Source of the DNA: an uncultured Bacteroidota bacterium
Lineage (GTDB): Bacteria; Bacteroidota; Bacteroidia; Bacteroidales; GWA2-32-17
DNA: 48,067 nucleotides
Assembly: GCA_903837285.1 (NCBI GenBank)
Contig: CAILUD010000213.1
Location: forward strand, 1 to 48,067
Direction of reading: 5' to 3'
In this document: positions 1-48,067 of the stretch, piece after piece
How positions within the stretch are numbered: the first letter of the stretch is position 1
How the letters are laid out: each line of letters begins with the position of its first letter
The notes under the pieces: model-generated
What the model saw: only the letters and a program-made list of their open reading frames with translations
Databases searched by the model: none
What the model was told of the DNA's origin: nothing
Translations under genes and position numbers: made by a program

Positions 1-746
1 AAACTTTAAAAGATGAATTGATAGTTAGAAAAAACAATTACAATTATGTTCTGATTGGCTCTGTAATACTGTTATTGCTACTTCTTGCAATAATCATTAA
101 AGCATGGATTTCTATAAAAAGAAGAAATATCAGAATTGCTTTACAATCATTAAGACGAGAGATGAATCCTCATTTTATTTTTAATAGTCTTAATAGCGTT
201 AACCAGTTTATTGCCGAAAATAATGAACTTGAAGCAAACAAATACTTAACATCATACTCAAATTTAATGAGAAATATGATGGAAAATTCTAATAAAGATT
301 ATGTGAATTTAAGTGTAGAAATTGAACAACTTACAAAATATTTGGAATTAGAAAAACTTCGCTTTGCTGATAAATTTGAATACATTATTGAAGTTGATGA
401 GAATATTGACAAGGATACTGCACAAATACCAAATATGATTATTCAACCAAACCTCGAAAATGCAATCTGGCACGGCTTACGATATAAAGAATCTAAAGGA
501 CTTCTTAAATTAAAATTCACTAAAGAAGGTAATAAAACAGTTGTTTTTATTGAAGATAACGGAATTGGTTTGCAGGAAAGTAAAAACATTAAAACTAAAA
601 ACCAGAAATTGCACGAATCGCGTGGTTTAAAGAATGTACACGAAAGAATTTATTTGCTTAACAAATTATACCAAAAAAATATTCGTTTTGAAGTTATAGA
701 AAAATCTGGAGTTGAAAGTGGGGTTATTGTTAGGTTAGAGTTTTAA
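1..746 (+). CDS. LytS/YehU-type sensor histidine kinase, 5' end cut by window
   Basis: C-terminal part of a membrane sensor kinase; the frame is open to base 3, so the true start lies outside the window and the TTG at 18 is not needed. Visible in order: one transmembrane segment (about 20 hydrophobic residues), a short juxtamembrane helix, the LytS-family H-box with REMNPHFIFNSLNS (His is the predicted autophosphorylation site), the N-box LENAIWHGL and the G-box EDNGIGL of the ATP-binding fold. This matches the His_kinase (PF06580) plus HATPase_c layout. Bacteroidota members often carry TPR or beta-propeller sensor regions upstream, which cannot be seen here. The usual partner is a LytTR response regulator, but the next gene is not one, so any partner must lie upstream or elsewhere. 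Family confident; signal unknown. Confidence 0.9.
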   Translation, partial: TLKDELIVRKNNYNYVLIGSVILLLLLLAIIIKAWISIKRRNIRIALQSLRREMNPHFIFNSLNSVNQFIAENNELEANKYLTSYSNLMRNMMENSNKDYVNLSVEIEQLTKYLELEKLRFADKFEYIIEVDENIDKDTAQIPNMIIQPNLENAIWHGLRYKESKGLLKLKFTKEGNKTVVFIEDNGIGLQESKNIKTKNQKLHESRGLKNVHERIYLLNKLYQKNIRFEVIEKSGVESGVIVRLEF

Positions 747-869
747 AAAAATGTAAATTTACTAACTTCAATTTGGTATTAATGGTATCGGGAATTTGAG
801 TTTCTTTTACCTTTAAAATTTATTGTTTTGTGAATTATTTTATAGAATTGTTTTAATATTTAAATAAGC

Positions 870-1325
870 ATGAAGAATATTTTTTTAATCCTTTTGGTAT
901 TAGTAGTATTGGGAAGTAACCTAATAGCACAAAATTCGGACAAAGATGAGATTATGAATGTAATTCAAACCTCGTATGTTGAAGGGCTACAAAACGAAGG
1001 CAATATTGAAAAAATTGACAAAGGCTTTCATCCGGGCTTTGAAATGATTATTCCCGAACTTGGTGGCGAAGTAACTAAATATCCCATTTATAAGTGGAAA
1101 CAAGCTACTTTGAAAAAGTTAAAAGATGGCCGTTTACCTCGTTCTGGTGATAAAATTATTTCCATTAAATTTCTAAACATCGACATTGTGGAAACAGCTG
1201 CAGTTGCTAAATTTGAATTTTATGTGGGTTCCGAACTAGCTTTTGTGGATTTTATGTCGCTTTATAAATTTGAAGACGGCTGGAAAATAATCAGCAAAAT
1301 ATACTATCAATATCCAAAAAAATAA
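870..1325 (+). CDS. Exported NTF2-like / putative lumazine-binding family protein
   Basis: A 151-residue protein with an N-terminal signal peptide (about residues 1-20, ending near LIAQ). The mature part has the alternating helix and strand pattern of the NTF2-like superfamily, best matching the small 'Lumazine_bd_2' group: an N-terminal helix (DEIMNVIQTSYVEG), a helix with basic residues (YKWKQATLKKLK), then beta strands ending in DFMSLYKFEDGWKIISKIY, the signature end of this family. Such proteins are common in Bacteroidota and mostly lack a known substrate; the lumazine name is only by homology. It probably acts in the periplasm. The A-rich leader TTTAAATAAGC precedes the ATG. Function not inferable beyond the fold. 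Confidence 0.75.
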   Translation: MKNIFLILLVLVVLGSNLIAQNSDKDEIMNVIQTSYVEGLQNEGNIEKIDKGFHPGFEMIIPELGGEVTKYPIYKWKQATLKKLKDGRLPRSGDKIISIKFLNIDIVETAAVAKFEFYVGSELAFVDFMSLYKFEDGWKIISKIYYQYPKK

Positions 1326-1345
1326 AAATACGAAAATTCATACCT

Positions 1346-1385
1346 ATGCACTCGCTCGCAGGAGCACCTAAGTCCATTGGGAACC
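1346..1385. other. G+C-rich island in AT-rich spacer
   Basis: A roughly 40-bp stretch (GCACTCGCTCGCAGGAGCAC and neighbours) is clearly richer in G+C than the surrounding spacer and fits no gene. It may be a remnant of a dispersed repeat. I cannot assign it to a family. Confidence 0.3.
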
Positions 1386-1554
1386 CAAAAATTTCGATTG
1401 TTTTCATAGTACTTTAAATTATGACACAAAAATACAAGCAATATTTTAATTTACATGTTTTTAAACAGCAATTCTACTTTGAAAAATCCCATATAACTCA
1501 TAATCATTTGATAATTATAAAAATAAACAAATTTAAAAATTCTTTAGCATTAAT

Positions 1555-1605
1555 AAAAAAAAAAAAAAAGCAACCCGAAAAAAAAAAAATCGTCTTAAAA
1601 AAAAA
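1555..1605. repeat. Three long poly(A) tracts upstream of T9SS cargo gene
   Basis: Homopolymer A runs of 15 (1555-1569), 12 (1578-1589) and 9 (1597-1605) lie within 60 bp of the start codon at 1614. They could serve as an A-rich translation enhancer typical of Bacteroidota, as bent DNA, or as slippage-prone tracts that vary expression. No canonical -7 element was recognised between them and the gene. Confidence 0.7.
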
Positions 1606-1613
1606 TATAGCAT

Positions 1614-2915
1614 ATGAAGAACATACTAATTATTTCAATTTTAGCCTTAACATTAAATACTATAGCACAAAACTCATCGATTGGAATTCCAGACAGTGTT
1701 AAAAATATTAGCCACAATGGTTCAACCGGACAATACTCAATAACAAATCCATTAGTTTATAATGGCAGCCAATTTACAAATCTACCAACAACAATGTATT
1801 GCATTTCAAATTGCATATCAGATTACTTATACTTTTATGATTTAGATTTAAATATTCCAACAAATGCTACAATCACTGGTATTGAAATCACTCACGGAAG
1901 AGGTGGATGCAATTCTGGATCATATGTTATTGACACATTACACTTAGCATACAATGGAGCTATTATTGGATTACCTAAGCGCGACTCAACCTCTGTTGGA
2001 ACAGATATTTTAGGATCTTCTTCTGATAATTGGTCGGCAATACTTACTCCTACAATAGTTAACGATAACAGTTTTGGATTATTTATTAATAGCTCTGGAC
2101 ACGGAATATGCACTTTTGCACAATTCAATATTCAAATTAAAGTTTATTACACAACGTGTACAAGTTCAGAATTAACTGGAATTCCAGACAGTGTGAAAAA
2201 TGTTAGCCATGCAGGTTCAACCGGACAATATTCAATAACAAATCCATTAGTTTATAATGGCAGCCAATTTACAAATCTTCCAACAACAATGTATTGCGTA
2301 TCAAATTGCATATCAGATTACTTATACTTTTATGATTTAGATTTAAATATTCCAACAAATGCTACAATAACTGGTATTGAAATCACTCACGGAAGAGGCG
2401 GATGTAATTCTGGCTCATATGTTATTGACACATTACATTTAGCATACAATGGAGCTATTATTGGATTACCTAAGCGCGACTCAACCTCTGTTGGAACAGA
2501 TATTTTAGGATCTTCTTCTGATAATTGGTCGGCAATACTCACACCTGCAATAGTTAACGATAACAGTTTTGGATTATTTATAAATAGCTCGGGACACGGA
2601 ATATGCACTTTTGCACAATTCAATATTCAAATTAAAGTTTATTATTGTTCTACTACAACTAACATATTAAGTCATAATGAAACTTCTTCAAAAATAACAA
2701 TTTACCCTAATCCTATTACCGATTTTATTAATCTAGAAGTAAATTCAAAAAATATTGGATCAACATATTCAATTTACGACTATACAGGAAAAATTATTGC
2801 AACTAATATTATTTCTGAACTGTCAACACAAATACCAGCTCAATCAATAAAACCAGGACTTTATGTTATTAAAATCAGTAATTCTTCAGAGTCTATTAAA
2901 TTAATAAAAAGATAA
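1614..2915 (+). CDS. T9SS-secreted surface protein with two near-identical tandem domains
   Basis: A 433-residue exported protein. Residues 1-19 form a signal peptide (ending TIAQN). Two copies of an approximately 157-residue unit follow (about 24-179 and 189-344), differing at only about five positions. Each unit is rich in Gly, Ser, Thr and Asn with conserved cysteines (MYC.SNC, GGC, GIC) that could form disulfides, and looks all-beta. Residues about 352-433 contain the Por secretion-system sorting domain: KITIYPNPITDFINL at the start, YDYTGKII in the middle and GLYVIKIS...IKLIKR at the end. This predicts outer-membrane export by T9SS and surface attachment or release. The repeat unit is not one I recognise. 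Upstream A-tracts may affect expression. Overlapping antisense frames over each repeat are shadows. Confidence 0.88.
   Translation: MKNILIISILALTLNTIAQNSSIGIPDSVKNISHNGSTGQYSITNPLVYNGSQFTNLPTTMYCISNCISDYLYFYDLDLNIPTNATITGIEITHGRGGCNSGSYVIDTLHLAYNGAIIGLPKRDSTSVGTDILGSSSDNWSAILTPTIVNDNSFGLFINSSGHGICTFAQFNIQIKVYYTTCTSSELTGIPDSVKNVSHAGSTGQYSITNPLVYNGSQFTNLPTTMYCVSNCISDYLYFYDLDLNIPTNATITGIEITHGRGGCNSGSYVIDTLHLAYNGAIIGLPKRDSTSVGTDILGSSSDNWSAILTPAIVNDNSFGLFINSSGHGICTFAQFNIQIKVYYCSTTTNILSHNETSSKITIYPNPITDFINLEVNSKNIGSTYSIYDYTGKIIATNIISELSTQIPAQSIKPGLYVIKISNSSESIKLIKR
1682..2149 (+). repeat. Tandem intragenic repeat, copy 1
   Basis: First copy of a direct repeat with period 495 bp (165 codons) inside the T9SS cargo gene. 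It matches copy 2 almost base for base apart from scattered, often synonymous changes. Confidence 0.9.
2177..2644 (+). repeat. Tandem intragenic repeat, copy 2
   Basis: Second copy of the 495-bp-period repeat. The encoded unit differs from copy 1 at about five residues (for example Asn to Ala after VSH, and Thr to Ala after LTP), which suggests recent duplication or ongoing homogenisation. Confidence 0.9.
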
Positions 2916-2970
2916 ATCTTTAGCTAGAACACTTAATTAATTCAGCTTTACATCATTTTTAATCCGCCGC

Positions 2971-3058
2971 AGCAGATTATATTTAATATTAATATGTTAG
3001 CTTAGTTGCAAACCAAGCTGAGAATGGGATCAATTCGCGGCGGCGAACGCAATGACGA
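2971..3058. repeat. Degenerate dispersed-repeat remnant
   Basis: This spacer contains ATCCGCCGCAGCAGAT at its left end and GCGGCGGCGAACGCAATGACG at its right end. Both resemble modules of the palindromic repeats elsewhere in the window (TCCGCC..GGCGGA core and an AATGAC boundary), but the arms no longer pair well. Confidence 0.4.
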
Positions 3059-3062
3059 AATA

Positions 3063-3932
3063 CTACTGAGTACTTATTAATGAATCAACACGTAACAATT
3101 TATCAATTGTCTTACCTTCTTTATTTTTCCATTCTATCCATCCATTTGCTCTTCTTCCTAAAACAGCTGCAGCTGCTGCGCTTGGAGAACCAAATAAGAA
3201 GTCTTCAACAAATACAAACACTTGATTTTCTTTTACTAATATTTTGCTATCTATAAGTTTTGATCTAAGACCAGTCACCCATGATCCTGCAGTATTTGTT
3301 TCATCTAAATTTGCAATTGATCCTTTAAATACAACAAATCCATCGTCAACCATATCACCTTCAGCTTTTGCATCTTTTCCCTTACAATATAGAATTTCTT
3401 TTTTCTTAACAGAAGATTTTTTAAGTTCTTCAAATATAGGATAACCTAAAGTTGCCAAAAGAATTTTAATAGTATCAAAATTATCCATTAAATCCGCTTC
3501 CATGCTCTCTGTTATATATGGTTTTGCAGGAGTTGCTAAATTTTCAGTGTCATAACGTCCAATCTCATTTGCATTTTTAATACACAAATACTCTAAAAAT
3601 TTCACATGCGACTTTGTAAAAGTATTTGATTTTGACGAAATAACAATAGCATAATTCCAGAAATCTTTATTCTTATTATGTGATTTTATCCTTTCAAAGC
3701 AATCTTCTGTTTCACCAATATAAGCTATCGGTTTTGCTTTTTCTTCACTATAACCAAATAAAAAATAAATGCCATATTTTCTAACTTCTTCTCTTAATCC
3801 TACTTCTATTAATTTATTTCTAGGAAATAAAACAGCAGTCATCATTCTATTTGTTAAATCTGCTATTTTAATACTAATTGGGTTACCATCAGGTAAAAAA
3901 ATCTGAATAGTCTGTGGACGTTGGGTTATCAT
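3063..3932 (-). CDS. GIY-YIG nuclease-domain protein with C-terminal DUF4357
   Basis: A 289-residue cytoplasmic protein. The N-terminal 45 residues are of unknown function. The GIY-YIG fold follows: GIY at 54-56, YIG at 71-73 (AYIGETEDCFERIKSH, with Arg81 as the usual catalytic arginine) and a Glu near 114 (FLEYLC) that can be the metal ligand, so the nuclease core looks intact. The C-terminus (about 225-285; FLFGSPSAAAAAVLGRRANGW) matches DUF4357, a small domain often appended to GIY-YIG proteins and restriction-associated proteins. Family knowledge suggests a DNA-acting accessory enzyme, possibly in defence or repair; no substrate can be read from sequence. The MntA-HepT pair lies directly upstream on the same strand, and a 26-bp segment in its upstream region is repeated upstream of mntA. 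Confidence 0.82.
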   Translation of the reverse strand: MITQRPQTIQIFLPDGNPISIKIADLTNRMMTAVLFPRNKLIEVGLREEVRKYGIYFLFGYSEEKAKPIAYIGETEDCFERIKSHNKNKDFWNYAIVISSKSNTFTKSHVKFLEYLCIKNANEIGRYDTENLATPAKPYITESMEADLMDNFDTIKILLATLGYPIFEELKKSSVKKKEILYCKGKDAKAEGDMVDDGFVVFKGSIANLDETNTAGSWVTGLRSKLIDSKILVKENQVFVFVEDFLFGSPSAAAAAVLGRRANGWIEWKNKEGKTIDKLLRVDSLISTQ

Positions 3933-3982
3933 AAATTTAATTTTCTAAAACACTAAAACCATTTAAGCTGCTTAATTCTTCT

Positions 3983-4012
3983 CAAATATAATCAATAACA
4001 GATTAAATCAAA
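3983..4012 (-). promoter_or_regulatory. Promoter candidate for the GIY-YIG gene
   Basis: On the minus strand, TATATTTG (3983-3990) matches the Bacteroidota -7 consensus TAnnTTTG. A TTTTTG-like -33 element lies about 18 bp upstream (around 4009-4012). This would give a leader of roughly 45 nt. A second TATATTTG occurs at 4015-4022. Confidence 0.45.
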
Positions 4013-4076
4013 AACAAATATAAGAATTGAAAAATAATAGAAGGTTATTTAACTCCAGACAGTGCAAGCCTAACAT

Positions 4077-4415
4077 TTACTCTTCCAACATTGCATTAAT
4101 TTCGGAACTAAGTTTTGGCAAATGATTAATAACAATACTCCAAATTAAATCATCAGAAATTTTATCATATCCATGTGCAATACGATTACGAGTACCAATA
4201 ATCTTTTGAGCATTTTCAATTTCAAAATCATTATCCTTTTTTAAAATTCTATTAATTGCCTCACCAATAATTTCAATATCTCTTTCTACTGCACGTTTTG
4301 TTTTAATATCTTTAGAATAGTCTTCAAATTTTTTTGGCCTATCAATAAAATAACTTTCAATTTCACTAATAGACTGTTGTATATCATATAGCCATGTTTT
4401 AATCTCGCTATCCAT
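4077..4415 (-). CDS. hepT: HepT-like HEPN toxin ribonuclease (DUF86)
   Basis: A 112-residue HEPN-domain protein. Starting at MDSEIKTWLYD, the ATG overlaps the end of mntA by 8 bp (ATGGATAG), which indicates translational coupling; the start 24 bp upstream would add eight unlikely residues. The key motif RNRIAHGY (R76, H81, Y83 in this numbering) is an exact RX4HXY, the catalytic motif of HepT RNases. In the characterised Shewanella pair this tyrosine is AMPylated by MntA to silence the toxin. The rest is helical. Predicted role: toxin ribonuclease of a type VII-like toxin-antitoxin pair, also reported in phage defence. All key residues are present, so the toxin is probably active. Confidence 0.88.
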   Translation of the reverse strand: MDSEIKTWLYDIQQSISEIESYFIDRPKKFEDYSKDIKTKRAVERDIEIIGEAINRILKKDNDFEIENAQKIIGTRNRIAHGYDKISDDLIWSIVINHLPKLSSEINAMLEE

Positions 4416-4707
4416 AAACAAGTTGTTTAGTTGAATCAATAGACTTTCTTAAATAAGGATTATTTATTGCCTTATCTTCTAACAAATCAACATTATGCTT
4501 TAAAATACCTTCAAGAGAAAATTTTAAATCGAAATAATTATCGGCATAGTCATATAGCTCAACACCATTAAAATCAACAACTAAATCTATATCACTATCA
4601 CTATTAAATCTATTTGTTAAAACTGATCCAATTACAAAAAGTTTAGCAACATTATGCTTTATACATAAATCACGAATTATTTCAATATTGCTTTCAATCA
4701 AATTCAT
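4408..4707 (-). CDS. mntA: MntA-like minimal nucleotidyltransferase antitoxin
   Basis: A 99-residue minimal nucleotidyltransferase. The motif GSVLTNRFNSDSDIDLVV fits GSX10DXD (G27-S28, D39, D41), which in this family binds metal and NTP. In HepT/MntA systems the antitoxin adds AMP to the HepT tyrosine; that reaction is inferred here from the paired motifs. It is the first gene of a two-gene unit, overlapping hepT by 8 bp; the order antitoxin-then-toxin is the reverse of the Shewanella example. Its ATG lies only 4 nt from a TATATTTG -7 element, so the mRNA may be leaderless. Confidence 0.88.
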   Translation of the reverse strand: MNLIESNIEIIRDLCIKHNVAKLFVIGSVLTNRFNSDSDIDLVVDFNGVELYDYADNYFDLKFSLEGILKHNVDLLEDKAINNPYLRKSIDSTKQLVYG

Positions 4708-4711
4708 AAAG

Positions 4712-4719
4712 CAAATATA
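4712..4719 (-). promoter_or_regulatory. -7 promoter element directly at mntA start
   Basis: TATATTTG on the minus strand, 4 nt upstream of the mntA ATG. Transcription would begin at or within the start codon. A second TATATTTG sits at 4731-4738. No well-spaced -33 element was seen. Confidence 0.42.
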
Positions 4720-4801
4720 ATAAATTTAAACAAATATAAGTATTGAAAAATAACACAAATTAACTTAAGTCACTTTAAATACTCGAAGTAATAAAGCACT
4801 T

Positions 4802-5578
4802 CTATTTAATTTCAAACTCATCAGCATCTTTCCATGCAGCAAATTTTTCTCTTGAATCGTTAAGTAAAGCCAGGTTAAATGTGCTAGTTATTATTTCATC
4901 TGCAAAAGGTTTAGCTGAAATAATTTCTCTGCCAGCATAATCAATAATTATACTATCGCCAGAATGAGGCAAATTGTTACCATCATTACCAACTCTGTTT
5001 ACAGCAGCTACATAGCACTGATTTTCCATTGCACGTGCATAAAGCAATTTTTTCCATGCATCGTTTCTACGTTCAGGCCAGTTTGCAACTAATAACATTA
5101 CATCATAATCATTTTTATTGCGCATCCATACAGGGAAACGTAAGTCGTAACAAATTTGCAGAAAAAATCTAAATCCTTTATAATTAATTATTGTGCGAGC
5201 ATTTCCTGCTGTATATTCATTGTTTTCGCCGGTTATACTGAATAAATGATGTTTATCGTAATAATGAATAAAACCCATAGGTTCTGCAAAAATAAAACGA
5301 TTAAAATATTTACCGTTTTCGATAATTATAACACTTCCACCAATTGCAAAATTATTAAGTGCAGATTGTTTTTTAATCCAGTTTACAGTTTGCCCATCCA
5401 TTGTTTCTGCAATAGGACTGGGGTTCATTGAGAATCCTGTAGTAAACATTTCTGGTAATAAAACAATATCGGTTTTGCCTTTTAAGTCTGAAAAATTGTT
5501 TTCAAACTTTTTCATATTTTCTGCAGGATTTTCCCAAACTAAATCGCTTTGAATAAGCGAAACTTTAATTTCTTCCAT
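4802..5578 (-). CDS. Nitrilase-family amidohydrolase (omega-amidase YafV-like)
   Basis: A 258-residue carbon-nitrogen hydrolase of the nitrilase superfamily. The Glu-Lys-Cys catalytic triad is complete: E43 in LLPEMFTTGF, K109 in YYDKHHLF and C143 in QICYDLRFP. The PEMFTTGFSM and ICYDLRFPVW blocks are typical of the YafV/Nit2-like omega-amidase branch, which hydrolyses alpha-keto acid amides such as 2-oxoglutaramate (metabolite repair after glutamine transamination) and may act in methionine salvage. Length is normal; no signal peptide, so cytoplasmic. The ATG follows the stop of the upstream acyltransferase by one base, so the two are co-transcribed, although no metabolic link is evident. 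Confidence 0.88.
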   Translation of the reverse strand: MEEIKVSLIQSDLVWENPAENMKKFENNFSDLKGKTDIVLLPEMFTTGFSMNPSPIAETMDGQTVNWIKKQSALNNFAIGGSVIIIENGKYFNRFIFAEPMGFIHYYDKHHLFSITGENNEYTAGNARTIINYKGFRFFLQICYDLRFPVWMRNKNDYDVMLLVANWPERRNDAWKKLLYARAMENQCYVAAVNRVGNDGNNLPHSGDSIIIDYAGREIISAKPFADEIITSTFNLALLNDSREKFAAWKDADEFEIK

Positions 5579-5579
5579 A

Positions 5580-6137
5580 TTAGCTTTCTGTAGTAAAACC
5601 TTCTGGATGTTTAGCTTTTACGCCAACATAGCAAGCTTTAACTTTAAGCATATCGGCATCAAAGTCACCGGTCGGCTCGAATATCCAAAGAGGTCCAAGT
5701 TGTTTTTTTCCGTAATCAACAGTAGAAACAACAACAGGCACTTTTGCTTCAGTTGCTATCTGATAAAAACCTTTTTTCCAACGCTTCACTTTTTTACGTG
5801 TTCCTTCGGGAGTTATAACAAGAAAAAAAGAATCTCGTTTTTTATATTCTGCAACCATTTGAGCAACCATATCGTTATGCCTGTCCCCTCTTTTTACAGG
5901 TATTGCGCCTAATGCACGAATAATTGGACCAACAGGAAAAAAGAAAAACTCTTTTTTAATTACAAATTTAGCGCTAATTCCAAAACTGTGTAAACCTAAC
6001 CAGCCCATAATAAAATCCATAATACTTGTATGTGGAGCTGCAATAACTAAAAGCTTTTTAGCATCGGGAGGAAATGAACCTATTAAATGCCATCCCATTA
6101 TTTTTACTACTGTGCGAGCAAATCTTTTAGCTGCCAT
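5580..6137 (-). CDS. PlsC-like lysophospholipid acyltransferase
   Basis: A 185-residue acyltransferase of the PlsC family. The catalytic HX4D motif is seen as PHTSIMD (H36, D41), followed by the substrate-phosphate block PEGTRKK. Conserved hydrophobic stretches (FFFFPVGPIIRALGAIPV) surround the active site. It likely transfers acyl chains to a lysophospholipid or related lipid at the inner membrane. It is shorter than typical PlsC and begins close to the catalytic motif, like the short 'acyltransferase' homologues in Bacteroidota, so it may not be the main 1-acylglycerol-3-phosphate acyltransferase. It is first in a two-gene unit with the nitrilase. Confidence 0.82.
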   Translation of the reverse strand: MAAKRFARTVVKIMGWHLIGSFPPDAKKLLVIAAPHTSIMDFIMGWLGLHSFGISAKFVIKKEFFFFPVGPIIRALGAIPVKRGDRHNDMVAQMVAEYKKRDSFFLVITPEGTRKKVKRWKKGFYQIATEAKVPVVVSTVDYGKKQLGPLWIFEPTGDFDADMLKVKACYVGVKAKHPEGFTTES

Positions 6138-6184
6138 TATTTAATTAAGGAATTATGATTTTAAATTTAAGATTTTTTGAATTA

Positions 6185-6192
6185 CAAATATA
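6185..6192 (-). promoter_or_regulatory. -7 promoter element for the plsC-like operon
   Basis: TATATTTG on the minus strand, about 48 bp upstream of the acyltransferase ATG. A TTG that could serve as -33 lies about 23 bp further upstream (6216-6218). Confidence 0.42.
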
Positions 6193-6242
6193 ACTTAAAG
6201 TTTTATTTTAAATAGCAACAAATTAATAACATATAAACTAAT

Positions 6243-6306
6243 GTCATTCTGAGTGTAACGAAGAATCTAAATTCGAAAGTAGATTCTTCACTACGTTAAG
6301 AATGAC
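6243..6306. repeat. Dispersed palindromic repeat (GTCATTC/GAATGAC family)
   Basis: An imperfect inverted repeat: the left arm GTCATTCTGAGTGTAACGAA continues with GAATCTA, and the right arm TAGATTCTTCACTACGTTAAG ends in AATGAC. Arms of about 27 bp are separated by about 10 bp. This is the clearest intergenic copy of the family that recurs in this window. Confidence 0.85.
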
Positions 6307-6326
6307 AAAAAAATTGCAAAATAAAA

Positions 6327-6350
6327 CAGTCAGGTCGAAAGACCTGACTG
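6327..6350 (-). terminator. Rho-independent terminator of the hydG-rubrerythrin operon
   Basis: A perfect 10-bp stem (CAGTCAGGTC / GACCTGACTG) with a 4-nt loop. Read on the minus strand the loop is TTTC and the stem is followed by TTTTATTTTG, as expected for an intrinsic terminator about 105 bp downstream of the rubrerythrin stop. Confidence 0.8.
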
Positions 6351-6392
6351 CATATATATTCCTCAAAACTTTAGACATCTGCCTGCCGTCAT

Positions 6393-6420
6393 CCTTCGAT
6401 CCGCCACGGCGGATCGAAGG
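6393..6420. repeat. Perfect GC-rich palindrome
   Basis: CCTTCGATCCGCC and its exact complement (13-bp arms, 2-nt centre) in an AT-rich spacer, preceded by a GTCAT-type boundary. The core ATCCGCC..GGCGGAT recurs in the repeats near 20600 and 26812, so this is probably a mobile repeat module rather than a terminator. Confidence 0.7.
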
Positions 6421-6455
6421 AAGGCATGGCTTTAAGTACTTAAGTGCACTTTTTT

Positions 6456-7028
6456 TTAATAATTTTCTCCTAACAATTCAAAGTATGCTTTTGGATGTGC
6501 ACATACCGGGCAATTTTCCAAAGCTTTTGTACCTTCATGAATATATCCGCATTCGCGACACATCCATTTTACTTTTTCGTCTGATTGGAAAACCTTTTGG
6601 TTTTCAACATTTGCTAATAATTTTCTAAATCTAGCCTCATGTTCTGCTTCAACTTTTGCTATTAATTTAAATGCAGTTGCAACATCTTTAAATCCTTCTT
6701 TTGATGCTATCTCAGAAAATTCAGGATAAATTGCAGTCCATTCCTCGTTTTCACCATTAGCCGAAGCTAAAAGATTTTGAGCAGTGGTACCAATAATACC
6801 AGCAGGATAAACTGCAGTAATTTCTAATGGGCCACCTTCAAGGAAATTAAAAAATCTTTTTGCATGAGCTTTTTCTTGCAAAGATGTCATCATAAACATT
6901 TCTGAAATCTGCTCGTAACCTTCTTTTTTAGCTACTTTTGAGAAAAACTCATAACGGTTTCTTGCTTGCGATTCACCTGCGAATGCTTTTAGCAAATTTT
7001 TTTCTGTTTGTGTTCCTTTTAGACTCAT
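6456..7028 (-). CDS. rbr: Rubrerythrin
   Basis: A 190-residue rubrerythrin. The N-terminal ferritin-like four-helix domain carries the diiron ligands, with E19 in AGESQARNRY, the ExxH pair E52/H55 in QEKAHAKRFF, and the second half motif VEAEHEARFR. The C-terminal rubredoxin-like domain has CRECGY and CPVCAHP, giving the four cysteines for one Fe(SCys)4 centre. It reduces hydrogen peroxide using rubredoxin-type electrons in anaerobes. It is the last gene of the hydG unit (3 bp after the upstream TM1266-family gene), before a strong terminator, which suggests oxygen or peroxide protection linked to hydrogenase function. Confidence 0.95.
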   Translation of the reverse strand: MSLKGTQTEKNLLKAFAGESQARNRYEFFSKVAKKEGYEQISEMFMMTSLQEKAHAKRFFNFLEGGPLEITAVYPAGIIGTTAQNLLASANGENEEWTAIYPEFSEIASKEGFKDVATAFKLIAKVEAEHEARFRKLLANVENQKVFQSDEKVKWMCRECGYIHEGTKALENCPVCAHPKAYFELLGENY

Positions 7029-7031
7029 AGT

Positions 7032-7289
7032 TTATTTGTTAAATATCATTTTTTGTACTTCTACTCCGTTTATTTTTTTAAGTTCAGATTCAAACAAATC
7101 CATTTCTTCTACCAAGCCAGTTAACTCTATAATAACTAATCCACTTGCGCTACAATAATTGTCAACTACCTCATGTAGACCTAATCTGGTTTTAATAGAA
7201 CAACCAAATTTAGTAAACAAATTCTGGATTGCAATAGCATCTTTATTTCTTTCAGAAACATATATGCCTAAAATTCTTATTTCTTTCAT
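7032..7289 (-). CDS. TM1266-family iron-only hydrogenase system regulator, copy 2
   Basis: An 85-residue ACT-like protein of the TM1266 family, small putative regulators found beside [FeFe]-hydrogenase maturation genes. The family core TRLGLHEVVDNYCSASGLVI is present, as is the C-terminal GVEVQKMIF strand. No DNA-binding or catalytic motif is visible; a homodimeric or heterodimeric ligand-sensing role is inferred from the ACT fold. It lies between a dispersed repeat (7306-7395) and rubrerythrin, 3 bp upstream of the latter. Paralogous to the gene at 7404-7661. Confidence 0.85.
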   Translation of the reverse strand: MKEIRILGIYVSERNKDAIAIQNLFTKFGCSIKTRLGLHEVVDNYCSASGLVIIELTGLVEEMDLFESELKKINGVEVQKMIFNK

Positions 7290-7305
7290 AGTTTATTATT
7301 GTTTT

Positions 7306-7395
7306 GTCATTCCGAACAAAGTGAGGCACTTTTCTCACCGAAGGTAATCTAGTAACAAATATCTCCACTAGATCCTTCGCTACGCTCTGGATGAC
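7306..7395. repeat. Dispersed palindromic repeat between the two TM1266-family genes
   Basis: Left boundary GTCATTCCGAACAAAGTGAG, right boundary TCCTTCGCTACGCTCTGGATGAC, with a TCTAGT/ACTAGA inner pair. It belongs to the same family as 6243-6306 and sits inside an apparent operon between two paralogous genes. Confidence 0.8.
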
Positions 7396-7403
7396 AACAT
7401 AGT

Positions 7404-7661
7404 TTATATCGAAAAATTCATTTCTTGAACTTCTATTCCTCCTATTTCTGTTAGTTCCATTTTTAATTTGAAAAACTCTTCCGGTAAATCAACAATATGC
7501 AGAATTATAAAACCAACTCTACTGCATGTATTTTCTGAAACTTCGTGAAAACCTAGTCTAGTATTAACAATGTGCGCATATTTTGACAAAATTATCTGAG
7601 TTTTATTTGCCTCTTTTATTCTGTCTTTTATTGCAATACCAATAATTTTATAATTTGACAT
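7404..7661 (-). CDS. TM1266-family iron-only hydrogenase system regulator, copy 1
   Basis: An 85-residue ACT-like protein of the same family and length as the gene at 7032-7289. Shared motif: TRLGFHEVSENTCSRVGFII, with the C-terminal GIEVQEMNF strand. Overall similarity between the two copies is moderate outside the motif, so the duplication is old or they form distinct partners. It begins 11 bp after the hydG stop, so it is co-transcribed with hydG. The cysteine after the HEV motif is conserved in both and could matter for sensing; that is inference. Confidence 0.85.
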   Translation of the reverse strand: MSNYKIIGIAIKDRIKEANKTQIILSKYAHIVNTRLGFHEVSENTCSRVGFIILHIVDLPEEFFKLKMELTEIGGIEVQEMNFSI

Positions 7662-7672
7662 ATTGATATAAA

Positions 7673-9100
7673 TTAAAAATATAAATCGTGTTTTCCTTGT
7701 TTAATAAGCTCAATACGTTTTTTAAGTTCTTCAGTATTTGCATTATTATCCAATCCTGCTAATTCTTTTTCAATTGCTTTCCAGCCTTCAATTTTAACAT
7801 CGTCAGTAGCATAATCCATTAAATATTCAGCCAATGTTAAAATTGCATTTGGGGTACAAAATCGTTTTATAAAGCCGGGAACAGAGAATTCCATAAAATG
7901 CTCACCTGTCCTACCCTGCCTATAACAAGCTGTACAAAATGAAGGCAAATAACCTGTATGTAACAAATCGCGAATAATTTCATTTAATGATCTGTCATCA
8001 TTAATTTTAAATTGCTCACGATTCAAGTCTTGTTCCTGATTCTTGAATTTATCGTAACCACCAAGTTCAATCTTGGTTCCACCATCAATTTGTGAAACCC
8101 CAAAACTTATAACCTCATTACGAATTTCGGCACTTTCGCGAGCAGTTAAAATTAAACCTGTATATGGAACAGCTAACCTTAAAATTGCAACAAGTCTTGT
8201 AAATTCACTGTTGCTGACCATATATTTTGGGTCAACATTCAGCGAAGAAGCATCCTGAATTCTTGGGAATGAAATTGTATGCGGACCAACATTATAACAT
8301 GCTTCAAGATGATTTGTATGTCTTACCAATGAAAGAACTTCAAAACGCCAATCGTACAAACCAAATAAAACACCAATACCAACATCGTCAATTCCAGCTT
8401 CCTGAGCACGATCCAAGCCTGTTAAGCGATAATCATAATCAGCTTTTTTACCACCAAGATGATATTGTTTATATGCCTCTGGATTATATGTTTCCTGAAA
8501 AATCTGATATGTTCCTATTCCAGATTTGCCTATTGTTCTGAAACCTTGAATATCTAATGGTGCAGCATTTATATTAACTCTTCTTATTTCACCAAAATCT
8601 TTTTTAACACTATACACCAATTCAACATCATGTGCTATACGCTCAGGAGAATACTCTTTGTGCTCACCATAAACAAGAATCAATCGTTTTTGTCCATTCT
8701 CTTCCAATGCAACAACTTCTTTTACAATCTCTTCATCGTTAAGGGTTTTTCTTATTGCTTCGGTATTTGTTGAACGAAATCCGCAATACTGGCAATTATT
8801 TGAACATTTGTTACCAATGTACAATGGAGCAAATAAAACTATTCTATTACCGTAAACTCTTTCTTTTAGAGTTCTTGCACCTTGTTTTATTTCTTCAATT
8901 AATTCGGGATCTGTTGCATTAATTAGTACTGCTGTTTCTTCAAGTGTTAATCTAAGTTTACTTAACGATTTTGCAATTACTTCGCGAACTCTCTCTTTTG
9001 ATGAAACGGTATTATTAATATAGTTCCAAATCTCATTCTGGTCAATAAATGGCTGCATTCTTTTATCGGGAACAACACATTTTTCTGGATTAAATTTCAT
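7673..9100 (-). CDS. hydG: [FeFe]-hydrogenase maturase HydG (radical-SAM tyrosine lyase)
   Basis: A radical SAM enzyme that cleaves tyrosine to CO and cyanide for the [FeFe]-hydrogenase H-cluster. I prefer the ATG at 9100 (MKFNPEKC), giving 475 residues as usual for HydG; the longer TTG start at 9151 adds 17 residues without family support. The N-terminal radical-SAM cluster motif CX3CX2C is C99, C103 and C106 (NKCSNNCQYCGF). The C-terminal auxiliary cluster motif CX2CX22C is C389, C392 and C415. This second motif is diagnostic for HydG over ThiH. hydE, hydF and the hydrogenase itself are not in the window. It leads a unit with two TM1266-family genes and rubrerythrin. Confidence 0.95.
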   Translation of the reverse strand: MKFNPEKCVVPDKRMQPFIDQNEIWNYINNTVSSKERVREVIAKSLSKLRLTLEETAVLINATDPELIEEIKQGARTLKERVYGNRIVLFAPLYIGNKCSNNCQYCGFRSTNTEAIRKTLNDEEIVKEVVALEENGQKRLILVYGEHKEYSPERIAHDVELVYSVKKDFGEIRRVNINAAPLDIQGFRTIGKSGIGTYQIFQETYNPEAYKQYHLGGKKADYDYRLTGLDRAQEAGIDDVGIGVLFGLYDWRFEVLSLVRHTNHLEACYNVGPHTISFPRIQDASSLNVDPKYMVSNSEFTRLVAILRLAVPYTGLILTARESAEIRNEVISFGVSQIDGGTKIELGGYDKFKNQEQDLNREQFKINDDRSLNEIIRDLLHTGYLPSFCTACYRQGRTGEHFMEFSVPGFIKRFCTPNAILTLAEYLMDYATDDVKIEGWKAIEKELAGLDNNANTEELKKRIELIKQGKHDLYF

Positions 9101-9343
9101 TTCTTGTTTTTTAATAAAAAATGTAAAACTTAATATAGTTTTACCTTGCAATGTTAATTTAAATTATTCTTTGTTAAAATGATTAAAGTTGGGTTTGTTT
9201 TCTTCATTTTTTTATAAGATATTTAATAATATAGATTGTAAAATATTTCATTTACAAACCACTGAAATTATGATATTTAAATTAAATATGCGATTTTGAA
9301 ATAATTTTATTTCTATGTCCTTAAACACATAAATTCTTTTTTA

Positions 9344-9351
9344 TATATTTG
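9344..9351 (+). promoter_or_regulatory. -7 promoter element directly at gene start
   Basis: TATATTTG matches TAnnTTTG and ends 4 nt before the ATG at 9356, so transcription would start at about the initiation codon. No clear -33 TTG was found at the right spacing. Confidence 0.42.
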
Positions 9352-9355
9352 GCGT

Positions 9356-10066
9356 ATGAAAAATACAATATTAATTATAGCATGTTCTCTTCTCTGGTTT
9401 GGAGTTCAAGCGCAGAAAAAAAAAGCAAACGACAATCCAACATGGTTTAACCTTGAAGTAAAAGGTGGTGGTGGAATAAGTATGTTTGGTAATAATAATA
9501 TTTGGGGCGATAACGAAATCGGTTCATTTAATTTTAAATTTAATCCAGCTTATGGCGTTGGATTCGGTATTCATATTGTGACAGGTTTAGCTGTTCAATT
9601 TGAAAAAAGCTGGTCAAATATTAGTCAAAAATACACTTATAATAATAGCCTTCCAGATAGAAGTTATGATTTTAAATCAAACGAATGGGCTTTCTTTATT
9701 AGAAATACAGGCGAAGGCGAAAGTGGCGGTTTTATTGGATTGGGTTATAAAGCTTCAAGTATTTCCGGAGAAGACTCTATGTTTATTTTTAATAAAAAAT
9801 TACATTTTATTCAAGTTGAATTTGGAGGCCCACTATGGCAAAACAACATGTTTGACATAAACCTAAGTATGAGATTAGGTTATTGCATTAATGATATGGT
9901 AAGTGCAGACAATTATCATCCAGGCGCTTATACGGTTTATGATAAATACTCGCCAACTCATCCAATTACTGCACAATTATTATTAGGATTAAACTGGCAT
10001 ATTGGATATTGGGCAACTTCAAACTGTAAGCATAAAGGATTTAATTTCTTTGGACCAAATAGCTAA
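9356..10066 (+). CDS. Exported beta-rich protein, probable small outer-membrane barrel
   Basis: A 236-residue protein with a signal peptide (residues 1-19, ending GVQAQ). The mature part alternates polar and hydrophobic residues with many Gly and aromatic residues (YGVGFGIHIVTGLAVQFEKSW, FIGLGYKAS, NLSMRLGYCIND, LLLGLNWHIGYW), as in small outer-membrane beta barrels. It does not end in a classical C-terminal Phe strand (last residues FFGPNS), and there is no T9SS domain. I do not recognise a named family. It is convergent with the fibre-protein cluster, with only 3 bp between the stop codons. Confidence 0.7.
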   Translation: MKNTILIIACSLLWFGVQAQKKKANDNPTWFNLEVKGGGGISMFGNNNIWGDNEIGSFNFKFNPAYGVGFGIHIVTGLAVQFEKSWSNISQKYTYNNSLPDRSYDFKSNEWAFFIRNTGEGESGGFIGLGYKASSISGEDSMFIFNKKLHFIQVEFGGPLWQNNMFDINLSMRLGYCINDMVSADNYHPGAYTVYDKYSPTHPITAQLLLGLNWHIGYWATSNCKHKGFNFFGPNS

Positions 10067-10069
10067 ATA

Positions 10070-12193
10070 CTATTTTGAAGTTTGATAATTTTTAATTTTC
10101 TCAATTTCAGCTTTAAGAGTTTCAAAATTAGATTTAAGTTGAATGTTTTGTGATTCAAGGTTATTTATCGATGCTTTAAGATCAGTTATTTCCTTATGCT
10201 GTTTTTGAAGTTCTTTTAAAAGTAAAACAGAAAGCATTGGATATTTAACTGCATCAGGAATAAGTTTTTCTGAATTACTTCCTTTTATTACATCTTTTTC
10301 TACTGCATATTCTGCAAGCTCAGGAATTACAGATGCAACTTCCTCTGCAATTAATCCAAAATATGGTTTATCATCAGTTATTGAGATATATGATACTGGT
10401 CTAAGTTTGTAAATATTCTCGGTATTAATTGTTAAATCAGTAATTTCTTTTTTATATCTTTTTGAGGAAGTACTTCTTAAAATCTGGCCTGTACTTAAAA
10501 CAACCATATTTGCAGCATTTGCTGTTGTAGCAGCATAAGCACCATGACAAAACATTGTAGTAATTGCTGAACTACCAAGTATTACTCTGTTAGATATTGC
10601 TCCAATTAAATACCCTGCAGTATTTCCAATAAAAACATTATTATCGCCTGTAACACCCTTACCAGCAGATTGCCCAATACAAGTATTTCTTGAACCAACA
10701 ACTGTTGATCCAGCATCTCCTCCTACTGCAACATTAAAGTCACCACTACCATATTGACCAGCTACATTGCCAATAAAAACATTTGAAAATCCATCATCAG
10801 TTTTGTACTTTGCAGCGGTATTTCCAATTATAACACAAGACAAATTATTGATAGAAGATCCACCAGCATCATTACCAATAACAATATTTGATAAACCTGT
10901 TTTATTTGAATAGCCTGCCTTAAAGCCTAAAAATATATTATAATTACCTATACTATCGTTATAACCACTACTGTTACCTATAAAAATATTCGAACTATTT
11001 TTAACATGTTTATACCCTGACTGAAAACCAATAAATGTATTGTTTGTACCAATGGTATTGCTTTTACCACTTTCATAACCCATAAAAATATTATGATCAG
11101 AGGTATTATTATAACCAGCTTGAAAACCCATAAAAAGATTATAATTTCCGATTGTATTAATAAAACCGCTTTTGTTTCCGATAAAAATATTGTGTAATCC
11201 ACTTGAATTATTAAAACCTGTACTATCTCCTATAAAAATATTACTTGCCCCTCCTAAGTTGCCATACCCAGATCGATATCCAATAAAATAATTTTTATTT
11301 CCTACTGTGTTACTATAACCACTTTGATATCCTATAAAAGAATTATACTTACCAATTGTTATAGAATTACCAGCAAGATGACCAATTAAATAATTATCTG
11401 GAGTCATTTTCATATAACTTGTTTTATTCACTCCATTAATATTTTCAACACCAAAACCTTTTAATGTATCTTTTGTCCATATTTTTGAATTATCAGGAGT
11501 AACGTGCAAATATTTATTTGTAAATGCTTTTGTATTATTTCTGCCACTTACTGCAAAACCACCTCTGTTTGATTGAATAGCTTCATCGTTTACAAACACA
11601 TTAACGCTATCTTGATAAACGACAAAAACAGTCTGGCCTATAGAATTCTTTACTTCAAATAATGGGTCTGTAGGCAAAGCAGTAGAACTTCCCTGTACAA
11701 CCATTCTTCCAGATGGGTTATTTAAACCTACACCAACATTGCCAGGATTTGCATTATAAATATTGTTACCAACTTTATTCCATAATGTATCAACATTACC
11801 TGCAGTTTGTGAATACATAGCATAAGGAACAGAAAGAAGCTGTGTAGTACCCATATTAATATATCCGCTACCTAAATCAGCCTCAACTTTTATAAAATGC
11901 GATGTTGCACCCCAGTTAATTAATAAAAAATCTCCCGTAACAACGTTACCAGTTCCTACAGACAAAGAAACTATTCCAAATGCATTAGTTAATATTGTAT
12001 GAGTCTCTACATATTCTGCAGCACCCACAGCTGAAATTGGAATAATACTCAATCTTAAATTTACTGATTGAGATTGTAATACATTGCCGGAAACATCACG
12101 AATTACTGCCTGATATTGAAATGACTGAGGAGATTGAGCAACAGCGAAAAAGCTGATAACTGCAGCGAAAATTAACAATATAATTTGCTTCAT
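10070..12193 (-). CDS. Fibre-like exported protein with S74/endosialidase-chaperone C-terminus
   Basis: A 707-residue protein. Signal peptide 1-19 (ends FFAVAQ). Residues about 20-135 are an N-terminal module shared with the next two genes (SPQSFQYQAVIRD..., NWGATSHFIKVEADLG, GTTQLLSVPYAMYS). The middle (about 255-530) has many 11-12-residue repeats of the form N.FIG..SGY.N..G, predicted to build a beta-roll. The C-terminus (about 585-700) resembles the intramolecular chaperone (Peptidase_S74) domain of phage tail spikes: SSKRYKKEITDL, RPVSYISI, YFGLIAEEV, then a coiled coil. In S74 proteins this domain trimerises the fibre and may cleave itself at the Ser. No T9SS domain is present. Role inferred as a trimeric surface fibre or adhesin. 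Confidence 0.8.
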   Translation of the reverse strand: MKQIILLIFAAVISFFAVAQSPQSFQYQAVIRDVSGNVLQSQSVNLRLSIIPISAVGAAEYVETHTILTNAFGIVSLSVGTGNVVTGDFLLINWGATSHFIKVEADLGSGYINMGTTQLLSVPYAMYSQTAGNVDTLWNKVGNNIYNANPGNVGVGLNNPSGRMVVQGSSTALPTDPLFEVKNSIGQTVFVVYQDSVNVFVNDEAIQSNRGGFAVSGRNNTKAFTNKYLHVTPDNSKIWTKDTLKGFGVENINGVNKTSYMKMTPDNYLIGHLAGNSITIGKYNSFIGYQSGYSNTVGNKNYFIGYRSGYGNLGGASNIFIGDSTGFNNSSGLHNIFIGNKSGFINTIGNYNLFMGFQAGYNNTSDHNIFMGYESGKSNTIGTNNTFIGFQSGYKHVKNSSNIFIGNSSGYNDSIGNYNIFLGFKAGYSNKTGLSNIVIGNDAGGSSINNLSCVIIGNTAAKYKTDDGFSNVFIGNVAGQYGSGDFNVAVGGDAGSTVVGSRNTCIGQSAGKGVTGDNNVFIGNTAGYLIGAISNRVILGSSAITTMFCHGAYAATTANAANMVVLSTGQILRSTSSKRYKKEITDLTINTENIYKLRPVSYISITDDKPYFGLIAEEVASVIPELAEYAVEKDVIKGSNSEKLIPDAVKYPMLSVLLLKELQKQHKEITDLKASINNLESQNIQLKSNFETLKAEIEKIKNYQTSK

Positions 12194-12263
12194 AATCTTA
12201 CTGGTTTATTTTAAAATAAAAAAAGTTAATTTAAATAGTGATTATTCAAAACAATACAAATAA

Positions 12264-12271
12264 CAAAGTTA
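12264..12271 (-). promoter_or_regulatory. -7 promoter element for the 707-residue fibre gene
   Basis: TAACTTTG on the minus strand matches TAnnTTTG, about 70 bp upstream of the ATG at 12193. The nearest TTG lies about 27 bp upstream, which is longer than usual. Confidence 0.35.
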
Positions 12272-12287
12272 ATTATAATGAATATAC

Positions 12288-14369
12288 TTACTCCCATGCA
12301 ATCCAATCAATTTCTAGATTTTGACTCCAAGAACCTCCAGCATTATCAACTCTGAATACATTGACTTGAAATCCAACTCCATTTACATTTCTTGTAGTAA
12401 CAACATACACATCATTATAATTTCCACCTTTAGCTGTTACTGTTACCTTTGGTATTCCAATAAAAGGTGTTGAAAAAACAACATTTGAAACAAATACACC
12501 ACCTATCAAATTTGAGCCTACAGTTGCAGTACCACCTTGAATTTTATTAAAAGTAGTACCACTATTTACTCTTAAAGATCCATTAATATCGACTTTTGCC
12601 TGAGGATTACTCCAGCCTACACCTAACCTGCCAGTTAAAGGAGACAAAAACAAACTGTTAATCTCTAATAATAACGGATCGGAATAAAAAACATAACCAC
12701 CTGCAGCTCTTACCATAAATTGATTTGGATTAGTAGAATTAGTAGTAACTAATGTTGAAGCATCACCAATAATTATAGAACCATTATTATTGTTAGTTGA
12801 AATAAATCTACCTAAAGCCATTGAATTATCGCCAGATGCAATTGTGTTAAATCCAATAGAAGCAGACATAATACCACTTGCTTTCGAGTTATTACCAATT
12901 GCCATGGAACTTTGACCAGATGCTTTTGATAATACTCCCATTGAAAAAGAATTATTACCAGATGATGTATCGCTAATGCCTATTGCCAATGAAAAATCAC
13001 CAGTTGATACAGAATTATAACCAATAGCTGATGAAAGCCTTCCACTTGCCTTAGTTAAAACTCCAAAAGATGCTGCACCATAATTATCAGATAAACTACC
13101 AATTCCCATTGAAATTGATGCAAATCCTAAAGTAGTTGTTCTTGCTCCTAATCCTATTGCAAAAGAATATGCACCTTCAGATTTTGTAAGATTACCTGTC
13201 TGAACTCCAAATTCATCTACTTGAACAGATCCAAAAGCTAAAGAACCTTCACCAATAGCCTGACTTTTATAACCTAAAGAAAAACTACCAGAATTAAAAG
13301 CAATTACAGAATCACCAATCGCATAAGAATTAAGTCCATTAGCAATTGCATTTTTTCCTATTGCTGTAGAATAATCACCTCTTGCAATAGGCTTATATCC
13401 TAGCGCTTGCGACCAATCGCCTTTTGCTTTTGAAATAAATCCTGAAGCAAAAGAATTAACACCAACGCTATCTCTATCTTCAATTAATACTCTGCCAGTT
13501 AATAATGCTTCTTTTGTTGGATACCATAATACTCTTGCCTGGCTTGGATTTATAATTTCTGTAGTATCAACACTTACATTTAAAAAATCTTTATTACCAC
13601 CAGAATTAATTCCCATTACTGCAAAACCATCACTTGCAATATCTTCATTTAAAAAAATTCTAGTTTTATCAGGTGTTACTTTTAGATAATTATGAGTTAA
13701 TGCTTTTGTATTATTTCTGCCACTTACTGCAAAACCACCTCTGTTACTCTGAATAGCATCATCATTTACAAACACATTTACACTGTCCTGATAAACAACA
13801 AACACAGTCTGACCAATCGAATTTTTTACTTCAAATAATGGATCAGTTGGCAAAGCTGTTGAACTACCCTGAACTACCATTCTACCAATCGGATTATTTA
13901 AGCCAACTCCAACATTTCCAGGATTACTGCTATAAATATTATTTCCACTCTTATTCCATAAAGTATCAACATTACCTGCAGTTTGTGAATACATAGCATA
14001 AGGAACAGAAAGAAGCTGTGTGGTACCCATATCAATATATCCGCTTCCAAGGTCAGCCTCTACTTTTATAAAATGCGATGTTGCACCCCAGTTGATTAAC
14101 GAAAAATCTCCCGTAACAACGTTACCAGTTCCTACAGACAAAGAAACTATTCCAAATGCGTTTGTTGATATTGTATGAGTCTCTACATATTCTGCAGCAC
14201 CCAAAGCTGAAATTGGAATAATACTCAATTTTAAACTTACTGATTGTGATTGCAAGGCATTTCCTAAAGCATCACGAATCACTGCTTGATATTGAAAAGA
14301 CTGAGGTGATTGCGAAAAAACATACACATTAAGTGACGTCAAAACTAATGTTAAAATTAAATTTTTCAT
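12288..14369 (-). CDS. Fibre-like exported protein with YadA-head repeats and H-type-lectin-like C-terminus
   Basis: A 693-residue protein. Signal peptide 1-19 (ends VYVFSQ), then the shared N-terminal module and a second block (about 145-260; DPLFEVKNSIGQTVFVVY, SNRGGFAVSGRNNTKAL) almost identical to its neighbours. About 300-540 is a long run of roughly 14-residue repeats of the form S.AIG..S.ASG, the pattern of YadA/Hia head repeats that form a trimeric left-handed beta-roll. Instead of an S74 domain the C-terminus (about 628-692) reads VVFSTPFIGIPKVTVTAK ... GFQVNVFRVD ... EIDWIAWE, closely resembling the H-type lectin domain. A glycan-binding tip is therefore inferred. The gene starts 2 bp after the preceding fibre gene. 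Confidence 0.78.
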   Translation of the reverse strand: MKNLILTLVLTSLNVYVFSQSPQSFQYQAVIRDALGNALQSQSVSLKLSIIPISALGAAEYVETHTISTNAFGIVSLSVGTGNVVTGDFSLINWGATSHFIKVEADLGSGYIDMGTTQLLSVPYAMYSQTAGNVDTLWNKSGNNIYSSNPGNVGVGLNNPIGRMVVQGSSTALPTDPLFEVKNSIGQTVFVVYQDSVNVFVNDDAIQSNRGGFAVSGRNNTKALTHNYLKVTPDKTRIFLNEDIASDGFAVMGINSGGNKDFLNVSVDTTEIINPSQARVLWYPTKEALLTGRVLIEDRDSVGVNSFASGFISKAKGDWSQALGYKPIARGDYSTAIGKNAIANGLNSYAIGDSVIAFNSGSFSLGYKSQAIGEGSLAFGSVQVDEFGVQTGNLTKSEGAYSFAIGLGARTTTLGFASISMGIGSLSDNYGAASFGVLTKASGRLSSAIGYNSVSTGDFSLAIGISDTSSGNNSFSMGVLSKASGQSSMAIGNNSKASGIMSASIGFNTIASGDNSMALGRFISTNNNNGSIIIGDASTLVTTNSTNPNQFMVRAAGGYVFYSDPLLLEINSLFLSPLTGRLGVGWSNPQAKVDINGSLRVNSGTTFNKIQGGTATVGSNLIGGVFVSNVVFSTPFIGIPKVTVTAKGGNYNDVYVVTTRNVNGVGFQVNVFRVDNAGGSWSQNLEIDWIAWE

Positions 14370-14371
14370 AG

Positions 14372-17300
14372 CTATTTTATCTTGGATTCTAATTTCTCAA
14401 TTCTTTCAATCAAGTTGTTTATTAATATCTTCTGCTCGGTATTTTCTTTAACAAGGATTTCATTTTTTTCAACCTGCATATCATTTAACTTTTTCAATTC
14501 TTTAATTGCATTAATTGTAACAAAAGTTAAAGCATGTGAATTAAAACTTAAATACTCTGTTTCATTTTTCGCTCCGTTTCGATCACCTGAATTACCCACA
14601 CTATATTTAAATACTCCAACAGTATAAGGAGCAATTTTTTGAATTTCCTGAGCTAAAATTCCAATGTTTTCACCATCTGTAGGCATACCTGCTAAACCAT
14701 TATATTTATATTTTACCGGATTAATTTTAAGTAAAACATCTAATCCATCATTGAATGTAGTAATATCCTTTTTAAGTCTTTCGTCAGATGCAATAGTCCA
14801 TGTATTAGTTGATGGTTTTGCTGCATTATCTGTTGATAATTGTAATTGATATACTGGTGTAGTTGTTCCAATTCCAACATTTCCTCCTGATGGTTGAAGA
14901 GATAAAGGATCTGCAATAATACCTGCGAGTCCTGACTGTAACCATGCTGCAAAGCTACCACTTGCCATTTTTCCAATATCTAAACCCTCTGAAGATGATA
15001 TGCCAATTCTTAATATCCCTGTTGAAGTAGTATTTGGTATAGATGGATTAGATCCAACAGAAACAACAGATAATCTTGCAGGTGGCGCAATGGTTCCAAT
15101 TCCTACAAATCCATTCTTCAGTACTGTCAAAGCATTACTTCTAGATAAATTACCGGAACCATTTCCTATAACAAATAAAGGATCAGTTCCAATCCATGAA
15201 GAAGCCGAACTGCTTGTCGTATCATTATACCTTCCTGCAACAAAAGAGTTATAAGAATTTGCATAAGTACTTTGTCCCATTGCAATTGATGAAACTCCGC
15301 GAGAATGAGTACTAGAGCCTAAAGCAGTAGAAAACATTCCATTTGCAATAGTATTAACACCCATTGCAGTTGACCATATGCCATTTGCTATAGACCCATC
15401 ACCAAATGCTGTTGAAGACTGGGCATTTGCTTTTGTTCTAAATCCCATTGCAACTGAATAGCTTCCATTTGCTTCCGTTTGATATCCTGTTGAAAGACCA
15501 CATTCCCCGCTTGCTACCGACTGCCATCCCATTGCAGTAGTGAAAAATCCGTTAGACATTGTCTCGTACCCCATAGCAAATGAATTCTGACCGCTTGCTA
15601 TTGAACCAAACCCTAATGCTGTAGAAAAATATCCTGATGCAATAGTTCTGTAACCCATTGATGTAGCAACAAATCCGGTAGATCGCGTATAAGCACCCAT
15701 AGAAGTGGAATACCAATCGGTTGATTTGTTTTTATATCCCATAGATAAAGAATAAAGACCTGTAGCAGAATCGCCCGCACCAAAAGCAATAGCTCCTTCT
15801 GCAGAAGCTTGTGATCCTAAACCAAATGCAAACGAATAATTACCGGAAGCTCTTGTTACAACACCTGTAGGACCTAGTGAGTCTCTTCCAACATATCCAA
15901 AAGCAAAACTTCCAATACCTGTTGCTTCTGCATAGGCTCCAAAAGAATATGCATCTTGATTAGCTGCAATAGAATGATCACCAAAAGCAAAAGAATTAAT
16001 CGATTTTGCAACTGCATTTTTACCTATTGCTGTTGAATAATTTCCTCTGGAAATTGCTTTATAACCCAATGCCTGAGACTGTCTACCTATAGCTTTTGAC
16101 TCAAAACCAGAAGCAAATGAGTTTATTCCAACACTATCCCTATTTTCAATAAATACCCTTCCTGTTAAAAATGCCTCTTTAGTTGGATACCATAATATCC
16201 TTGGCTGGCTGGGATTAATTACCTCCATAGTATCAACACTTACATTTAAATAATCTTTATTTCCTCCTGAGTTTATTCCAATTACTGCAAAACCATCACT
16301 GGCAACATCTTCATTTAAGAATATCCTTGTTTTGTCTGGTGTTACTTTAAGATAATTATGAGTTAAAGCTTTTGTATTATTTCTTCCACTAACTGCAAAG
16401 CCTCCTCTGTTAGATTGAATAGCATCATCATTTACAAAAACATTAACACTATCTTCGTAAACAACAAAAACAGTCTGACCTGCTTTGTTCTTTACTTCAA
16501 AAAGAGGTTCAGTAGCTAAGGCTGTTGCACTTCCCTGTACTACCACCCTACCTAAAGGACTTGCTGTTCCAATACCCAATCTTTCATTTGAATTATCCCA
16601 AATAAAATTTGCATTTCCTCCAAAAACACCTGAATTATTATATTGAATAGTTTTATTTAGTCCACCTGGTGTTCCCGAATTTAAATCTGTACTAGAAATT
16701 GTAAAATTTGGATAAGTACCACTTATTGTTGTTGCTCCTCCCTGAGTTAATGTTACAGCCTGATCAGGTGCTGTATTTTCAAATGTTGTACCTGATAAAC
16801 TCAAACCTGAACCTGCAGAGTAAGTTGTATTGTTATCTACACTTGAAATTGTAAAATTCGGATAAGTACCACTTATAGTTGTTGCTCCTCCCTGAGTTAA
16901 TGTTACGGTCTGGTCTGGCGCTGTATTATCAAAGGTTGTACCTGATAAACTCAAACCTGAACCTGCAGAGTAAGTTGTATTGTTATCAGCACTTGAAATT
17001 GTGAAATTAGGATAATTTCCTGTTACAGTTGTTGAACCACCCTGATTTAATATTAAAGTCTGATCAGGGGCTGTATTTACAACTGTTGAGCCAGTAATAT
17101 CAATTCCTGTTCCACCAACATAATTTGCTGTTCCGGCTACTGTAGCATAGTTTGCATTTGTAGCATTATCAGCCTGAGTAGCTGATAAAGAATTGATAGC
17201 GTATGGAACAGACAATAATTGTGTTGTACCCATATCCAAATAACTTGTACCACCAGTAGGGTCAGCTTCTACCTTAATATAGTGAGAGGAAGCTCCCCAG

Positions 17301-17578
17301 TTTATTGTAGAAAAATTTCCTGTAACAACAGTACCATTTCCAACAGATAAAGATACTATTCCAAATGTATTTGTTGTTGATAAATGTGTCTCTACATATT
17401 CTGCAACACCTACTGCTGATATAGGAATAATACTCAATCTTAAATTTACTGATTGAGATTGCAATACATTGCCGGTAGCATCACGAATTACTGCCTGATA
17501 TTGAAAAGACTGAGGTGCCTGAGCAAATACTTTAATAATTAGTATTAAGCCAATTAAAGTCCATAATATTTTTTTCAT
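14372..17578 (-). CDS. Large fibre-like exported protein with YadA-head repeats and S74 C-terminus
   Basis: A 1068-residue protein, first of the three fibre genes. Signal peptide 1-19 (ends IKVFAQ), then the shared N-terminal module. Residues about 170-295 hold three copies of a roughly 40-residue unit (TTYSAGSGLSLSGTTF ... GGATTISGTYPNFTISS), as in phage-tail or collagen-like stalks. A block shared with the 693-residue protein follows, then about 480-780 with many S.AMG..T.ASG head repeats. The end (about 950-1066) has the S74/endosialidase-chaperone features SDERLKKDITTF, NPVKYKYNG and NIGILAQEIQKI, followed by a coiled coil. The -7 element lies about 25 bp upstream. No phage genes surround it, so this is a cellular fibre rather than a tail spike. 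Confidence 0.8.
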   Translation of the reverse strand: MKKILWTLIGLILIIKVFAQAPQSFQYQAVIRDATGNVLQSQSVNLRLSIIPISAVGVAEYVETHLSTTNTFGIVSLSVGNGTVVTGNFSTINWGASSHYIKVEADPTGGTSYLDMGTTQLLSVPYAINSLSATQADNATNANYATVAGTANYVGGTGIDITGSTVVNTAPDQTLILNQGGSTTVTGNYPNFTISSADNNTTYSAGSGLSLSGTTFDNTAPDQTVTLTQGGATTISGTYPNFTISSVDNNTTYSAGSGLSLSGTTFENTAPDQAVTLTQGGATTISGTYPNFTISSTDLNSGTPGGLNKTIQYNNSGVFGGNANFIWDNSNERLGIGTASPLGRVVVQGSATALATEPLFEVKNKAGQTVFVVYEDSVNVFVNDDAIQSNRGGFAVSGRNNTKALTHNYLKVTPDKTRIFLNEDVASDGFAVIGINSGGNKDYLNVSVDTMEVINPSQPRILWYPTKEAFLTGRVFIENRDSVGINSFASGFESKAIGRQSQALGYKAISRGNYSTAIGKNAVAKSINSFAFGDHSIAANQDAYSFGAYAEATGIGSFAFGYVGRDSLGPTGVVTRASGNYSFAFGLGSQASAEGAIAFGAGDSATGLYSLSMGYKNKSTDWYSTSMGAYTRSTGFVATSMGYRTIASGYFSTALGFGSIASGQNSFAMGYETMSNGFFTTAMGWQSVASGECGLSTGYQTEANGSYSVAMGFRTKANAQSSTAFGDGSIANGIWSTAMGVNTIANGMFSTALGSSTHSRGVSSIAMGQSTYANSYNSFVAGRYNDTTSSSASSWIGTDPLFVIGNGSGNLSRSNALTVLKNGFVGIGTIAPPARLSVVSVGSNPSIPNTTSTGILRIGISSSEGLDIGKMASGSFAAWLQSGLAGIIADPLSLQPSGGNVGIGTTTPVYQLQLSTDNAAKPSTNTWTIASDERLKKDITTFNDGLDVLLKINPVKYKYNGLAGMPTDGENIGILAQEIQKIAPYTVGVFKYSVGNSGDRNGAKNETEYLSFNSHALTFVTINAIKELKKLNDMQVEKNEILVKENTEQKILINNLIERIEKLESKIK

Positions 17579-17602
17579 ATTTAAAATTTATTTTAATAAT
17601 CC

Positions 17603-17610
17603 CAAAAATA
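17603..17610 (-). promoter_or_regulatory. Promoter of the fibre-gene cluster
   Basis: TATTTTTG on the minus strand matches TAnnTTTG and has a TTG -33 element (17631-17633) exactly 20 bp upstream. The leader to the ATG at 17578 would be about 20 nt. It is divergent from the TetR promoter. Confidence 0.55.
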
Positions 17611-17667
17611 TGTATTTAGATAACCAATAACAAGTTATTCGTCAAAAAGTAAAAAAAAGTTAAAATA

Positions 17668-17699
17668 TTTGCATTTTTAATAATTACACACTATTTTTG
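17668..17699 (+). promoter_or_regulatory. Promoter of the TetR-efflux operon
   Basis: TTTG (17668-17671) and TATTTTTG (17692-17699) form a -33/-7 pair with a 20-bp spacer, the best-spaced promoter in the window. The ATG of the TetR gene is at 17731. Confidence 0.55.
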
Positions 17700-17712
17700 A
17701 CCAGTTGGTTAA
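17697..17712. promoter_or_regulatory. Probable TetR operator overlapping the -7 element
   Basis: TTGACCAGTTGGTTAA is an imperfect palindrome (6 of 8 half-site positions complementary) that starts inside the -7 element and covers the expected transcription start. Position and symmetry suit autorepression by the TetR-family protein encoded just downstream. Confidence 0.55.
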
Positions 17713-17730
17713 ACTATTTAATTAATCCTA

Positions 17731-18348
17731 ATGGTCAAGATAAAAGAAATTGAGAAAAGTACTGAAATAAAAATACTTGAAGCTGCAAAACAAGAATTTT
17801 TAGAGCGAGGTTTTGATGGAGCTCGAATGCAAAAAATTGCAGAGCGCGCCGGAATAAATAAAGCATTACTGCATTATTATTTCAGATCGAAAGAGAATTT
17901 ATTTAAAGCTATTTTTCAATCAGTTTTTGAAAATTTCTTCCCTAAAGTGGTAAAAACGTTTCAATCAGAAATCTCTTTTTTTGATAAACTAAAATTCTTT
18001 ATCGATAATTATATTGATGTGCTTTCAAAAAATCCATTTCTTCCAGCGTTTATATTACATGAAATTCAACTTAGACCGGAAATGTTAATCAATAGCATGA
18101 AAGAACAAGGTTTTAATCCATCTGTTTTTCTTAACATGTTTAAAAGGGAAATGGAAAATGGTGTAATCTGCAATATGCGAGTCGAACATCTGGTTGTAAA
18201 TATTCTTTCGATGTGTATTTTCCCCGTTGCTGCAGCACCAATAATTAAAGGAATGATTTTTAAAAATGATGATATAGAATACCAACAATTTCTTGAAGAA
18301 AGAAAAATAATTGTTTATGAATTTGTTGTTAATTCAATTAAAAAATAA
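17731..18348 (+). CDS. TetR/AcrR-family transcriptional regulator
   Basis: A 205-residue repressor. The N-terminal helix-turn-helix (about residues 8-55) reads IKILEAAKQEFLERGFDGARMQKIAERAGINKALLHYYF with the internal breaks typical of TetR proteins, and the RSKENLFKAIF helix follows. The C-terminal part is helical and binds an unknown ligand. It is the first gene of a seven-gene efflux operon, 9 bp upstream of the TolC gene, and a palindrome overlaps its promoter, so it probably represses itself and the pump until an effector binds. Close Bacteroidota homologues occupy the same position in similar operons. Confidence 0.92.
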   Translation: MVKIKEIEKSTEIKILEAAKQEFLERGFDGARMQKIAERAGINKALLHYYFRSKENLFKAIFQSVFENFFPKVVKTFQSEISFFDKLKFFIDNYIDVLSKNPFLPAFILHEIQLRPEMLINSMKEQGFNPSVFLNMFKREMENGVICNMRVEHLVVNILSMCIFPVAAAPIIKGMIFKNDDIEYQQFLEERKIIVYEFVVNSIKK

Positions 18349-18357
18349 AATAATACT

Positions 18358-19632
18358 ATGTGGGGAAAAGTAAAATTCAGCATACTCATGACTTTAATAT
18401 TGCCACTTTTAGGATTTAGTCAGGGTAATGACACATTATATATTGAATATTGTTACAAGTTACTGTATCAAAACTGGCCAACTTTAAAAAATGACAGTTT
18501 GTATAGCCAATCAAGTTTATACAAAAGCAAAAATATAAGTTCAGCTTATTTACCTCAAATTGGATTTAATGCTCAGGCAACTTACCAAAATGATGTCACT
18601 TCTGTTACTTTACCTTTTCCTGGAATTAAAATTGACAGTCCTTCAAAAGATCAATACAAAGCGACATTAGATGTTAATCAATTAATTTTTGATGCAGGAT
18701 TAACAAATAGCCGTAAAAAACTGGAATCTTCAAATTCATTAATAGATAAACAGCAAATAGTAATAGATATCAACTCAAAAAAAGAACAACTAAATAATCT
18801 CTTCTTTAATATAATGTTGCTTCAGGAAACTGAAAATCTACAATTTACATTACAATCAAAACTAAAAGAAAAACTTTCTGTTTTACAGTCGGGTGTTACT
18901 AACGGAATAATTACCGAATCTGAACTTTTTGCTCTACAAGCAGAATTATTAAAAACAGATCAGCTAATTATAGAAATTCAAACATCCAGAAATGGCCTAT
19001 TATCTTCACTTTCAAAATTTATTGGGCAAGAAATTCCAAAAAATATTAAACTTGGATATGAATCTAAACAATTTGCATTTACCGAAAATATTCTACGTCC
19101 GGAAATAGAATTATTTAATCTTAACAAATCACGCATAAATGCTTCAGAAAATATTTCAAAGAAATCACTACTACCTAAATTATATGGGTTTGGACAAGCA
19201 GGATACGGTAGACCTGGACTAAACATGCTTAACAATGATTTCCAAACTTTTTATATAGTAGGTGCAAAACTCAGCTGGACACCGTGGGATTGGAATCAAA
19301 GTTCGCGTGACAGAAAGGTTATGGAAATTCAAAAGGAAATAATTTCAAATCAGCAAGAGGCATTTGTAAAAGCAATAAATATTCAGACTGAAAATGAAAT
19401 AACAACAATCAATAAAATGGAAGAATTGCTTAAAAAAGATGCTGAAATTATTAACCTACGTGAAAAGATAACCATAGCATCATCATCAAAATTAGCAAAT
19501 GGGACAATCAGAAGTTCAGATTATATTGATGATGTTACAGCAGAAAATCAGGCAAAAATTGAAATGAAAAAACATCAGATACAAATTCTTTTTGCAAAAT
19601 TCAATTATTTAGTAATTAAAGGTCTAATCTAA
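18358..19632 (+). CDS. TolC-family outer-membrane efflux protein
   Basis: A 424-residue outer-membrane factor. Signal peptide about residues 1-21 (ends LLGFSQ). The two-fold repeated OEP pattern is visible: a first half with a periplasmic helix pair and a beta hairpin (YLPQIGFNAQATYQND), and a second half with the matching block (SLLPKLYGFGQAGYGRPGLN...GAKLSWTPWDW), then long coiled-coil helices rich in Glu, Lys and Gln. It forms the trimeric exit duct across the outer membrane for the adjacent ABC pump. The 9-bp spacing after the TetR gene and 11-bp spacing before the HlyD-type gene indicate co-transcription. Confidence 0.9.
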   Translation: MWGKVKFSILMTLILPLLGFSQGNDTLYIEYCYKLLYQNWPTLKNDSLYSQSSLYKSKNISSAYLPQIGFNAQATYQNDVTSVTLPFPGIKIDSPSKDQYKATLDVNQLIFDAGLTNSRKKLESSNSLIDKQQIVIDINSKKEQLNNLFFNIMLLQETENLQFTLQSKLKEKLSVLQSGVTNGIITESELFALQAELLKTDQLIIEIQTSRNGLLSSLSKFIGQEIPKNIKLGYESKQFAFTENILRPEIELFNLNKSRINASENISKKSLLPKLYGFGQAGYGRPGLNMLNNDFQTFYIVGAKLSWTPWDWNQSSRDRKVMEIQKEIISNQQEAFVKAINIQTENEITTINKMEELLKKDAEIINLREKITIASSSKLANGTIRSSDYIDDVTAENQAKIEMKKHQIQILFAKFNYLVIKGLI

Positions 19633-19643
19633 TATATTCAGAA

Positions 19644-20534
19644 ATGAAAAACATAATAACATTAACATCGTTAATAATAATTTCAATATTATTTTCCTGC
19701 TCTGATGATAAAAATAAATCTGACGCCTATGGAAATTTCGAAGCAGTAGAGGTAACTGTTTCTTCTGAAGTTCAGGGTAAAATGCTTTCTTTAAAAGTTG
19801 AAGAAGGAACCAATATTGATTCAGGAATTACAGTTGGTTTTATCGATACAACAAACACATGGCTTAAATTAAAACAGATCGAGTCTCAAAAATCAGCAAT
19901 ACAAGCAAAAGTTTCAAATGTTGTTTCGCAAATTAATGTACAAAATCAACAAAAGGCAAACTTAAATTCAGAGAAAAAAAGAATTGAAAAACTTTTGAAA
20001 GATAAAGCAGTACCTGAAAAGCAACTCGATGATATTAATAATGCAATTGCTTTAATTGACAAACAAATTGAATTAATTAAAACTCAAAATCAGGCTGTAT
20101 TTAGTGAACTTGATGGTATGGATTATCAAATAAAACAAATCCAAGATCAGATAAAAAGAAGTTATTTAATTAACCCTATTAAAGGAATTATACTTGAAAA
20201 ATATGTAGAACAATCAGAAATGGTTGTACCCGGAAGAGCAATTTATAAAATTGCCAACCTCGATGAAATTATTTTAAGAGCTTATATAAGCGAAAAACAA
20301 CTTGCAAATGCAAAAATAAATCAAACTGCTTCAGTATTTTTTGATGATGGCAAAGGTGAATTAAAAGAAGTGTCAGGAACTATTTCGTGGGTTTCTTCAC
20401 AATCAGAATTTACACCTAAAATTATTCAGACAAGAGATGAACGCCAGAATTTAGTTTATGCTGTTAAAATTAAAGTAAAAAATGATGGCTCAATAAAAAT
20501 TGGAATGCCTGGTGAAATGAAATTTAAAAACTAA
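19644..20534 (+). CDS. HlyD/MacA-type periplasmic adaptor lipoprotein
   Basis: A 296-residue membrane-fusion protein. Residues 1-19 end in the lipobox ILFSC (C19), so it is probably a lipoprotein rather than a transmembrane adaptor. The order is that of the family: a biotinyl-lipoyl-like half (VSSEVQGKMLSLKVEEGTNI), an alpha-helical hairpin (about 70-165), the returning lipoyl half (RSYLINPIKGIILEKYVEQSEMV), and a beta-barrel domain (LDEIILRAYISEKQLANAKI). It connects the ABC permeases to the TolC protein. A dispersed repeat lies between this gene and the first ATPase gene. Confidence 0.9.
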   Translation: MKNIITLTSLIIISILFSCSDDKNKSDAYGNFEAVEVTVSSEVQGKMLSLKVEEGTNIDSGITVGFIDTTNTWLKLKQIESQKSAIQAKVSNVVSQINVQNQQKANLNSEKKRIEKLLKDKAVPEKQLDDINNAIALIDKQIELIKTQNQAVFSELDGMDYQIKQIQDQIKRSYLINPIKGIILEKYVEQSEMVVPGRAIYKIANLDEIILRAYISEKQLANAKINQTASVFFDDGKGELKEVSGTISWVSSQSEFTPKIIQTRDERQNLVYAVKIKVKNDGSIKIGMPGEMKFKN

Positions 20535-20557
20535 AAAAAATCATTAACAAAAAAAAT

Positions 20558-20620
20558 CGTCAAGCTGAACTTGATTAAGCATCTCATATAAAAAGATGGC
20601 GGATCATGTCCGCCATGACG
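20558..20620. repeat. Dispersed palindromic repeat within the efflux operon
   Basis: Outer boundaries CGTCAAGCTGAACTTGATTA and CATGACG belong to the GTCAT...ATGAC family. Inside is a perfect 8-bp hairpin ATGGCGGA/TCCGCCAT (20596-20616) with a 5-nt loop. No U-run follows, so it is not a clear terminator, but it could tune mRNA stability or the ratio between upstream and downstream genes. Confidence 0.75.
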
Positions 20621-20651
20621 AACAGAATATACTTATAATATTAATTTTAAA

Positions 20652-21563
20652 ATGAATTTTGTTGAAATAAATAACATCTCAAAAAGTTACGGCACTCACA
20701 AAGCCCTACATGAAACCTCTTTTTCTGTAAAAAAAGGAGAGCTTTTTGGTGTTATTGGTCCAGATGGAGCAGGAAAAACAACATTATTCAGAATACTCAC
20801 CACCCTCCTGCTTGCCGACTCTGGTTCAGCTAAAATAGCGGGTCTGGATATTTTAAAAGATTATAAAAAAATAAGACAAATTGTTGGTTATATGCCTGGA
20901 AAATTCTCCCTGTATCAGGACCTAACAATTGAAGAAAACCTTGCATTTTTTGCTACAATATTTGGAACAACAATTAAAGAAAACTACGAACTTATAAAAG
21001 ATATTTATATACAGATTGAGCCATTTAAAGATCGTCAGGCAGGAAAACTTTCAGGTGGAATGAAACAAAAACTTGCACTTTCATGTGCATTAATACATAA
21101 ACCAGAAATTTTAATTCTTGACGAACCAACAACAGGTGTAGATGCAGTTTCGCGTACCGAATTCTGGGATTTGCTTCGAAGATTTAAAGATATGGGAATT
21201 ACAATAATTGTTTCTACGCCATATATGGATGAAGCAAGCCTTTGCGATCGCGTTGCACTAATGCAGGAAGGAAAAATAATGCAAATTGACACACCTGCTA
21301 ACATTATTAAAAACTACAAACCAGAACTTCTTGCCATTCATTCTAACAATATGCATGACTTGCTTGTAAAACTAAGAAACTACAACATAAATTCACAAGT
21401 ATATTTATTCGGACAAACAGTTCATTTTTCATCAAATGAAAGAATTAATCAATCTGACTTAAAAAATTATTTACAAAATAATGGTCATCCTAATACCGAA
21501 ATAAATACTTGTTCTCCAACTATTGAAGATTGTTTTTTATGGCTAATGAAACAACATAATTAA
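20652..21563 (+). CDS. ABC transporter ATPase, YbhF-like first half
   Basis: A 303-residue nucleotide-binding protein. Walker A GPDGAGKTT (36-44), Q-loop region YMPGKFSLYQDLT, signature LSGGMKQ (133-139) and Walker B ILILDEP (153-159, catalytic Glu158) are intact. The switch histidine is replaced by Pro190 (VSTPYMDEA). The C-terminal 80 residues are an extra domain as in drug or polysaccharide exporters. E. coli YbhF fuses two such ATPase halves; here the second half is a separate gene whose ATG directly follows this stop. Predicted to pair with it and energise the two ABC-2 permeases. Confidence 0.92.
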   Translation: MNFVEINNISKSYGTHKALHETSFSVKKGELFGVIGPDGAGKTTLFRILTTLLLADSGSAKIAGLDILKDYKKIRQIVGYMPGKFSLYQDLTIEENLAFFATIFGTTIKENYELIKDIYIQIEPFKDRQAGKLSGGMKQKLALSCALIHKPEILILDEPTTGVDAVSRTEFWDLLRRFKDMGITIIVSTPYMDEASLCDRVALMQEGKIMQIDTPANIIKNYKPELLAIHSNNMHDLLVKLRNYNINSQVYLFGQTVHFSSNERINQSDLKNYLQNNGHPNTEINTCSPTIEDCFLWLMKQHN

Positions 21564-22303
21564 TGGAAAAAGAAAAAGCCATAACTGTTAAAAATCTGGT
21601 AAAGAAGTTCGGTAGCTTTGTTGCTAACGACAATCTTACTTTTGATGTATACAAAGGTGAAATATTTGGTTTCCTTGGTGCTAATGGTGCCGGAAAAACA
21701 ACAGCATTAAAAATACTTTGTGGTTTATCCAGCCCAACATCCGGAGAAATAAATGTTGCAGGTTTTGATGTTTATACAGAGACAAACAAAATAAAAAATA
21801 ACATTGGGTACATGAGTCAGAAGTTTTCACTATATGAAGACTTAACTGTTTATGAAAATATTCGATTTTATGGAGGAATTTACGGATTAAAATTAAAGGA
21901 TATTCGCAAGCGAGCTGATGAGTTAATTCAAAAACTTGGTTTAACAAATGTCAGAAATGAATTATTAAGCAGCATTCCGCTAGGCTGGAAACAGAAACTA
22001 GCATTTTCTGTAGCAATATTTCATCATCCAAAAATTGTATTTTTAGATGAACCAACAGGTGGAGTTGACCCTGTAACACGTCGTGAATTCTGGGATATGA
22101 TTTACGAAGCAGCAGGGGAAGGAATTACAATTATGGTAACAACACATTATATGGATGAAGCAGAATATTGTAACCGTGTTTGCATTATGGTTGACGGACG
22201 AATTGAGGCAATTGGAACACCCTCAGAATTAATTAAAAATCAAAATGCGGAAAACATGAATGATGTTTTTATTCAACTGGCAAGAAAAGTGAAACAAAAA
22301 TAA
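21563..22303 (+). CDS. ABC transporter ATPase, YbhF-like second half
   Basis: A 246-residue nucleotide-binding protein. Walker A GANGAGKTT (39-47), Walker B IVFLDEP (158-164, Glu163) and the switch histidine H195 (TTHYMDEAEYC) are normal. The signature is degenerate: IPLGWKQ (138-144) replaces LSGGMKQ, as in the second half of YbhF-type proteins. The gene overlaps the stop of the first ATPase gene by one base (TAATG), which favours equimolar synthesis. The pair should form a heterodimer with one good and one poor ATP site. Confidence 0.92.
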   Translation: MEKEKAITVKNLVKKFGSFVANDNLTFDVYKGEIFGFLGANGAGKTTALKILCGLSSPTSGEINVAGFDVYTETNKIKNNIGYMSQKFSLYEDLTVYENIRFYGGIYGLKLKDIRKRADELIQKLGLTNVRNELLSSIPLGWKQKLAFSVAIFHHPKIVFLDEPTGGVDPVTRREFWDMIYEAAGEGITIMVTTHYMDEAEYCNRVCIMVDGRIEAIGTPSELIKNQNAENMNDVFIQLARKVKQK

Positions 22304-22305
22304 AC

Positions 22306-22466
22306 TGACACGAATTACACGAAGTAAAAAAAGATAATTTAAACAAAAGTAAATTAGTAAAATTAGTGTCAAGATGAAAAAATAATAGACATTAATTTTA
22401 CGAAATAAAAAGAATAAAAAATGGGAATAAAAATAAATCATTTTAAAATTAGTGCAATTCGTGTCA
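22306..22466. repeat. 161-bp inverted-repeat element (TGACACGAATT family)
   Basis: The spacer between the ATPase and permease genes begins TGACACGAATTACACGAA and ends TTAGTGCAATTCGTGTCA, terminal inverted repeats of 18 bp with about three mismatches. The interior is A-rich with no coding potential. A related fragment, CGTGAAATTAGTGTCA, is seen near 26897-26912. It resembles a small non-autonomous element or an intergenic repeat. Confidence 0.72.
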
Positions 22467-22473
22467 TATTAAT

Positions 22474-23580
22474 ATGAAAAAATTCATTGGTTTTGTAAAG
22501 AAAGAATACTATCATATTATTCGTGATCCACGAACTTTATTCGTGCTCATTGCTATGCCTATAGCTCAGATTTTGCTTTTTGGATATGTAATAACAAATG
22601 AAATTAAAAATGCTTCAATTGGAATATTAGATCACTCAAAAGATGAAGTCACCAAACAAATTTCAAGTAAAATATTATCATCAGGATATTTTAAATTAGA
22701 TGCATCAATAAATTCTGAACAAGAAATTCACGAAGCTTTCAGAAAAGGTAAAATAAAGGAAGTTATAGTATTTGAACCACATTTTGGGGAAAAACTTAAA
22801 AAAGAGGGTTCAGCTAAAATTCAGATTATTGCAGATGCTTCTGATCCGAATATGGCAAATTTGCTAACAAATTATACTGAAGCAATCATTAGAAATTATT
22901 CAATTGCTATAACAACACAAAATTCACAAATTTCATTAATAACTCCAGAAGTAAGAATGCTTTATAATCCGGAATTAAAAGGCGCATATATGTTTGTGCC
23001 AGGAATTATTGCAATGTTATTAATGTTAATTTCTGCATTAATGACTTCCATTTCGATAACACGCGAAAAAGAATTGGGAACAATGGAAGTATTATTAGCT
23101 TCTCCTTTAAATCCTTTTACAGTTATAGTAGGAAAAGTAACTCCCTACCTCTTATTATCATTTATTAATGCTTGCTTAATTCTACTCACTGGCTATTTTG
23201 TTTTTAATGTTCCTATAAATGGAAGTATAGTTTTACTTCTTGCAGAATGTTTACTATTTATTTTTATGGCTCTTTCTCTTGGAATACTTATTTCAACCGT
23301 AACAAAAACTCAACAGGCAGCCATGTTAATCTCATTAGTTGTATTAATGCTTCCTACTATATTACTTTCAGGATTTATTTTCCCTGTTGAAAACATGCCT
23401 TTAATTCTTCAATATTTATGTAAAATAATGCCTCCAAAATATTTCATAAACATTGTAAGAACAATAATGTTAAAAGGCGGAAACTTAAGTACATTGTGGA
23501 GCGACACTCTTATTTTGTTTGGAATGTCAATATTCTTTATTATTGTAAGTGTGCGTAAATATAAAATACGATTAGAATAA
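22474..23580 (+). CDS. ABC-2 type permease, YbhS/YbhR-like, copy 1
   Basis: A 368-residue membrane protein with the ABC-2 exporter layout. An N-terminal cytoplasmic helix (FVKKEYYHIIRDPRTLF) precedes TM1 (about 22-42), then comes a large periplasmic domain (about 45-170), then five TM helices from about residue 172 on. The ABC-2 signature region ITREKELGTMEVLLASPL lies after TM2. It pairs with the next gene as the membrane part of the pump. A 16-bp tandem duplication straddles its stop codon and lengthens the spacer to the next gene to 17 bp. Confidence 0.9.
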   Translation: MKKFIGFVKKEYYHIIRDPRTLFVLIAMPIAQILLFGYVITNEIKNASIGILDHSKDEVTKQISSKILSSGYFKLDASINSEQEIHEAFRKGKIKEVIVFEPHFGEKLKKEGSAKIQIIADASDPNMANLLTNYTEAIIRNYSIAITTQNSQISLITPEVRMLYNPELKGAYMFVPGIIAMLLMLISALMTSISITREKELGTMEVLLASPLNPFTVIVGKVTPYLLLSFINACLILLTGYFVFNVPINGSIVLLLAECLLFIFMALSLGILISTVTKTQQAAMLISLVVLMLPTILLSGFIFPVENMPLILQYLCKIMPPKYFINIVRTIMLKGGNLSTLWSDTLILFGMSIFFIIVSVRKYKIRLE

Positions 23581-23594
23581 AATACGATTAGAAT
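23563..23594 (+). repeat. 16-bp tandem duplication across the stop codon
   Basis: AAAATACGATTAGAAT occurs twice in direct succession (23563-23578 and 23579-23594). With one copy the two permease genes would be separated by a single base. Confidence 0.85.
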
Positions 23595-23597
23595 AAA

Positions 23598-24713
23598 ATG
23601 CGAATAATATTATTCATAATACAAAAGGAGTTTTTGCAAATATTTCGCAATAAAAGCATGCTACCTGTAATTTTTGTTATGCCAATTATTCAACTAATAA
23701 TTCTGGTAAATGCTGCAACATTTGAAATGAAAAACATTAAACTTTGCATTGTTGATCAGGATTTATCTACCTATTCAAGAAATCTTAGCAGTAAATTTGA
23801 AGGTTCACCGTATTTTGTTATAGAAAAAAGAACTTTTTCTTCAAAAGAAGCAATTACATATATTGACAGAGGCGAAATAACTGCAGCAATTGTAATTCCA
23901 CAAGGTTTTGAAAGAAAAATTATCAGAAATGAAAAAAATATCAAAGTACAAGTATTAATTGATGCTATTAATGGTACAAATGCAGGAGTTTCGCAAGCTT
24001 ATATTATTTCAATTTTACAAGATTACAATAAACAAATAATATCAAAATTATTGCCTGTTAGTTCATCTAATAATGGAATTGAAACTTCAAGAAGATTTTG
24101 GTATAATCCCGAATTAAATTATAAAACATTTATGGTCCCTGGGATTTTGGTATTGCTAATAACAATAATCTCATTTATTTTATCAGGAATGAACGTAGTT
24201 CGAGAAAAAGAAATAGGAACTATTGAACAAATAAATGTTACACCTATTAAAAAATACCAATTCATTGCCGGAAAATTAATTCCATTTTGGATAATCGGAC
24301 TTTTTGAACTTGCTTTCGGGTTAACAATAGGAAAATTATTATTTGATATCCCATTAGTTGGTAACCTTGGCTTAGTATTCGGATTTGCAGCAATATATTT
24401 AATAGTATTACTTGCACTTGGACTTTTAGTTTCAACAATAGTAAATACGCAACAGCAAGCCATGTTTATTTCGTTTTTCTTTATGGTTGTTTTCATTTTA
24501 ATGAGTGGTTTATTTACAGGAGTTGAAAGCATGCCTGAATGGGCACAAATAGTTAATAAAGCTAATCCTCTTGCATATTTTGTTGAAGTTATGCGAATGA
24601 TACTTTTAAAAGGCTCAGGCATAGCAGATATTTTTAAACAATTAATTGCAATAATAACATTTGCTGTTTTTATGATTAGCCTGGCTGTTTGGAGATATAA
24701 AAAAATAACTTAA
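23598..24713 (+). CDS. ABC-2 type permease, YbhS/YbhR-like, copy 2
   Basis: A 371-residue membrane protein, paralogous in layout to the preceding permease: N-terminal amphipathic helix (IQKEFLQIFRNKSMLPV), TM1, a large periplasmic domain with the Ser/Thr-rich middle, then five TM helices with the signature VVREKEIGTIEQINVTPI. Last gene of the operon. Substrate unknown; YbhFSR-type pumps have been linked to drugs and lipids. An antisense open frame of 167 codons across it is not a gene. Confidence 0.9.
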   Translation: MRIILFIIQKEFLQIFRNKSMLPVIFVMPIIQLIILVNAATFEMKNIKLCIVDQDLSTYSRNLSSKFEGSPYFVIEKRTFSSKEAITYIDRGEITAAIVIPQGFERKIIRNEKNIKVQVLIDAINGTNAGVSQAYIISILQDYNKQIISKLLPVSSSNNGIETSRRFWYNPELNYKTFMVPGILVLLITIISFILSGMNVVREKEIGTIEQINVTPIKKYQFIAGKLIPFWIIGLFELAFGLTIGKLLFDIPLVGNLGLVFGFAAIYLIVLLALGLLVSTIVNTQQQAMFISFFFMVVFILMSGLFTGVESMPEWAQIVNKANPLAYFVEVMRMILLKGSGIADIFKQLIAIITFAVFMISLAVWRYKKIT

Positions 24714-24845
24714 TAAAATACTGCTACTTACATTAAATACATTTTAATTCCTCTTCCTTGACTTAATATTTTTAAAACTAATTTCTTCTTTGTATTTTAG
24801 CAGAATTAGATAAACAACTTATATTAGAATAACAATTCTTCCTTT

Positions 24846-24883
24846 TGTCATTCTGAGCATAGCGAATAATCTAGTAAGAATAA
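24846..24883. repeat. Half copy of the GTCATTC dispersed repeat
   Basis: GTCATTCTGAGCATAGCGAA continues into TAATCTAGTAAGAATAAC. It matches the left arm of the family and a shortened right end, upstream of the aspartate kinase gene. Confidence 0.65.
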
Positions 24884-24902
24884 CACTTTTCAAAATTGAA
24901 AT

Positions 24903-26177
24903 ATGAAAGTTTTTAAATTCGGAGGAGCATCAGTTAAAGATGCAAGTGGAGTTAAAAATATTGCCAAAATACTTTTAAATAATTCCGATTCCAAAATTGT
25001 AGTTGTTATTTCTGCCATGGGCAAAACAACTAATGCTCTTGAAAAAGTATTAAACGAATATTTTAATAAAAACAAAAACATTCTTGATTCAATAAATTCA
25101 ATTAAAAATTATCATTTAGAAATTATAAATAATTTATTTGAAACTAATATTAAAGAAACTATCACAAAAGAAACAGAAGATATTTTCAATAAAATCACTA
25201 ATTACATAAGAGCTAACTTTTCACCAAAAAACTATGATTACGAATACGATAAACTAATTTCATGGGGTGAAGTTATTTCAACAAAAATTATTCATTACTA
25301 TTTACTAGAACAAAAAATCAATAGCAAATGGATAGATGCAAGAGAATTAATTAAAACCAATAGTAACTATAGAAATGCAGCTATAAACTGGGAAACAACA
25401 TGCACTAATTGCACAACACAAATTGTAAATTCATTTAATAATTTTGACATAATTGTAACTCAGGGATTTATTGGTTCTGATAATCAGAATAACACTACTA
25501 CCCTTGGCAGAGAAGGCTCAGATTTTACAGCCGGAATTATTGCTCATGCAATAGAAGCGAGTGATGTTACAATATGGAAAGATGTTCCCGGACTTCTTAA
25601 TGCTGACCCAAAATGGTTTGACGATACTGTTAAACTTAACAATATTTCCTATCACGAAGCAATTGAACTTGCTTATTATGGTGCAACTGTAATTCACCCT
25701 AAAACAATTCAGCCAATAAAAAATAAAAATATTCCTCTTTATGTAAAGTCATTCTTAAATCCTGAAGAAAACGGCTCAGTTATTAATAATAACAGCTCTC
25801 ATGATTCAAAAATTCCATCTTTTATTTTCCGTGTAAATCAAATTTTGCTTTCTATTTCTTCAAAGGATTATACTTTTATTGTTGAAGAAAATTTAAGTGC
25901 AATATTCGGACTATTTGCTTCTCATAAAGTAAGTATCAACTTAATGGAAAATTCTTCAATTAGTTTTTCTGTAGTTGTAGATTATGATGAAAGAAAAATT
26001 AAACCTTTAATAAAAGAGCTTCAAAAAGAATATAAAGTTTTATATAATACTGGAGTTGAACTTGCTACAATACGCAATTACGATCAAAAAACTATTGAAA
26101 GAGTAACATTAAATAAAAAGATTTTTATTTCTCAGCAAAGTAGAAAAACTGTAAGATTTGTTATGAAAGATAAATAA
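24903..26177 (+). CDS. lysC: Monofunctional aspartate kinase
   Basis: A 424-residue aspartokinase catalysing ATP-dependent phosphorylation of L-aspartate, the first step to lysine, threonine and methionine. The N-terminal KFGGASVKD motif and the LGREGSDFTAG block are the family's active-site signatures, with SWGEVISTK for aspartate binding and WKDVPGLLNADPK nearby. The C-terminal about 130 residues form tandem ACT-like domains for allosteric control. No homoserine dehydrogenase domain is fused. It is a single gene after the efflux operon and is convergent with nadD; an AT-only inverted repeat (26170-26205) lies at the two 3' ends. Confidence 0.93.
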   Translation: MKVFKFGGASVKDASGVKNIAKILLNNSDSKIVVVISAMGKTTNALEKVLNEYFNKNKNILDSINSIKNYHLEIINNLFETNIKETITKETEDIFNKITNYIRANFSPKNYDYEYDKLISWGEVISTKIIHYYLLEQKINSKWIDARELIKTNSNYRNAAINWETTCTNCTTQIVNSFNNFDIIVTQGFIGSDNQNNTTTLGREGSDFTAGIIAHAIEASDVTIWKDVPGLLNADPKWFDDTVKLNNISYHEAIELAYYGATVIHPKTIQPIKNKNIPLYVKSFLNPEENGSVINNNSSHDSKIPSFIFRVNQILLSISSKDYTFIVEENLSAIFGLFASHKVSINLMENSSISFSVVVDYDERKIKPLIKELQKEYKVLYNTGVELATIRNYDQKTIERVTLNKKIFISQQSRKTVRFVMKDK

Positions 26178-26197
26178 TTTTTATTGTTAATTCGTAA

Positions 26198-26800
26198 TTA
26201 TTTATAAAGCCCACATTCTCCTATATATTCGAATACCTTATCGTGCAAATAAAACCTAATATCCTTTCCTTTTTTTATAGCATCACGTATAAAACTCGAT
26301 GAAATTTCCATTAAAGGTGCATCTGTAATTTTTATATCACCTTCAAATTTTATTTTATTAATATCAAAATCCGGTCTTGGATAAACAAAAATTGGATAAT
26401 TTTCTAAAATAATTTTGTAGTTCTTCCACTTTTCAAAACTATTTAAATTATCGGCACCCATTATTAAAGCAAATTTTCTGGATGGATATTTCTCAGTCAA
26501 ATAAGTCAATGTATCAATCGTATACGATGGTTTTGGCAATTTAAATTCAACATCACTCGCTTTCATTTTGGTATGATCACCTAGAGCTGATTTTACCATT
26601 TCTAATCTATGATAATCAGGAGCAAGTGATTGCTTGTTTTTTAATGGATTATGTGGTGAAACTATCATCCATATTTCATTCATTTCCGAAAACTCAAGCA
26701 TATAATTAGCAATTGCTAAATGTCCAATATGAATCGGATTAAATGAACCAAAAAACAAACCTGTAAGCTTCTTAGAAGACATATTAAATATATAATTCAT
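26198..26800 (-). CDS. nadD: Nicotinate-nucleotide adenylyltransferase
   Basis: A 200-residue enzyme that makes deamido-NAD from nicotinate mononucleotide and ATP. Motifs: GSFNPIHIGH (nucleotidyltransferase HxGH), MIVSPHNPLK, LIMGADNL, and ISSSFIRDAIKKG near the C-terminus. The alternative start six codons in (MSSKKLTGLFF, ATG at 26782) is equally plausible and closer to other NadD N-termini. A promoter (26931-26938 with a TTTTG -33 element) precedes it, and a palindromic repeat (26803-26875) lies in the predicted 5' leader, directly before the start. Confidence 0.93.
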   Translation of the reverse strand: MNYIFNMSSKKLTGLFFGSFNPIHIGHLAIANYMLEFSEMNEIWMIVSPHNPLKNKQSLAPDYHRLEMVKSALGDHTKMKASDVEFKLPKPSYTIDTLTYLTEKYPSRKFALIMGADNLNSFEKWKNYKIILENYPIFVYPRPDFDINKIKFEGDIKITDAPLMEISSSFIRDAIKKGKDIRFYLHDKVFEYIGECGLYK

Positions 26801-26802
26801 TT

Positions 26803-26875
26803 GTCATGCTGTCCGCCGCGGCGGAAAAGTGAAGCATCTATATTCAAAATAGATTCTTCGTAAACTCAGAATGAC
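26803..26875. repeat. Dispersed palindromic repeat in the nadD leader
   Basis: Boundaries GTCATGCTG and CTCAGAATGAC belong to the common family. Nested next to the left boundary is a perfect 14-bp palindrome TCCGCCGCGGCGGA (26812-26825), as if a second module had inserted into the first. Confidence 0.8.
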
Positions 26876-26930
26876 AAAAAAAAACATTATTTCAACTCGT
26901 GAAATTAGTGTCATTAATTAATTTTTCAAA

Positions 26931-26964
26931 CAAATTTAAAACTATTATTTTATCCCGAGCAAAA
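26931..26964 (-). promoter_or_regulatory. Promoter of nadD
   Basis: On the minus strand TAAATTTG (26931-26938) is preceded 21 bp upstream by a TTTTG -33 element (from 26960). This predicts a leader of about 125 nt carrying the palindromic repeat. Confidence 0.5.
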
Positions 26965-26968
26965 CTTC

Positions 26969-26976
26969 TATTTTTG
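26969..26976 (+). promoter_or_regulatory. -7 element directly at the DUF2520 gene start
   Basis: TATTTTTG ends 4 nt before the ATG at 26981. It overlaps the divergent nadD promoter region. A leaderless or near-leaderless transcript is predicted. Confidence 0.42.
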
Positions 26977-26980
26977 TTGT

Positions 26981-27781
26981 ATGAATTGCGAAGATTTTTC
27001 AAAATTACCAATTTATTTGATAGGTGCTGGAAATGTAGCATCGCATTTAGGTATTGCCTTTCACAAAAGTGGAATAGCAATAAAATCTATTTGGAGTAGA
27101 AATATTTACAATGCAATTACTCTTTCAAAAATTATAAACTCAGGACATACTGATAATTTAAATGTAATTAGTAATGAAAAAGCAGTTTATATAATTTCAG
27201 TTCCTGACAATGTAATTTCAGACATTGTAAAAATAATTGGAAAAAATAATTCAATATTAATACACACTTCAGGAAGTACAAGCATTGATATTTTACAAAG
27301 TTATTCAGATAATTACGGCGTTTTTTATCCATTGCAAACATTTAGCAAAACAAAAAAGGACATAGACTTTAACGAGATTCCTGTATTAATTGAATTCTCT
27401 AATAATCTGGTAAATGAGCTTTTAATTAGTTGGTGCAATTTAATTGGAGTAAAATATACAAATGCTGACTCTGAACAAAGAATGAAACTCCATATTGCAG
27501 CAGTTTTCGCAAATAATTTCACAAATCACATGTTTGCAATTGCTCAGGAACTTTCCGAAACCTACAAAATAGATTTTAATTTATTAAGGCCTCTAATTGC
27601 AGAAACTTTTGAAAAAATTAAATCATTTAATCCTAAAGATATTCAGACTGGTCCGGCAATACGTAATGATGAAGAAACAATAAAATTACATTTAAAATCA
27701 CTTTCAAATAACCCCGATTTAGCAAAAATTTATAGCTTTGTGAGCGAAAGCATAATTCAAATGCATAAGAAAGAAAAATAA
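26981..27781 (+). CDS. Rossmann-fold/DUF2520 protein
   Basis: A 266-residue cytoplasmic protein. The N-terminal NAD(P)-binding fold has IYLIGAGNVASHLGIAF (GxGxxxxHL type), then a second strand ending ...SIWSRN. The C-terminal half (from about residue 140) is the helical DUF2520 domain (VLIEFSNN, FANNFTNHMFAIAQEL, LLRPLIAETFEK), related to 6-phosphogluconate dehydrogenase-type C-terminal domains. Substrate unknown; probably an oxidoreductase of a metabolite with a carboxylate. It begins a run with a KdsC-like phosphatase 3 bp downstream, a grouping familiar from Bacteroidota genomes. Confidence 0.85.
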   Translation: MNCEDFSKLPIYLIGAGNVASHLGIAFHKSGIAIKSIWSRNIYNAITLSKIINSGHTDNLNVISNEKAVYIISVPDNVISDIVKIIGKNNSILIHTSGSTSIDILQSYSDNYGVFYPLQTFSKTKKDIDFNEIPVLIEFSNNLVNELLISWCNLIGVKYTNADSEQRMKLHIAAVFANNFTNHMFAIAQELSETYKIDFNLLRPLIAETFEKIKSFNPKDIQTGPAIRNDEETIKLHLKSLSNNPDLAKIYSFVSESIIQMHKKEK

Positions 27782-27784
27782 ATT

Positions 27785-28303
27785 ATGGCAAATTTTAAAG
27801 AAGAACTGGTTAATGTTAAGGCTTTCGCATTCGATGTAGATGGTGTTTTCTCAGGAAATATCTTTATAACTGAAAGCGGAGAACAACTTCGAACAATGAA
27901 TATTAAAGATGGTTATGCAGTTCAACTGGCTGTAAAAAAAGGATACCCAATTGCAATTATAACAGGTGGCTATTCAGAAGGAATTCGTAAACGATTTGAA
28001 GGACTAGGCGTTAAAGATATTTTCATGAGTTGCAAACAAAAAACTGTAGAATTTGAAATATTCCTTAAAAAATATAGTTTAAATGCATCAGATGTTCTTT
28101 ATATGGGCGACGATATTCCTGATTATAATGTTATGAAAACCGTTGGTATTCCTGTTTGTCCCTCAGATGCTGCCGTAGAAATTAAATCAATTTCAAAATA
28201 TATTTCTTCAATAAGAGGTGGCAAAGGTTGTGTTCGCGATGTAATTGAACAAGTTCTTCGTTCACAAGAAAAATGGATGGATTCTGATGCTCATCATTGG
28301 TAA
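27785..28303 (+). CDS. kdsC: KdsC-like HAD phosphatase (Kdo-8-phosphate phosphatase)
   Basis: A 172-residue HAD-family hydrolase without a cap domain, as for KdsC. Motif I is FDVDGVF (nucleophile D17, acid D19), motif II IITGGYSEG, motif III lysine near CKQKT, and motif IV MGDDIPD. KdsC removes phosphate from Kdo-8-P in lipopolysaccharide synthesis; close relatives act on other sugar acids, so the exact substrate is inferred. The gene is 3 bp from the DUF2520 gene, suggesting translational coupling, and the UbiA gene starts 10 bp after its stop. Confidence 0.85.
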   Translation: MANFKEELVNVKAFAFDVDGVFSGNIFITESGEQLRTMNIKDGYAVQLAVKKGYPIAIITGGYSEGIRKRFEGLGVKDIFMSCKQKTVEFEIFLKKYSLNASDVLYMGDDIPDYNVMKTVGIPVCPSDAAVEIKSISKYISSIRGGKGCVRDVIEQVLRSQEKWMDSDAHHW

Positions 28304-28313
28304 AATACAGTAT

Positions 28314-29264
28314 ATGAAAATTATAGATTTTTTAAAATTAATCAGATATAAGAATTTATCAATTATTATTCTTACTCAGTATCTTATGAGATGGTGCGTA
28401 ATTGATCCATTTCTTAGTACCATAAATCATAACATGCAATTTTCAGAAGGACTTTTTGCATTATTAGTTCTTTCAACTGTATGCATAGCTGCTGCTGGTT
28501 ATGCAATAAACGATTATTTTGATGTTAGGGTTGATACAGAAAACCATCCCGATTCTGTAATTGTTGGAACAAAAATTTCAAGAAGAATGGCAATGGCATA
28601 CAATAATATTCTTAATTTTATTGGTGTTGCCCTTGGGTTTTGGATTTCATACAAAATCGGGCTTTTTAAATTAGGCTTTTTGTTTGCCCTTATTTCTGGA
28701 GGATTATGGTTTTATTCAGCTCTTTATAAAAGACAATTAATAATTGGAAATTTAATAGTAGCAATATTTGCAGGGCTAGTTCCTCTTCTCACTGTTATAT
28801 ATGAAATTCCACTTTTAAATAAAGTTATTACACCCGACCGCCCTCCTGTTGAAACAACTGTAGTAAGTGTTTTATTTCTTTATATTGCAGGATACTCAGC
28901 ATTTGCATTTTTAACAACACTTGCACGTGAGATTTTAAAAGACATTGAAGATTTAAAAGGCGATGATTTAGTTGGAAGAAGAACTATTCCTGTTGAATGG
29001 GGAGTTAAAACATCCAAAGCTATTGTTATTTCATTGTTAGCTATAATCTTAATTTTATTAGCTATAATTTACTCTTATTATTTTAGAGATTATATTTCAT
29101 TAATTTATCTTTCAATTTCTATAGCTATACCAACATTATTTTTGATTTTTAAACTTATTAAAGCAAATGAGAAAAAACAATATCACTTTATAAGTACAGG
29201 AATTAAAGGTATTATGCTTGCAGGATTAGTATTCTCAGTTCTTCTAAGATTTATTATTGAATAA
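28314..29264 (+). CDS. UbiA-family prenyltransferase
   Basis: A 316-residue membrane protein with about eight or nine TM helices. I chose the ATG at 28314 (MKIIDFLKLIRYKN), which fits the family N-terminus; an upstream TTG would overlap kdsC. The two Asp-rich motifs for Mg-prenyl diphosphate are present: NDYFDVRVD and DIEDLKGD. Bacteroidota members of this branch are often labelled geranylgeranylglycerol-phosphate geranylgeranyltransferase-like; quinone biosynthesis is also possible. The acceptor cannot be read from sequence. The maf gene begins one base after the stop. Confidence 0.87.
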   Translation: MKIIDFLKLIRYKNLSIIILTQYLMRWCVIDPFLSTINHNMQFSEGLFALLVLSTVCIAAAGYAINDYFDVRVDTENHPDSVIVGTKISRRMAMAYNNILNFIGVALGFWISYKIGLFKLGFLFALISGGLWFYSALYKRQLIIGNLIVAIFAGLVPLLTVIYEIPLLNKVITPDRPPVETTVVSVLFLYIAGYSAFAFLTTLAREILKDIEDLKGDDLVGRRTIPVEWGVKTSKAIVISLLAIILILLAIIYSYYFRDYISLIYLSISIAIPTLFLIFKLIKANEKKQYHFISTGIKGIMLAGLVFSVLLRFIIE

Positions 29265-29265
29265 A

Positions 29266-29856
29266 ATGTTACAGGACAAACTCTCTGACTATAATCTTAT
29301 TCTGGCTTCTCAATCTCCGCGCAGGCAAATGCTTCTTAAAGGCCTGGATCTGAATTTTGAAGTTATTGTTATTCCCGAAATTGACGAATCAATACCAGAG
29401 AATCTTTTTGAAAAAGATATTGCAATTTACCTTTCCAAACATAAAGCACAATCATATAAACCAATTCTCAACAATAAAACAATTGTTATTACTGCCGATA
29501 CTATAGTATGGTTTGACAATAAGGTTTTAAATAAACCATTTGATAAAAACGAAGCCATTCAAATGCTGAAGATGCTATCCGGACAAATGCACATTGTTTA
29601 TACCGGAGTTTGTATTTCTTCATTAAACCGCGAAATAACATTCTGCTCAGAAACTAAAGTCTGGTTTAGAAATTTAAGCGATTCAGAAATTGAGTTTTAT
29701 GTTGAAAAGTATAAACCATATGACAAAGCAGGTGCTTATGGAGCTCAGGAATGGATTGGATATGTAGCAATTGAAAAAATTGAAGGCTCTTATTTTAATG
29801 TAATGGGATTGCCTGTTCAACAACTTTATAATGAATTAGAATTATTTATTGCATAA
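29266..29856 (+). CDS. maf: Maf-family nucleotide pyrophosphatase
   Basis: A 196-residue protein starting at the ATG at 29266 (MLQDKLSDYNLILASQSPRR); an in-frame TTG three codons earlier overlaps the previous gene and is less likely. The Maf signature ASQSPRRQMLL is at the N-terminus, with TADTIVW, KPFDKNEAIQML, and the C-terminal DKAGAYGAQEW and GSYFNVMGLP blocks. Maf proteins hydrolyse noncanonical or canonical nucleoside triphosphates (dTTP/UTP group) and were first linked to septum inhibition. It is likely co-transcribed with the flanking genes. Confidence 0.93.
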   Translation: MLQDKLSDYNLILASQSPRRQMLLKGLDLNFEVIVIPEIDESIPENLFEKDIAIYLSKHKAQSYKPILNNKTIVITADTIVWFDNKVLNKPFDKNEAIQMLKMLSGQMHIVYTGVCISSLNREITFCSETKVWFRNLSDSEIEFYVEKYKPYDKAGAYGAQEWIGYVAIEKIEGSYFNVMGLPVQQLYNELELFIA

Positions 29857-29861
29857 TTAAA

Positions 29862-32009
29862 ATGAAAAAATATTTACTTTTTGTTATTCTCTTCCCTATT
29901 GTATTTAATACAATTGCTGATGAAGGCATGTGGATTCCTATTTTACTTAAAAAGTACAAATTTGAAGACATGCAGAAAAAAGGATTCAAACTTACAGCCG
30001 AAGATATTTATAGCGTAAATCAAGCTAGTATGAAAGATGCTGTTGTGCTTTTTGGAAGAGGCTGTACTGGAGAATTAGTTTCAAATGAAGGTTTGTTATT
30101 AACAAATCACCATTGTGGCTATGGATCAATTCAAGCTCAATCAACAGTGGAACACGATTATTTAAGAAATGGCTTCTGGGCAATGAATAAATCAGAAGAA
30201 TTATCAAATCCAAAATTATCAGTTACATTCCTAGTTAGAATGGAAGATGTTACTTCAAAAGTGTTAGAAGGCATAAACAACAATGTATCTCAAGAGGAAA
30301 GAGCAGCAAAAATCTCAAAAAATATTGCTAAAATAAAAAAAGAATCAAGCGAAGAAAAAAGATATAGTATTGACATAAAACCATTTTACTATGGTAACGA
30401 ATACTATATGTTTGTTTATGAAGTTTTTAAAGACGTAAGATTAGTTGGTGCTCCCCCATCTGCAATTGGTAAATTTGGAGGAGATACAGATAACTGGATG
30501 TGGCCCAGACATACCGGTGATTTTAGCGTTTTCAGGATTTATGCAAATAAAGATAATCAATCGGCTGAATATTCACCTAACAACGTTCCTTATAAACCAA
30601 AAAAGTTTTTTCCTGTTTCTTTAAAAGGTGTAAAAAAAGATGATTTTACAATGGTGTATGGCTTTCCAGGAACAACGCAGGAATATCTTCCTTCATATGC
30701 AATAAAATTGCTTACCGAAGTTGAAAATCCACACCAAATTAAACTTCGTGAAGTAAGAATGAGAATTATGAATGAAGATATGACAGCAAGCCCTAAAGTA
30801 AGAATTCAATATTCAAATAAATATGCTACTGTTTCAAATTACTGGAAAAAATGGCTTGGTGAGAATCGTGGATTAAAGCGCTTAAATGCTATTGTAAAAA
30901 AGCAAGAGTTCGAAAATAAGTTTCAGGAATGGGTAAAAACTGATTCTGAAAGAAAAAATATATACGGCAACATTTTACCTGAATATAAATCAGTTTATGA
31001 AAAGCTAACACCTTACACAAGAATAGAAGCTTATTTATTTGAAGGTGTAATGACTGATGAAATGGTGAAATTTGCAGGCAATTTTAAAGATTATCAATCT
31101 TGGAAAACAAAATCTGATAGTCTGCTTACACCAATATTTACAACAATAAGAGCCAGATCAAGAGATATGTTTAAGGATTTTAATATTTCTACTAACAATA
31201 GAATGTTTAGCCTTATGTTAAAAATGTATTGTGATAGTATTTCACCTGAATATTATCCTCAAATATTAAAATCATGGAACAAAAAATATAAAGGTAACTG
31301 GGATAATTGCGTATCAGATATTTCTAGTAAAACAATTTTTTCATCAGATTTGAATGTTAATTCATTTTTAGAAAATTTCAAAAACTCCGGAATCAAAACT
31401 CTTGAGAAAGATCCTATTTTTATATTTTATGCTCAGATTGCTGACATGTACAACGAAAGCATTCTACCTTCAGTGAATAAGTACAACAGTAAGGTCGATA
31501 GTCTTAACAGAATATACATGAAAGCTCAAATGGAATTTCAACCAGAAAGATTATTTTATCCTGACGCAAACTTAACCTTACGTGTAACATATGGCAAAGT
31601 AAATGATTATTCCCCTCGCGATGGAGTAACATACGATTGGTTTACCACCCTTGACGGAATAATTGATAAAGATGATTCTACAATTTATGATTACGACGTT
31701 CCTGCTCGCCTAAAAGAACTATGGCTTAAAAAAGATTATGGTCGCTATGCCGAAAATGGAGTTATTAAAGTTTGTTTTACAGGTTCTAATCACACAACTG
31801 GTGGCAATAGCGGAAGCCCAGTCCTAAATGGGAATGGCGAACTTCTGGGTCTTAACTTCGACAGAAACTGGGAAGGAACAATGAGCGATATTATGTATGA
31901 TCCAGATCAGTGTCGTAACATTACACTTGATATTCGTTATGTTTTATTTATAATTGATAAATTTGCTGGTGCAGGTCATCTTGTAAATGAAATGACTATT
32001 GTAGAATAA
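29862..32009 (+). CDS. S46 dipeptidyl-peptidase, DPP11-like (acidic P1)
   Basis: A 715-residue exported serine peptidase of family S46. Signal peptide about 1-19 (ends FNTIAD). The catalytic His is in LTNHHCG (H84), the Asp is in the GGDTDNWMWPRHTGDF segment, and the Ser is S650 in GGNSGSPV. The residue governing P1 specificity, Arg in DPP11 and Gly in DPP7, corresponds to R668 in LNFDRNWEG, so it should release dipeptides with Asp or Glu at P1. DPP11 supports growth on peptides in asaccharolytic Bacteroidota such as Porphyromonas. No T9SS domain; periplasmic location expected. Five bases separate it from maf. Confidence 0.92.
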   Translation: MKKYLLFVILFPIVFNTIADEGMWIPILLKKYKFEDMQKKGFKLTAEDIYSVNQASMKDAVVLFGRGCTGELVSNEGLLLTNHHCGYGSIQAQSTVEHDYLRNGFWAMNKSEELSNPKLSVTFLVRMEDVTSKVLEGINNNVSQEERAAKISKNIAKIKKESSEEKRYSIDIKPFYYGNEYYMFVYEVFKDVRLVGAPPSAIGKFGGDTDNWMWPRHTGDFSVFRIYANKDNQSAEYSPNNVPYKPKKFFPVSLKGVKKDDFTMVYGFPGTTQEYLPSYAIKLLTEVENPHQIKLREVRMRIMNEDMTASPKVRIQYSNKYATVSNYWKKWLGENRGLKRLNAIVKKQEFENKFQEWVKTDSERKNIYGNILPEYKSVYEKLTPYTRIEAYLFEGVMTDEMVKFAGNFKDYQSWKTKSDSLLTPIFTTIRARSRDMFKDFNISTNNRMFSLMLKMYCDSISPEYYPQILKSWNKKYKGNWDNCVSDISSKTIFSSDLNVNSFLENFKNSGIKTLEKDPIFIFYAQIADMYNESILPSVNKYNSKVDSLNRIYMKAQMEFQPERLFYPDANLTLRVTYGKVNDYSPRDGVTYDWFTTLDGIIDKDDSTIYDYDVPARLKELWLKKDYGRYAENGVIKVCFTGSNHTTGGNSGSPVLNGNGELLGLNFDRNWEGTMSDIMYDPDQCRNITLDIRYVLFIIDKFAGAGHLVNEMTIVE

Positions 32010-32021
32010 CTTTATTATTTA

Positions 32022-32627
32022 ATGAAATACCTTAAAATTCTTCTAGTTTTATTCTTTGCAGTATTAATATGGTCTGCAATTAGACCTAAAGAATATTTTA
32101 CCTGGTTTCTAGAAGTTGTACCTGCTCTAATAGGGTTATTAGTTCTAATATTTACATTTAAAAAGTTCAGACTAACAAATTTTCTTTATACAATAATTTT
32201 TATTCACTGCTGTATTTTATTCGTTGGTGGCCATTATACTTATGCTGAAGTTCCTTTATTCGACTGGATAAAAGAATTTTTTCACCAATCAAGAAATAAC
32301 TACGATAAAGTCGGGCATTTTGCACAAGGATTTGTTCCTGCTTTTATAATTCGTGAAATCTTTATTCGTAAAAATATTTTGAATAATAAAAACTGGTTAA
32401 GTTTTATTATTGTTTCAATTTGTATGGCAATAAGCGTGACTTATGAATTTATTGAGTGGTTTGTTTCAATAATGACCGGTGATGGAGGAGATGCGTTTCT
32501 TGGAACTCAGGGTTATGTTTGGGACACACAATCTGACATGCTTTATGCAACAATAGGTGCAATAGTTGGATTAGTATTACTTGCCAAATTTCACAATAAA
32601 CAAATTGCATTATTTCTAAAAAAATAA
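32022..32627 (+). CDS. YjdF-like (DUF2238) membrane protein
   Basis: A 201-residue inner-membrane protein with about five or six TM helices. The conserved blocks HYTYAEVPLFDW, NYDKVGHFAQGFVPA, VTYEFIEW and YVWDTQSDMLYATIGA are those of DUF2238/YjdF, a family of unknown function. The conserved His, Glu and Asp inside or near membrane helices hint at an enzyme or metal site, but this is inference. It lies 12 bp after the DPP11-like gene and directly abuts the LysE-like gene. Confidence 0.87.
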   Translation: MKYLKILLVLFFAVLIWSAIRPKEYFTWFLEVVPALIGLLVLIFTFKKFRLTNFLYTIIFIHCCILFVGGHYTYAEVPLFDWIKEFFHQSRNNYDKVGHFAQGFVPAFIIREIFIRKNILNNKNWLSFIIVSICMAISVTYEFIEWFVSIMTGDGGDAFLGTQGYVWDTQSDMLYATIGAIVGLVLLAKFHNKQIALFLKK

Positions 32628-33239
32628 ATGAGCAACGATATTATCAGCGCATTTATTCTTGGCCTAATTGGCGGCTTAATTCCTGGACCTGTATTAGCTG
32701 CAACATTCACTGAAATATTACAATCCGGTTTTTTAAAAAGCATGCGAATTATTCTTTGGGCATTGCTTATTGAAACTATTGTTGCATTAATTAGCATGGT
32801 GATATTATCATCATTAAATCTTCCAGAATATGTTTTTAGAATTATTTCTATTGCTGGTGCAGGTATACTTTTATGGATTTCATTCTCCATCTGGAAAGTA
32901 AAAAAAATTGATTCAGGTGAAAAAGCATTTTTCAGTATCTGGAAAATATCTACAATGATATTAGCTAATGGAATGCTTTGGACATACTGGATTACTGTTT
33001 GCGTTCCAAGAGCAATAATTCTTCAGGAAAAAATATTTATGGGAGATTACATTTTCCTTGGTCTTGTGCAAATAGGGTGGCTATTATCCACAATTATAGT
33101 AGCGCTTATTTTTTCACAATTCAGAAAATTATTATCCCATCCAAGAGCCATTCCCATAATATTTAAAGTTTTTTCATTAATATTTATGTATTTCGCAATT
33201 GAAACAATAGTTAAAACTATTATGTTTTTTATCAAATAA
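32628..33239 (+). CDS. LysE-family amino-acid exporter-like protein
   Basis: A 203-residue membrane protein with six predicted TM helices. The N-terminal GLIGGLIPGPVLA motif is the LysE/RhtB signature (G..PGP). Homologues export amino acids or related metabolites; the substrate is unknown. The ATG follows the YjdF-like stop without a gap. Because it is downstream of a dipeptidyl-peptidase, export of excess amino acids from peptide use is an attractive but unproven idea. Confidence 0.85.
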   Translation: MSNDIISAFILGLIGGLIPGPVLAATFTEILQSGFLKSMRIILWALLIETIVALISMVILSSLNLPEYVFRIISIAGAGILLWISFSIWKVKKIDSGEKAFFSIWKISTMILANGMLWTYWITVCVPRAIILQEKIFMGDYIFLGLVQIGWLLSTIIVALIFSQFRKLLSHPRAIPIIFKVFSLIFMYFAIETIVKTIMFFIK

Positions 33240-33260
33240 AGCAGATTTCTGAAAAAATCT

Positions 33261-33268
33261 TAACTTTG
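33261..33268 (+). promoter_or_regulatory. -7 promoter element of the biotin operon
   Basis: TAACTTTG (followed by C, as in TAnnTTTGC) ends 7 nt before the ATG at 33276. The transcript would have little or no leader. No clear -33 TTG at the usual spacing. Confidence 0.45.
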
Positions 33269-33275
33269 CAAAATA

Positions 33276-33656
33276 ATGCAAACTCAGAATTTACACATTA
33301 ACAAATCACTCAACTTTTCAAGATGGAGCAGAAAAGCCTATGCTTCATTTAATTCTATTGGGAAAATCGTAAAAATATCAACTTTAAAAACTATAGTAGC
33401 TCAGGGTTTTATTAAAAAATCTAAATCATTTACTGAAATTGAATTATTTTATAATCTCACAAAAGATAATAATAAAGAACTTGATGATATAGTCACAACT
33501 TTAATTCCAATTACTCTTACTGCACAACAACCACAATTAAATGATTATTATTCTCGTATACTTAACAATTTAACAATAAAAATATTTTCATTATTTATAA
33601 GCGTAAGCATCTGTTTACGCTTTTTTGTTTCACAAAACTCAATATTAAATTTATGA
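33276..33656 (+). CDS. Uncharacterised 126-residue leader protein of the biotin operon
   Basis: A small basic protein I cannot assign to a family. Visible features: an N-terminal segment with Arg, Trp and aromatic residues (FSRWSRKAYASFNSIGKIVKI), a polar acidic middle (DNNKELDDIVTT) and a hydrophobic C-terminal stretch (IFSLFISVSICLRFFV). The stop overlaps the bioB start (ATGA), so translation of bioB is probably coupled. The 3' part is unusual because it encodes a terminator-like hairpin (33599-33626). It may be a real small protein or mainly a regulatory leader. A -7 element directly precedes the ATG. Confidence 0.6.
   Translation: MQTQNLHINKSLNFSRWSRKAYASFNSIGKIVKISTLKTIVAQGFIKKSKSFTEIELFYNLTKDNNKELDDIVTTLIPITLTAQQPQLNDYYSRILNNLTIKIFSLFISVSICLRFFVSQNSILNL
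33599..33626 (+). terminator. Terminator-like hairpin inside the leader ORF, before bioB
   Basis: An 8-bp stem AAGCGTAA/TTACGCTT with an 8-nt loop, followed directly by a run of T (TTTTTTGTTT). This is an intrinsic-terminator shape 30 bp upstream of bioB and within the translated end of the 126-residue ORF. It suggests attenuation; read-through would be needed for bioBAFD. Confidence 0.65.
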
Positions 33657-34630
33657 ACAGACAAGAAATTGACATTTTAAAAAATCAAGTAATAAATGGT
33701 AATCAGATAACTGCTAATGAAGCTATTTCTCTTTCAAATACCAAAGAAATTGAATATTTATGTAATGCTGCAAACGAAATTCGAATTCATTTTACAGGAA
33801 ATTATATTGATCTCTGTTCAATTACAAATGCACGTTCAGGAAAATGTCCCGAAAACTGCAAATGGTGCTCACAATCAGCTTTTCACAATACCGACATTGA
33901 AATTTACGACATTATAGATAAAGAACAAGCTTTAATTCAAGCTAGAAATAACCACAAAAAAGGAGTACATAAATTTTCTCTTGTAACAAGTGGCAAAACA
34001 GTTTCAGATTCAACTCTTGAAAAACTATTGGAAATTTATTCTGACATTAAAAAAGAAATGAATATTCATTTGTGTGCTTCTATGGGATTACTTAACAAAG
34101 AGCAATTAAGTAAACTTAAAAATGCCGGAATAGTTCATTACCATTGTAATCTTGAAACTGCACCTTCTTATTTTAATAATTTATGCACAACACATACAAT
34201 AGATGAAAAGCTTCAAACAATTGAATGGGCAAAAGAAGTTGGCCTGGAAATATGCAGCGGAGGCATTGTTGGAATGGGCGAAAGTATGGAACAACGAATT
34301 GAATTAGCTTTTGAATTAAGAAAAATAGGAGCAAAATCGATTCCATTAAATTTCTTAAATCCAATAAAAGGAACTGCTCTTGAAAATGCAAATCCTCTAT
34401 CAGACGATGAAGTTATGATTACAATTGCACTTTTCAGATTTATAAACCCCGATGCTAATATTCGTTTTGCAGGAGGTAGAAATATGATTTCGCACCTTGA
34501 AGAAAAGGCTTTAAATTCAGGAATAAATGCTGCACTTGTTGGCGATTTATTAACTACAGTTGGAAAAAACATCGACGAAGATATGGAGCAATTCAAAAAA
34601 CTAGGATTTAATACAAATAAAAGGAAATGA
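33653..34630 (+). CDS. bioB: Biotin synthase
   Basis: A 325-residue radical SAM enzyme that inserts sulfur into dethiobiotin. The radical-SAM motif CX3CX2C is C65, C69 and C72 ([14 protein letters not shown]). Later cysteines in HLCASMG and HYHCNLET and the Arg of [10 protein letters not shown] fit the [2Fe-2S] cluster ligands. Length is typical. It overlaps the leader ORF and bioA by 4 bp each (ATGA), so the operon is translationally coupled. Confidence 0.96.
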
Positions 34631-35919
34631 AAGCTGAAGATATCCTAAACAATCTTGATTTCGATAGAAAGCATGTTTTGCATCCATACACTTCAATGAT
34701 TGACCCACTTCCTGTTTTTCCAGTAAAATCGGCAAATGGCGTATATATTGAACTTGAAACTGGCGAAAAACTTATTGATGGTATGTCATCATGGTGGGCT
34801 GCAATACACGGCTATAACCATCCTGTTTTAAATAATGCCATAACAAATCAGCTAAATAATATGTCACATATTATGTTTGGTGGTTTTACACACGAACCAG
34901 CAATAAAACTTGCAGAAAAATTAATTGAAATACTACCAAATAAATTAACAAAAATATTTTTTTGCGACTCTGGCTCAGTATCGGTAGAAGTTGCAATGAA
35001 AATGGCACTTCAATACTGGCATTCAAAGAACAAGACAGAGAAAAAACATTTTGCAACAATTCGCTCAGGATATCATGGCGATACCTGGAACGCAATGTCA
35101 GTATGTGATCCAGTAACAGGAATGCATAACATATTTAAAGAAAGTTTGCCTATACAATATTTTATTTCACAACCAAAATGTAGATTTAAAGATGATTGGA
35201 ATCCTGCAGACTTTAAAGCATTAAATGATTTATTCGAGAAAAAACACCATAACATTGCTGCATTAATTCTCGAGCCAATAGTTCAGGGTGCAGGAGGCAT
35301 GTGGTTTTATCATCCTCAGTTTTTGATTGAAGCCAGAAAGCTTTGCGATAAGTATAAAATATTATTAATCTTAGATGAAATTGCTACAGGTTTTGGACGT
35401 ACAGGAAAACTTTTCGCATGCGAGCACGCAAACATCCAACCTGACATAATGTGCCTAGGAAAAGCAATAACAGGTGGCTATATGAGTTTTGCAGCAACAG
35501 CATGCACTGAACATATTGCAAATACAATTTCAAATGGCAACCCTGGAGTGTTTATGCATGGACCAACTTTTATGGCTAACCCATTGGCTTGTGCTGTATC
35601 ACTAGCTTCAATTAATTTACTGTTGAATTCAGACTGGAAACAAAATATTATGCATATTGAAAAAAATATGCGTGAATGGCTTTCACCTGCATTAAAAATT
35701 GATTCTGTTGCTGACGTCAGAGTTCTAGGAGCAATTGGTGTACTTGAAATGAAAAATAATGTAGACATTAAAAAATGTCAAAAAGAATTTGTAAAACAAG
35801 GAATATGGGTTAGGCCATTCGGAAAATTAATTTATATAATGCCACCTTATATCATCACAGATAATGAGTTAAAAACATTATGCAATGTCATTTTAAATGT
35901 TGCTAAAAATTTAAATTAA
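34627..35919 (+). CDS. bioA: Adenosylmethionine-8-amino-7-oxononanoate aminotransferase
   Basis: A 430-residue class III PLP aminotransferase converting KAPA to DAPA using S-adenosylmethionine. Signatures: HPYTSM near the N-terminus, [14 protein letters not shown] (BioA-specific SAM and KAPA pocket), [29 protein letters not shown] with the PLP Asp, and LGKAITGG containing the Schiff-base Lys. Full length. ATGA overlap with bioB; the bioF ATG follows the stop directly. Confidence 0.96.
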
Positions 35920-37080
35920 ATGTCAACTAAAAGATACGAAGAAACATTAGCTAAGATAAAAGAAAACAATAGCTATCGAATATTGCGTAATACTGTTAAG
36001 TCCGGCAAAAACATAAATTTTGAAGGCAAAAATTATTTAAATTTCTCTTCAAATGATTATTTAGGAATTTCCTCAGATATTGAGTTATGGAATAATTTTC
36101 TACAAAATAATATTTTAAATGACACTTCATTTACTGGCAGTAATTGCTCATCACGACTACTAACAGGCAATTCTGAACACTATTTAGTACTCGAAAATTA
36201 TTTGACTGAAATATACAAAAGTGAGACTGCATTGGTTTTTAACAGTGGTTATCATGTAAATATTGGAATACTACCAGCTCTTACAACAAAAAACGATTTA
36301 ATAATTGATGACAAACTTGTACATGCCAGTATTATTGATGGAGTTAGGCTTTCAGAAGCAAAAAAAATCAGATACAAGCACAATGACCTTGACCAACTCG
36401 AAGAAATTCTAAAAACAGAAAGGCATTTACACGAAAATGTATTTATTGTTACAGAATCAGTATTTAGCATGGATGGTGATTTAGCAGACATAAATAAATT
36501 GGTAGAAATAAAGAAAAAATACGATACATTTTTATATATCGACGAAGCTCATGCAATTGGAACATATGGAAAGAAAGGACTTGGGTTAGCTGAGGAACTT
36601 GGGTTAATTTCTGAAATTGATTTTATTGTCGGTACATTTGGCAAAGCTGTCGCATCACAAGGTGCTTTTGTAATATGCAGTTCATTATTCAAAAACTATT
36701 TAATAAATAAAATGCGGTCAATTATTTTTACTACTGCTCTCCCACCCTTTTCGCTTATATGGACACATTTTATTTTGCAAAGAATAACAAATATGTCTAA
36801 ACAACGAGCACATTTAATGAAATTAAGTGAATATTTCAGGAGTAAAATCTCATCTATAGGCTTTGAAACAAATGGTTCAAGTAATATTGTTCCACTTATT
36901 GTTGGAGAAAATGCTAAATGCATAAAACTGGCAGATTATCTTCAGGAAAATGGAATTTTCATTTTACCAGTCAGACCACCAACAGTTCCGGATGGCACAG
37001 CACGACTACGATTTTCACTCACTTCACAAATGGAATATTCAGAAATAGATAAAATTATTGACTTACTAAAGAAATATTAA
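35920..37080 (+). CDS. bioF: 8-amino-7-oxononanoate synthase
   Basis: A 386-residue alpha-oxoamine synthase that condenses pimeloyl thioester with alanine. Motifs: NFSSNDYLGIS, TGSNCSSRLLTGNSEHY, FNSGYHVNIGILPAL, SVFSMDGDLADI, YIDEAHAIGTYG and the PLP-lysine site VGTFGKAVASQGAF. The context between bioA and bioD supports BioF over other family members such as KBL. No bioC, bioH or bioG gene for the pimeloyl precursor is found in this operon. Confidence 0.94.
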   Translation: MSTKRYEETLAKIKENNSYRILRNTVKSGKNINFEGKNYLNFSSNDYLGISSDIELWNNFLQNNILNDTSFTGSNCSSRLLTGNSEHYLVLENYLTEIYKSETALVFNSGYHVNIGILPALTTKNDLIIDDKLVHASIIDGVRLSEAKKIRYKHNDLDQLEEILKTERHLHENVFIVTESVFSMDGDLADINKLVEIKKKYDTFLYIDEAHAIGTYGKKGLGLAEELGLISEIDFIVGTFGKAVASQGAFVICSSLFKNYLINKMRSIIFTTALPPFSLIWTHFILQRITNMSKQRAHLMKLSEYFRSKISSIGFETNGSSNIVPLIVGENAKCIKLADYLQENGIFILPVRPPTVPDGTARLRFSLTSQMEYSEIDKIIDLLKKY

Positions 37081-37081
37081 G

Positions 37082-37762
37082 ATGTCGGCAAAAACAATAT
37101 TTATTTCAGCAATTGACACAGATGCAGGTAAAACAATAGTTACTGGATTATTAGCATTAAGTTTAAAAAATCGTGGATTTAGTGTTATTACTCAAAAAAT
37201 TGCCCAAACAGGTTGTAATGATATTTCAGAAGACATATTAAAGCACCGTGAAATAATGAGCGAAGAGTTAAATGAATTTGATAAAAACGGACTCACATGT
37301 CCATATATATTTAAATTTCCAGCATCACCACATTTATCTGCTAAACTTGAAAACACTGAAATAAATACTAAAAAAATATTTTTAGCAACTTATGAACTTG
37401 AAAAACATTTTGATTTTGTATTATTAGAAGGCGTTGGAGGATTAATGGTTCCATTAAATACGAATGAGCTATTAATTGATTATATCTCAAATAAACAATA
37501 TCCATTAATTCTTGTAACATCAGGTAAATTGGGAAGTATTAATCATACATTATTAAATTTAGAAGCTATAAAATGCAGGAATATCGAACTTAATGCACTA
37601 GTTTATAATAATTATATTTCTTCTGACTCAATAATTAATTCAGATTCGAAAGAATATTTGAAAAATTATTTAATTAAATATTCTCCGCAAACACAATTTA
37701 TTGAAATTGAAAAAATAAATAAATTATCAAGTTGTACTGTTTTCAATAGTTTTAAAATATAA
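37082..37762 (+). CDS. bioD: Dethiobiotin synthetase
   Basis: A 226-residue ATP-dependent carboxylase that closes the ureido ring. The P-loop is AIDTDAGKTIVTG (a BioD-type GTDTxxGKT variant). The segment KIAQTGCND corresponds to the usual K-P-(I/V)-x-(S/T)-G motif and carries the conserved Lys, though Pro is replaced by Ala and the rest diverges. LLEGVGGLMVPLN is the Mg-binding Glu segment. Divergent but of normal length; context makes the call firm. It is the last gene of the operon. The spacer after it (37763-37896) holds no clear terminator or -7 element. Confidence 0.9.
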   Translation: MSAKTIFISAIDTDAGKTIVTGLLALSLKNRGFSVITQKIAQTGCNDISEDILKHREIMSEELNEFDKNGLTCPYIFKFPASPHLSAKLENTEINTKKIFLATYELEKHFDFVLLEGVGGLMVPLNTNELLIDYISNKQYPLILVTSGKLGSINHTLLNLEAIKCRNIELNALVYNNYISSDSIINSDSKEYLKNYLIKYSPQTQFIEIEKINKLSSCTVFNSFKI

Positions 37763-37896
37763 TTATTAGCATATTATAAATTTATTATCTGCTAAATACG
37801 AAATTCGAAAACTTTCCGTTTTCAACATTACTAAAAAAATCACATCGCTATAAGTTGCACTTCTACAAGTAGTATTTAACCTTTAATATTTATTTT

Positions 37897-39543
37897 ATGA
37901 AAACTCTATTTATTACAGCTATTGCTGTGCTTACAATTACTTTGTGCAATGCGCAAATACAACCAAAAGAAGTAAAATCAGAAATAAAAGAAGTAAAAGC
38001 ATTTCTTCTTGGTGCAGAAATTACAAGAAAAGGAAAAATTAATTTGCTAGAAGGATCAACAAGATTAATTTTCAAACACCTTTCAACAAAGATTGAAAAA
38101 GAAAGCATTCAAGCCAATTTTGGCGATGGTGTTAAAATAACAAATGTTGAAAGTGAATTAAAAATAATTAATCTCAAACTAAAAGATAGTTTAAGAATTG
38201 AAACATTAAATGATAGTATTGCCTGGTATCAAAAAAATAGCAGATTAATAAACTCTAAACTTTCTTCTATAGAAGGTGAAATTGAAGTAATTGATGTAAA
38301 CAAAGTTATAAAGAATAATTCTGGTGGAACAACTGTTGAAGAGATTGAAAAATTATCAGAATTCTATAGAAAAAGAGTTTCTGATCTTAACCAGAAAATT
38401 TTTGAATTTAATGAACAAATAACAGTAAATAATGAAAGAATTTTAAATTTAACAGATACAATAAAAGTTCTTTCAGTTATCAGGCAGGAAAAGTGGTTTG
38501 AAATAGCAATAACAGTTCAAACTACTAAGCCTGTTACTGGCGATTTCACATTATCATATCTGGTTGGTGGCACAGGCTGGTCTCCAACATATGATATCAG
38601 AGTAAAAGAAATATCAGGACAAATTGATCTAGAATATAAAGCAAAAGTTTTAAACCAAACTGAAGAAGACTGGAATAATGTTAAGATTTCATTTTCATCT
38701 GCTATGCCAACTGAATCACAAGAATCACCAAACTTAGAACCATGGCGTTTAAGTTTTAGTAATCGTTCTTACAATGAAGGAAAATTAAACGAATTCAGAC
38801 CTAGTACTATAAATAAACAAGAGGCACAAAAAAGAAGTGGTACTATTGCATTACCTGAAGGAGTTGAATTTGCAGAAGTTGAACTTTCACCTATTGCCTT
38901 TGAATTTAAAATTGACGAACAAACTTCAATTCCTTCATCTGGCAAACCATATATTATTTCAATAACAAATTACAAATTACCAGTTTCATATAAATATGTT
39001 GCAATACCTAAGATTGATCCAGCTGCATTTCTAGTAGCAGAAGTTACAGGTTGGGAAGACATGAATTTAATTGAAGGAACAACAAATATCTATTTCCGTG
39101 GAACTTTTATGGGACATTCTTATATTAAGCCACAATATGCAAATGACACATTGAATATATCACTTGGTCGCGATAATAGAGTTATGATTAATAGGGTAAA
39201 AGTTGAAGACAATAAAGGGACTAAGCTAATTGGAACTAATAACCGTGAAGAATTCACTTATAAAATTTCAGTTCGTAACACAAATCCTGGAAATATTAAA
39301 TTCACTTTAATCGATCAGGTTCCAATTGCTCAGGATAATGACATAAAAGTAGAAGTTTTGGATATTGCAAGTGCAGAAAAAGATGAATATAGCGGTCGTT
39401 TAAGCTGGAAATTCGATTTAGCGCCAAAAGAAGCTAAAGAGGTTACTGTTAGTTTTGCGGTAAAATATCCTAAAAACAGAGAAGTAAGAATTCGCTATGA
39501 TAGAAATGTTAGAGGTAGATATGGCTCTGTAAGATTTTTATAA
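37897..39543 (+). CDS. DUF4139/DUF4140 (mucoidy inhibitor MuiA-like) exported protein
   Basis: A 548-residue protein with signal peptide 1-19 (ends TLCNAQ). The N-terminal DUF4140 region (about 30-125; VKAFLLGAEITRKGKINLLEGSTRLIFKHL) is followed by a helical section (about 125-205), then DUF4139 (about 215-545) with SYLVGGTGWSPTYDIRV, LEYKAKVLNQTEEDWNNVKISFS and the C-terminal beta-sandwich ending RIRYDRNVRG. This matches the MuiA-like family, of unknown biochemical role. A strong intrinsic terminator follows 10 bp after the stop. Periplasmic or surface location is predicted. Confidence 0.88.
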   Translation: MKTLFITAIAVLTITLCNAQIQPKEVKSEIKEVKAFLLGAEITRKGKINLLEGSTRLIFKHLSTKIEKESIQANFGDGVKITNVESELKIINLKLKDSLRIETLNDSIAWYQKNSRLINSKLSSIEGEIEVIDVNKVIKNNSGGTTVEEIEKLSEFYRKRVSDLNQKIFEFNEQITVNNERILNLTDTIKVLSVIRQEKWFEIAITVQTTKPVTGDFTLSYLVGGTGWSPTYDIRVKEISGQIDLEYKAKVLNQTEEDWNNVKISFSSAMPTESQESPNLEPWRLSFSNRSYNEGKLNEFRPSTINKQEAQKRSGTIALPEGVEFAEVELSPIAFEFKIDEQTSIPSSGKPYIISITNYKLPVSYKYVAIPKIDPAAFLVAEVTGWEDMNLIEGTTNIYFRGTFMGHSYIKPQYANDTLNISLGRDNRVMINRVKVEDNKGTKLIGTNNREEFTYKISVRNTNPGNIKFTLIDQVPIAQDNDIKVEVLDIASAEKDEYSGRLSWKFDLAPKEAKEVTVSFAVKYPKNREVRIRYDRNVRGRYGSVRFL

Positions 39544-39552
39544 ATTAACTAT

Positions 39553-39590
39553 AAAACCCGTAAAATTAATTTTTTACGGGTTTTTAATTT
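39553..39590 (+). terminator. Rho-independent terminator after the DUF4139 gene
   Basis: A 13-bp perfect stem AAAACCCGTAAAA/TTTTACGGGTTTT with the loop TTAATT, continuing into T-rich sequence (TTTTTAATTT). It ends the DUF4139 transcript just before the trmD promoter. Confidence 0.88.
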
Positions 39591-39605
39591 TCTTTAATTA
39601 AGACT

Positions 39606-39613
39606 TATATTTG
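39606..39613 (+). promoter_or_regulatory. -7 promoter element of trmD
   Basis: TATATTTG, 14 nt before the trmD ATG and directly after the upstream terminator. It predicts a leader of about 5-10 nt. No clear -33 element. Confidence 0.45.
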
Positions 39614-39627
39614 TAAAAAAAGAATAA

Positions 39628-40311
39628 ATGCGTTTCGATATAATTACTGTTTTACCAGAACTTCTTGAAAGTCCTTTTAACCACTCTATTGTTAAACGAG
39701 CAAAAGATAAAGGCCTTGTTGAGATAGAAATTCATAATCTTAGAAACTTTGCTAAAAACAAGCAACGCCAGGTTGACGATTACCCTTTTGGTGGAAAAGC
39801 AGGAATGGTATTAATGATAGAACCAATTAATGATGCTATTAATCATTTAAAAAATCTACACGAATACGACGAAATTATTTACACTTCTCCTGATGGCGAA
39901 ATATTTGATCAAAAAATGGCCAATACTCTCTCACTTAAAAAAAATATTTTAATTCTTTGCGGACATTACAAAGGAATAGATCATAGAATTAGAGAAAATT
40001 TAATTACCCGCGAAGTAAGTATTGGGAACTATGTTATGACAGGTGGTGAAATGGCAGCAGCAGTTATGGTAGATAGTATAGTCAGGCTTATTCCAGGAGC
40101 AATTGGTGACGAATCATCTGCCCTCTCTGACTCATTTCAGGACGATTTGCTTGCACCACCAGTATACACACGCCCTGCCGAATTTAATGGGTGGAAAGTT
40201 CCTGATATATTGTTATCTGGAAATGAAGCTGAAATCGATAAATGGAAGCACGAACAGTCAATTTTAAGAACTAAAGAATTAAGACCTGATTTATTAAAGG
40301 ATGAAGATTAA
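39628..40311 (+). CDS. trmD: tRNA (guanine-37-N1)-methyltransferase
   Basis: A 227-residue SPOUT methyltransferase that makes m1G37 in tRNAs to prevent frameshifting. The trefoil-knot SAM site is visible as [23 protein letters not shown] and [14 protein letters not shown]; the [13 protein letters not shown] block is typical. Here trmD stands alone, away from the usual rpsP-rimM-rplS neighbours. The stop codon shares TTAA with the stop of the convergent phosphatase gene, a 4-bp overlap. Confidence 0.96.
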
Positions 40312-42611
40312 ATTCTTATCCCAACAACTGTTACATCATCAATTTGTTCGTTTTCTCCCTTCCAATTAATAAATGCTTCATCAATTGCAATTCCTTGCTC
40401 ATGCATCGACTTATGGCTATTTCTAACCAATAGTTCTTTAAATTGTTTATACAAGAATTTTTTTCCCTTAGGGCCACCAAATTGATCGGGTAAACCATCA
40501 GTAAAAACATAAATCAAATCATTTTTAAGTAAAGTAAATTCATTCTGAGTAAATGGTATTTGATCTTTTTCATGTTTTCCTACGGGCATTTTATCTGGTT
40601 TTAATTCTATCAATTCATTATTGCGAATTACCCAAATTGGATTATTTGCAGCAGAATAAATAAATTTCTTGTTAGCAAAATCAAAACAAATTAAACTTGC
40701 ATCCATACCATCTTTACCTCCCTCAACACTTCCATCTTTTTTTAATCTCTCAATAATTGAATTTCGGGTATGATTTAAAATTTCTGAAGAATTACAAAAG
40801 CCTAACTCAACTGCTTTTTCTAAAGATGAAATATTTAAAATACTCATAATTGCACCCGGAACACCATGCCCAGTACTATCGGCTATTGAAATAGCAAATT
40901 TTCCGTCTTTTAAAATACTTGCCCAATAAAAATCTCCACTTACAACATCTTTGGGGTGAAAAATGACAAAATGCTCACTTAAATTTTCTTCTAATAATTT
41001 TTTATTTGCCAAAAAACTTCTTTGAATACGCTCAGCATAATTAATACTATCTGTAACATCTTTATGAATTTCTTCAATATGTTCCTTTTGAATTGTAACC
41101 AAATCACGTTGAGCCTCAATCTCATCACGCTGAGCTTCTATTTCATCTCTTTGTGTTGAAATTTCTTCTTTTTGTTGAGTAATTTCAATATTCTTTTGTT
41201 CCAGAATTTTATTATCTCTTCTTTTAATTTTATAACTTCTAAAAATAACAAATGCCAAAATTATCATAAGTAAAAAACCAATAATAAATGTATTTCGAAT
41301 AAACCTTTGTCTTGTTATTTCTGCTTTATGCTGAATATCAATTTGTAACTTTTTAAATTCTTCTTCTTTCTGTATTTTATCAAAATCATATTGCATTCCA
41401 AGCTGAGTTATTTTCTTTATGTTATCTTCATTAATTAAACTATCTGTCATTTGCTGATATATTAATTGAAATTCATAAGCTTTTTGAAATTGGTTTTGCT
41501 TTGCATATAATACACTTAAAGTTTTAGCACTATACTGAATAGGTTCCTTAGAATTATCAGCTAATGCCATTTCATAAGATTTTATATGGTATTTAATCGC
41601 TAACGGAATATTACCCATTGCATCATATAAACTTCCCATATTAGAATATCCATTACAAACTCCCTCAATATCACCAATTTTTGTTTTTATTTCTAAACAT
41701 TTTTTTAAATATTCTATAGATTTATTCAAATCCCCTTTATTATAAAATACACCAGCTATACTATTATATGCATTGGCAATTCCATTTTGATCACCTATTT
41801 CAGTAGAAAGAGTTAAATATTGGTCATAAAAAATTAAAGCAGAATCAGGATCATCTGTTGCTTCGTATATAATTCCAATATTTTGAAGTACACTACAAAT
41901 GCCATTCTTGTTATTTATTTCCTTTTGAATTGCTAACACTTTTTTATCATATTCCAATGCTTTTTTATAATCAAAAATTGAATAATAAAGACTACCTATA
42001 CTAAGAAGTGTAGCTGCAATTTCAGATTTATCACCAATTTCCTCTCTTATCTTGAGACTTTTAAATAAATAATCGAGTGCTTTTGGATAATCACCTTTTT
42101 GATTATATATATTTCCAATGCCTAAATACTCATACGCAATTCCTTCTTTGTTTTTTAGAGTTAATTCAATATTTAAACTTTTAACATAATACTCAAGTGC
42201 TTTATCAAATAACCCAATATTTTCATATGCATAACCAAGATTGTTTAGTGTTAGCGAAATTTTTGATTTAATGTTTAAGCTATCAGCAATTTTATACGCT
42301 ATAAGATAACTTTCTAATGAATTCTGATATAAACCAAGATACGAATATGAACTACCTAATGTATTCTGAGCATCAATCAAAAAGTCGAAATTTTTGATTT
42401 TATTTGAAAGATTTACTGCTAATTTTGAGTAAAATACGGCCGAATCTGGCTTTACATATTCATATGAATATGCAATCCTTATTAAAGTTGCAATTTTTAT
42501 TGTATCGTGTTTGGTTTTATTTAAGTCTTTTAATAACGAATCACGATTATTATCAGAAATACCATATATGTTAATAAACAATATACAGCATATTGTTAAA
42601 ATTTGCTTCAT
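40308..42611 (-). CDS. TPR-transmembrane-coiled-coil-SpoIIE phosphatase, paralog A (no repeat insert)
   Basis: A 767-residue membrane signalling protein. Signal peptide 1-18; about eight TPR units at 80-400 (for example [21 protein letters not shown]); TM at 440-458; a charged coiled coil 465-530 with two copies of the heptad QRDEIEA; and a PP2C/SpoIIE domain at 545-767. Metal-ligand Asp residues are in SGDFYW (D560), [10 protein letters not shown] (D578), [11 protein letters not shown] (D705) and DDVTVVG (D758/D759). A periplasmic TPR sensor is thus coupled to a cytoplasmic Ser/Thr phosphatase. Unlike its neighbours it lacks the repeat-derived insert between NNPIWVI and [10 protein letters not shown]. 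It begins one base after paralog B. Confidence 0.92.
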
Positions 42612-42612
42612 G

Positions 42613-44970
42613 TTATATTCTTATTCCTAAAACTGTTACATCATCTATTTGCGAATATTGCCCTTTCCATTCTTTAAAAATAACATCAAGAATTTCCAGT
42701 TGCTCATTCATAGGTTTCTGACTATTGTTAATTAATATTTCTTTAAATTTTTTGTACATGAATTTTCTTCCTTTTAAACCACCAAACTGATCGGCATAAC
42801 CATCAGTAAAAAGATAAACACTATCTCCCTTTTGTAAAGAGAATACATGATTAGTAAATTCTTTCATTATTGGATAAATAGCAATTGGCATTTTGTCTCC
42901 CTTAAGTTCAAACAAATCTCTATTGTCATTCTGAGGCATAGCCGAAGAACTATTTTCTTGCGCAGCAAAATCTGAATGACTAGAATTAGATTTTGCTTCG
43001 CAAGAAAGCTGTTCTTCACGTTCGTTCAGAATGACAGAAGGAATGATGTATAGAGGATTATTCGCCCCAGCCCATTGGCATTCATTTGTATCAGTATTAA
43101 CAACAAGTAAAGAAATATCCATCCCATCTTTTTGTTCGCCATGCACACCTTTTTGCTGAAGTGCACTAATTATTTCGATTCTTAAATGATTTAAGACATG
43201 ACTTGCATTATGAATTTCTTGCTTTAAAACTATTTCATTTAAAAAACTAATTCCAAGCATTGACATAAAAGCACCAGGAACTCCATGTCCGGTGCAGTCT
43301 GCAACTGCAACAATTAACAAATTACTTACCTTAGTTGAAAAATAAAAATCACCTGACACAATATCTTTTGGCTTAAAAAGTACGAAATGCTCGCCCAATG
43401 CCAATCTTGCTTGCTCACTAACCGGCAATACAGCTTCTTGTATTCGTTTTGCATAATTTATACTATCTGTAACTTCTTTATGTATTTCTTCAATGTGTTC
43501 CTTTTGAGTTGTTACAAAATCACGCTGAGCTTCTATTTCATCACGTTGAGCTTCTATTTCGTCTCGTTGAGTAATTATTTCTTCATTTTGTTGGTTAAGT
43601 TTAATATTCTTTTCATCCACTAATATTTTTTGATTTTCTATAAAAATTTTCTGCCTTCTAGTAATTCGAAGTGAACGAAAAATAACAAAAGCAATTATTA
43701 ACAACAAAATTAATCCAGTAACAATAAATAAGATTAATATTTTTTGTTTTCTACTTTCTGCTCTTTGTTGACCAATTACAAGATTTTTAATTTCCAGTGC
43801 TTTAGAATGTGAAACGCTATCTGTTGCAGCTTTTTTATTGTATTCATAGACTATTTCTGATTTAAACTGTTCCTTTCTATTATTTTCATTAAAAATTGTA
43901 TCACGGGCAGTAATATACTCAACATAATGAAAATATGCCAATTCAATTTTCTTCATTTTCTCATAAACATTTTTTAACGCTAAGTGAGCTAATTGTTTAT
44001 GAGGGTAACTTTCAATTTCAGTTGCTAGTTCTAAAGATAATTTTGCATACTTTTCTGCTTTATTATATTCTTTAAGATTTAAATACGAATTTGATAAATT
44101 ATTATATAAATCGCTTTGATTGGGCAACATTTGCATTTCCTCAAAAATCTTTAATGCTTTATTAAAATAATCAATAGCAGTTTTATCTTCTTTTATTATT
44201 TGATAATAACTTCCAATATTTAAGTATGCTGTTGCTTCACCAACTACATCATTAATTTGCTTTGAAAAGGCTAAAGACTTTTCAAAATATATTTTTGAAC
44301 TATCATATTTCTCAATACTATAATATACGCTACCAATATTTCCAGTAAGCAAACATTGACCATACAAATGATTTACTTTTCTAACATAAAACAATGCTTT
44401 TTTATAATGAAACATAGCTTTATCGTAATTTGCAATCTGAAAAAAAGTATTCGCAAGATTATTATTTGCCAATGCCATAGTTAAAGTATCACCAGTTTTT
44501 TCAATTTCATGCAATGATTTAAAACCATATTCAATTCCAACAGTATAATTACCTTGTTCTGTATAAGCCAAATTAAACGACGAATAAATACGTTGAAAAT
44601 ATTCACTATTTAATTTGTTTTTTTTTGCAATAATTAAAGCGCTTTTAAGATACTCTAATGCTTTATCGTACTGGCCACGTTCACGATAAATAACACTTAA
44701 AGTAATTAAAGCATTAATTTGAAATTCAAGTTTATTAGATTTCTTTGCAAGACTATATGATTTGTTAGCATAGTTTAATGCCGAATCAGGATTAATTTCT
44801 GAGTAGGCACTAGCTAATGCATCTACCCAATAAGGTAATAAAGAATCATTTTTATAAGCTTTAACTTGTTTCTTTAATGAATCTATAATATGAATTTCTT
44901 TAGCAATTAAACTAAAGCTATTGCAAGAAAGAAAAAACAATAAAATAATGTATAAAGCTATTTGTTTCAT
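42613..44970 (-). CDS. TPR-transmembrane-coiled-coil-SpoIIE phosphatase, paralog B (with in-frame repeat)
   Basis: A 785-residue paralog. N-terminal signal or anchor 1-24, TPR region about 40-355, TM 410-432, coiled coil 440-512 with two QRDEIEA heptads, SpoIIE phosphatase about 525-785. Active-site Asp are in SGDFYFS (D541), ADCTGHGVPG (D558) and the C-terminal FTDGYADQFGG and DDVTVLG. Residues 646-682 (between NNPLYIIPS and LFELKGDKMP) are encoded exactly by a palindromic repeat (42925-43035), while paralog A has no such segment. Such proteins usually dephosphorylate anti-sigma-factor antagonists; the partner is not in the window. A TATATTTG -7 element lies 16 nt upstream. Confidence 0.92.
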   Translation of the reverse strand: MKQIALYIILLFFLSCNSFSLIAKEIHIIDSLKKQVKAYKNDSLLPYWVDALASAYSEINPDSALNYANKSYSLAKKSNKLEFQINALITLSVIYRERGQYDKALEYLKSALIIAKKNKLNSEYFQRIYSSFNLAYTEQGNYTVGIEYGFKSLHEIEKTGDTLTMALANNNLANTFFQIANYDKAMFHYKKALFYVRKVNHLYGQCLLTGNIGSVYYSIEKYDSSKIYFEKSLAFSKQINDVVGEATAYLNIGSYYQIIKEDKTAIDYFNKALKIFEEMQMLPNQSDLYNNLSNSYLNLKEYNKAEKYAKLSLELATEIESYPHKQLAHLALKNVYEKMKKIELAYFHYVEYITARDTIFNENNRKEQFKSEIVYEYNKKAATDSVSHSKALEIKNLVIGQQRAESRKQKILILFIVTGLILLLIIAFVIFRSLRITRRQKIFIENQKILVDEKNIKLNQQNEEIITQRDEIEAQRDEIEAQRDFVTTQKEHIEEIHKEVTDSINYAKRIQEAVLPVSEQARLALGEHFVLFKPKDIVSGDFYFSTKVSNLLIVAVADCTGHGVPGAFMSMLGISFLNEIVLKQEIHNASHVLNHLRIEIISALQQKGVHGEQKDGMDISLLVVNTDTNECQWAGANNPLYIIPSVILNEREEQLSCEAKSNSSHSDFAAQENSSSAMPQNDNRDLFELKGDKMPIAIYPIMKEFTNHVFSLQKGDSVYLFTDGYADQFGGLKGRKFMYKKFKEILINNSQKPMNEQLEILDVIFKEWKGQYSQIDDVTVLGIRI
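42925..43035 (-). repeat. Dispersed palindromic repeat inserted in frame in paralog B
   Basis: Boundaries GTCATTCTGAACGAACGTGA (minus strand, coding VILNERE) and CAGAATGAC (coding QND) are the family ends. Length 111 bp, exactly 37 codons, no stop. Confidence 0.85.
43521..43569 (-). repeat. 21-bp tandem repeat coding for coiled-coil heptads
   Basis: Two full copies and part of a third of a 21-bp unit coding QRDEIEA. Paralog A has the same number; the gene at 45065-47335 has one copy fewer, a difference of exactly one heptad. Confidence 0.75.
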
Positions 44971-44986
44971 TCTAATCGGATATCTA

Positions 44987-44994
44987 CAAATATA
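44987..44994 (-). promoter_or_regulatory. -7 promoter element for paralogs B and A
   Basis: TATATTTG on the minus strand, 16 nt upstream of the ATG at 44970; it suggests that B and A form their own transcript. An AT-only hairpin (45037-45059, 10-bp arms) separates them from the upstream paralog, without a clear U-run. Confidence 0.42.
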
Positions 44995-45064
44995 TAAAAG
45001 TCATTGATATTAAAAAAGCACTATTTTACTGAGAGAATAATAAATTTTGAATTTATTATACACA

Positions 45065-47335
45065 TTAAATTCTTATCCCTAAAACTGTAACATCATCAAT
45101 TTGGTCATAAACACCTTTCCAATTTTCAAAAGTCTCATCAAGTATTACTTTTTGCTCAGGCATTGATTTATGCATATTGTTAATTAATATTTCTTTAAAT
45201 TGTTTACACATAAATTTTCGTCCATTATTACCACCAAACTGATCAGCATATCCATCGGTAAAGAGATATACGCTATCGCCTTTGTGTAAAATAAATTCAT
45301 GATTTGTAAAATCATTCATTGTTGGATAAATTGCTATTGGCATTTTGTCGCCCTTCAGTTCAATTAATTCTCTATTATCATTCTGAGCTTGAAAAGAACA
45401 ATTTTCATGCGCAGCTATATTTATATTCAGACTAGATTCCTCACTTTCGTTCGGAATGACAGAAGGAACTATGTAAAGAGGATTATTAGCTCCAGCCCAC
45501 TGGCATTCGTTTGTTTCAGTATTAACAACTAGTAAAGAAATATCCATTCCATCTTTTTGCTCACCTTGTACACCCTTTTGCTGAAGTGCATTAATTATTT
45601 CTTTTCTTAAATTATTTAAAATTTGATTTGCTTTAATAATTTCTTGCTTTTGGGCTATTTCGTTTAAAAAACTTATTCCAAGCATACTCATAAATGCACC
45701 TGGAACGCCATGTCCGGTACAATCAGCAACAGCAACAAATAGCAAATTATTTATTTTAGTTGTCCAGTAAAAATCTCCAGAAACAATATTCTTTGGCTTA
45801 AATAAAATAAAATGTTCTCCTAACACCGACCTTGCAGTTTCACTTACTGGCAACACAGCTTCTTGTATACGTTTTGCGTAATTTATACTATCGGTAACAT
45901 CTTTATGAATTTTCTCAATATGTTCTTTTTGCTCTGTTACTAAATCACGCTGTGCAACAATTTCGTCGCGTTGAGTTAATATTTCTTCTTTTTGTTGACT
46001 AAGTATAACATTAGCCATTTGTTTATTTCTATAATTTCTATAAACAACAATTACAAGTAAACCCATTAGTATAAAACCAAAAATAAAAGCATACTTTATT
46101 ATAATTTGTTGCTTAATTTCTGTATCCTGAAGTTGCCTATCTTTGTTTAATAATTCTATTTCTTTTCGTTTTTTCTCACTTTCATATTTTGCTTCCATGC
46201 CCTTTATCTGCCTACTGCTTTCTATAGAAAACATGCTATCATTTAAAGACTTATACAATTTTTGATACTCATAAGCATTTTTATAATTTCCTAGACTGTC
46301 ATATGTTGCAGACAGAATAGCTACAGCAGAACTTTGCCAAGGAATAACTCCAATTTCTTTTGCAATTAAATTGCTTTTTTTTGCATTATTAATTGCTTCT
46401 TCATATTGTTTTAATTTCAAATTTAAAGCAGCAATATTGCCTAAAACTGATGATTGTCCTTCCTTATCACCAATTTGATATCTTAAATCCAAAGATTTTT
46501 TATAATAATATATACATTTATCATATTCGTCTATTTCAAAATATACATTTCCCAAATTATTATAACAACCCGACATTCTTCTTATATCGTTAATTTTTTC
46601 ATCAATCATTAATGACTTAGATAAATATAATATTGCTTTATCATATTCTTTTTTATATTGATAGGCCAAACCAATGTTATTATAACAAGTCGACATTCTA
46701 CTTTTTTCGCCAAGGTTTTCAACAATTTTTAGCGATTTAAAATAATATTCAAGTGCTTTATCGTCATTACCAAGTTTTCTTTGGATAATACCAATATTTG
46801 TATAGCTAACCGATATCCACAAACTATCGCCTAATATTTCATCTATTTTAAGCGAAAATAAATAGTAATCCAGTGCTTTGTCATATACACCCATCTTGCC
46901 ATAAATAAGTGCTATATTATTATAACATGCAGAAATCTGTTTACTTCTTTTTACAATAGGCAAAGCGATATTTTCTTTATATAATTTTAACGCTTTCTGA
47001 TGAAATTCAATTGCTCTAATTAAATCACTTTTATCTTCATTATAAAATGCATAATTAGTATAAACACCTGCAAGCCATTTTGAATTATCAATATTTTTAC
47101 TTAAATTAAACTGTTGTTCTAAAAATAATTTAGCTTTAATTGTATCAGTAAATTCATATATTGAAAAAAGTTGAGAACATGCATCAATTTTTATTGTATC
47201 AGACTTAACACTTTTAATAACCTTTATTAGACTATCAACTTTATTTTTCTCTTGACAATAATTATTATTACAGCAGAATAGAACTATTATAACAAAGAAC
47301 ATTAATACCCTAATATATATTAACAATTTTTTCAA
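45065..47335 (-). CDS. TPR-transmembrane-coiled-coil-SpoIIE phosphatase, paralog C (with in-frame repeat)
   Basis: A 756-residue paralog. N-terminal hydrophobic segment 8-22 with cysteines at 21-22 (possible lipoprotein or anchor), TPRs about 90-365 (SCYNNIGLAYQYKKEYDKA and similar), TM 412-432, coiled coil 440-492 with one heptad fewer than paralogs A and B, and SpoIIE domain about 505-756 (SGDFYWTT D521, ADCTGHGVPG D538, FTDGYADQFGG, DDVTVLG). Residues 626-653 come from an 84-bp palindromic repeat (45377-45460). It starts 12 bp after paralog D, so the two are likely co-transcribed. Confidence 0.92.
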   Translation of the reverse strand: MKKLLIYIRVLMFFVIIVLFCCNNNYCQEKNKVDSLIKVIKSVKSDTIKIDACSQLFSIYEFTDTIKAKLFLEQQFNLSKNIDNSKWLAGVYTNYAFYNEDKSDLIRAIEFHQKALKLYKENIALPIVKRSKQISACYNNIALIYGKMGVYDKALDYYLFSLKIDEILGDSLWISVSYTNIGIIQRKLGNDDKALEYYFKSLKIVENLGEKSRMSTCYNNIGLAYQYKKEYDKAILYLSKSLMIDEKINDIRRMSGCYNNLGNVYFEIDEYDKCIYYYKKSLDLRYQIGDKEGQSSVLGNIAALNLKLKQYEEAINNAKKSNLIAKEIGVIPWQSSAVAILSATYDSLGNYKNAYEYQKLYKSLNDSMFSIESSRQIKGMEAKYESEKKRKEIELLNKDRQLQDTEIKQQIIIKYAFIFGFILMGLLVIVVYRNYRNKQMANVILSQQKEEILTQRDEIVAQRDLVTEQKEHIEKIHKDVTDSINYAKRIQEAVLPVSETARSVLGEHFILFKPKNIVSGDFYWTTKINNLLFVAVADCTGHGVPGAFMSMLGISFLNEIAQKQEIIKANQILNNLRKEIINALQQKGVQGEQKDGMDISLLVVNTETNECQWAGANNPLYIVPSVIPNESEESSLNINIAAHENCSFQAQNDNRELIELKGDKMPIAIYPTMNDFTNHEFILHKGDSVYLFTDGYADQFGGNNGRKFMCKQFKEILINNMHKSMPEQKVILDETFENWKGVYDQIDDVTVLGIRI
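45377..45460 (-). repeat. Dispersed palindromic repeat inserted in frame in paralog C
   Basis: On the minus strand it opens GTCATTCCGAACGAAAGTGA and closes GCTCAGAATGAT. 84 bp, 28 codons, open in the gene frame. The interior (SSLNINIAAHENCSFQAQND) is nearly the same as in paralog D. Confidence 0.82.
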
Positions 47336-47347
47336 ATAACTTTTTAT

Positions 47348-48067
47348 TTAAAATTTAATTCCAAGAATGGTAACATCATCAATCTGCTCATAATTACCTT
47401 TCCAGTTTTCGAATGCAATTTCAAGAATTTCTCTTTGTACTGTCATAGGTTTATCTACATTTGCAACTAAGATTTCTTTAAACTGTTTATACATAAATTT
47501 CCTTCCTTTAGGTCCACCAAACTGATCGGCATAACCATCTGTAAACAAATAGAAAGAGTCGCCTTTATATAACTTAAATTCATGGTTTGTAAAATCATTC
47601 ATTGTTGGATATATAGCTATAGGCATTTTGTTACCCTTAAGTTCAACTAATTCTTTATTATCATTCTGAGCTTGAAAAGAACAATTTTCATGCGCAGCTA
47701 TATTTATATTCAGACTAGATTCCTCACGTTCGTTCAGAATGACAGAAGGGATGATGTAAAGAGGATTATTAGCACCTGCCCATTGCGCTTCGTTTGTATC
47801 TGTATTAACAACTAGCAAAGAAATATCCATTCCGTCTTTTTGTTCGCCTTGAACACCTTTTTGTTGAAGTGCGTTAATGATTTCTTTTCTTAAAATATTT
47901 AATATTTGATTTGCTTTATTTATTTCCTGCTTTTGTACTATTTCATTTAAAAAACTAATACCAAGCATTGACATAAAAGCTCCGGGAACTCCATGTCCTG
48001 TGCAGTCTGCTACTGCTACAATTAAATAATTATTTATTTTTGTAGTCCAGTAAAAATCTCCACTTAC
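47348..48067 (-). CDS. SpoIIE phosphatase paralog D, 5' part outside window
   Basis: C-terminal 239 residues of a fourth paralog. The frame is open to the window edge: upstream of the internal Met at 47974 it continues VSGDFYWTTKINNY and [12 protein letters not shown], so the internal Met is not the start. FTDGYADQFGG and the C-terminal DDVTILGIKF are present, so the phosphatase half is intact as far as visible. It contains the in-frame palindromic repeat (47660-47743). Very similar to paralog C, which points to recent duplication or conversion of this region. TPR and membrane parts are presumed beyond the edge. Confidence 0.88.
   Translation of the reverse strand, partial: VSGDFYWTTKINNYLIVAVADCTGHGVPGAFMSMLGISFLNEIVQKQEINKANQILNILRKEIINALQQKGVQGEQKDGMDISLLVVNTDTNEAQWAGANNPLYIIPSVILNEREESSLNINIAAHENCSFQAQNDNKELVELKGNKMPIAIYPTMNDFTNHEFKLYKGDSFYLFTDGYADQFGGPKGRKFMYKQFKEILVANVDKPMTVQREILEIAFENWKGNYEQIDDVTILGIKF
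47660..47743 (-). repeat. Dispersed palindromic repeat inserted in frame in paralog D
   Basis: On the minus strand it opens GTCATTCTGAACGAACGTGA, then GGAATCTAGT, and closes GCTCAGAATGAT. 84 bp, 28 codons, open frame. Almost identical to the copy in paralog C. Confidence 0.83.

Follow-up and report, generated by a model that had tools for sequence, protein, structure and literature searches.

Small dispersed palindromic repeats are translated in frame at one defined position, a beta-hairpin turn, of SpoIIE/PP2C phosphatases in an uncultured Bacteroidota bacterium and its relatives. We consider it probable that such repeats were captured recurrently, and in frame, at this single tolerant turn and that the captured segments subsequently moved by gene conversion among about 40 paralogs. 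On the evidence of sequence, the repeats are in frame, most of their families are dispersed, one site is shared, loop states are discordant with the gene tree and some loops are mosaic. In this group of environmental Bacteroidota there is thus one defined protein position where unrelated repeat DNA repeatedly becomes protein.

The window, i.e. the whole stretch of 48,067 nt that was analysed, contains the phosphatase paralogs A to D (Table 1). By Pfam profile and by fold they are SpoIIE/PP2C serine phosphatases: paralog C matches the Pfam SpoIIE profile PF07228 at 9.1e-19, and the nearest solved fold in Foldseek is the PP2C domain of SiaA (6k4e, E 1.7e-19). Each genome encodes approximately 40 such phosphatases. 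A plasmid search for the tandem array gave no match at the nucleotide level and 25 records at the protein level, all below 60% identity.

Table 1. Phosphatase genes, inserts and T1 repeat copies in the window.
Feature	Position	Strand	Description
T1 copy	6243..6306	+	complete palindrome, intergenic
T1 copy	7306..7395	+	long form with inner hairpin, intergenic
Half T1 copy	24847..24873	+	directly upstream of the gene at 24903
T1 copy	26803..26875	-	intergenic, one arm with nested TCCGCCGCGGCGGA palindrome
Paralog A	40308..42611	-	SpoIIE/PP2C domain without insert; distant paralog
Turn of paralog A	40608..40628	-	hairpin turn IRNNELI, 7 residues, unoccupied form of the site
Paralog B	42613..44970	-	SpoIIE/PP2C phosphatase, 785 aa
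Insert of paralog B	42925..43035	-	T1 palindromic repeat in frame, 111 nt / 37 codons
Paralog C	45065..47335	-	TPR and SpoIIE/PP2C phosphatase, 756 aa
Insert of paralog C	45377..45460	-	T1-derived, 84 nt / 28 codons
Paralog D	47348..48067	-	truncated at the window end, runs on into contig C188
Insert of paralog D	47660..47743	-	T1-derived, 84 nt / 28 codons

A preliminary description had placed in-frame segments at one point of paralogs B, C and D and regarded them as copies of a dispersed palindromic repeat. Both claims are borne out. The three inserts are stop-free on the minus strand and lie between NNPLYI(I/V)PS and xELKG(D/N)KMP; their ends are those of the three intergenic copies and the half copy listed in Table 1. 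The repeat, here called T1, has the form GTCATTC...GAATGAC with terminal inverted repeats. In the 4.29 Mb genome to which the window belongs (G000) its pattern, GTCATTCYGARY, has 62 matches and the backwards-read pattern one, and T1 abundance exceeds chance. Neither of the outcomes that would have spoken against this interpretation was found: copies across the genome agree with the ends of the inserts, and the homologues examined show an empty turn or another segment. The number of hosts had been drawn too narrowly, since nine G000 phosphatases carry T1 in the turn, six from one tandem array and three others (one of the nine degenerate). Twelve of the 62 distinct T1 places lie within ORFs of at least 100 aa. 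Six of these are phosphatases, all occupied at the same turn, and two are other large genes, an FAD-linked oxidase (L034) and, on the opposite strand, a Fer4_20/Pyr_redox gene (L041); the other four (L003, L036, L042, L041:12557) were, in our judgement, coding sequence that matches by chance or a short ORF of doubtful reality. The 5' junction TTCT is present in all six array phosphatase copies and in none of 55 other places, one of the 62 being lost at a locus edge. Of the 35 complete T1 copies that lie elsewhere than in phosphatases, one can be read through in the phosphatase frame and also has a length divisible by three.

Within the SpoIIE/PP2C domain, the insertion site is a beta-hairpin turn of 7 residues, and on the predicted structure the insert region lies between two strands with a pLDDT of 43-56 (blocks of ten, 141-170). 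Captured loops are predicted to be disordered; those labelled as repeats comprise 15-59 residues. The turn is short in aligned sequences of solved phosphatases. Paralog A, initially proposed as the empty site, is a distant paralog and not an allelic one; better empty sites are L117, a member of the same 16-row clade whose loop has 7 residues, and L168 (empty) beside its ortholog L206 (insert), with flanks 87-88% identical. An ordinary conserved protein segment was rejected, as the homologues examined have either the empty 7-residue turn or a different sequence. In the fetched sample, perfect inverted repeats occur at 1.32/kb in the turn (10 cases, nine in G002 and one in G000), 0.42/kb outside ORFs (84) and 0.0039/kb in non-phosphatase ORFs (5); elsewhere in phosphatase ORFs the density is 0.034/kb (11, more than half of them in a second hairpin of G002). 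Across 366 kb this second-hairpin repeat was confined to phosphatases, and we therefore claim no dispersal for it. Separately, a LeuS case (L358) proved to be an extension of just 5 residues relative to the solved enzyme.

The preliminary description was too narrow in two further respects: relatives carry, at this turn, palindromic repeats unrelated to T1 (CAGT-, AAAGT-, CCTAACAGG-, GACAACTTTT- and GCCAATAGC-type), and segments appear to move between paralogs. Repeat-type labels were assigned by us. Whole-genome pattern counts on both strands show most of these families to be dispersed in a genome carrying them. T1 gave 41 matches against 0 in the reversed control in G001, 73 against 2 in G002 and 44 against 1 in G004; in G002, T5 was found at 13 places and T6 at 8, each against 0. 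With overlapping matches counted, so that places are fewer, T4 gave 120 against 0 in G002, T2 gave 15 against 1 in G001 and T7 gave 51 against 0 in G006. None of the T5 or T6 pattern places in G002 falls in another gene: T5 has 2 in phosphatases and 11 outside ORFs, T6 has 4 and 4. The idea that a TAA in the used frame bars intergenic T6 copies fell, a stop occurring in only one of the two orientations of each.

Some observations count against the capture reading. For T2 in G004 the pattern count does not exceed the control (3 against 2), although the label was given to five loops of that genome. With 25 places, T6 is abundant in G006, yet it labels no loop there. T3 is rare outside phosphatases, which hold 8 of its 10 matches at 0-1 mismatch, some perhaps representing one gene on two contig ends. 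In G003 the T7 pattern has no match and its reversed control 13, which shows that a reversed control may fail to be neutral. The genome-wide dispersal tests covered the families apart from T8, T9 and the three G003 loops. As sampling of sequence stretches centred largely on phosphatases (20 were chosen for a long match), coding and intergenic shares of T4, T7, T2 and T3 are not genome-wide; genome-wide coding shares are those of T1 and, in G002, of T5 and T6. In local blastn against a masked sample of 5-18% of each genome, loops with a match at E < 0.01 numbered 6/13 in G000, 4/13 in G001, 6/22 in G002, 5/13 in G004 and 0/14 in G006. G001 control segments also matched strongly, which we put down to unmasked phosphatase pieces. 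This search was too weak for most loops; whole-genome patterns were therefore used, and dispersal rests mainly on them.

The history of the loops was followed on a loop-free gene tree. A domain search gave 296 matches, of which 116 distinct ones were kept and 152 skipped, mostly, as we judged, because long inserts split them. Two half profiles were therefore used, yielding 162 distinct copies; the tree set has 158 rows, two short and two unplaced rows being omitted. A careful tree of 97 rows (own genome, G001, G002, G004 and L117) omits long branches and some distant groups. Loop L242 was relabelled from T4 to native before the comparison. By our count, loop states are mixed within 16 well-supported groups that do not overlap. 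The array clade is poorly resolved internally. Orthologous genes are found in differing states (empty, T1, T2, T4 and T5), which speaks strongly against one ancestral insertion.

Near-identical loops, moreover, occur in paralogs whose flanks differ by 10-40%. Three G002 loops are identical at 51 of 51 nt between flanks of 61-71% identity, and share junction bases missing from the four intergenic copies. Over 15 pairs, the sequence up to 30 nt from the loop is 87-91% identical, and farther out the figure is mostly 63-83%. Gene L057 is mosaic: compared with its ortholog L200 the flanks are 85-88% and the loop 73% identical, compared with the distant paralog L179 of its own genome the flanks are 60-67% and the loop 87% identical. 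This is the pattern expected of gene conversion, and it indicates short-tract copying between paralogs. The copying presumably works by recombination, and some shared loops may instead reflect vertical inheritance. The data suggest that in Bacteroidota very short tracts are copied from one diverged paralog to another, and they warn that loop identity is no guide to orthology in such families.

We propose that several unrelated families of small, dispersed palindromic repeats insert into a beta-hairpin turn that would tolerate extra residues. Since the phosphatases are kept intact, copies would persist only if stop-free and in frame. Once captured, a loop would spread over the approximately 40 paralogs by short-tract, non-reciprocal copying, for which the conserved codons on both sides (NNPLYI, ELKGDKMP) could supply the homology, the tract being little longer than the loop. 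Each species would end up with its own set of loops, disordered by prediction, which we take to be mostly tolerated.

Selection for the loops themselves seems unlikely. Through variable loops the individual phosphatases might each acquire a separate partner or substrate, capture and copying thereby providing useful variation. The loops stay in frame, long and variable turns also occur where no repeat is recognised (native long loops, whose folding is indistinguishable from that of their neighbours, p = 0.12), and some 40 paralogs per genome would create a real need for pathway insulation. The four T3 loops of G001 differ mostly synonymously, a weak sign of peptide constraint; against this, differences among the near-identical loops of C, D and L049 nearly all change amino acids, and copying between paralogs makes loops alike, which is no help to insulation. 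We regard as doubtful the further idea that the turn is a natural loop-cassette system, in which repeats supply loops, conversion through the flanking codons shuffles them over the 40 or so paralogs and the fast-changing species set tunes partner choice. Empty, fresh and decayed states of the turn stand side by side in relatives, so usefulness versus mere tolerance of translated selfish repeats is directly testable with many natural replicates.

A role of the hairpin at the DNA or RNA level (in transcription pausing, in mRNA stability or as a nucleoid protein site), with translation incidental, is very improbable. In its favour, the captured repeats are palindromes, often with strong folding: a hairpin z < -2 was obtained for 42 of 65 repeat-labelled loops, compared with 3.3% of 182 neighbouring segments (L252, T7 in the careful tree, counts as native here), and the whole loop of paralog B remains a strong hairpin (fold z -7.3). 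However, palindromy decays while the frame is kept. The palindromes of the C and D inserts are decayed (z -0.8 and -1.1), and z exceeds -2 in 11 of the 16 T1 loops. Of 222 first-half matches (not deduplicated), 216 continue into the second half without leaving the ORF, three reach a locus edge, three are incomplete and none is frame-broken. As the dispersed families examined are palindromic everywhere, palindromy says little on selection at the turn.

One ancestral insertion, inherited through gene duplication and followed by drift, would explain the common site and T1 5' junction of the six array paralogs, but is hardly credible and was rejected, given loop states discordant with the gene tree, a site shared by unrelated families, groups of orthologs in which the empty state and different repeats occur together, and loops far more alike than their flanks. 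An assembly or binning artefact is scarcely to be believed either: most genomes used are fragmented assemblies and repeats are where assemblies fail, but the same pattern recurs in several separate genomes with different repeats, within intact ORFs with diverged flanks, and no broken frame occurs among the 222 first-half matches.

No mobilising enzyme could be linked to the repeats. Seven loci encode a RAYT (Y1 transposase, PF01797); T1 submotifs lie at three (L077, L078, L083), only L077 having them, weakly, at both locus ends, and no clear link of RAYT to T1 mobilisation emerged. As to known RNA families, nothing in the window reaches the gathering score of an Rfam model, and two weak matches in 42500-48067 (E about 0.9) were taken as chance.

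The SiaA, SpoIIE and RsbU PP2C phosphatases (6k4e, 3t91, 5ucg) share the fold and catalytic motifs and have a short turn. T1 resembles MITEs in its terminal inverted repeats, GTCATTC/GAATGAC. Gene conversion in multigene families gives near-identical short tracts in diverged paralogs; here, in distinction to the ordinary case, the tract is captured repeat DNA, with conserved flanking codons as likely recombination handles. Intragenic REPs of the GTAG and CGTC superfamilies are palindromic repeats within ORFs, some encoding 20-82 residues, and different REPs are reported at about the same recB site in two Xanthomonas species (PMC3733652). We regard the recB REPs as the nearest precedent for one shared site. 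T1 lacks the GTAG or CGTC end tag of REPs, and section 15 of that paper does not describe a paralog family of about 40 members, many repeat families or copying between paralogs.

Rickettsia palindromic elements (RPEs) are described as dispersed palindromic repeats of approximately 100-150 bp, located in frame in functional genes and adding peptide segments (PMC10969869, PMC2229807). The likeness drawn in the preliminary description stands for the way of working and not for family membership: by description, not by sequence, the inserts reported here are likewise dispersed, palindromic, in frame and stop-free in a conserved gene with empty-site relatives. RPEs, in these accounts, sit in many unrelated genes, whereas the 62 exact T1 places in this genome include 6 in phosphatases and two in other convincing genes. 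Here several unrelated repeat families converge on one turn and segments appear to move between paralogs, i.e. the working is that of RPEs, but at one site fed by many repeat families.

Paralog D, one of four SpoIIE/PP2C phosphatase paralogs (A-D), extends past the end of the window (contig C213) onto contig C188, where four more paralogs are encoded, three of them with inserts. Since the terminal 46 residues of C188 match, without a difference, the first 46 that D has within the window, all eight appear, from this overlap, to form one tandem array. TPR repeats precede the phosphatase domain in paralog C. Most of the named records encoding the nearest relatives are metagenome genomes assigned to Bacteroidetes or Bacteroidales. 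The preliminary description had claimed that B, C and D carry in-frame inserts at one point, bounded by the ends of a dispersed repeat, and both claims are borne out. The inserts (111 nt in B, 84 nt each in C and D) lie between NNPLYI and ELKG(D/N)KMP, and their ends are those of the palindrome T1, GTCATTC...GAATGAC, a pattern present 62 times in the genome (4.29 Mb, 233 contigs) versus once for the reversed pattern. Fifty of the 62 places are outside any ORF of at least 100 aa; the 12 inside such ORFs comprise six phosphatases of the array, two other large genes and four places judged doubtful or due to chance. Diverged T1 loops, invisible to the exact pattern, are found in three further phosphatases off the array (L054, L057 and, degenerate, L053).

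Two half-domain profiles run over the fetched DNA gave 162 distinct domain copies, in which the unoccupied turn of this beta-hairpin measures about 7 residues (e.g. IRNNELI) and repeat-labelled loops 15-59 residues. AlphaFold2 places the insert region of paralog C between two strands at pLDDT 43-56; the turn is short in the aligned sequence of the fold match, the SiaA PP2C domain (6k4e). Perfect inverted repeats (arms of at least 12), counted in a sample centred on phosphatases, occur at 1.32 per kb in the turn (n=10; nine in G002, one in the window's genome G000, none in G001, G004 or G006), 0.42 outside ORFs (n=84), 0.034 elsewhere in phosphatase ORFs (n=11) and 0.0039 in other ORFs (n=5). 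A hairpin z below -2 was obtained for 42 of 65 repeat-labelled loops versus 3.3% of 182 neighbouring segments; long native loops with no recognised repeat were indistinguishable from their neighbours in hairpin folding (p = 0.12). Local blastn against masked samples gave a much weaker signal, with matches for 6/13, 4/13, 6/22, 5/13 and 0/14 loops.

In relatives, chiefly genomes G001, G002, G004 and G006, the turn is occupied by other repeats, which we labelled T2-T9. Whole-genome pattern searches for T1-T7, each with a control, found T1 dispersed in G000, G001, G002 and G004, T4, T5 and T6 in G002 and T7 in G006; T2 was dispersed in G001 only, being no higher than the control in G004, and T3 gave a weak signal. 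With every G002 pattern place fetched, T6 lay in phosphatases at 4/8 places and outside ORFs at 4/8, T5 at 2/13 and 11/13, and neither in other genes (0/8, 0/13). Repeat type is mostly bound to the genome: among typed rows, L242 having been relabelled beforehand, T4, T5, T6 and T9 are confined to G002 and T7 to G006. T6 is abundant in G006 too, yet no G006 loop was labelled T6. Beyond the family, a T5-like palindrome sits at the same turn in two of 30 loci (G056, G062) obtained with an empty-turn query that is itself among the 30. Twenty further stretches were picked for a long match: two of the four G062 stretches hold T5-like loops, two of the eight from G098 a GCATCGCCCCATGGGGCGATGC-like palindrome and two of the four from G073 T2-like loops, and no repeat was recognised in the three G042 stretches or the one from G056. 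Some loops contain a palindrome within a palindrome, and another hairpin of the phosphatase domain is occupied in 12 G002 paralogs (see table); its repeat was matched 16 times within phosphatase ORFs, at either hairpin, and not once outside them in 366 kb.

Among first-half matches (not deduplicated), the second half followed in the same ORF in 216 of 222; three met the locus edge, three were incomplete and none of the 222 was a broken loop. Of 35 complete T1 copies outside phosphatases, one has a length divisible by three and is also open in the phosphatase frame. In 11 of 16 T1 loops the palindrome has decayed, which is evidence against a role for the hairpin itself. Signs of constraint on the loop peptide are mixed, because differences among the near-identical loops of C, D and L049 are nearly all amino-acid changing and those among four T3 loops of G001 mostly synonymous.

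Fifteen within-genome loop pairs of equal length are at least 93% identical; their pooled identity is 87-91% up to 30 nt from the loop and mostly 63-83% farther out (extreme bins 90% and 53%). Three loops of G002 match at every one of 51 nt, their flanks being 61-71% identical, and have common junction bases absent from the four intergenic T6 copies; a fourth loop's junction differs. L057 and its ortholog L200 agree at 85-88% in the flanks and 73% in the loop, versus 60-67% and 87% for L057 and L179, a distantly related paralog from the same genome. TTCT precedes T1 in 6/6 array phosphatases and 0/55 other places. Judged by these alignments, copying of a once-captured loop fits better than new insertion every time. 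A 97-row tree made with the loop left out requires at least 40 changes of loop type, below the minimum over 50 label shuffles (50, or 48 for shuffling inside each genome), so type agrees with the tree in part only. A single ancestral insertion is rejected, as loop states differ within well-supported groups of this tree; by our count 16 non-overlapping ones hold more than one state.

Among side observations, the leucyl-tRNA synthetase stretch coincides with a 5-residue gap in the alignment to a solved enzyme. Two of the window's three adjacent repeat-bearing ORFs were scanned, yielding the Peptidase_S74 chaperone domain in both and YadA head repeats in one; the three may be adhesin-like surface proteins.

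Positions of phosphatases, mixed tree groups and side observations
Feature	Position or loci	Remarks
SpoIIE/PP2C paralogs A-D	window, right end	minus strand
Mixed group	L225_9869, L247_3996, L057, L200	T4, empty, T1, T1
Mixed group	L168, L206	empty, T2
Mixed group	L231, three orthologs	T5, empty
Mixed group	L179_1732, L237 and L199	T1, T2
Second hairpin (SGDFYW-ATQ...LLIVAVADCTGHG)	L214, L215, L216, L217, L219, L220, L224, L228, L231 (G002)	AACAAGGGGGCATGCCCCCTTGTT, intact or decayed, in 1-2 in-frame copies
Palindrome in palindrome	L223, L220, L227, L231 (G002); L252, L254, L255 (G006)	CAAGGGGGCATGCCCCCTTG inside CCTAACAGG repeats; CTGCCGGCAGG-type repeats inside T7
FAD-linked oxidase, window's genome	L034 2594-5650	T1-like palindrome inside
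Fer4_20/Pyr_redox protein, window's genome	L041 1241-4534	T1-like palindrome inside
GC-rich TCCGCCGCGGCGGA palindrome, AT-rich genome	window 26803-26875; L007, L009, L018, L023, L035, L040, L043-L045	nested within, or adjacent to, many T1 copies
Leucyl-tRNA synthetase ORF	L358 (G001) 189-2099	in-frame T2-like AAAGTTGAAAGT stretch directly before VFTTRPDT
Three adjacent ORFs	window 10070-17578	common repeats
Repeated 300-nt stretch	window 1682-2476	95% identity, 495 nt spacing, within one ORF with Por secretion tail

In-frame dispersed palindromes thus occupy one turn, orthologs differ in state between species, loops are mosaic and no broken forms were seen. The probable explanation is recurrent in-frame capture at the turn, then conversion among paralogs; our confidence is slightly lowered because T2 does not exceed the G004 control and strict inverted repeats are concentrated in G002. 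Gene conversion via the conserved flanking codons would spread the loops, and broken forms would be purged. For Y1_Tnp as mobiliser, T1 flanks were not clear at the seven loci examined. Our literature search found no description of repeat capture at the phosphatase turn. In-frame palindromic repeats are described from Rickettsia (PMC10969869, PMC2229807) and as intragenic REPs, different REPs being reported near one position of recB in two Xanthomonas species (PMC3733652), and a Cardinium MITE inactivates coding genes only uncommonly (PMC9769881). We rate in-frame palindromic repeats as known and the phosphatase turn as a new variation on them.
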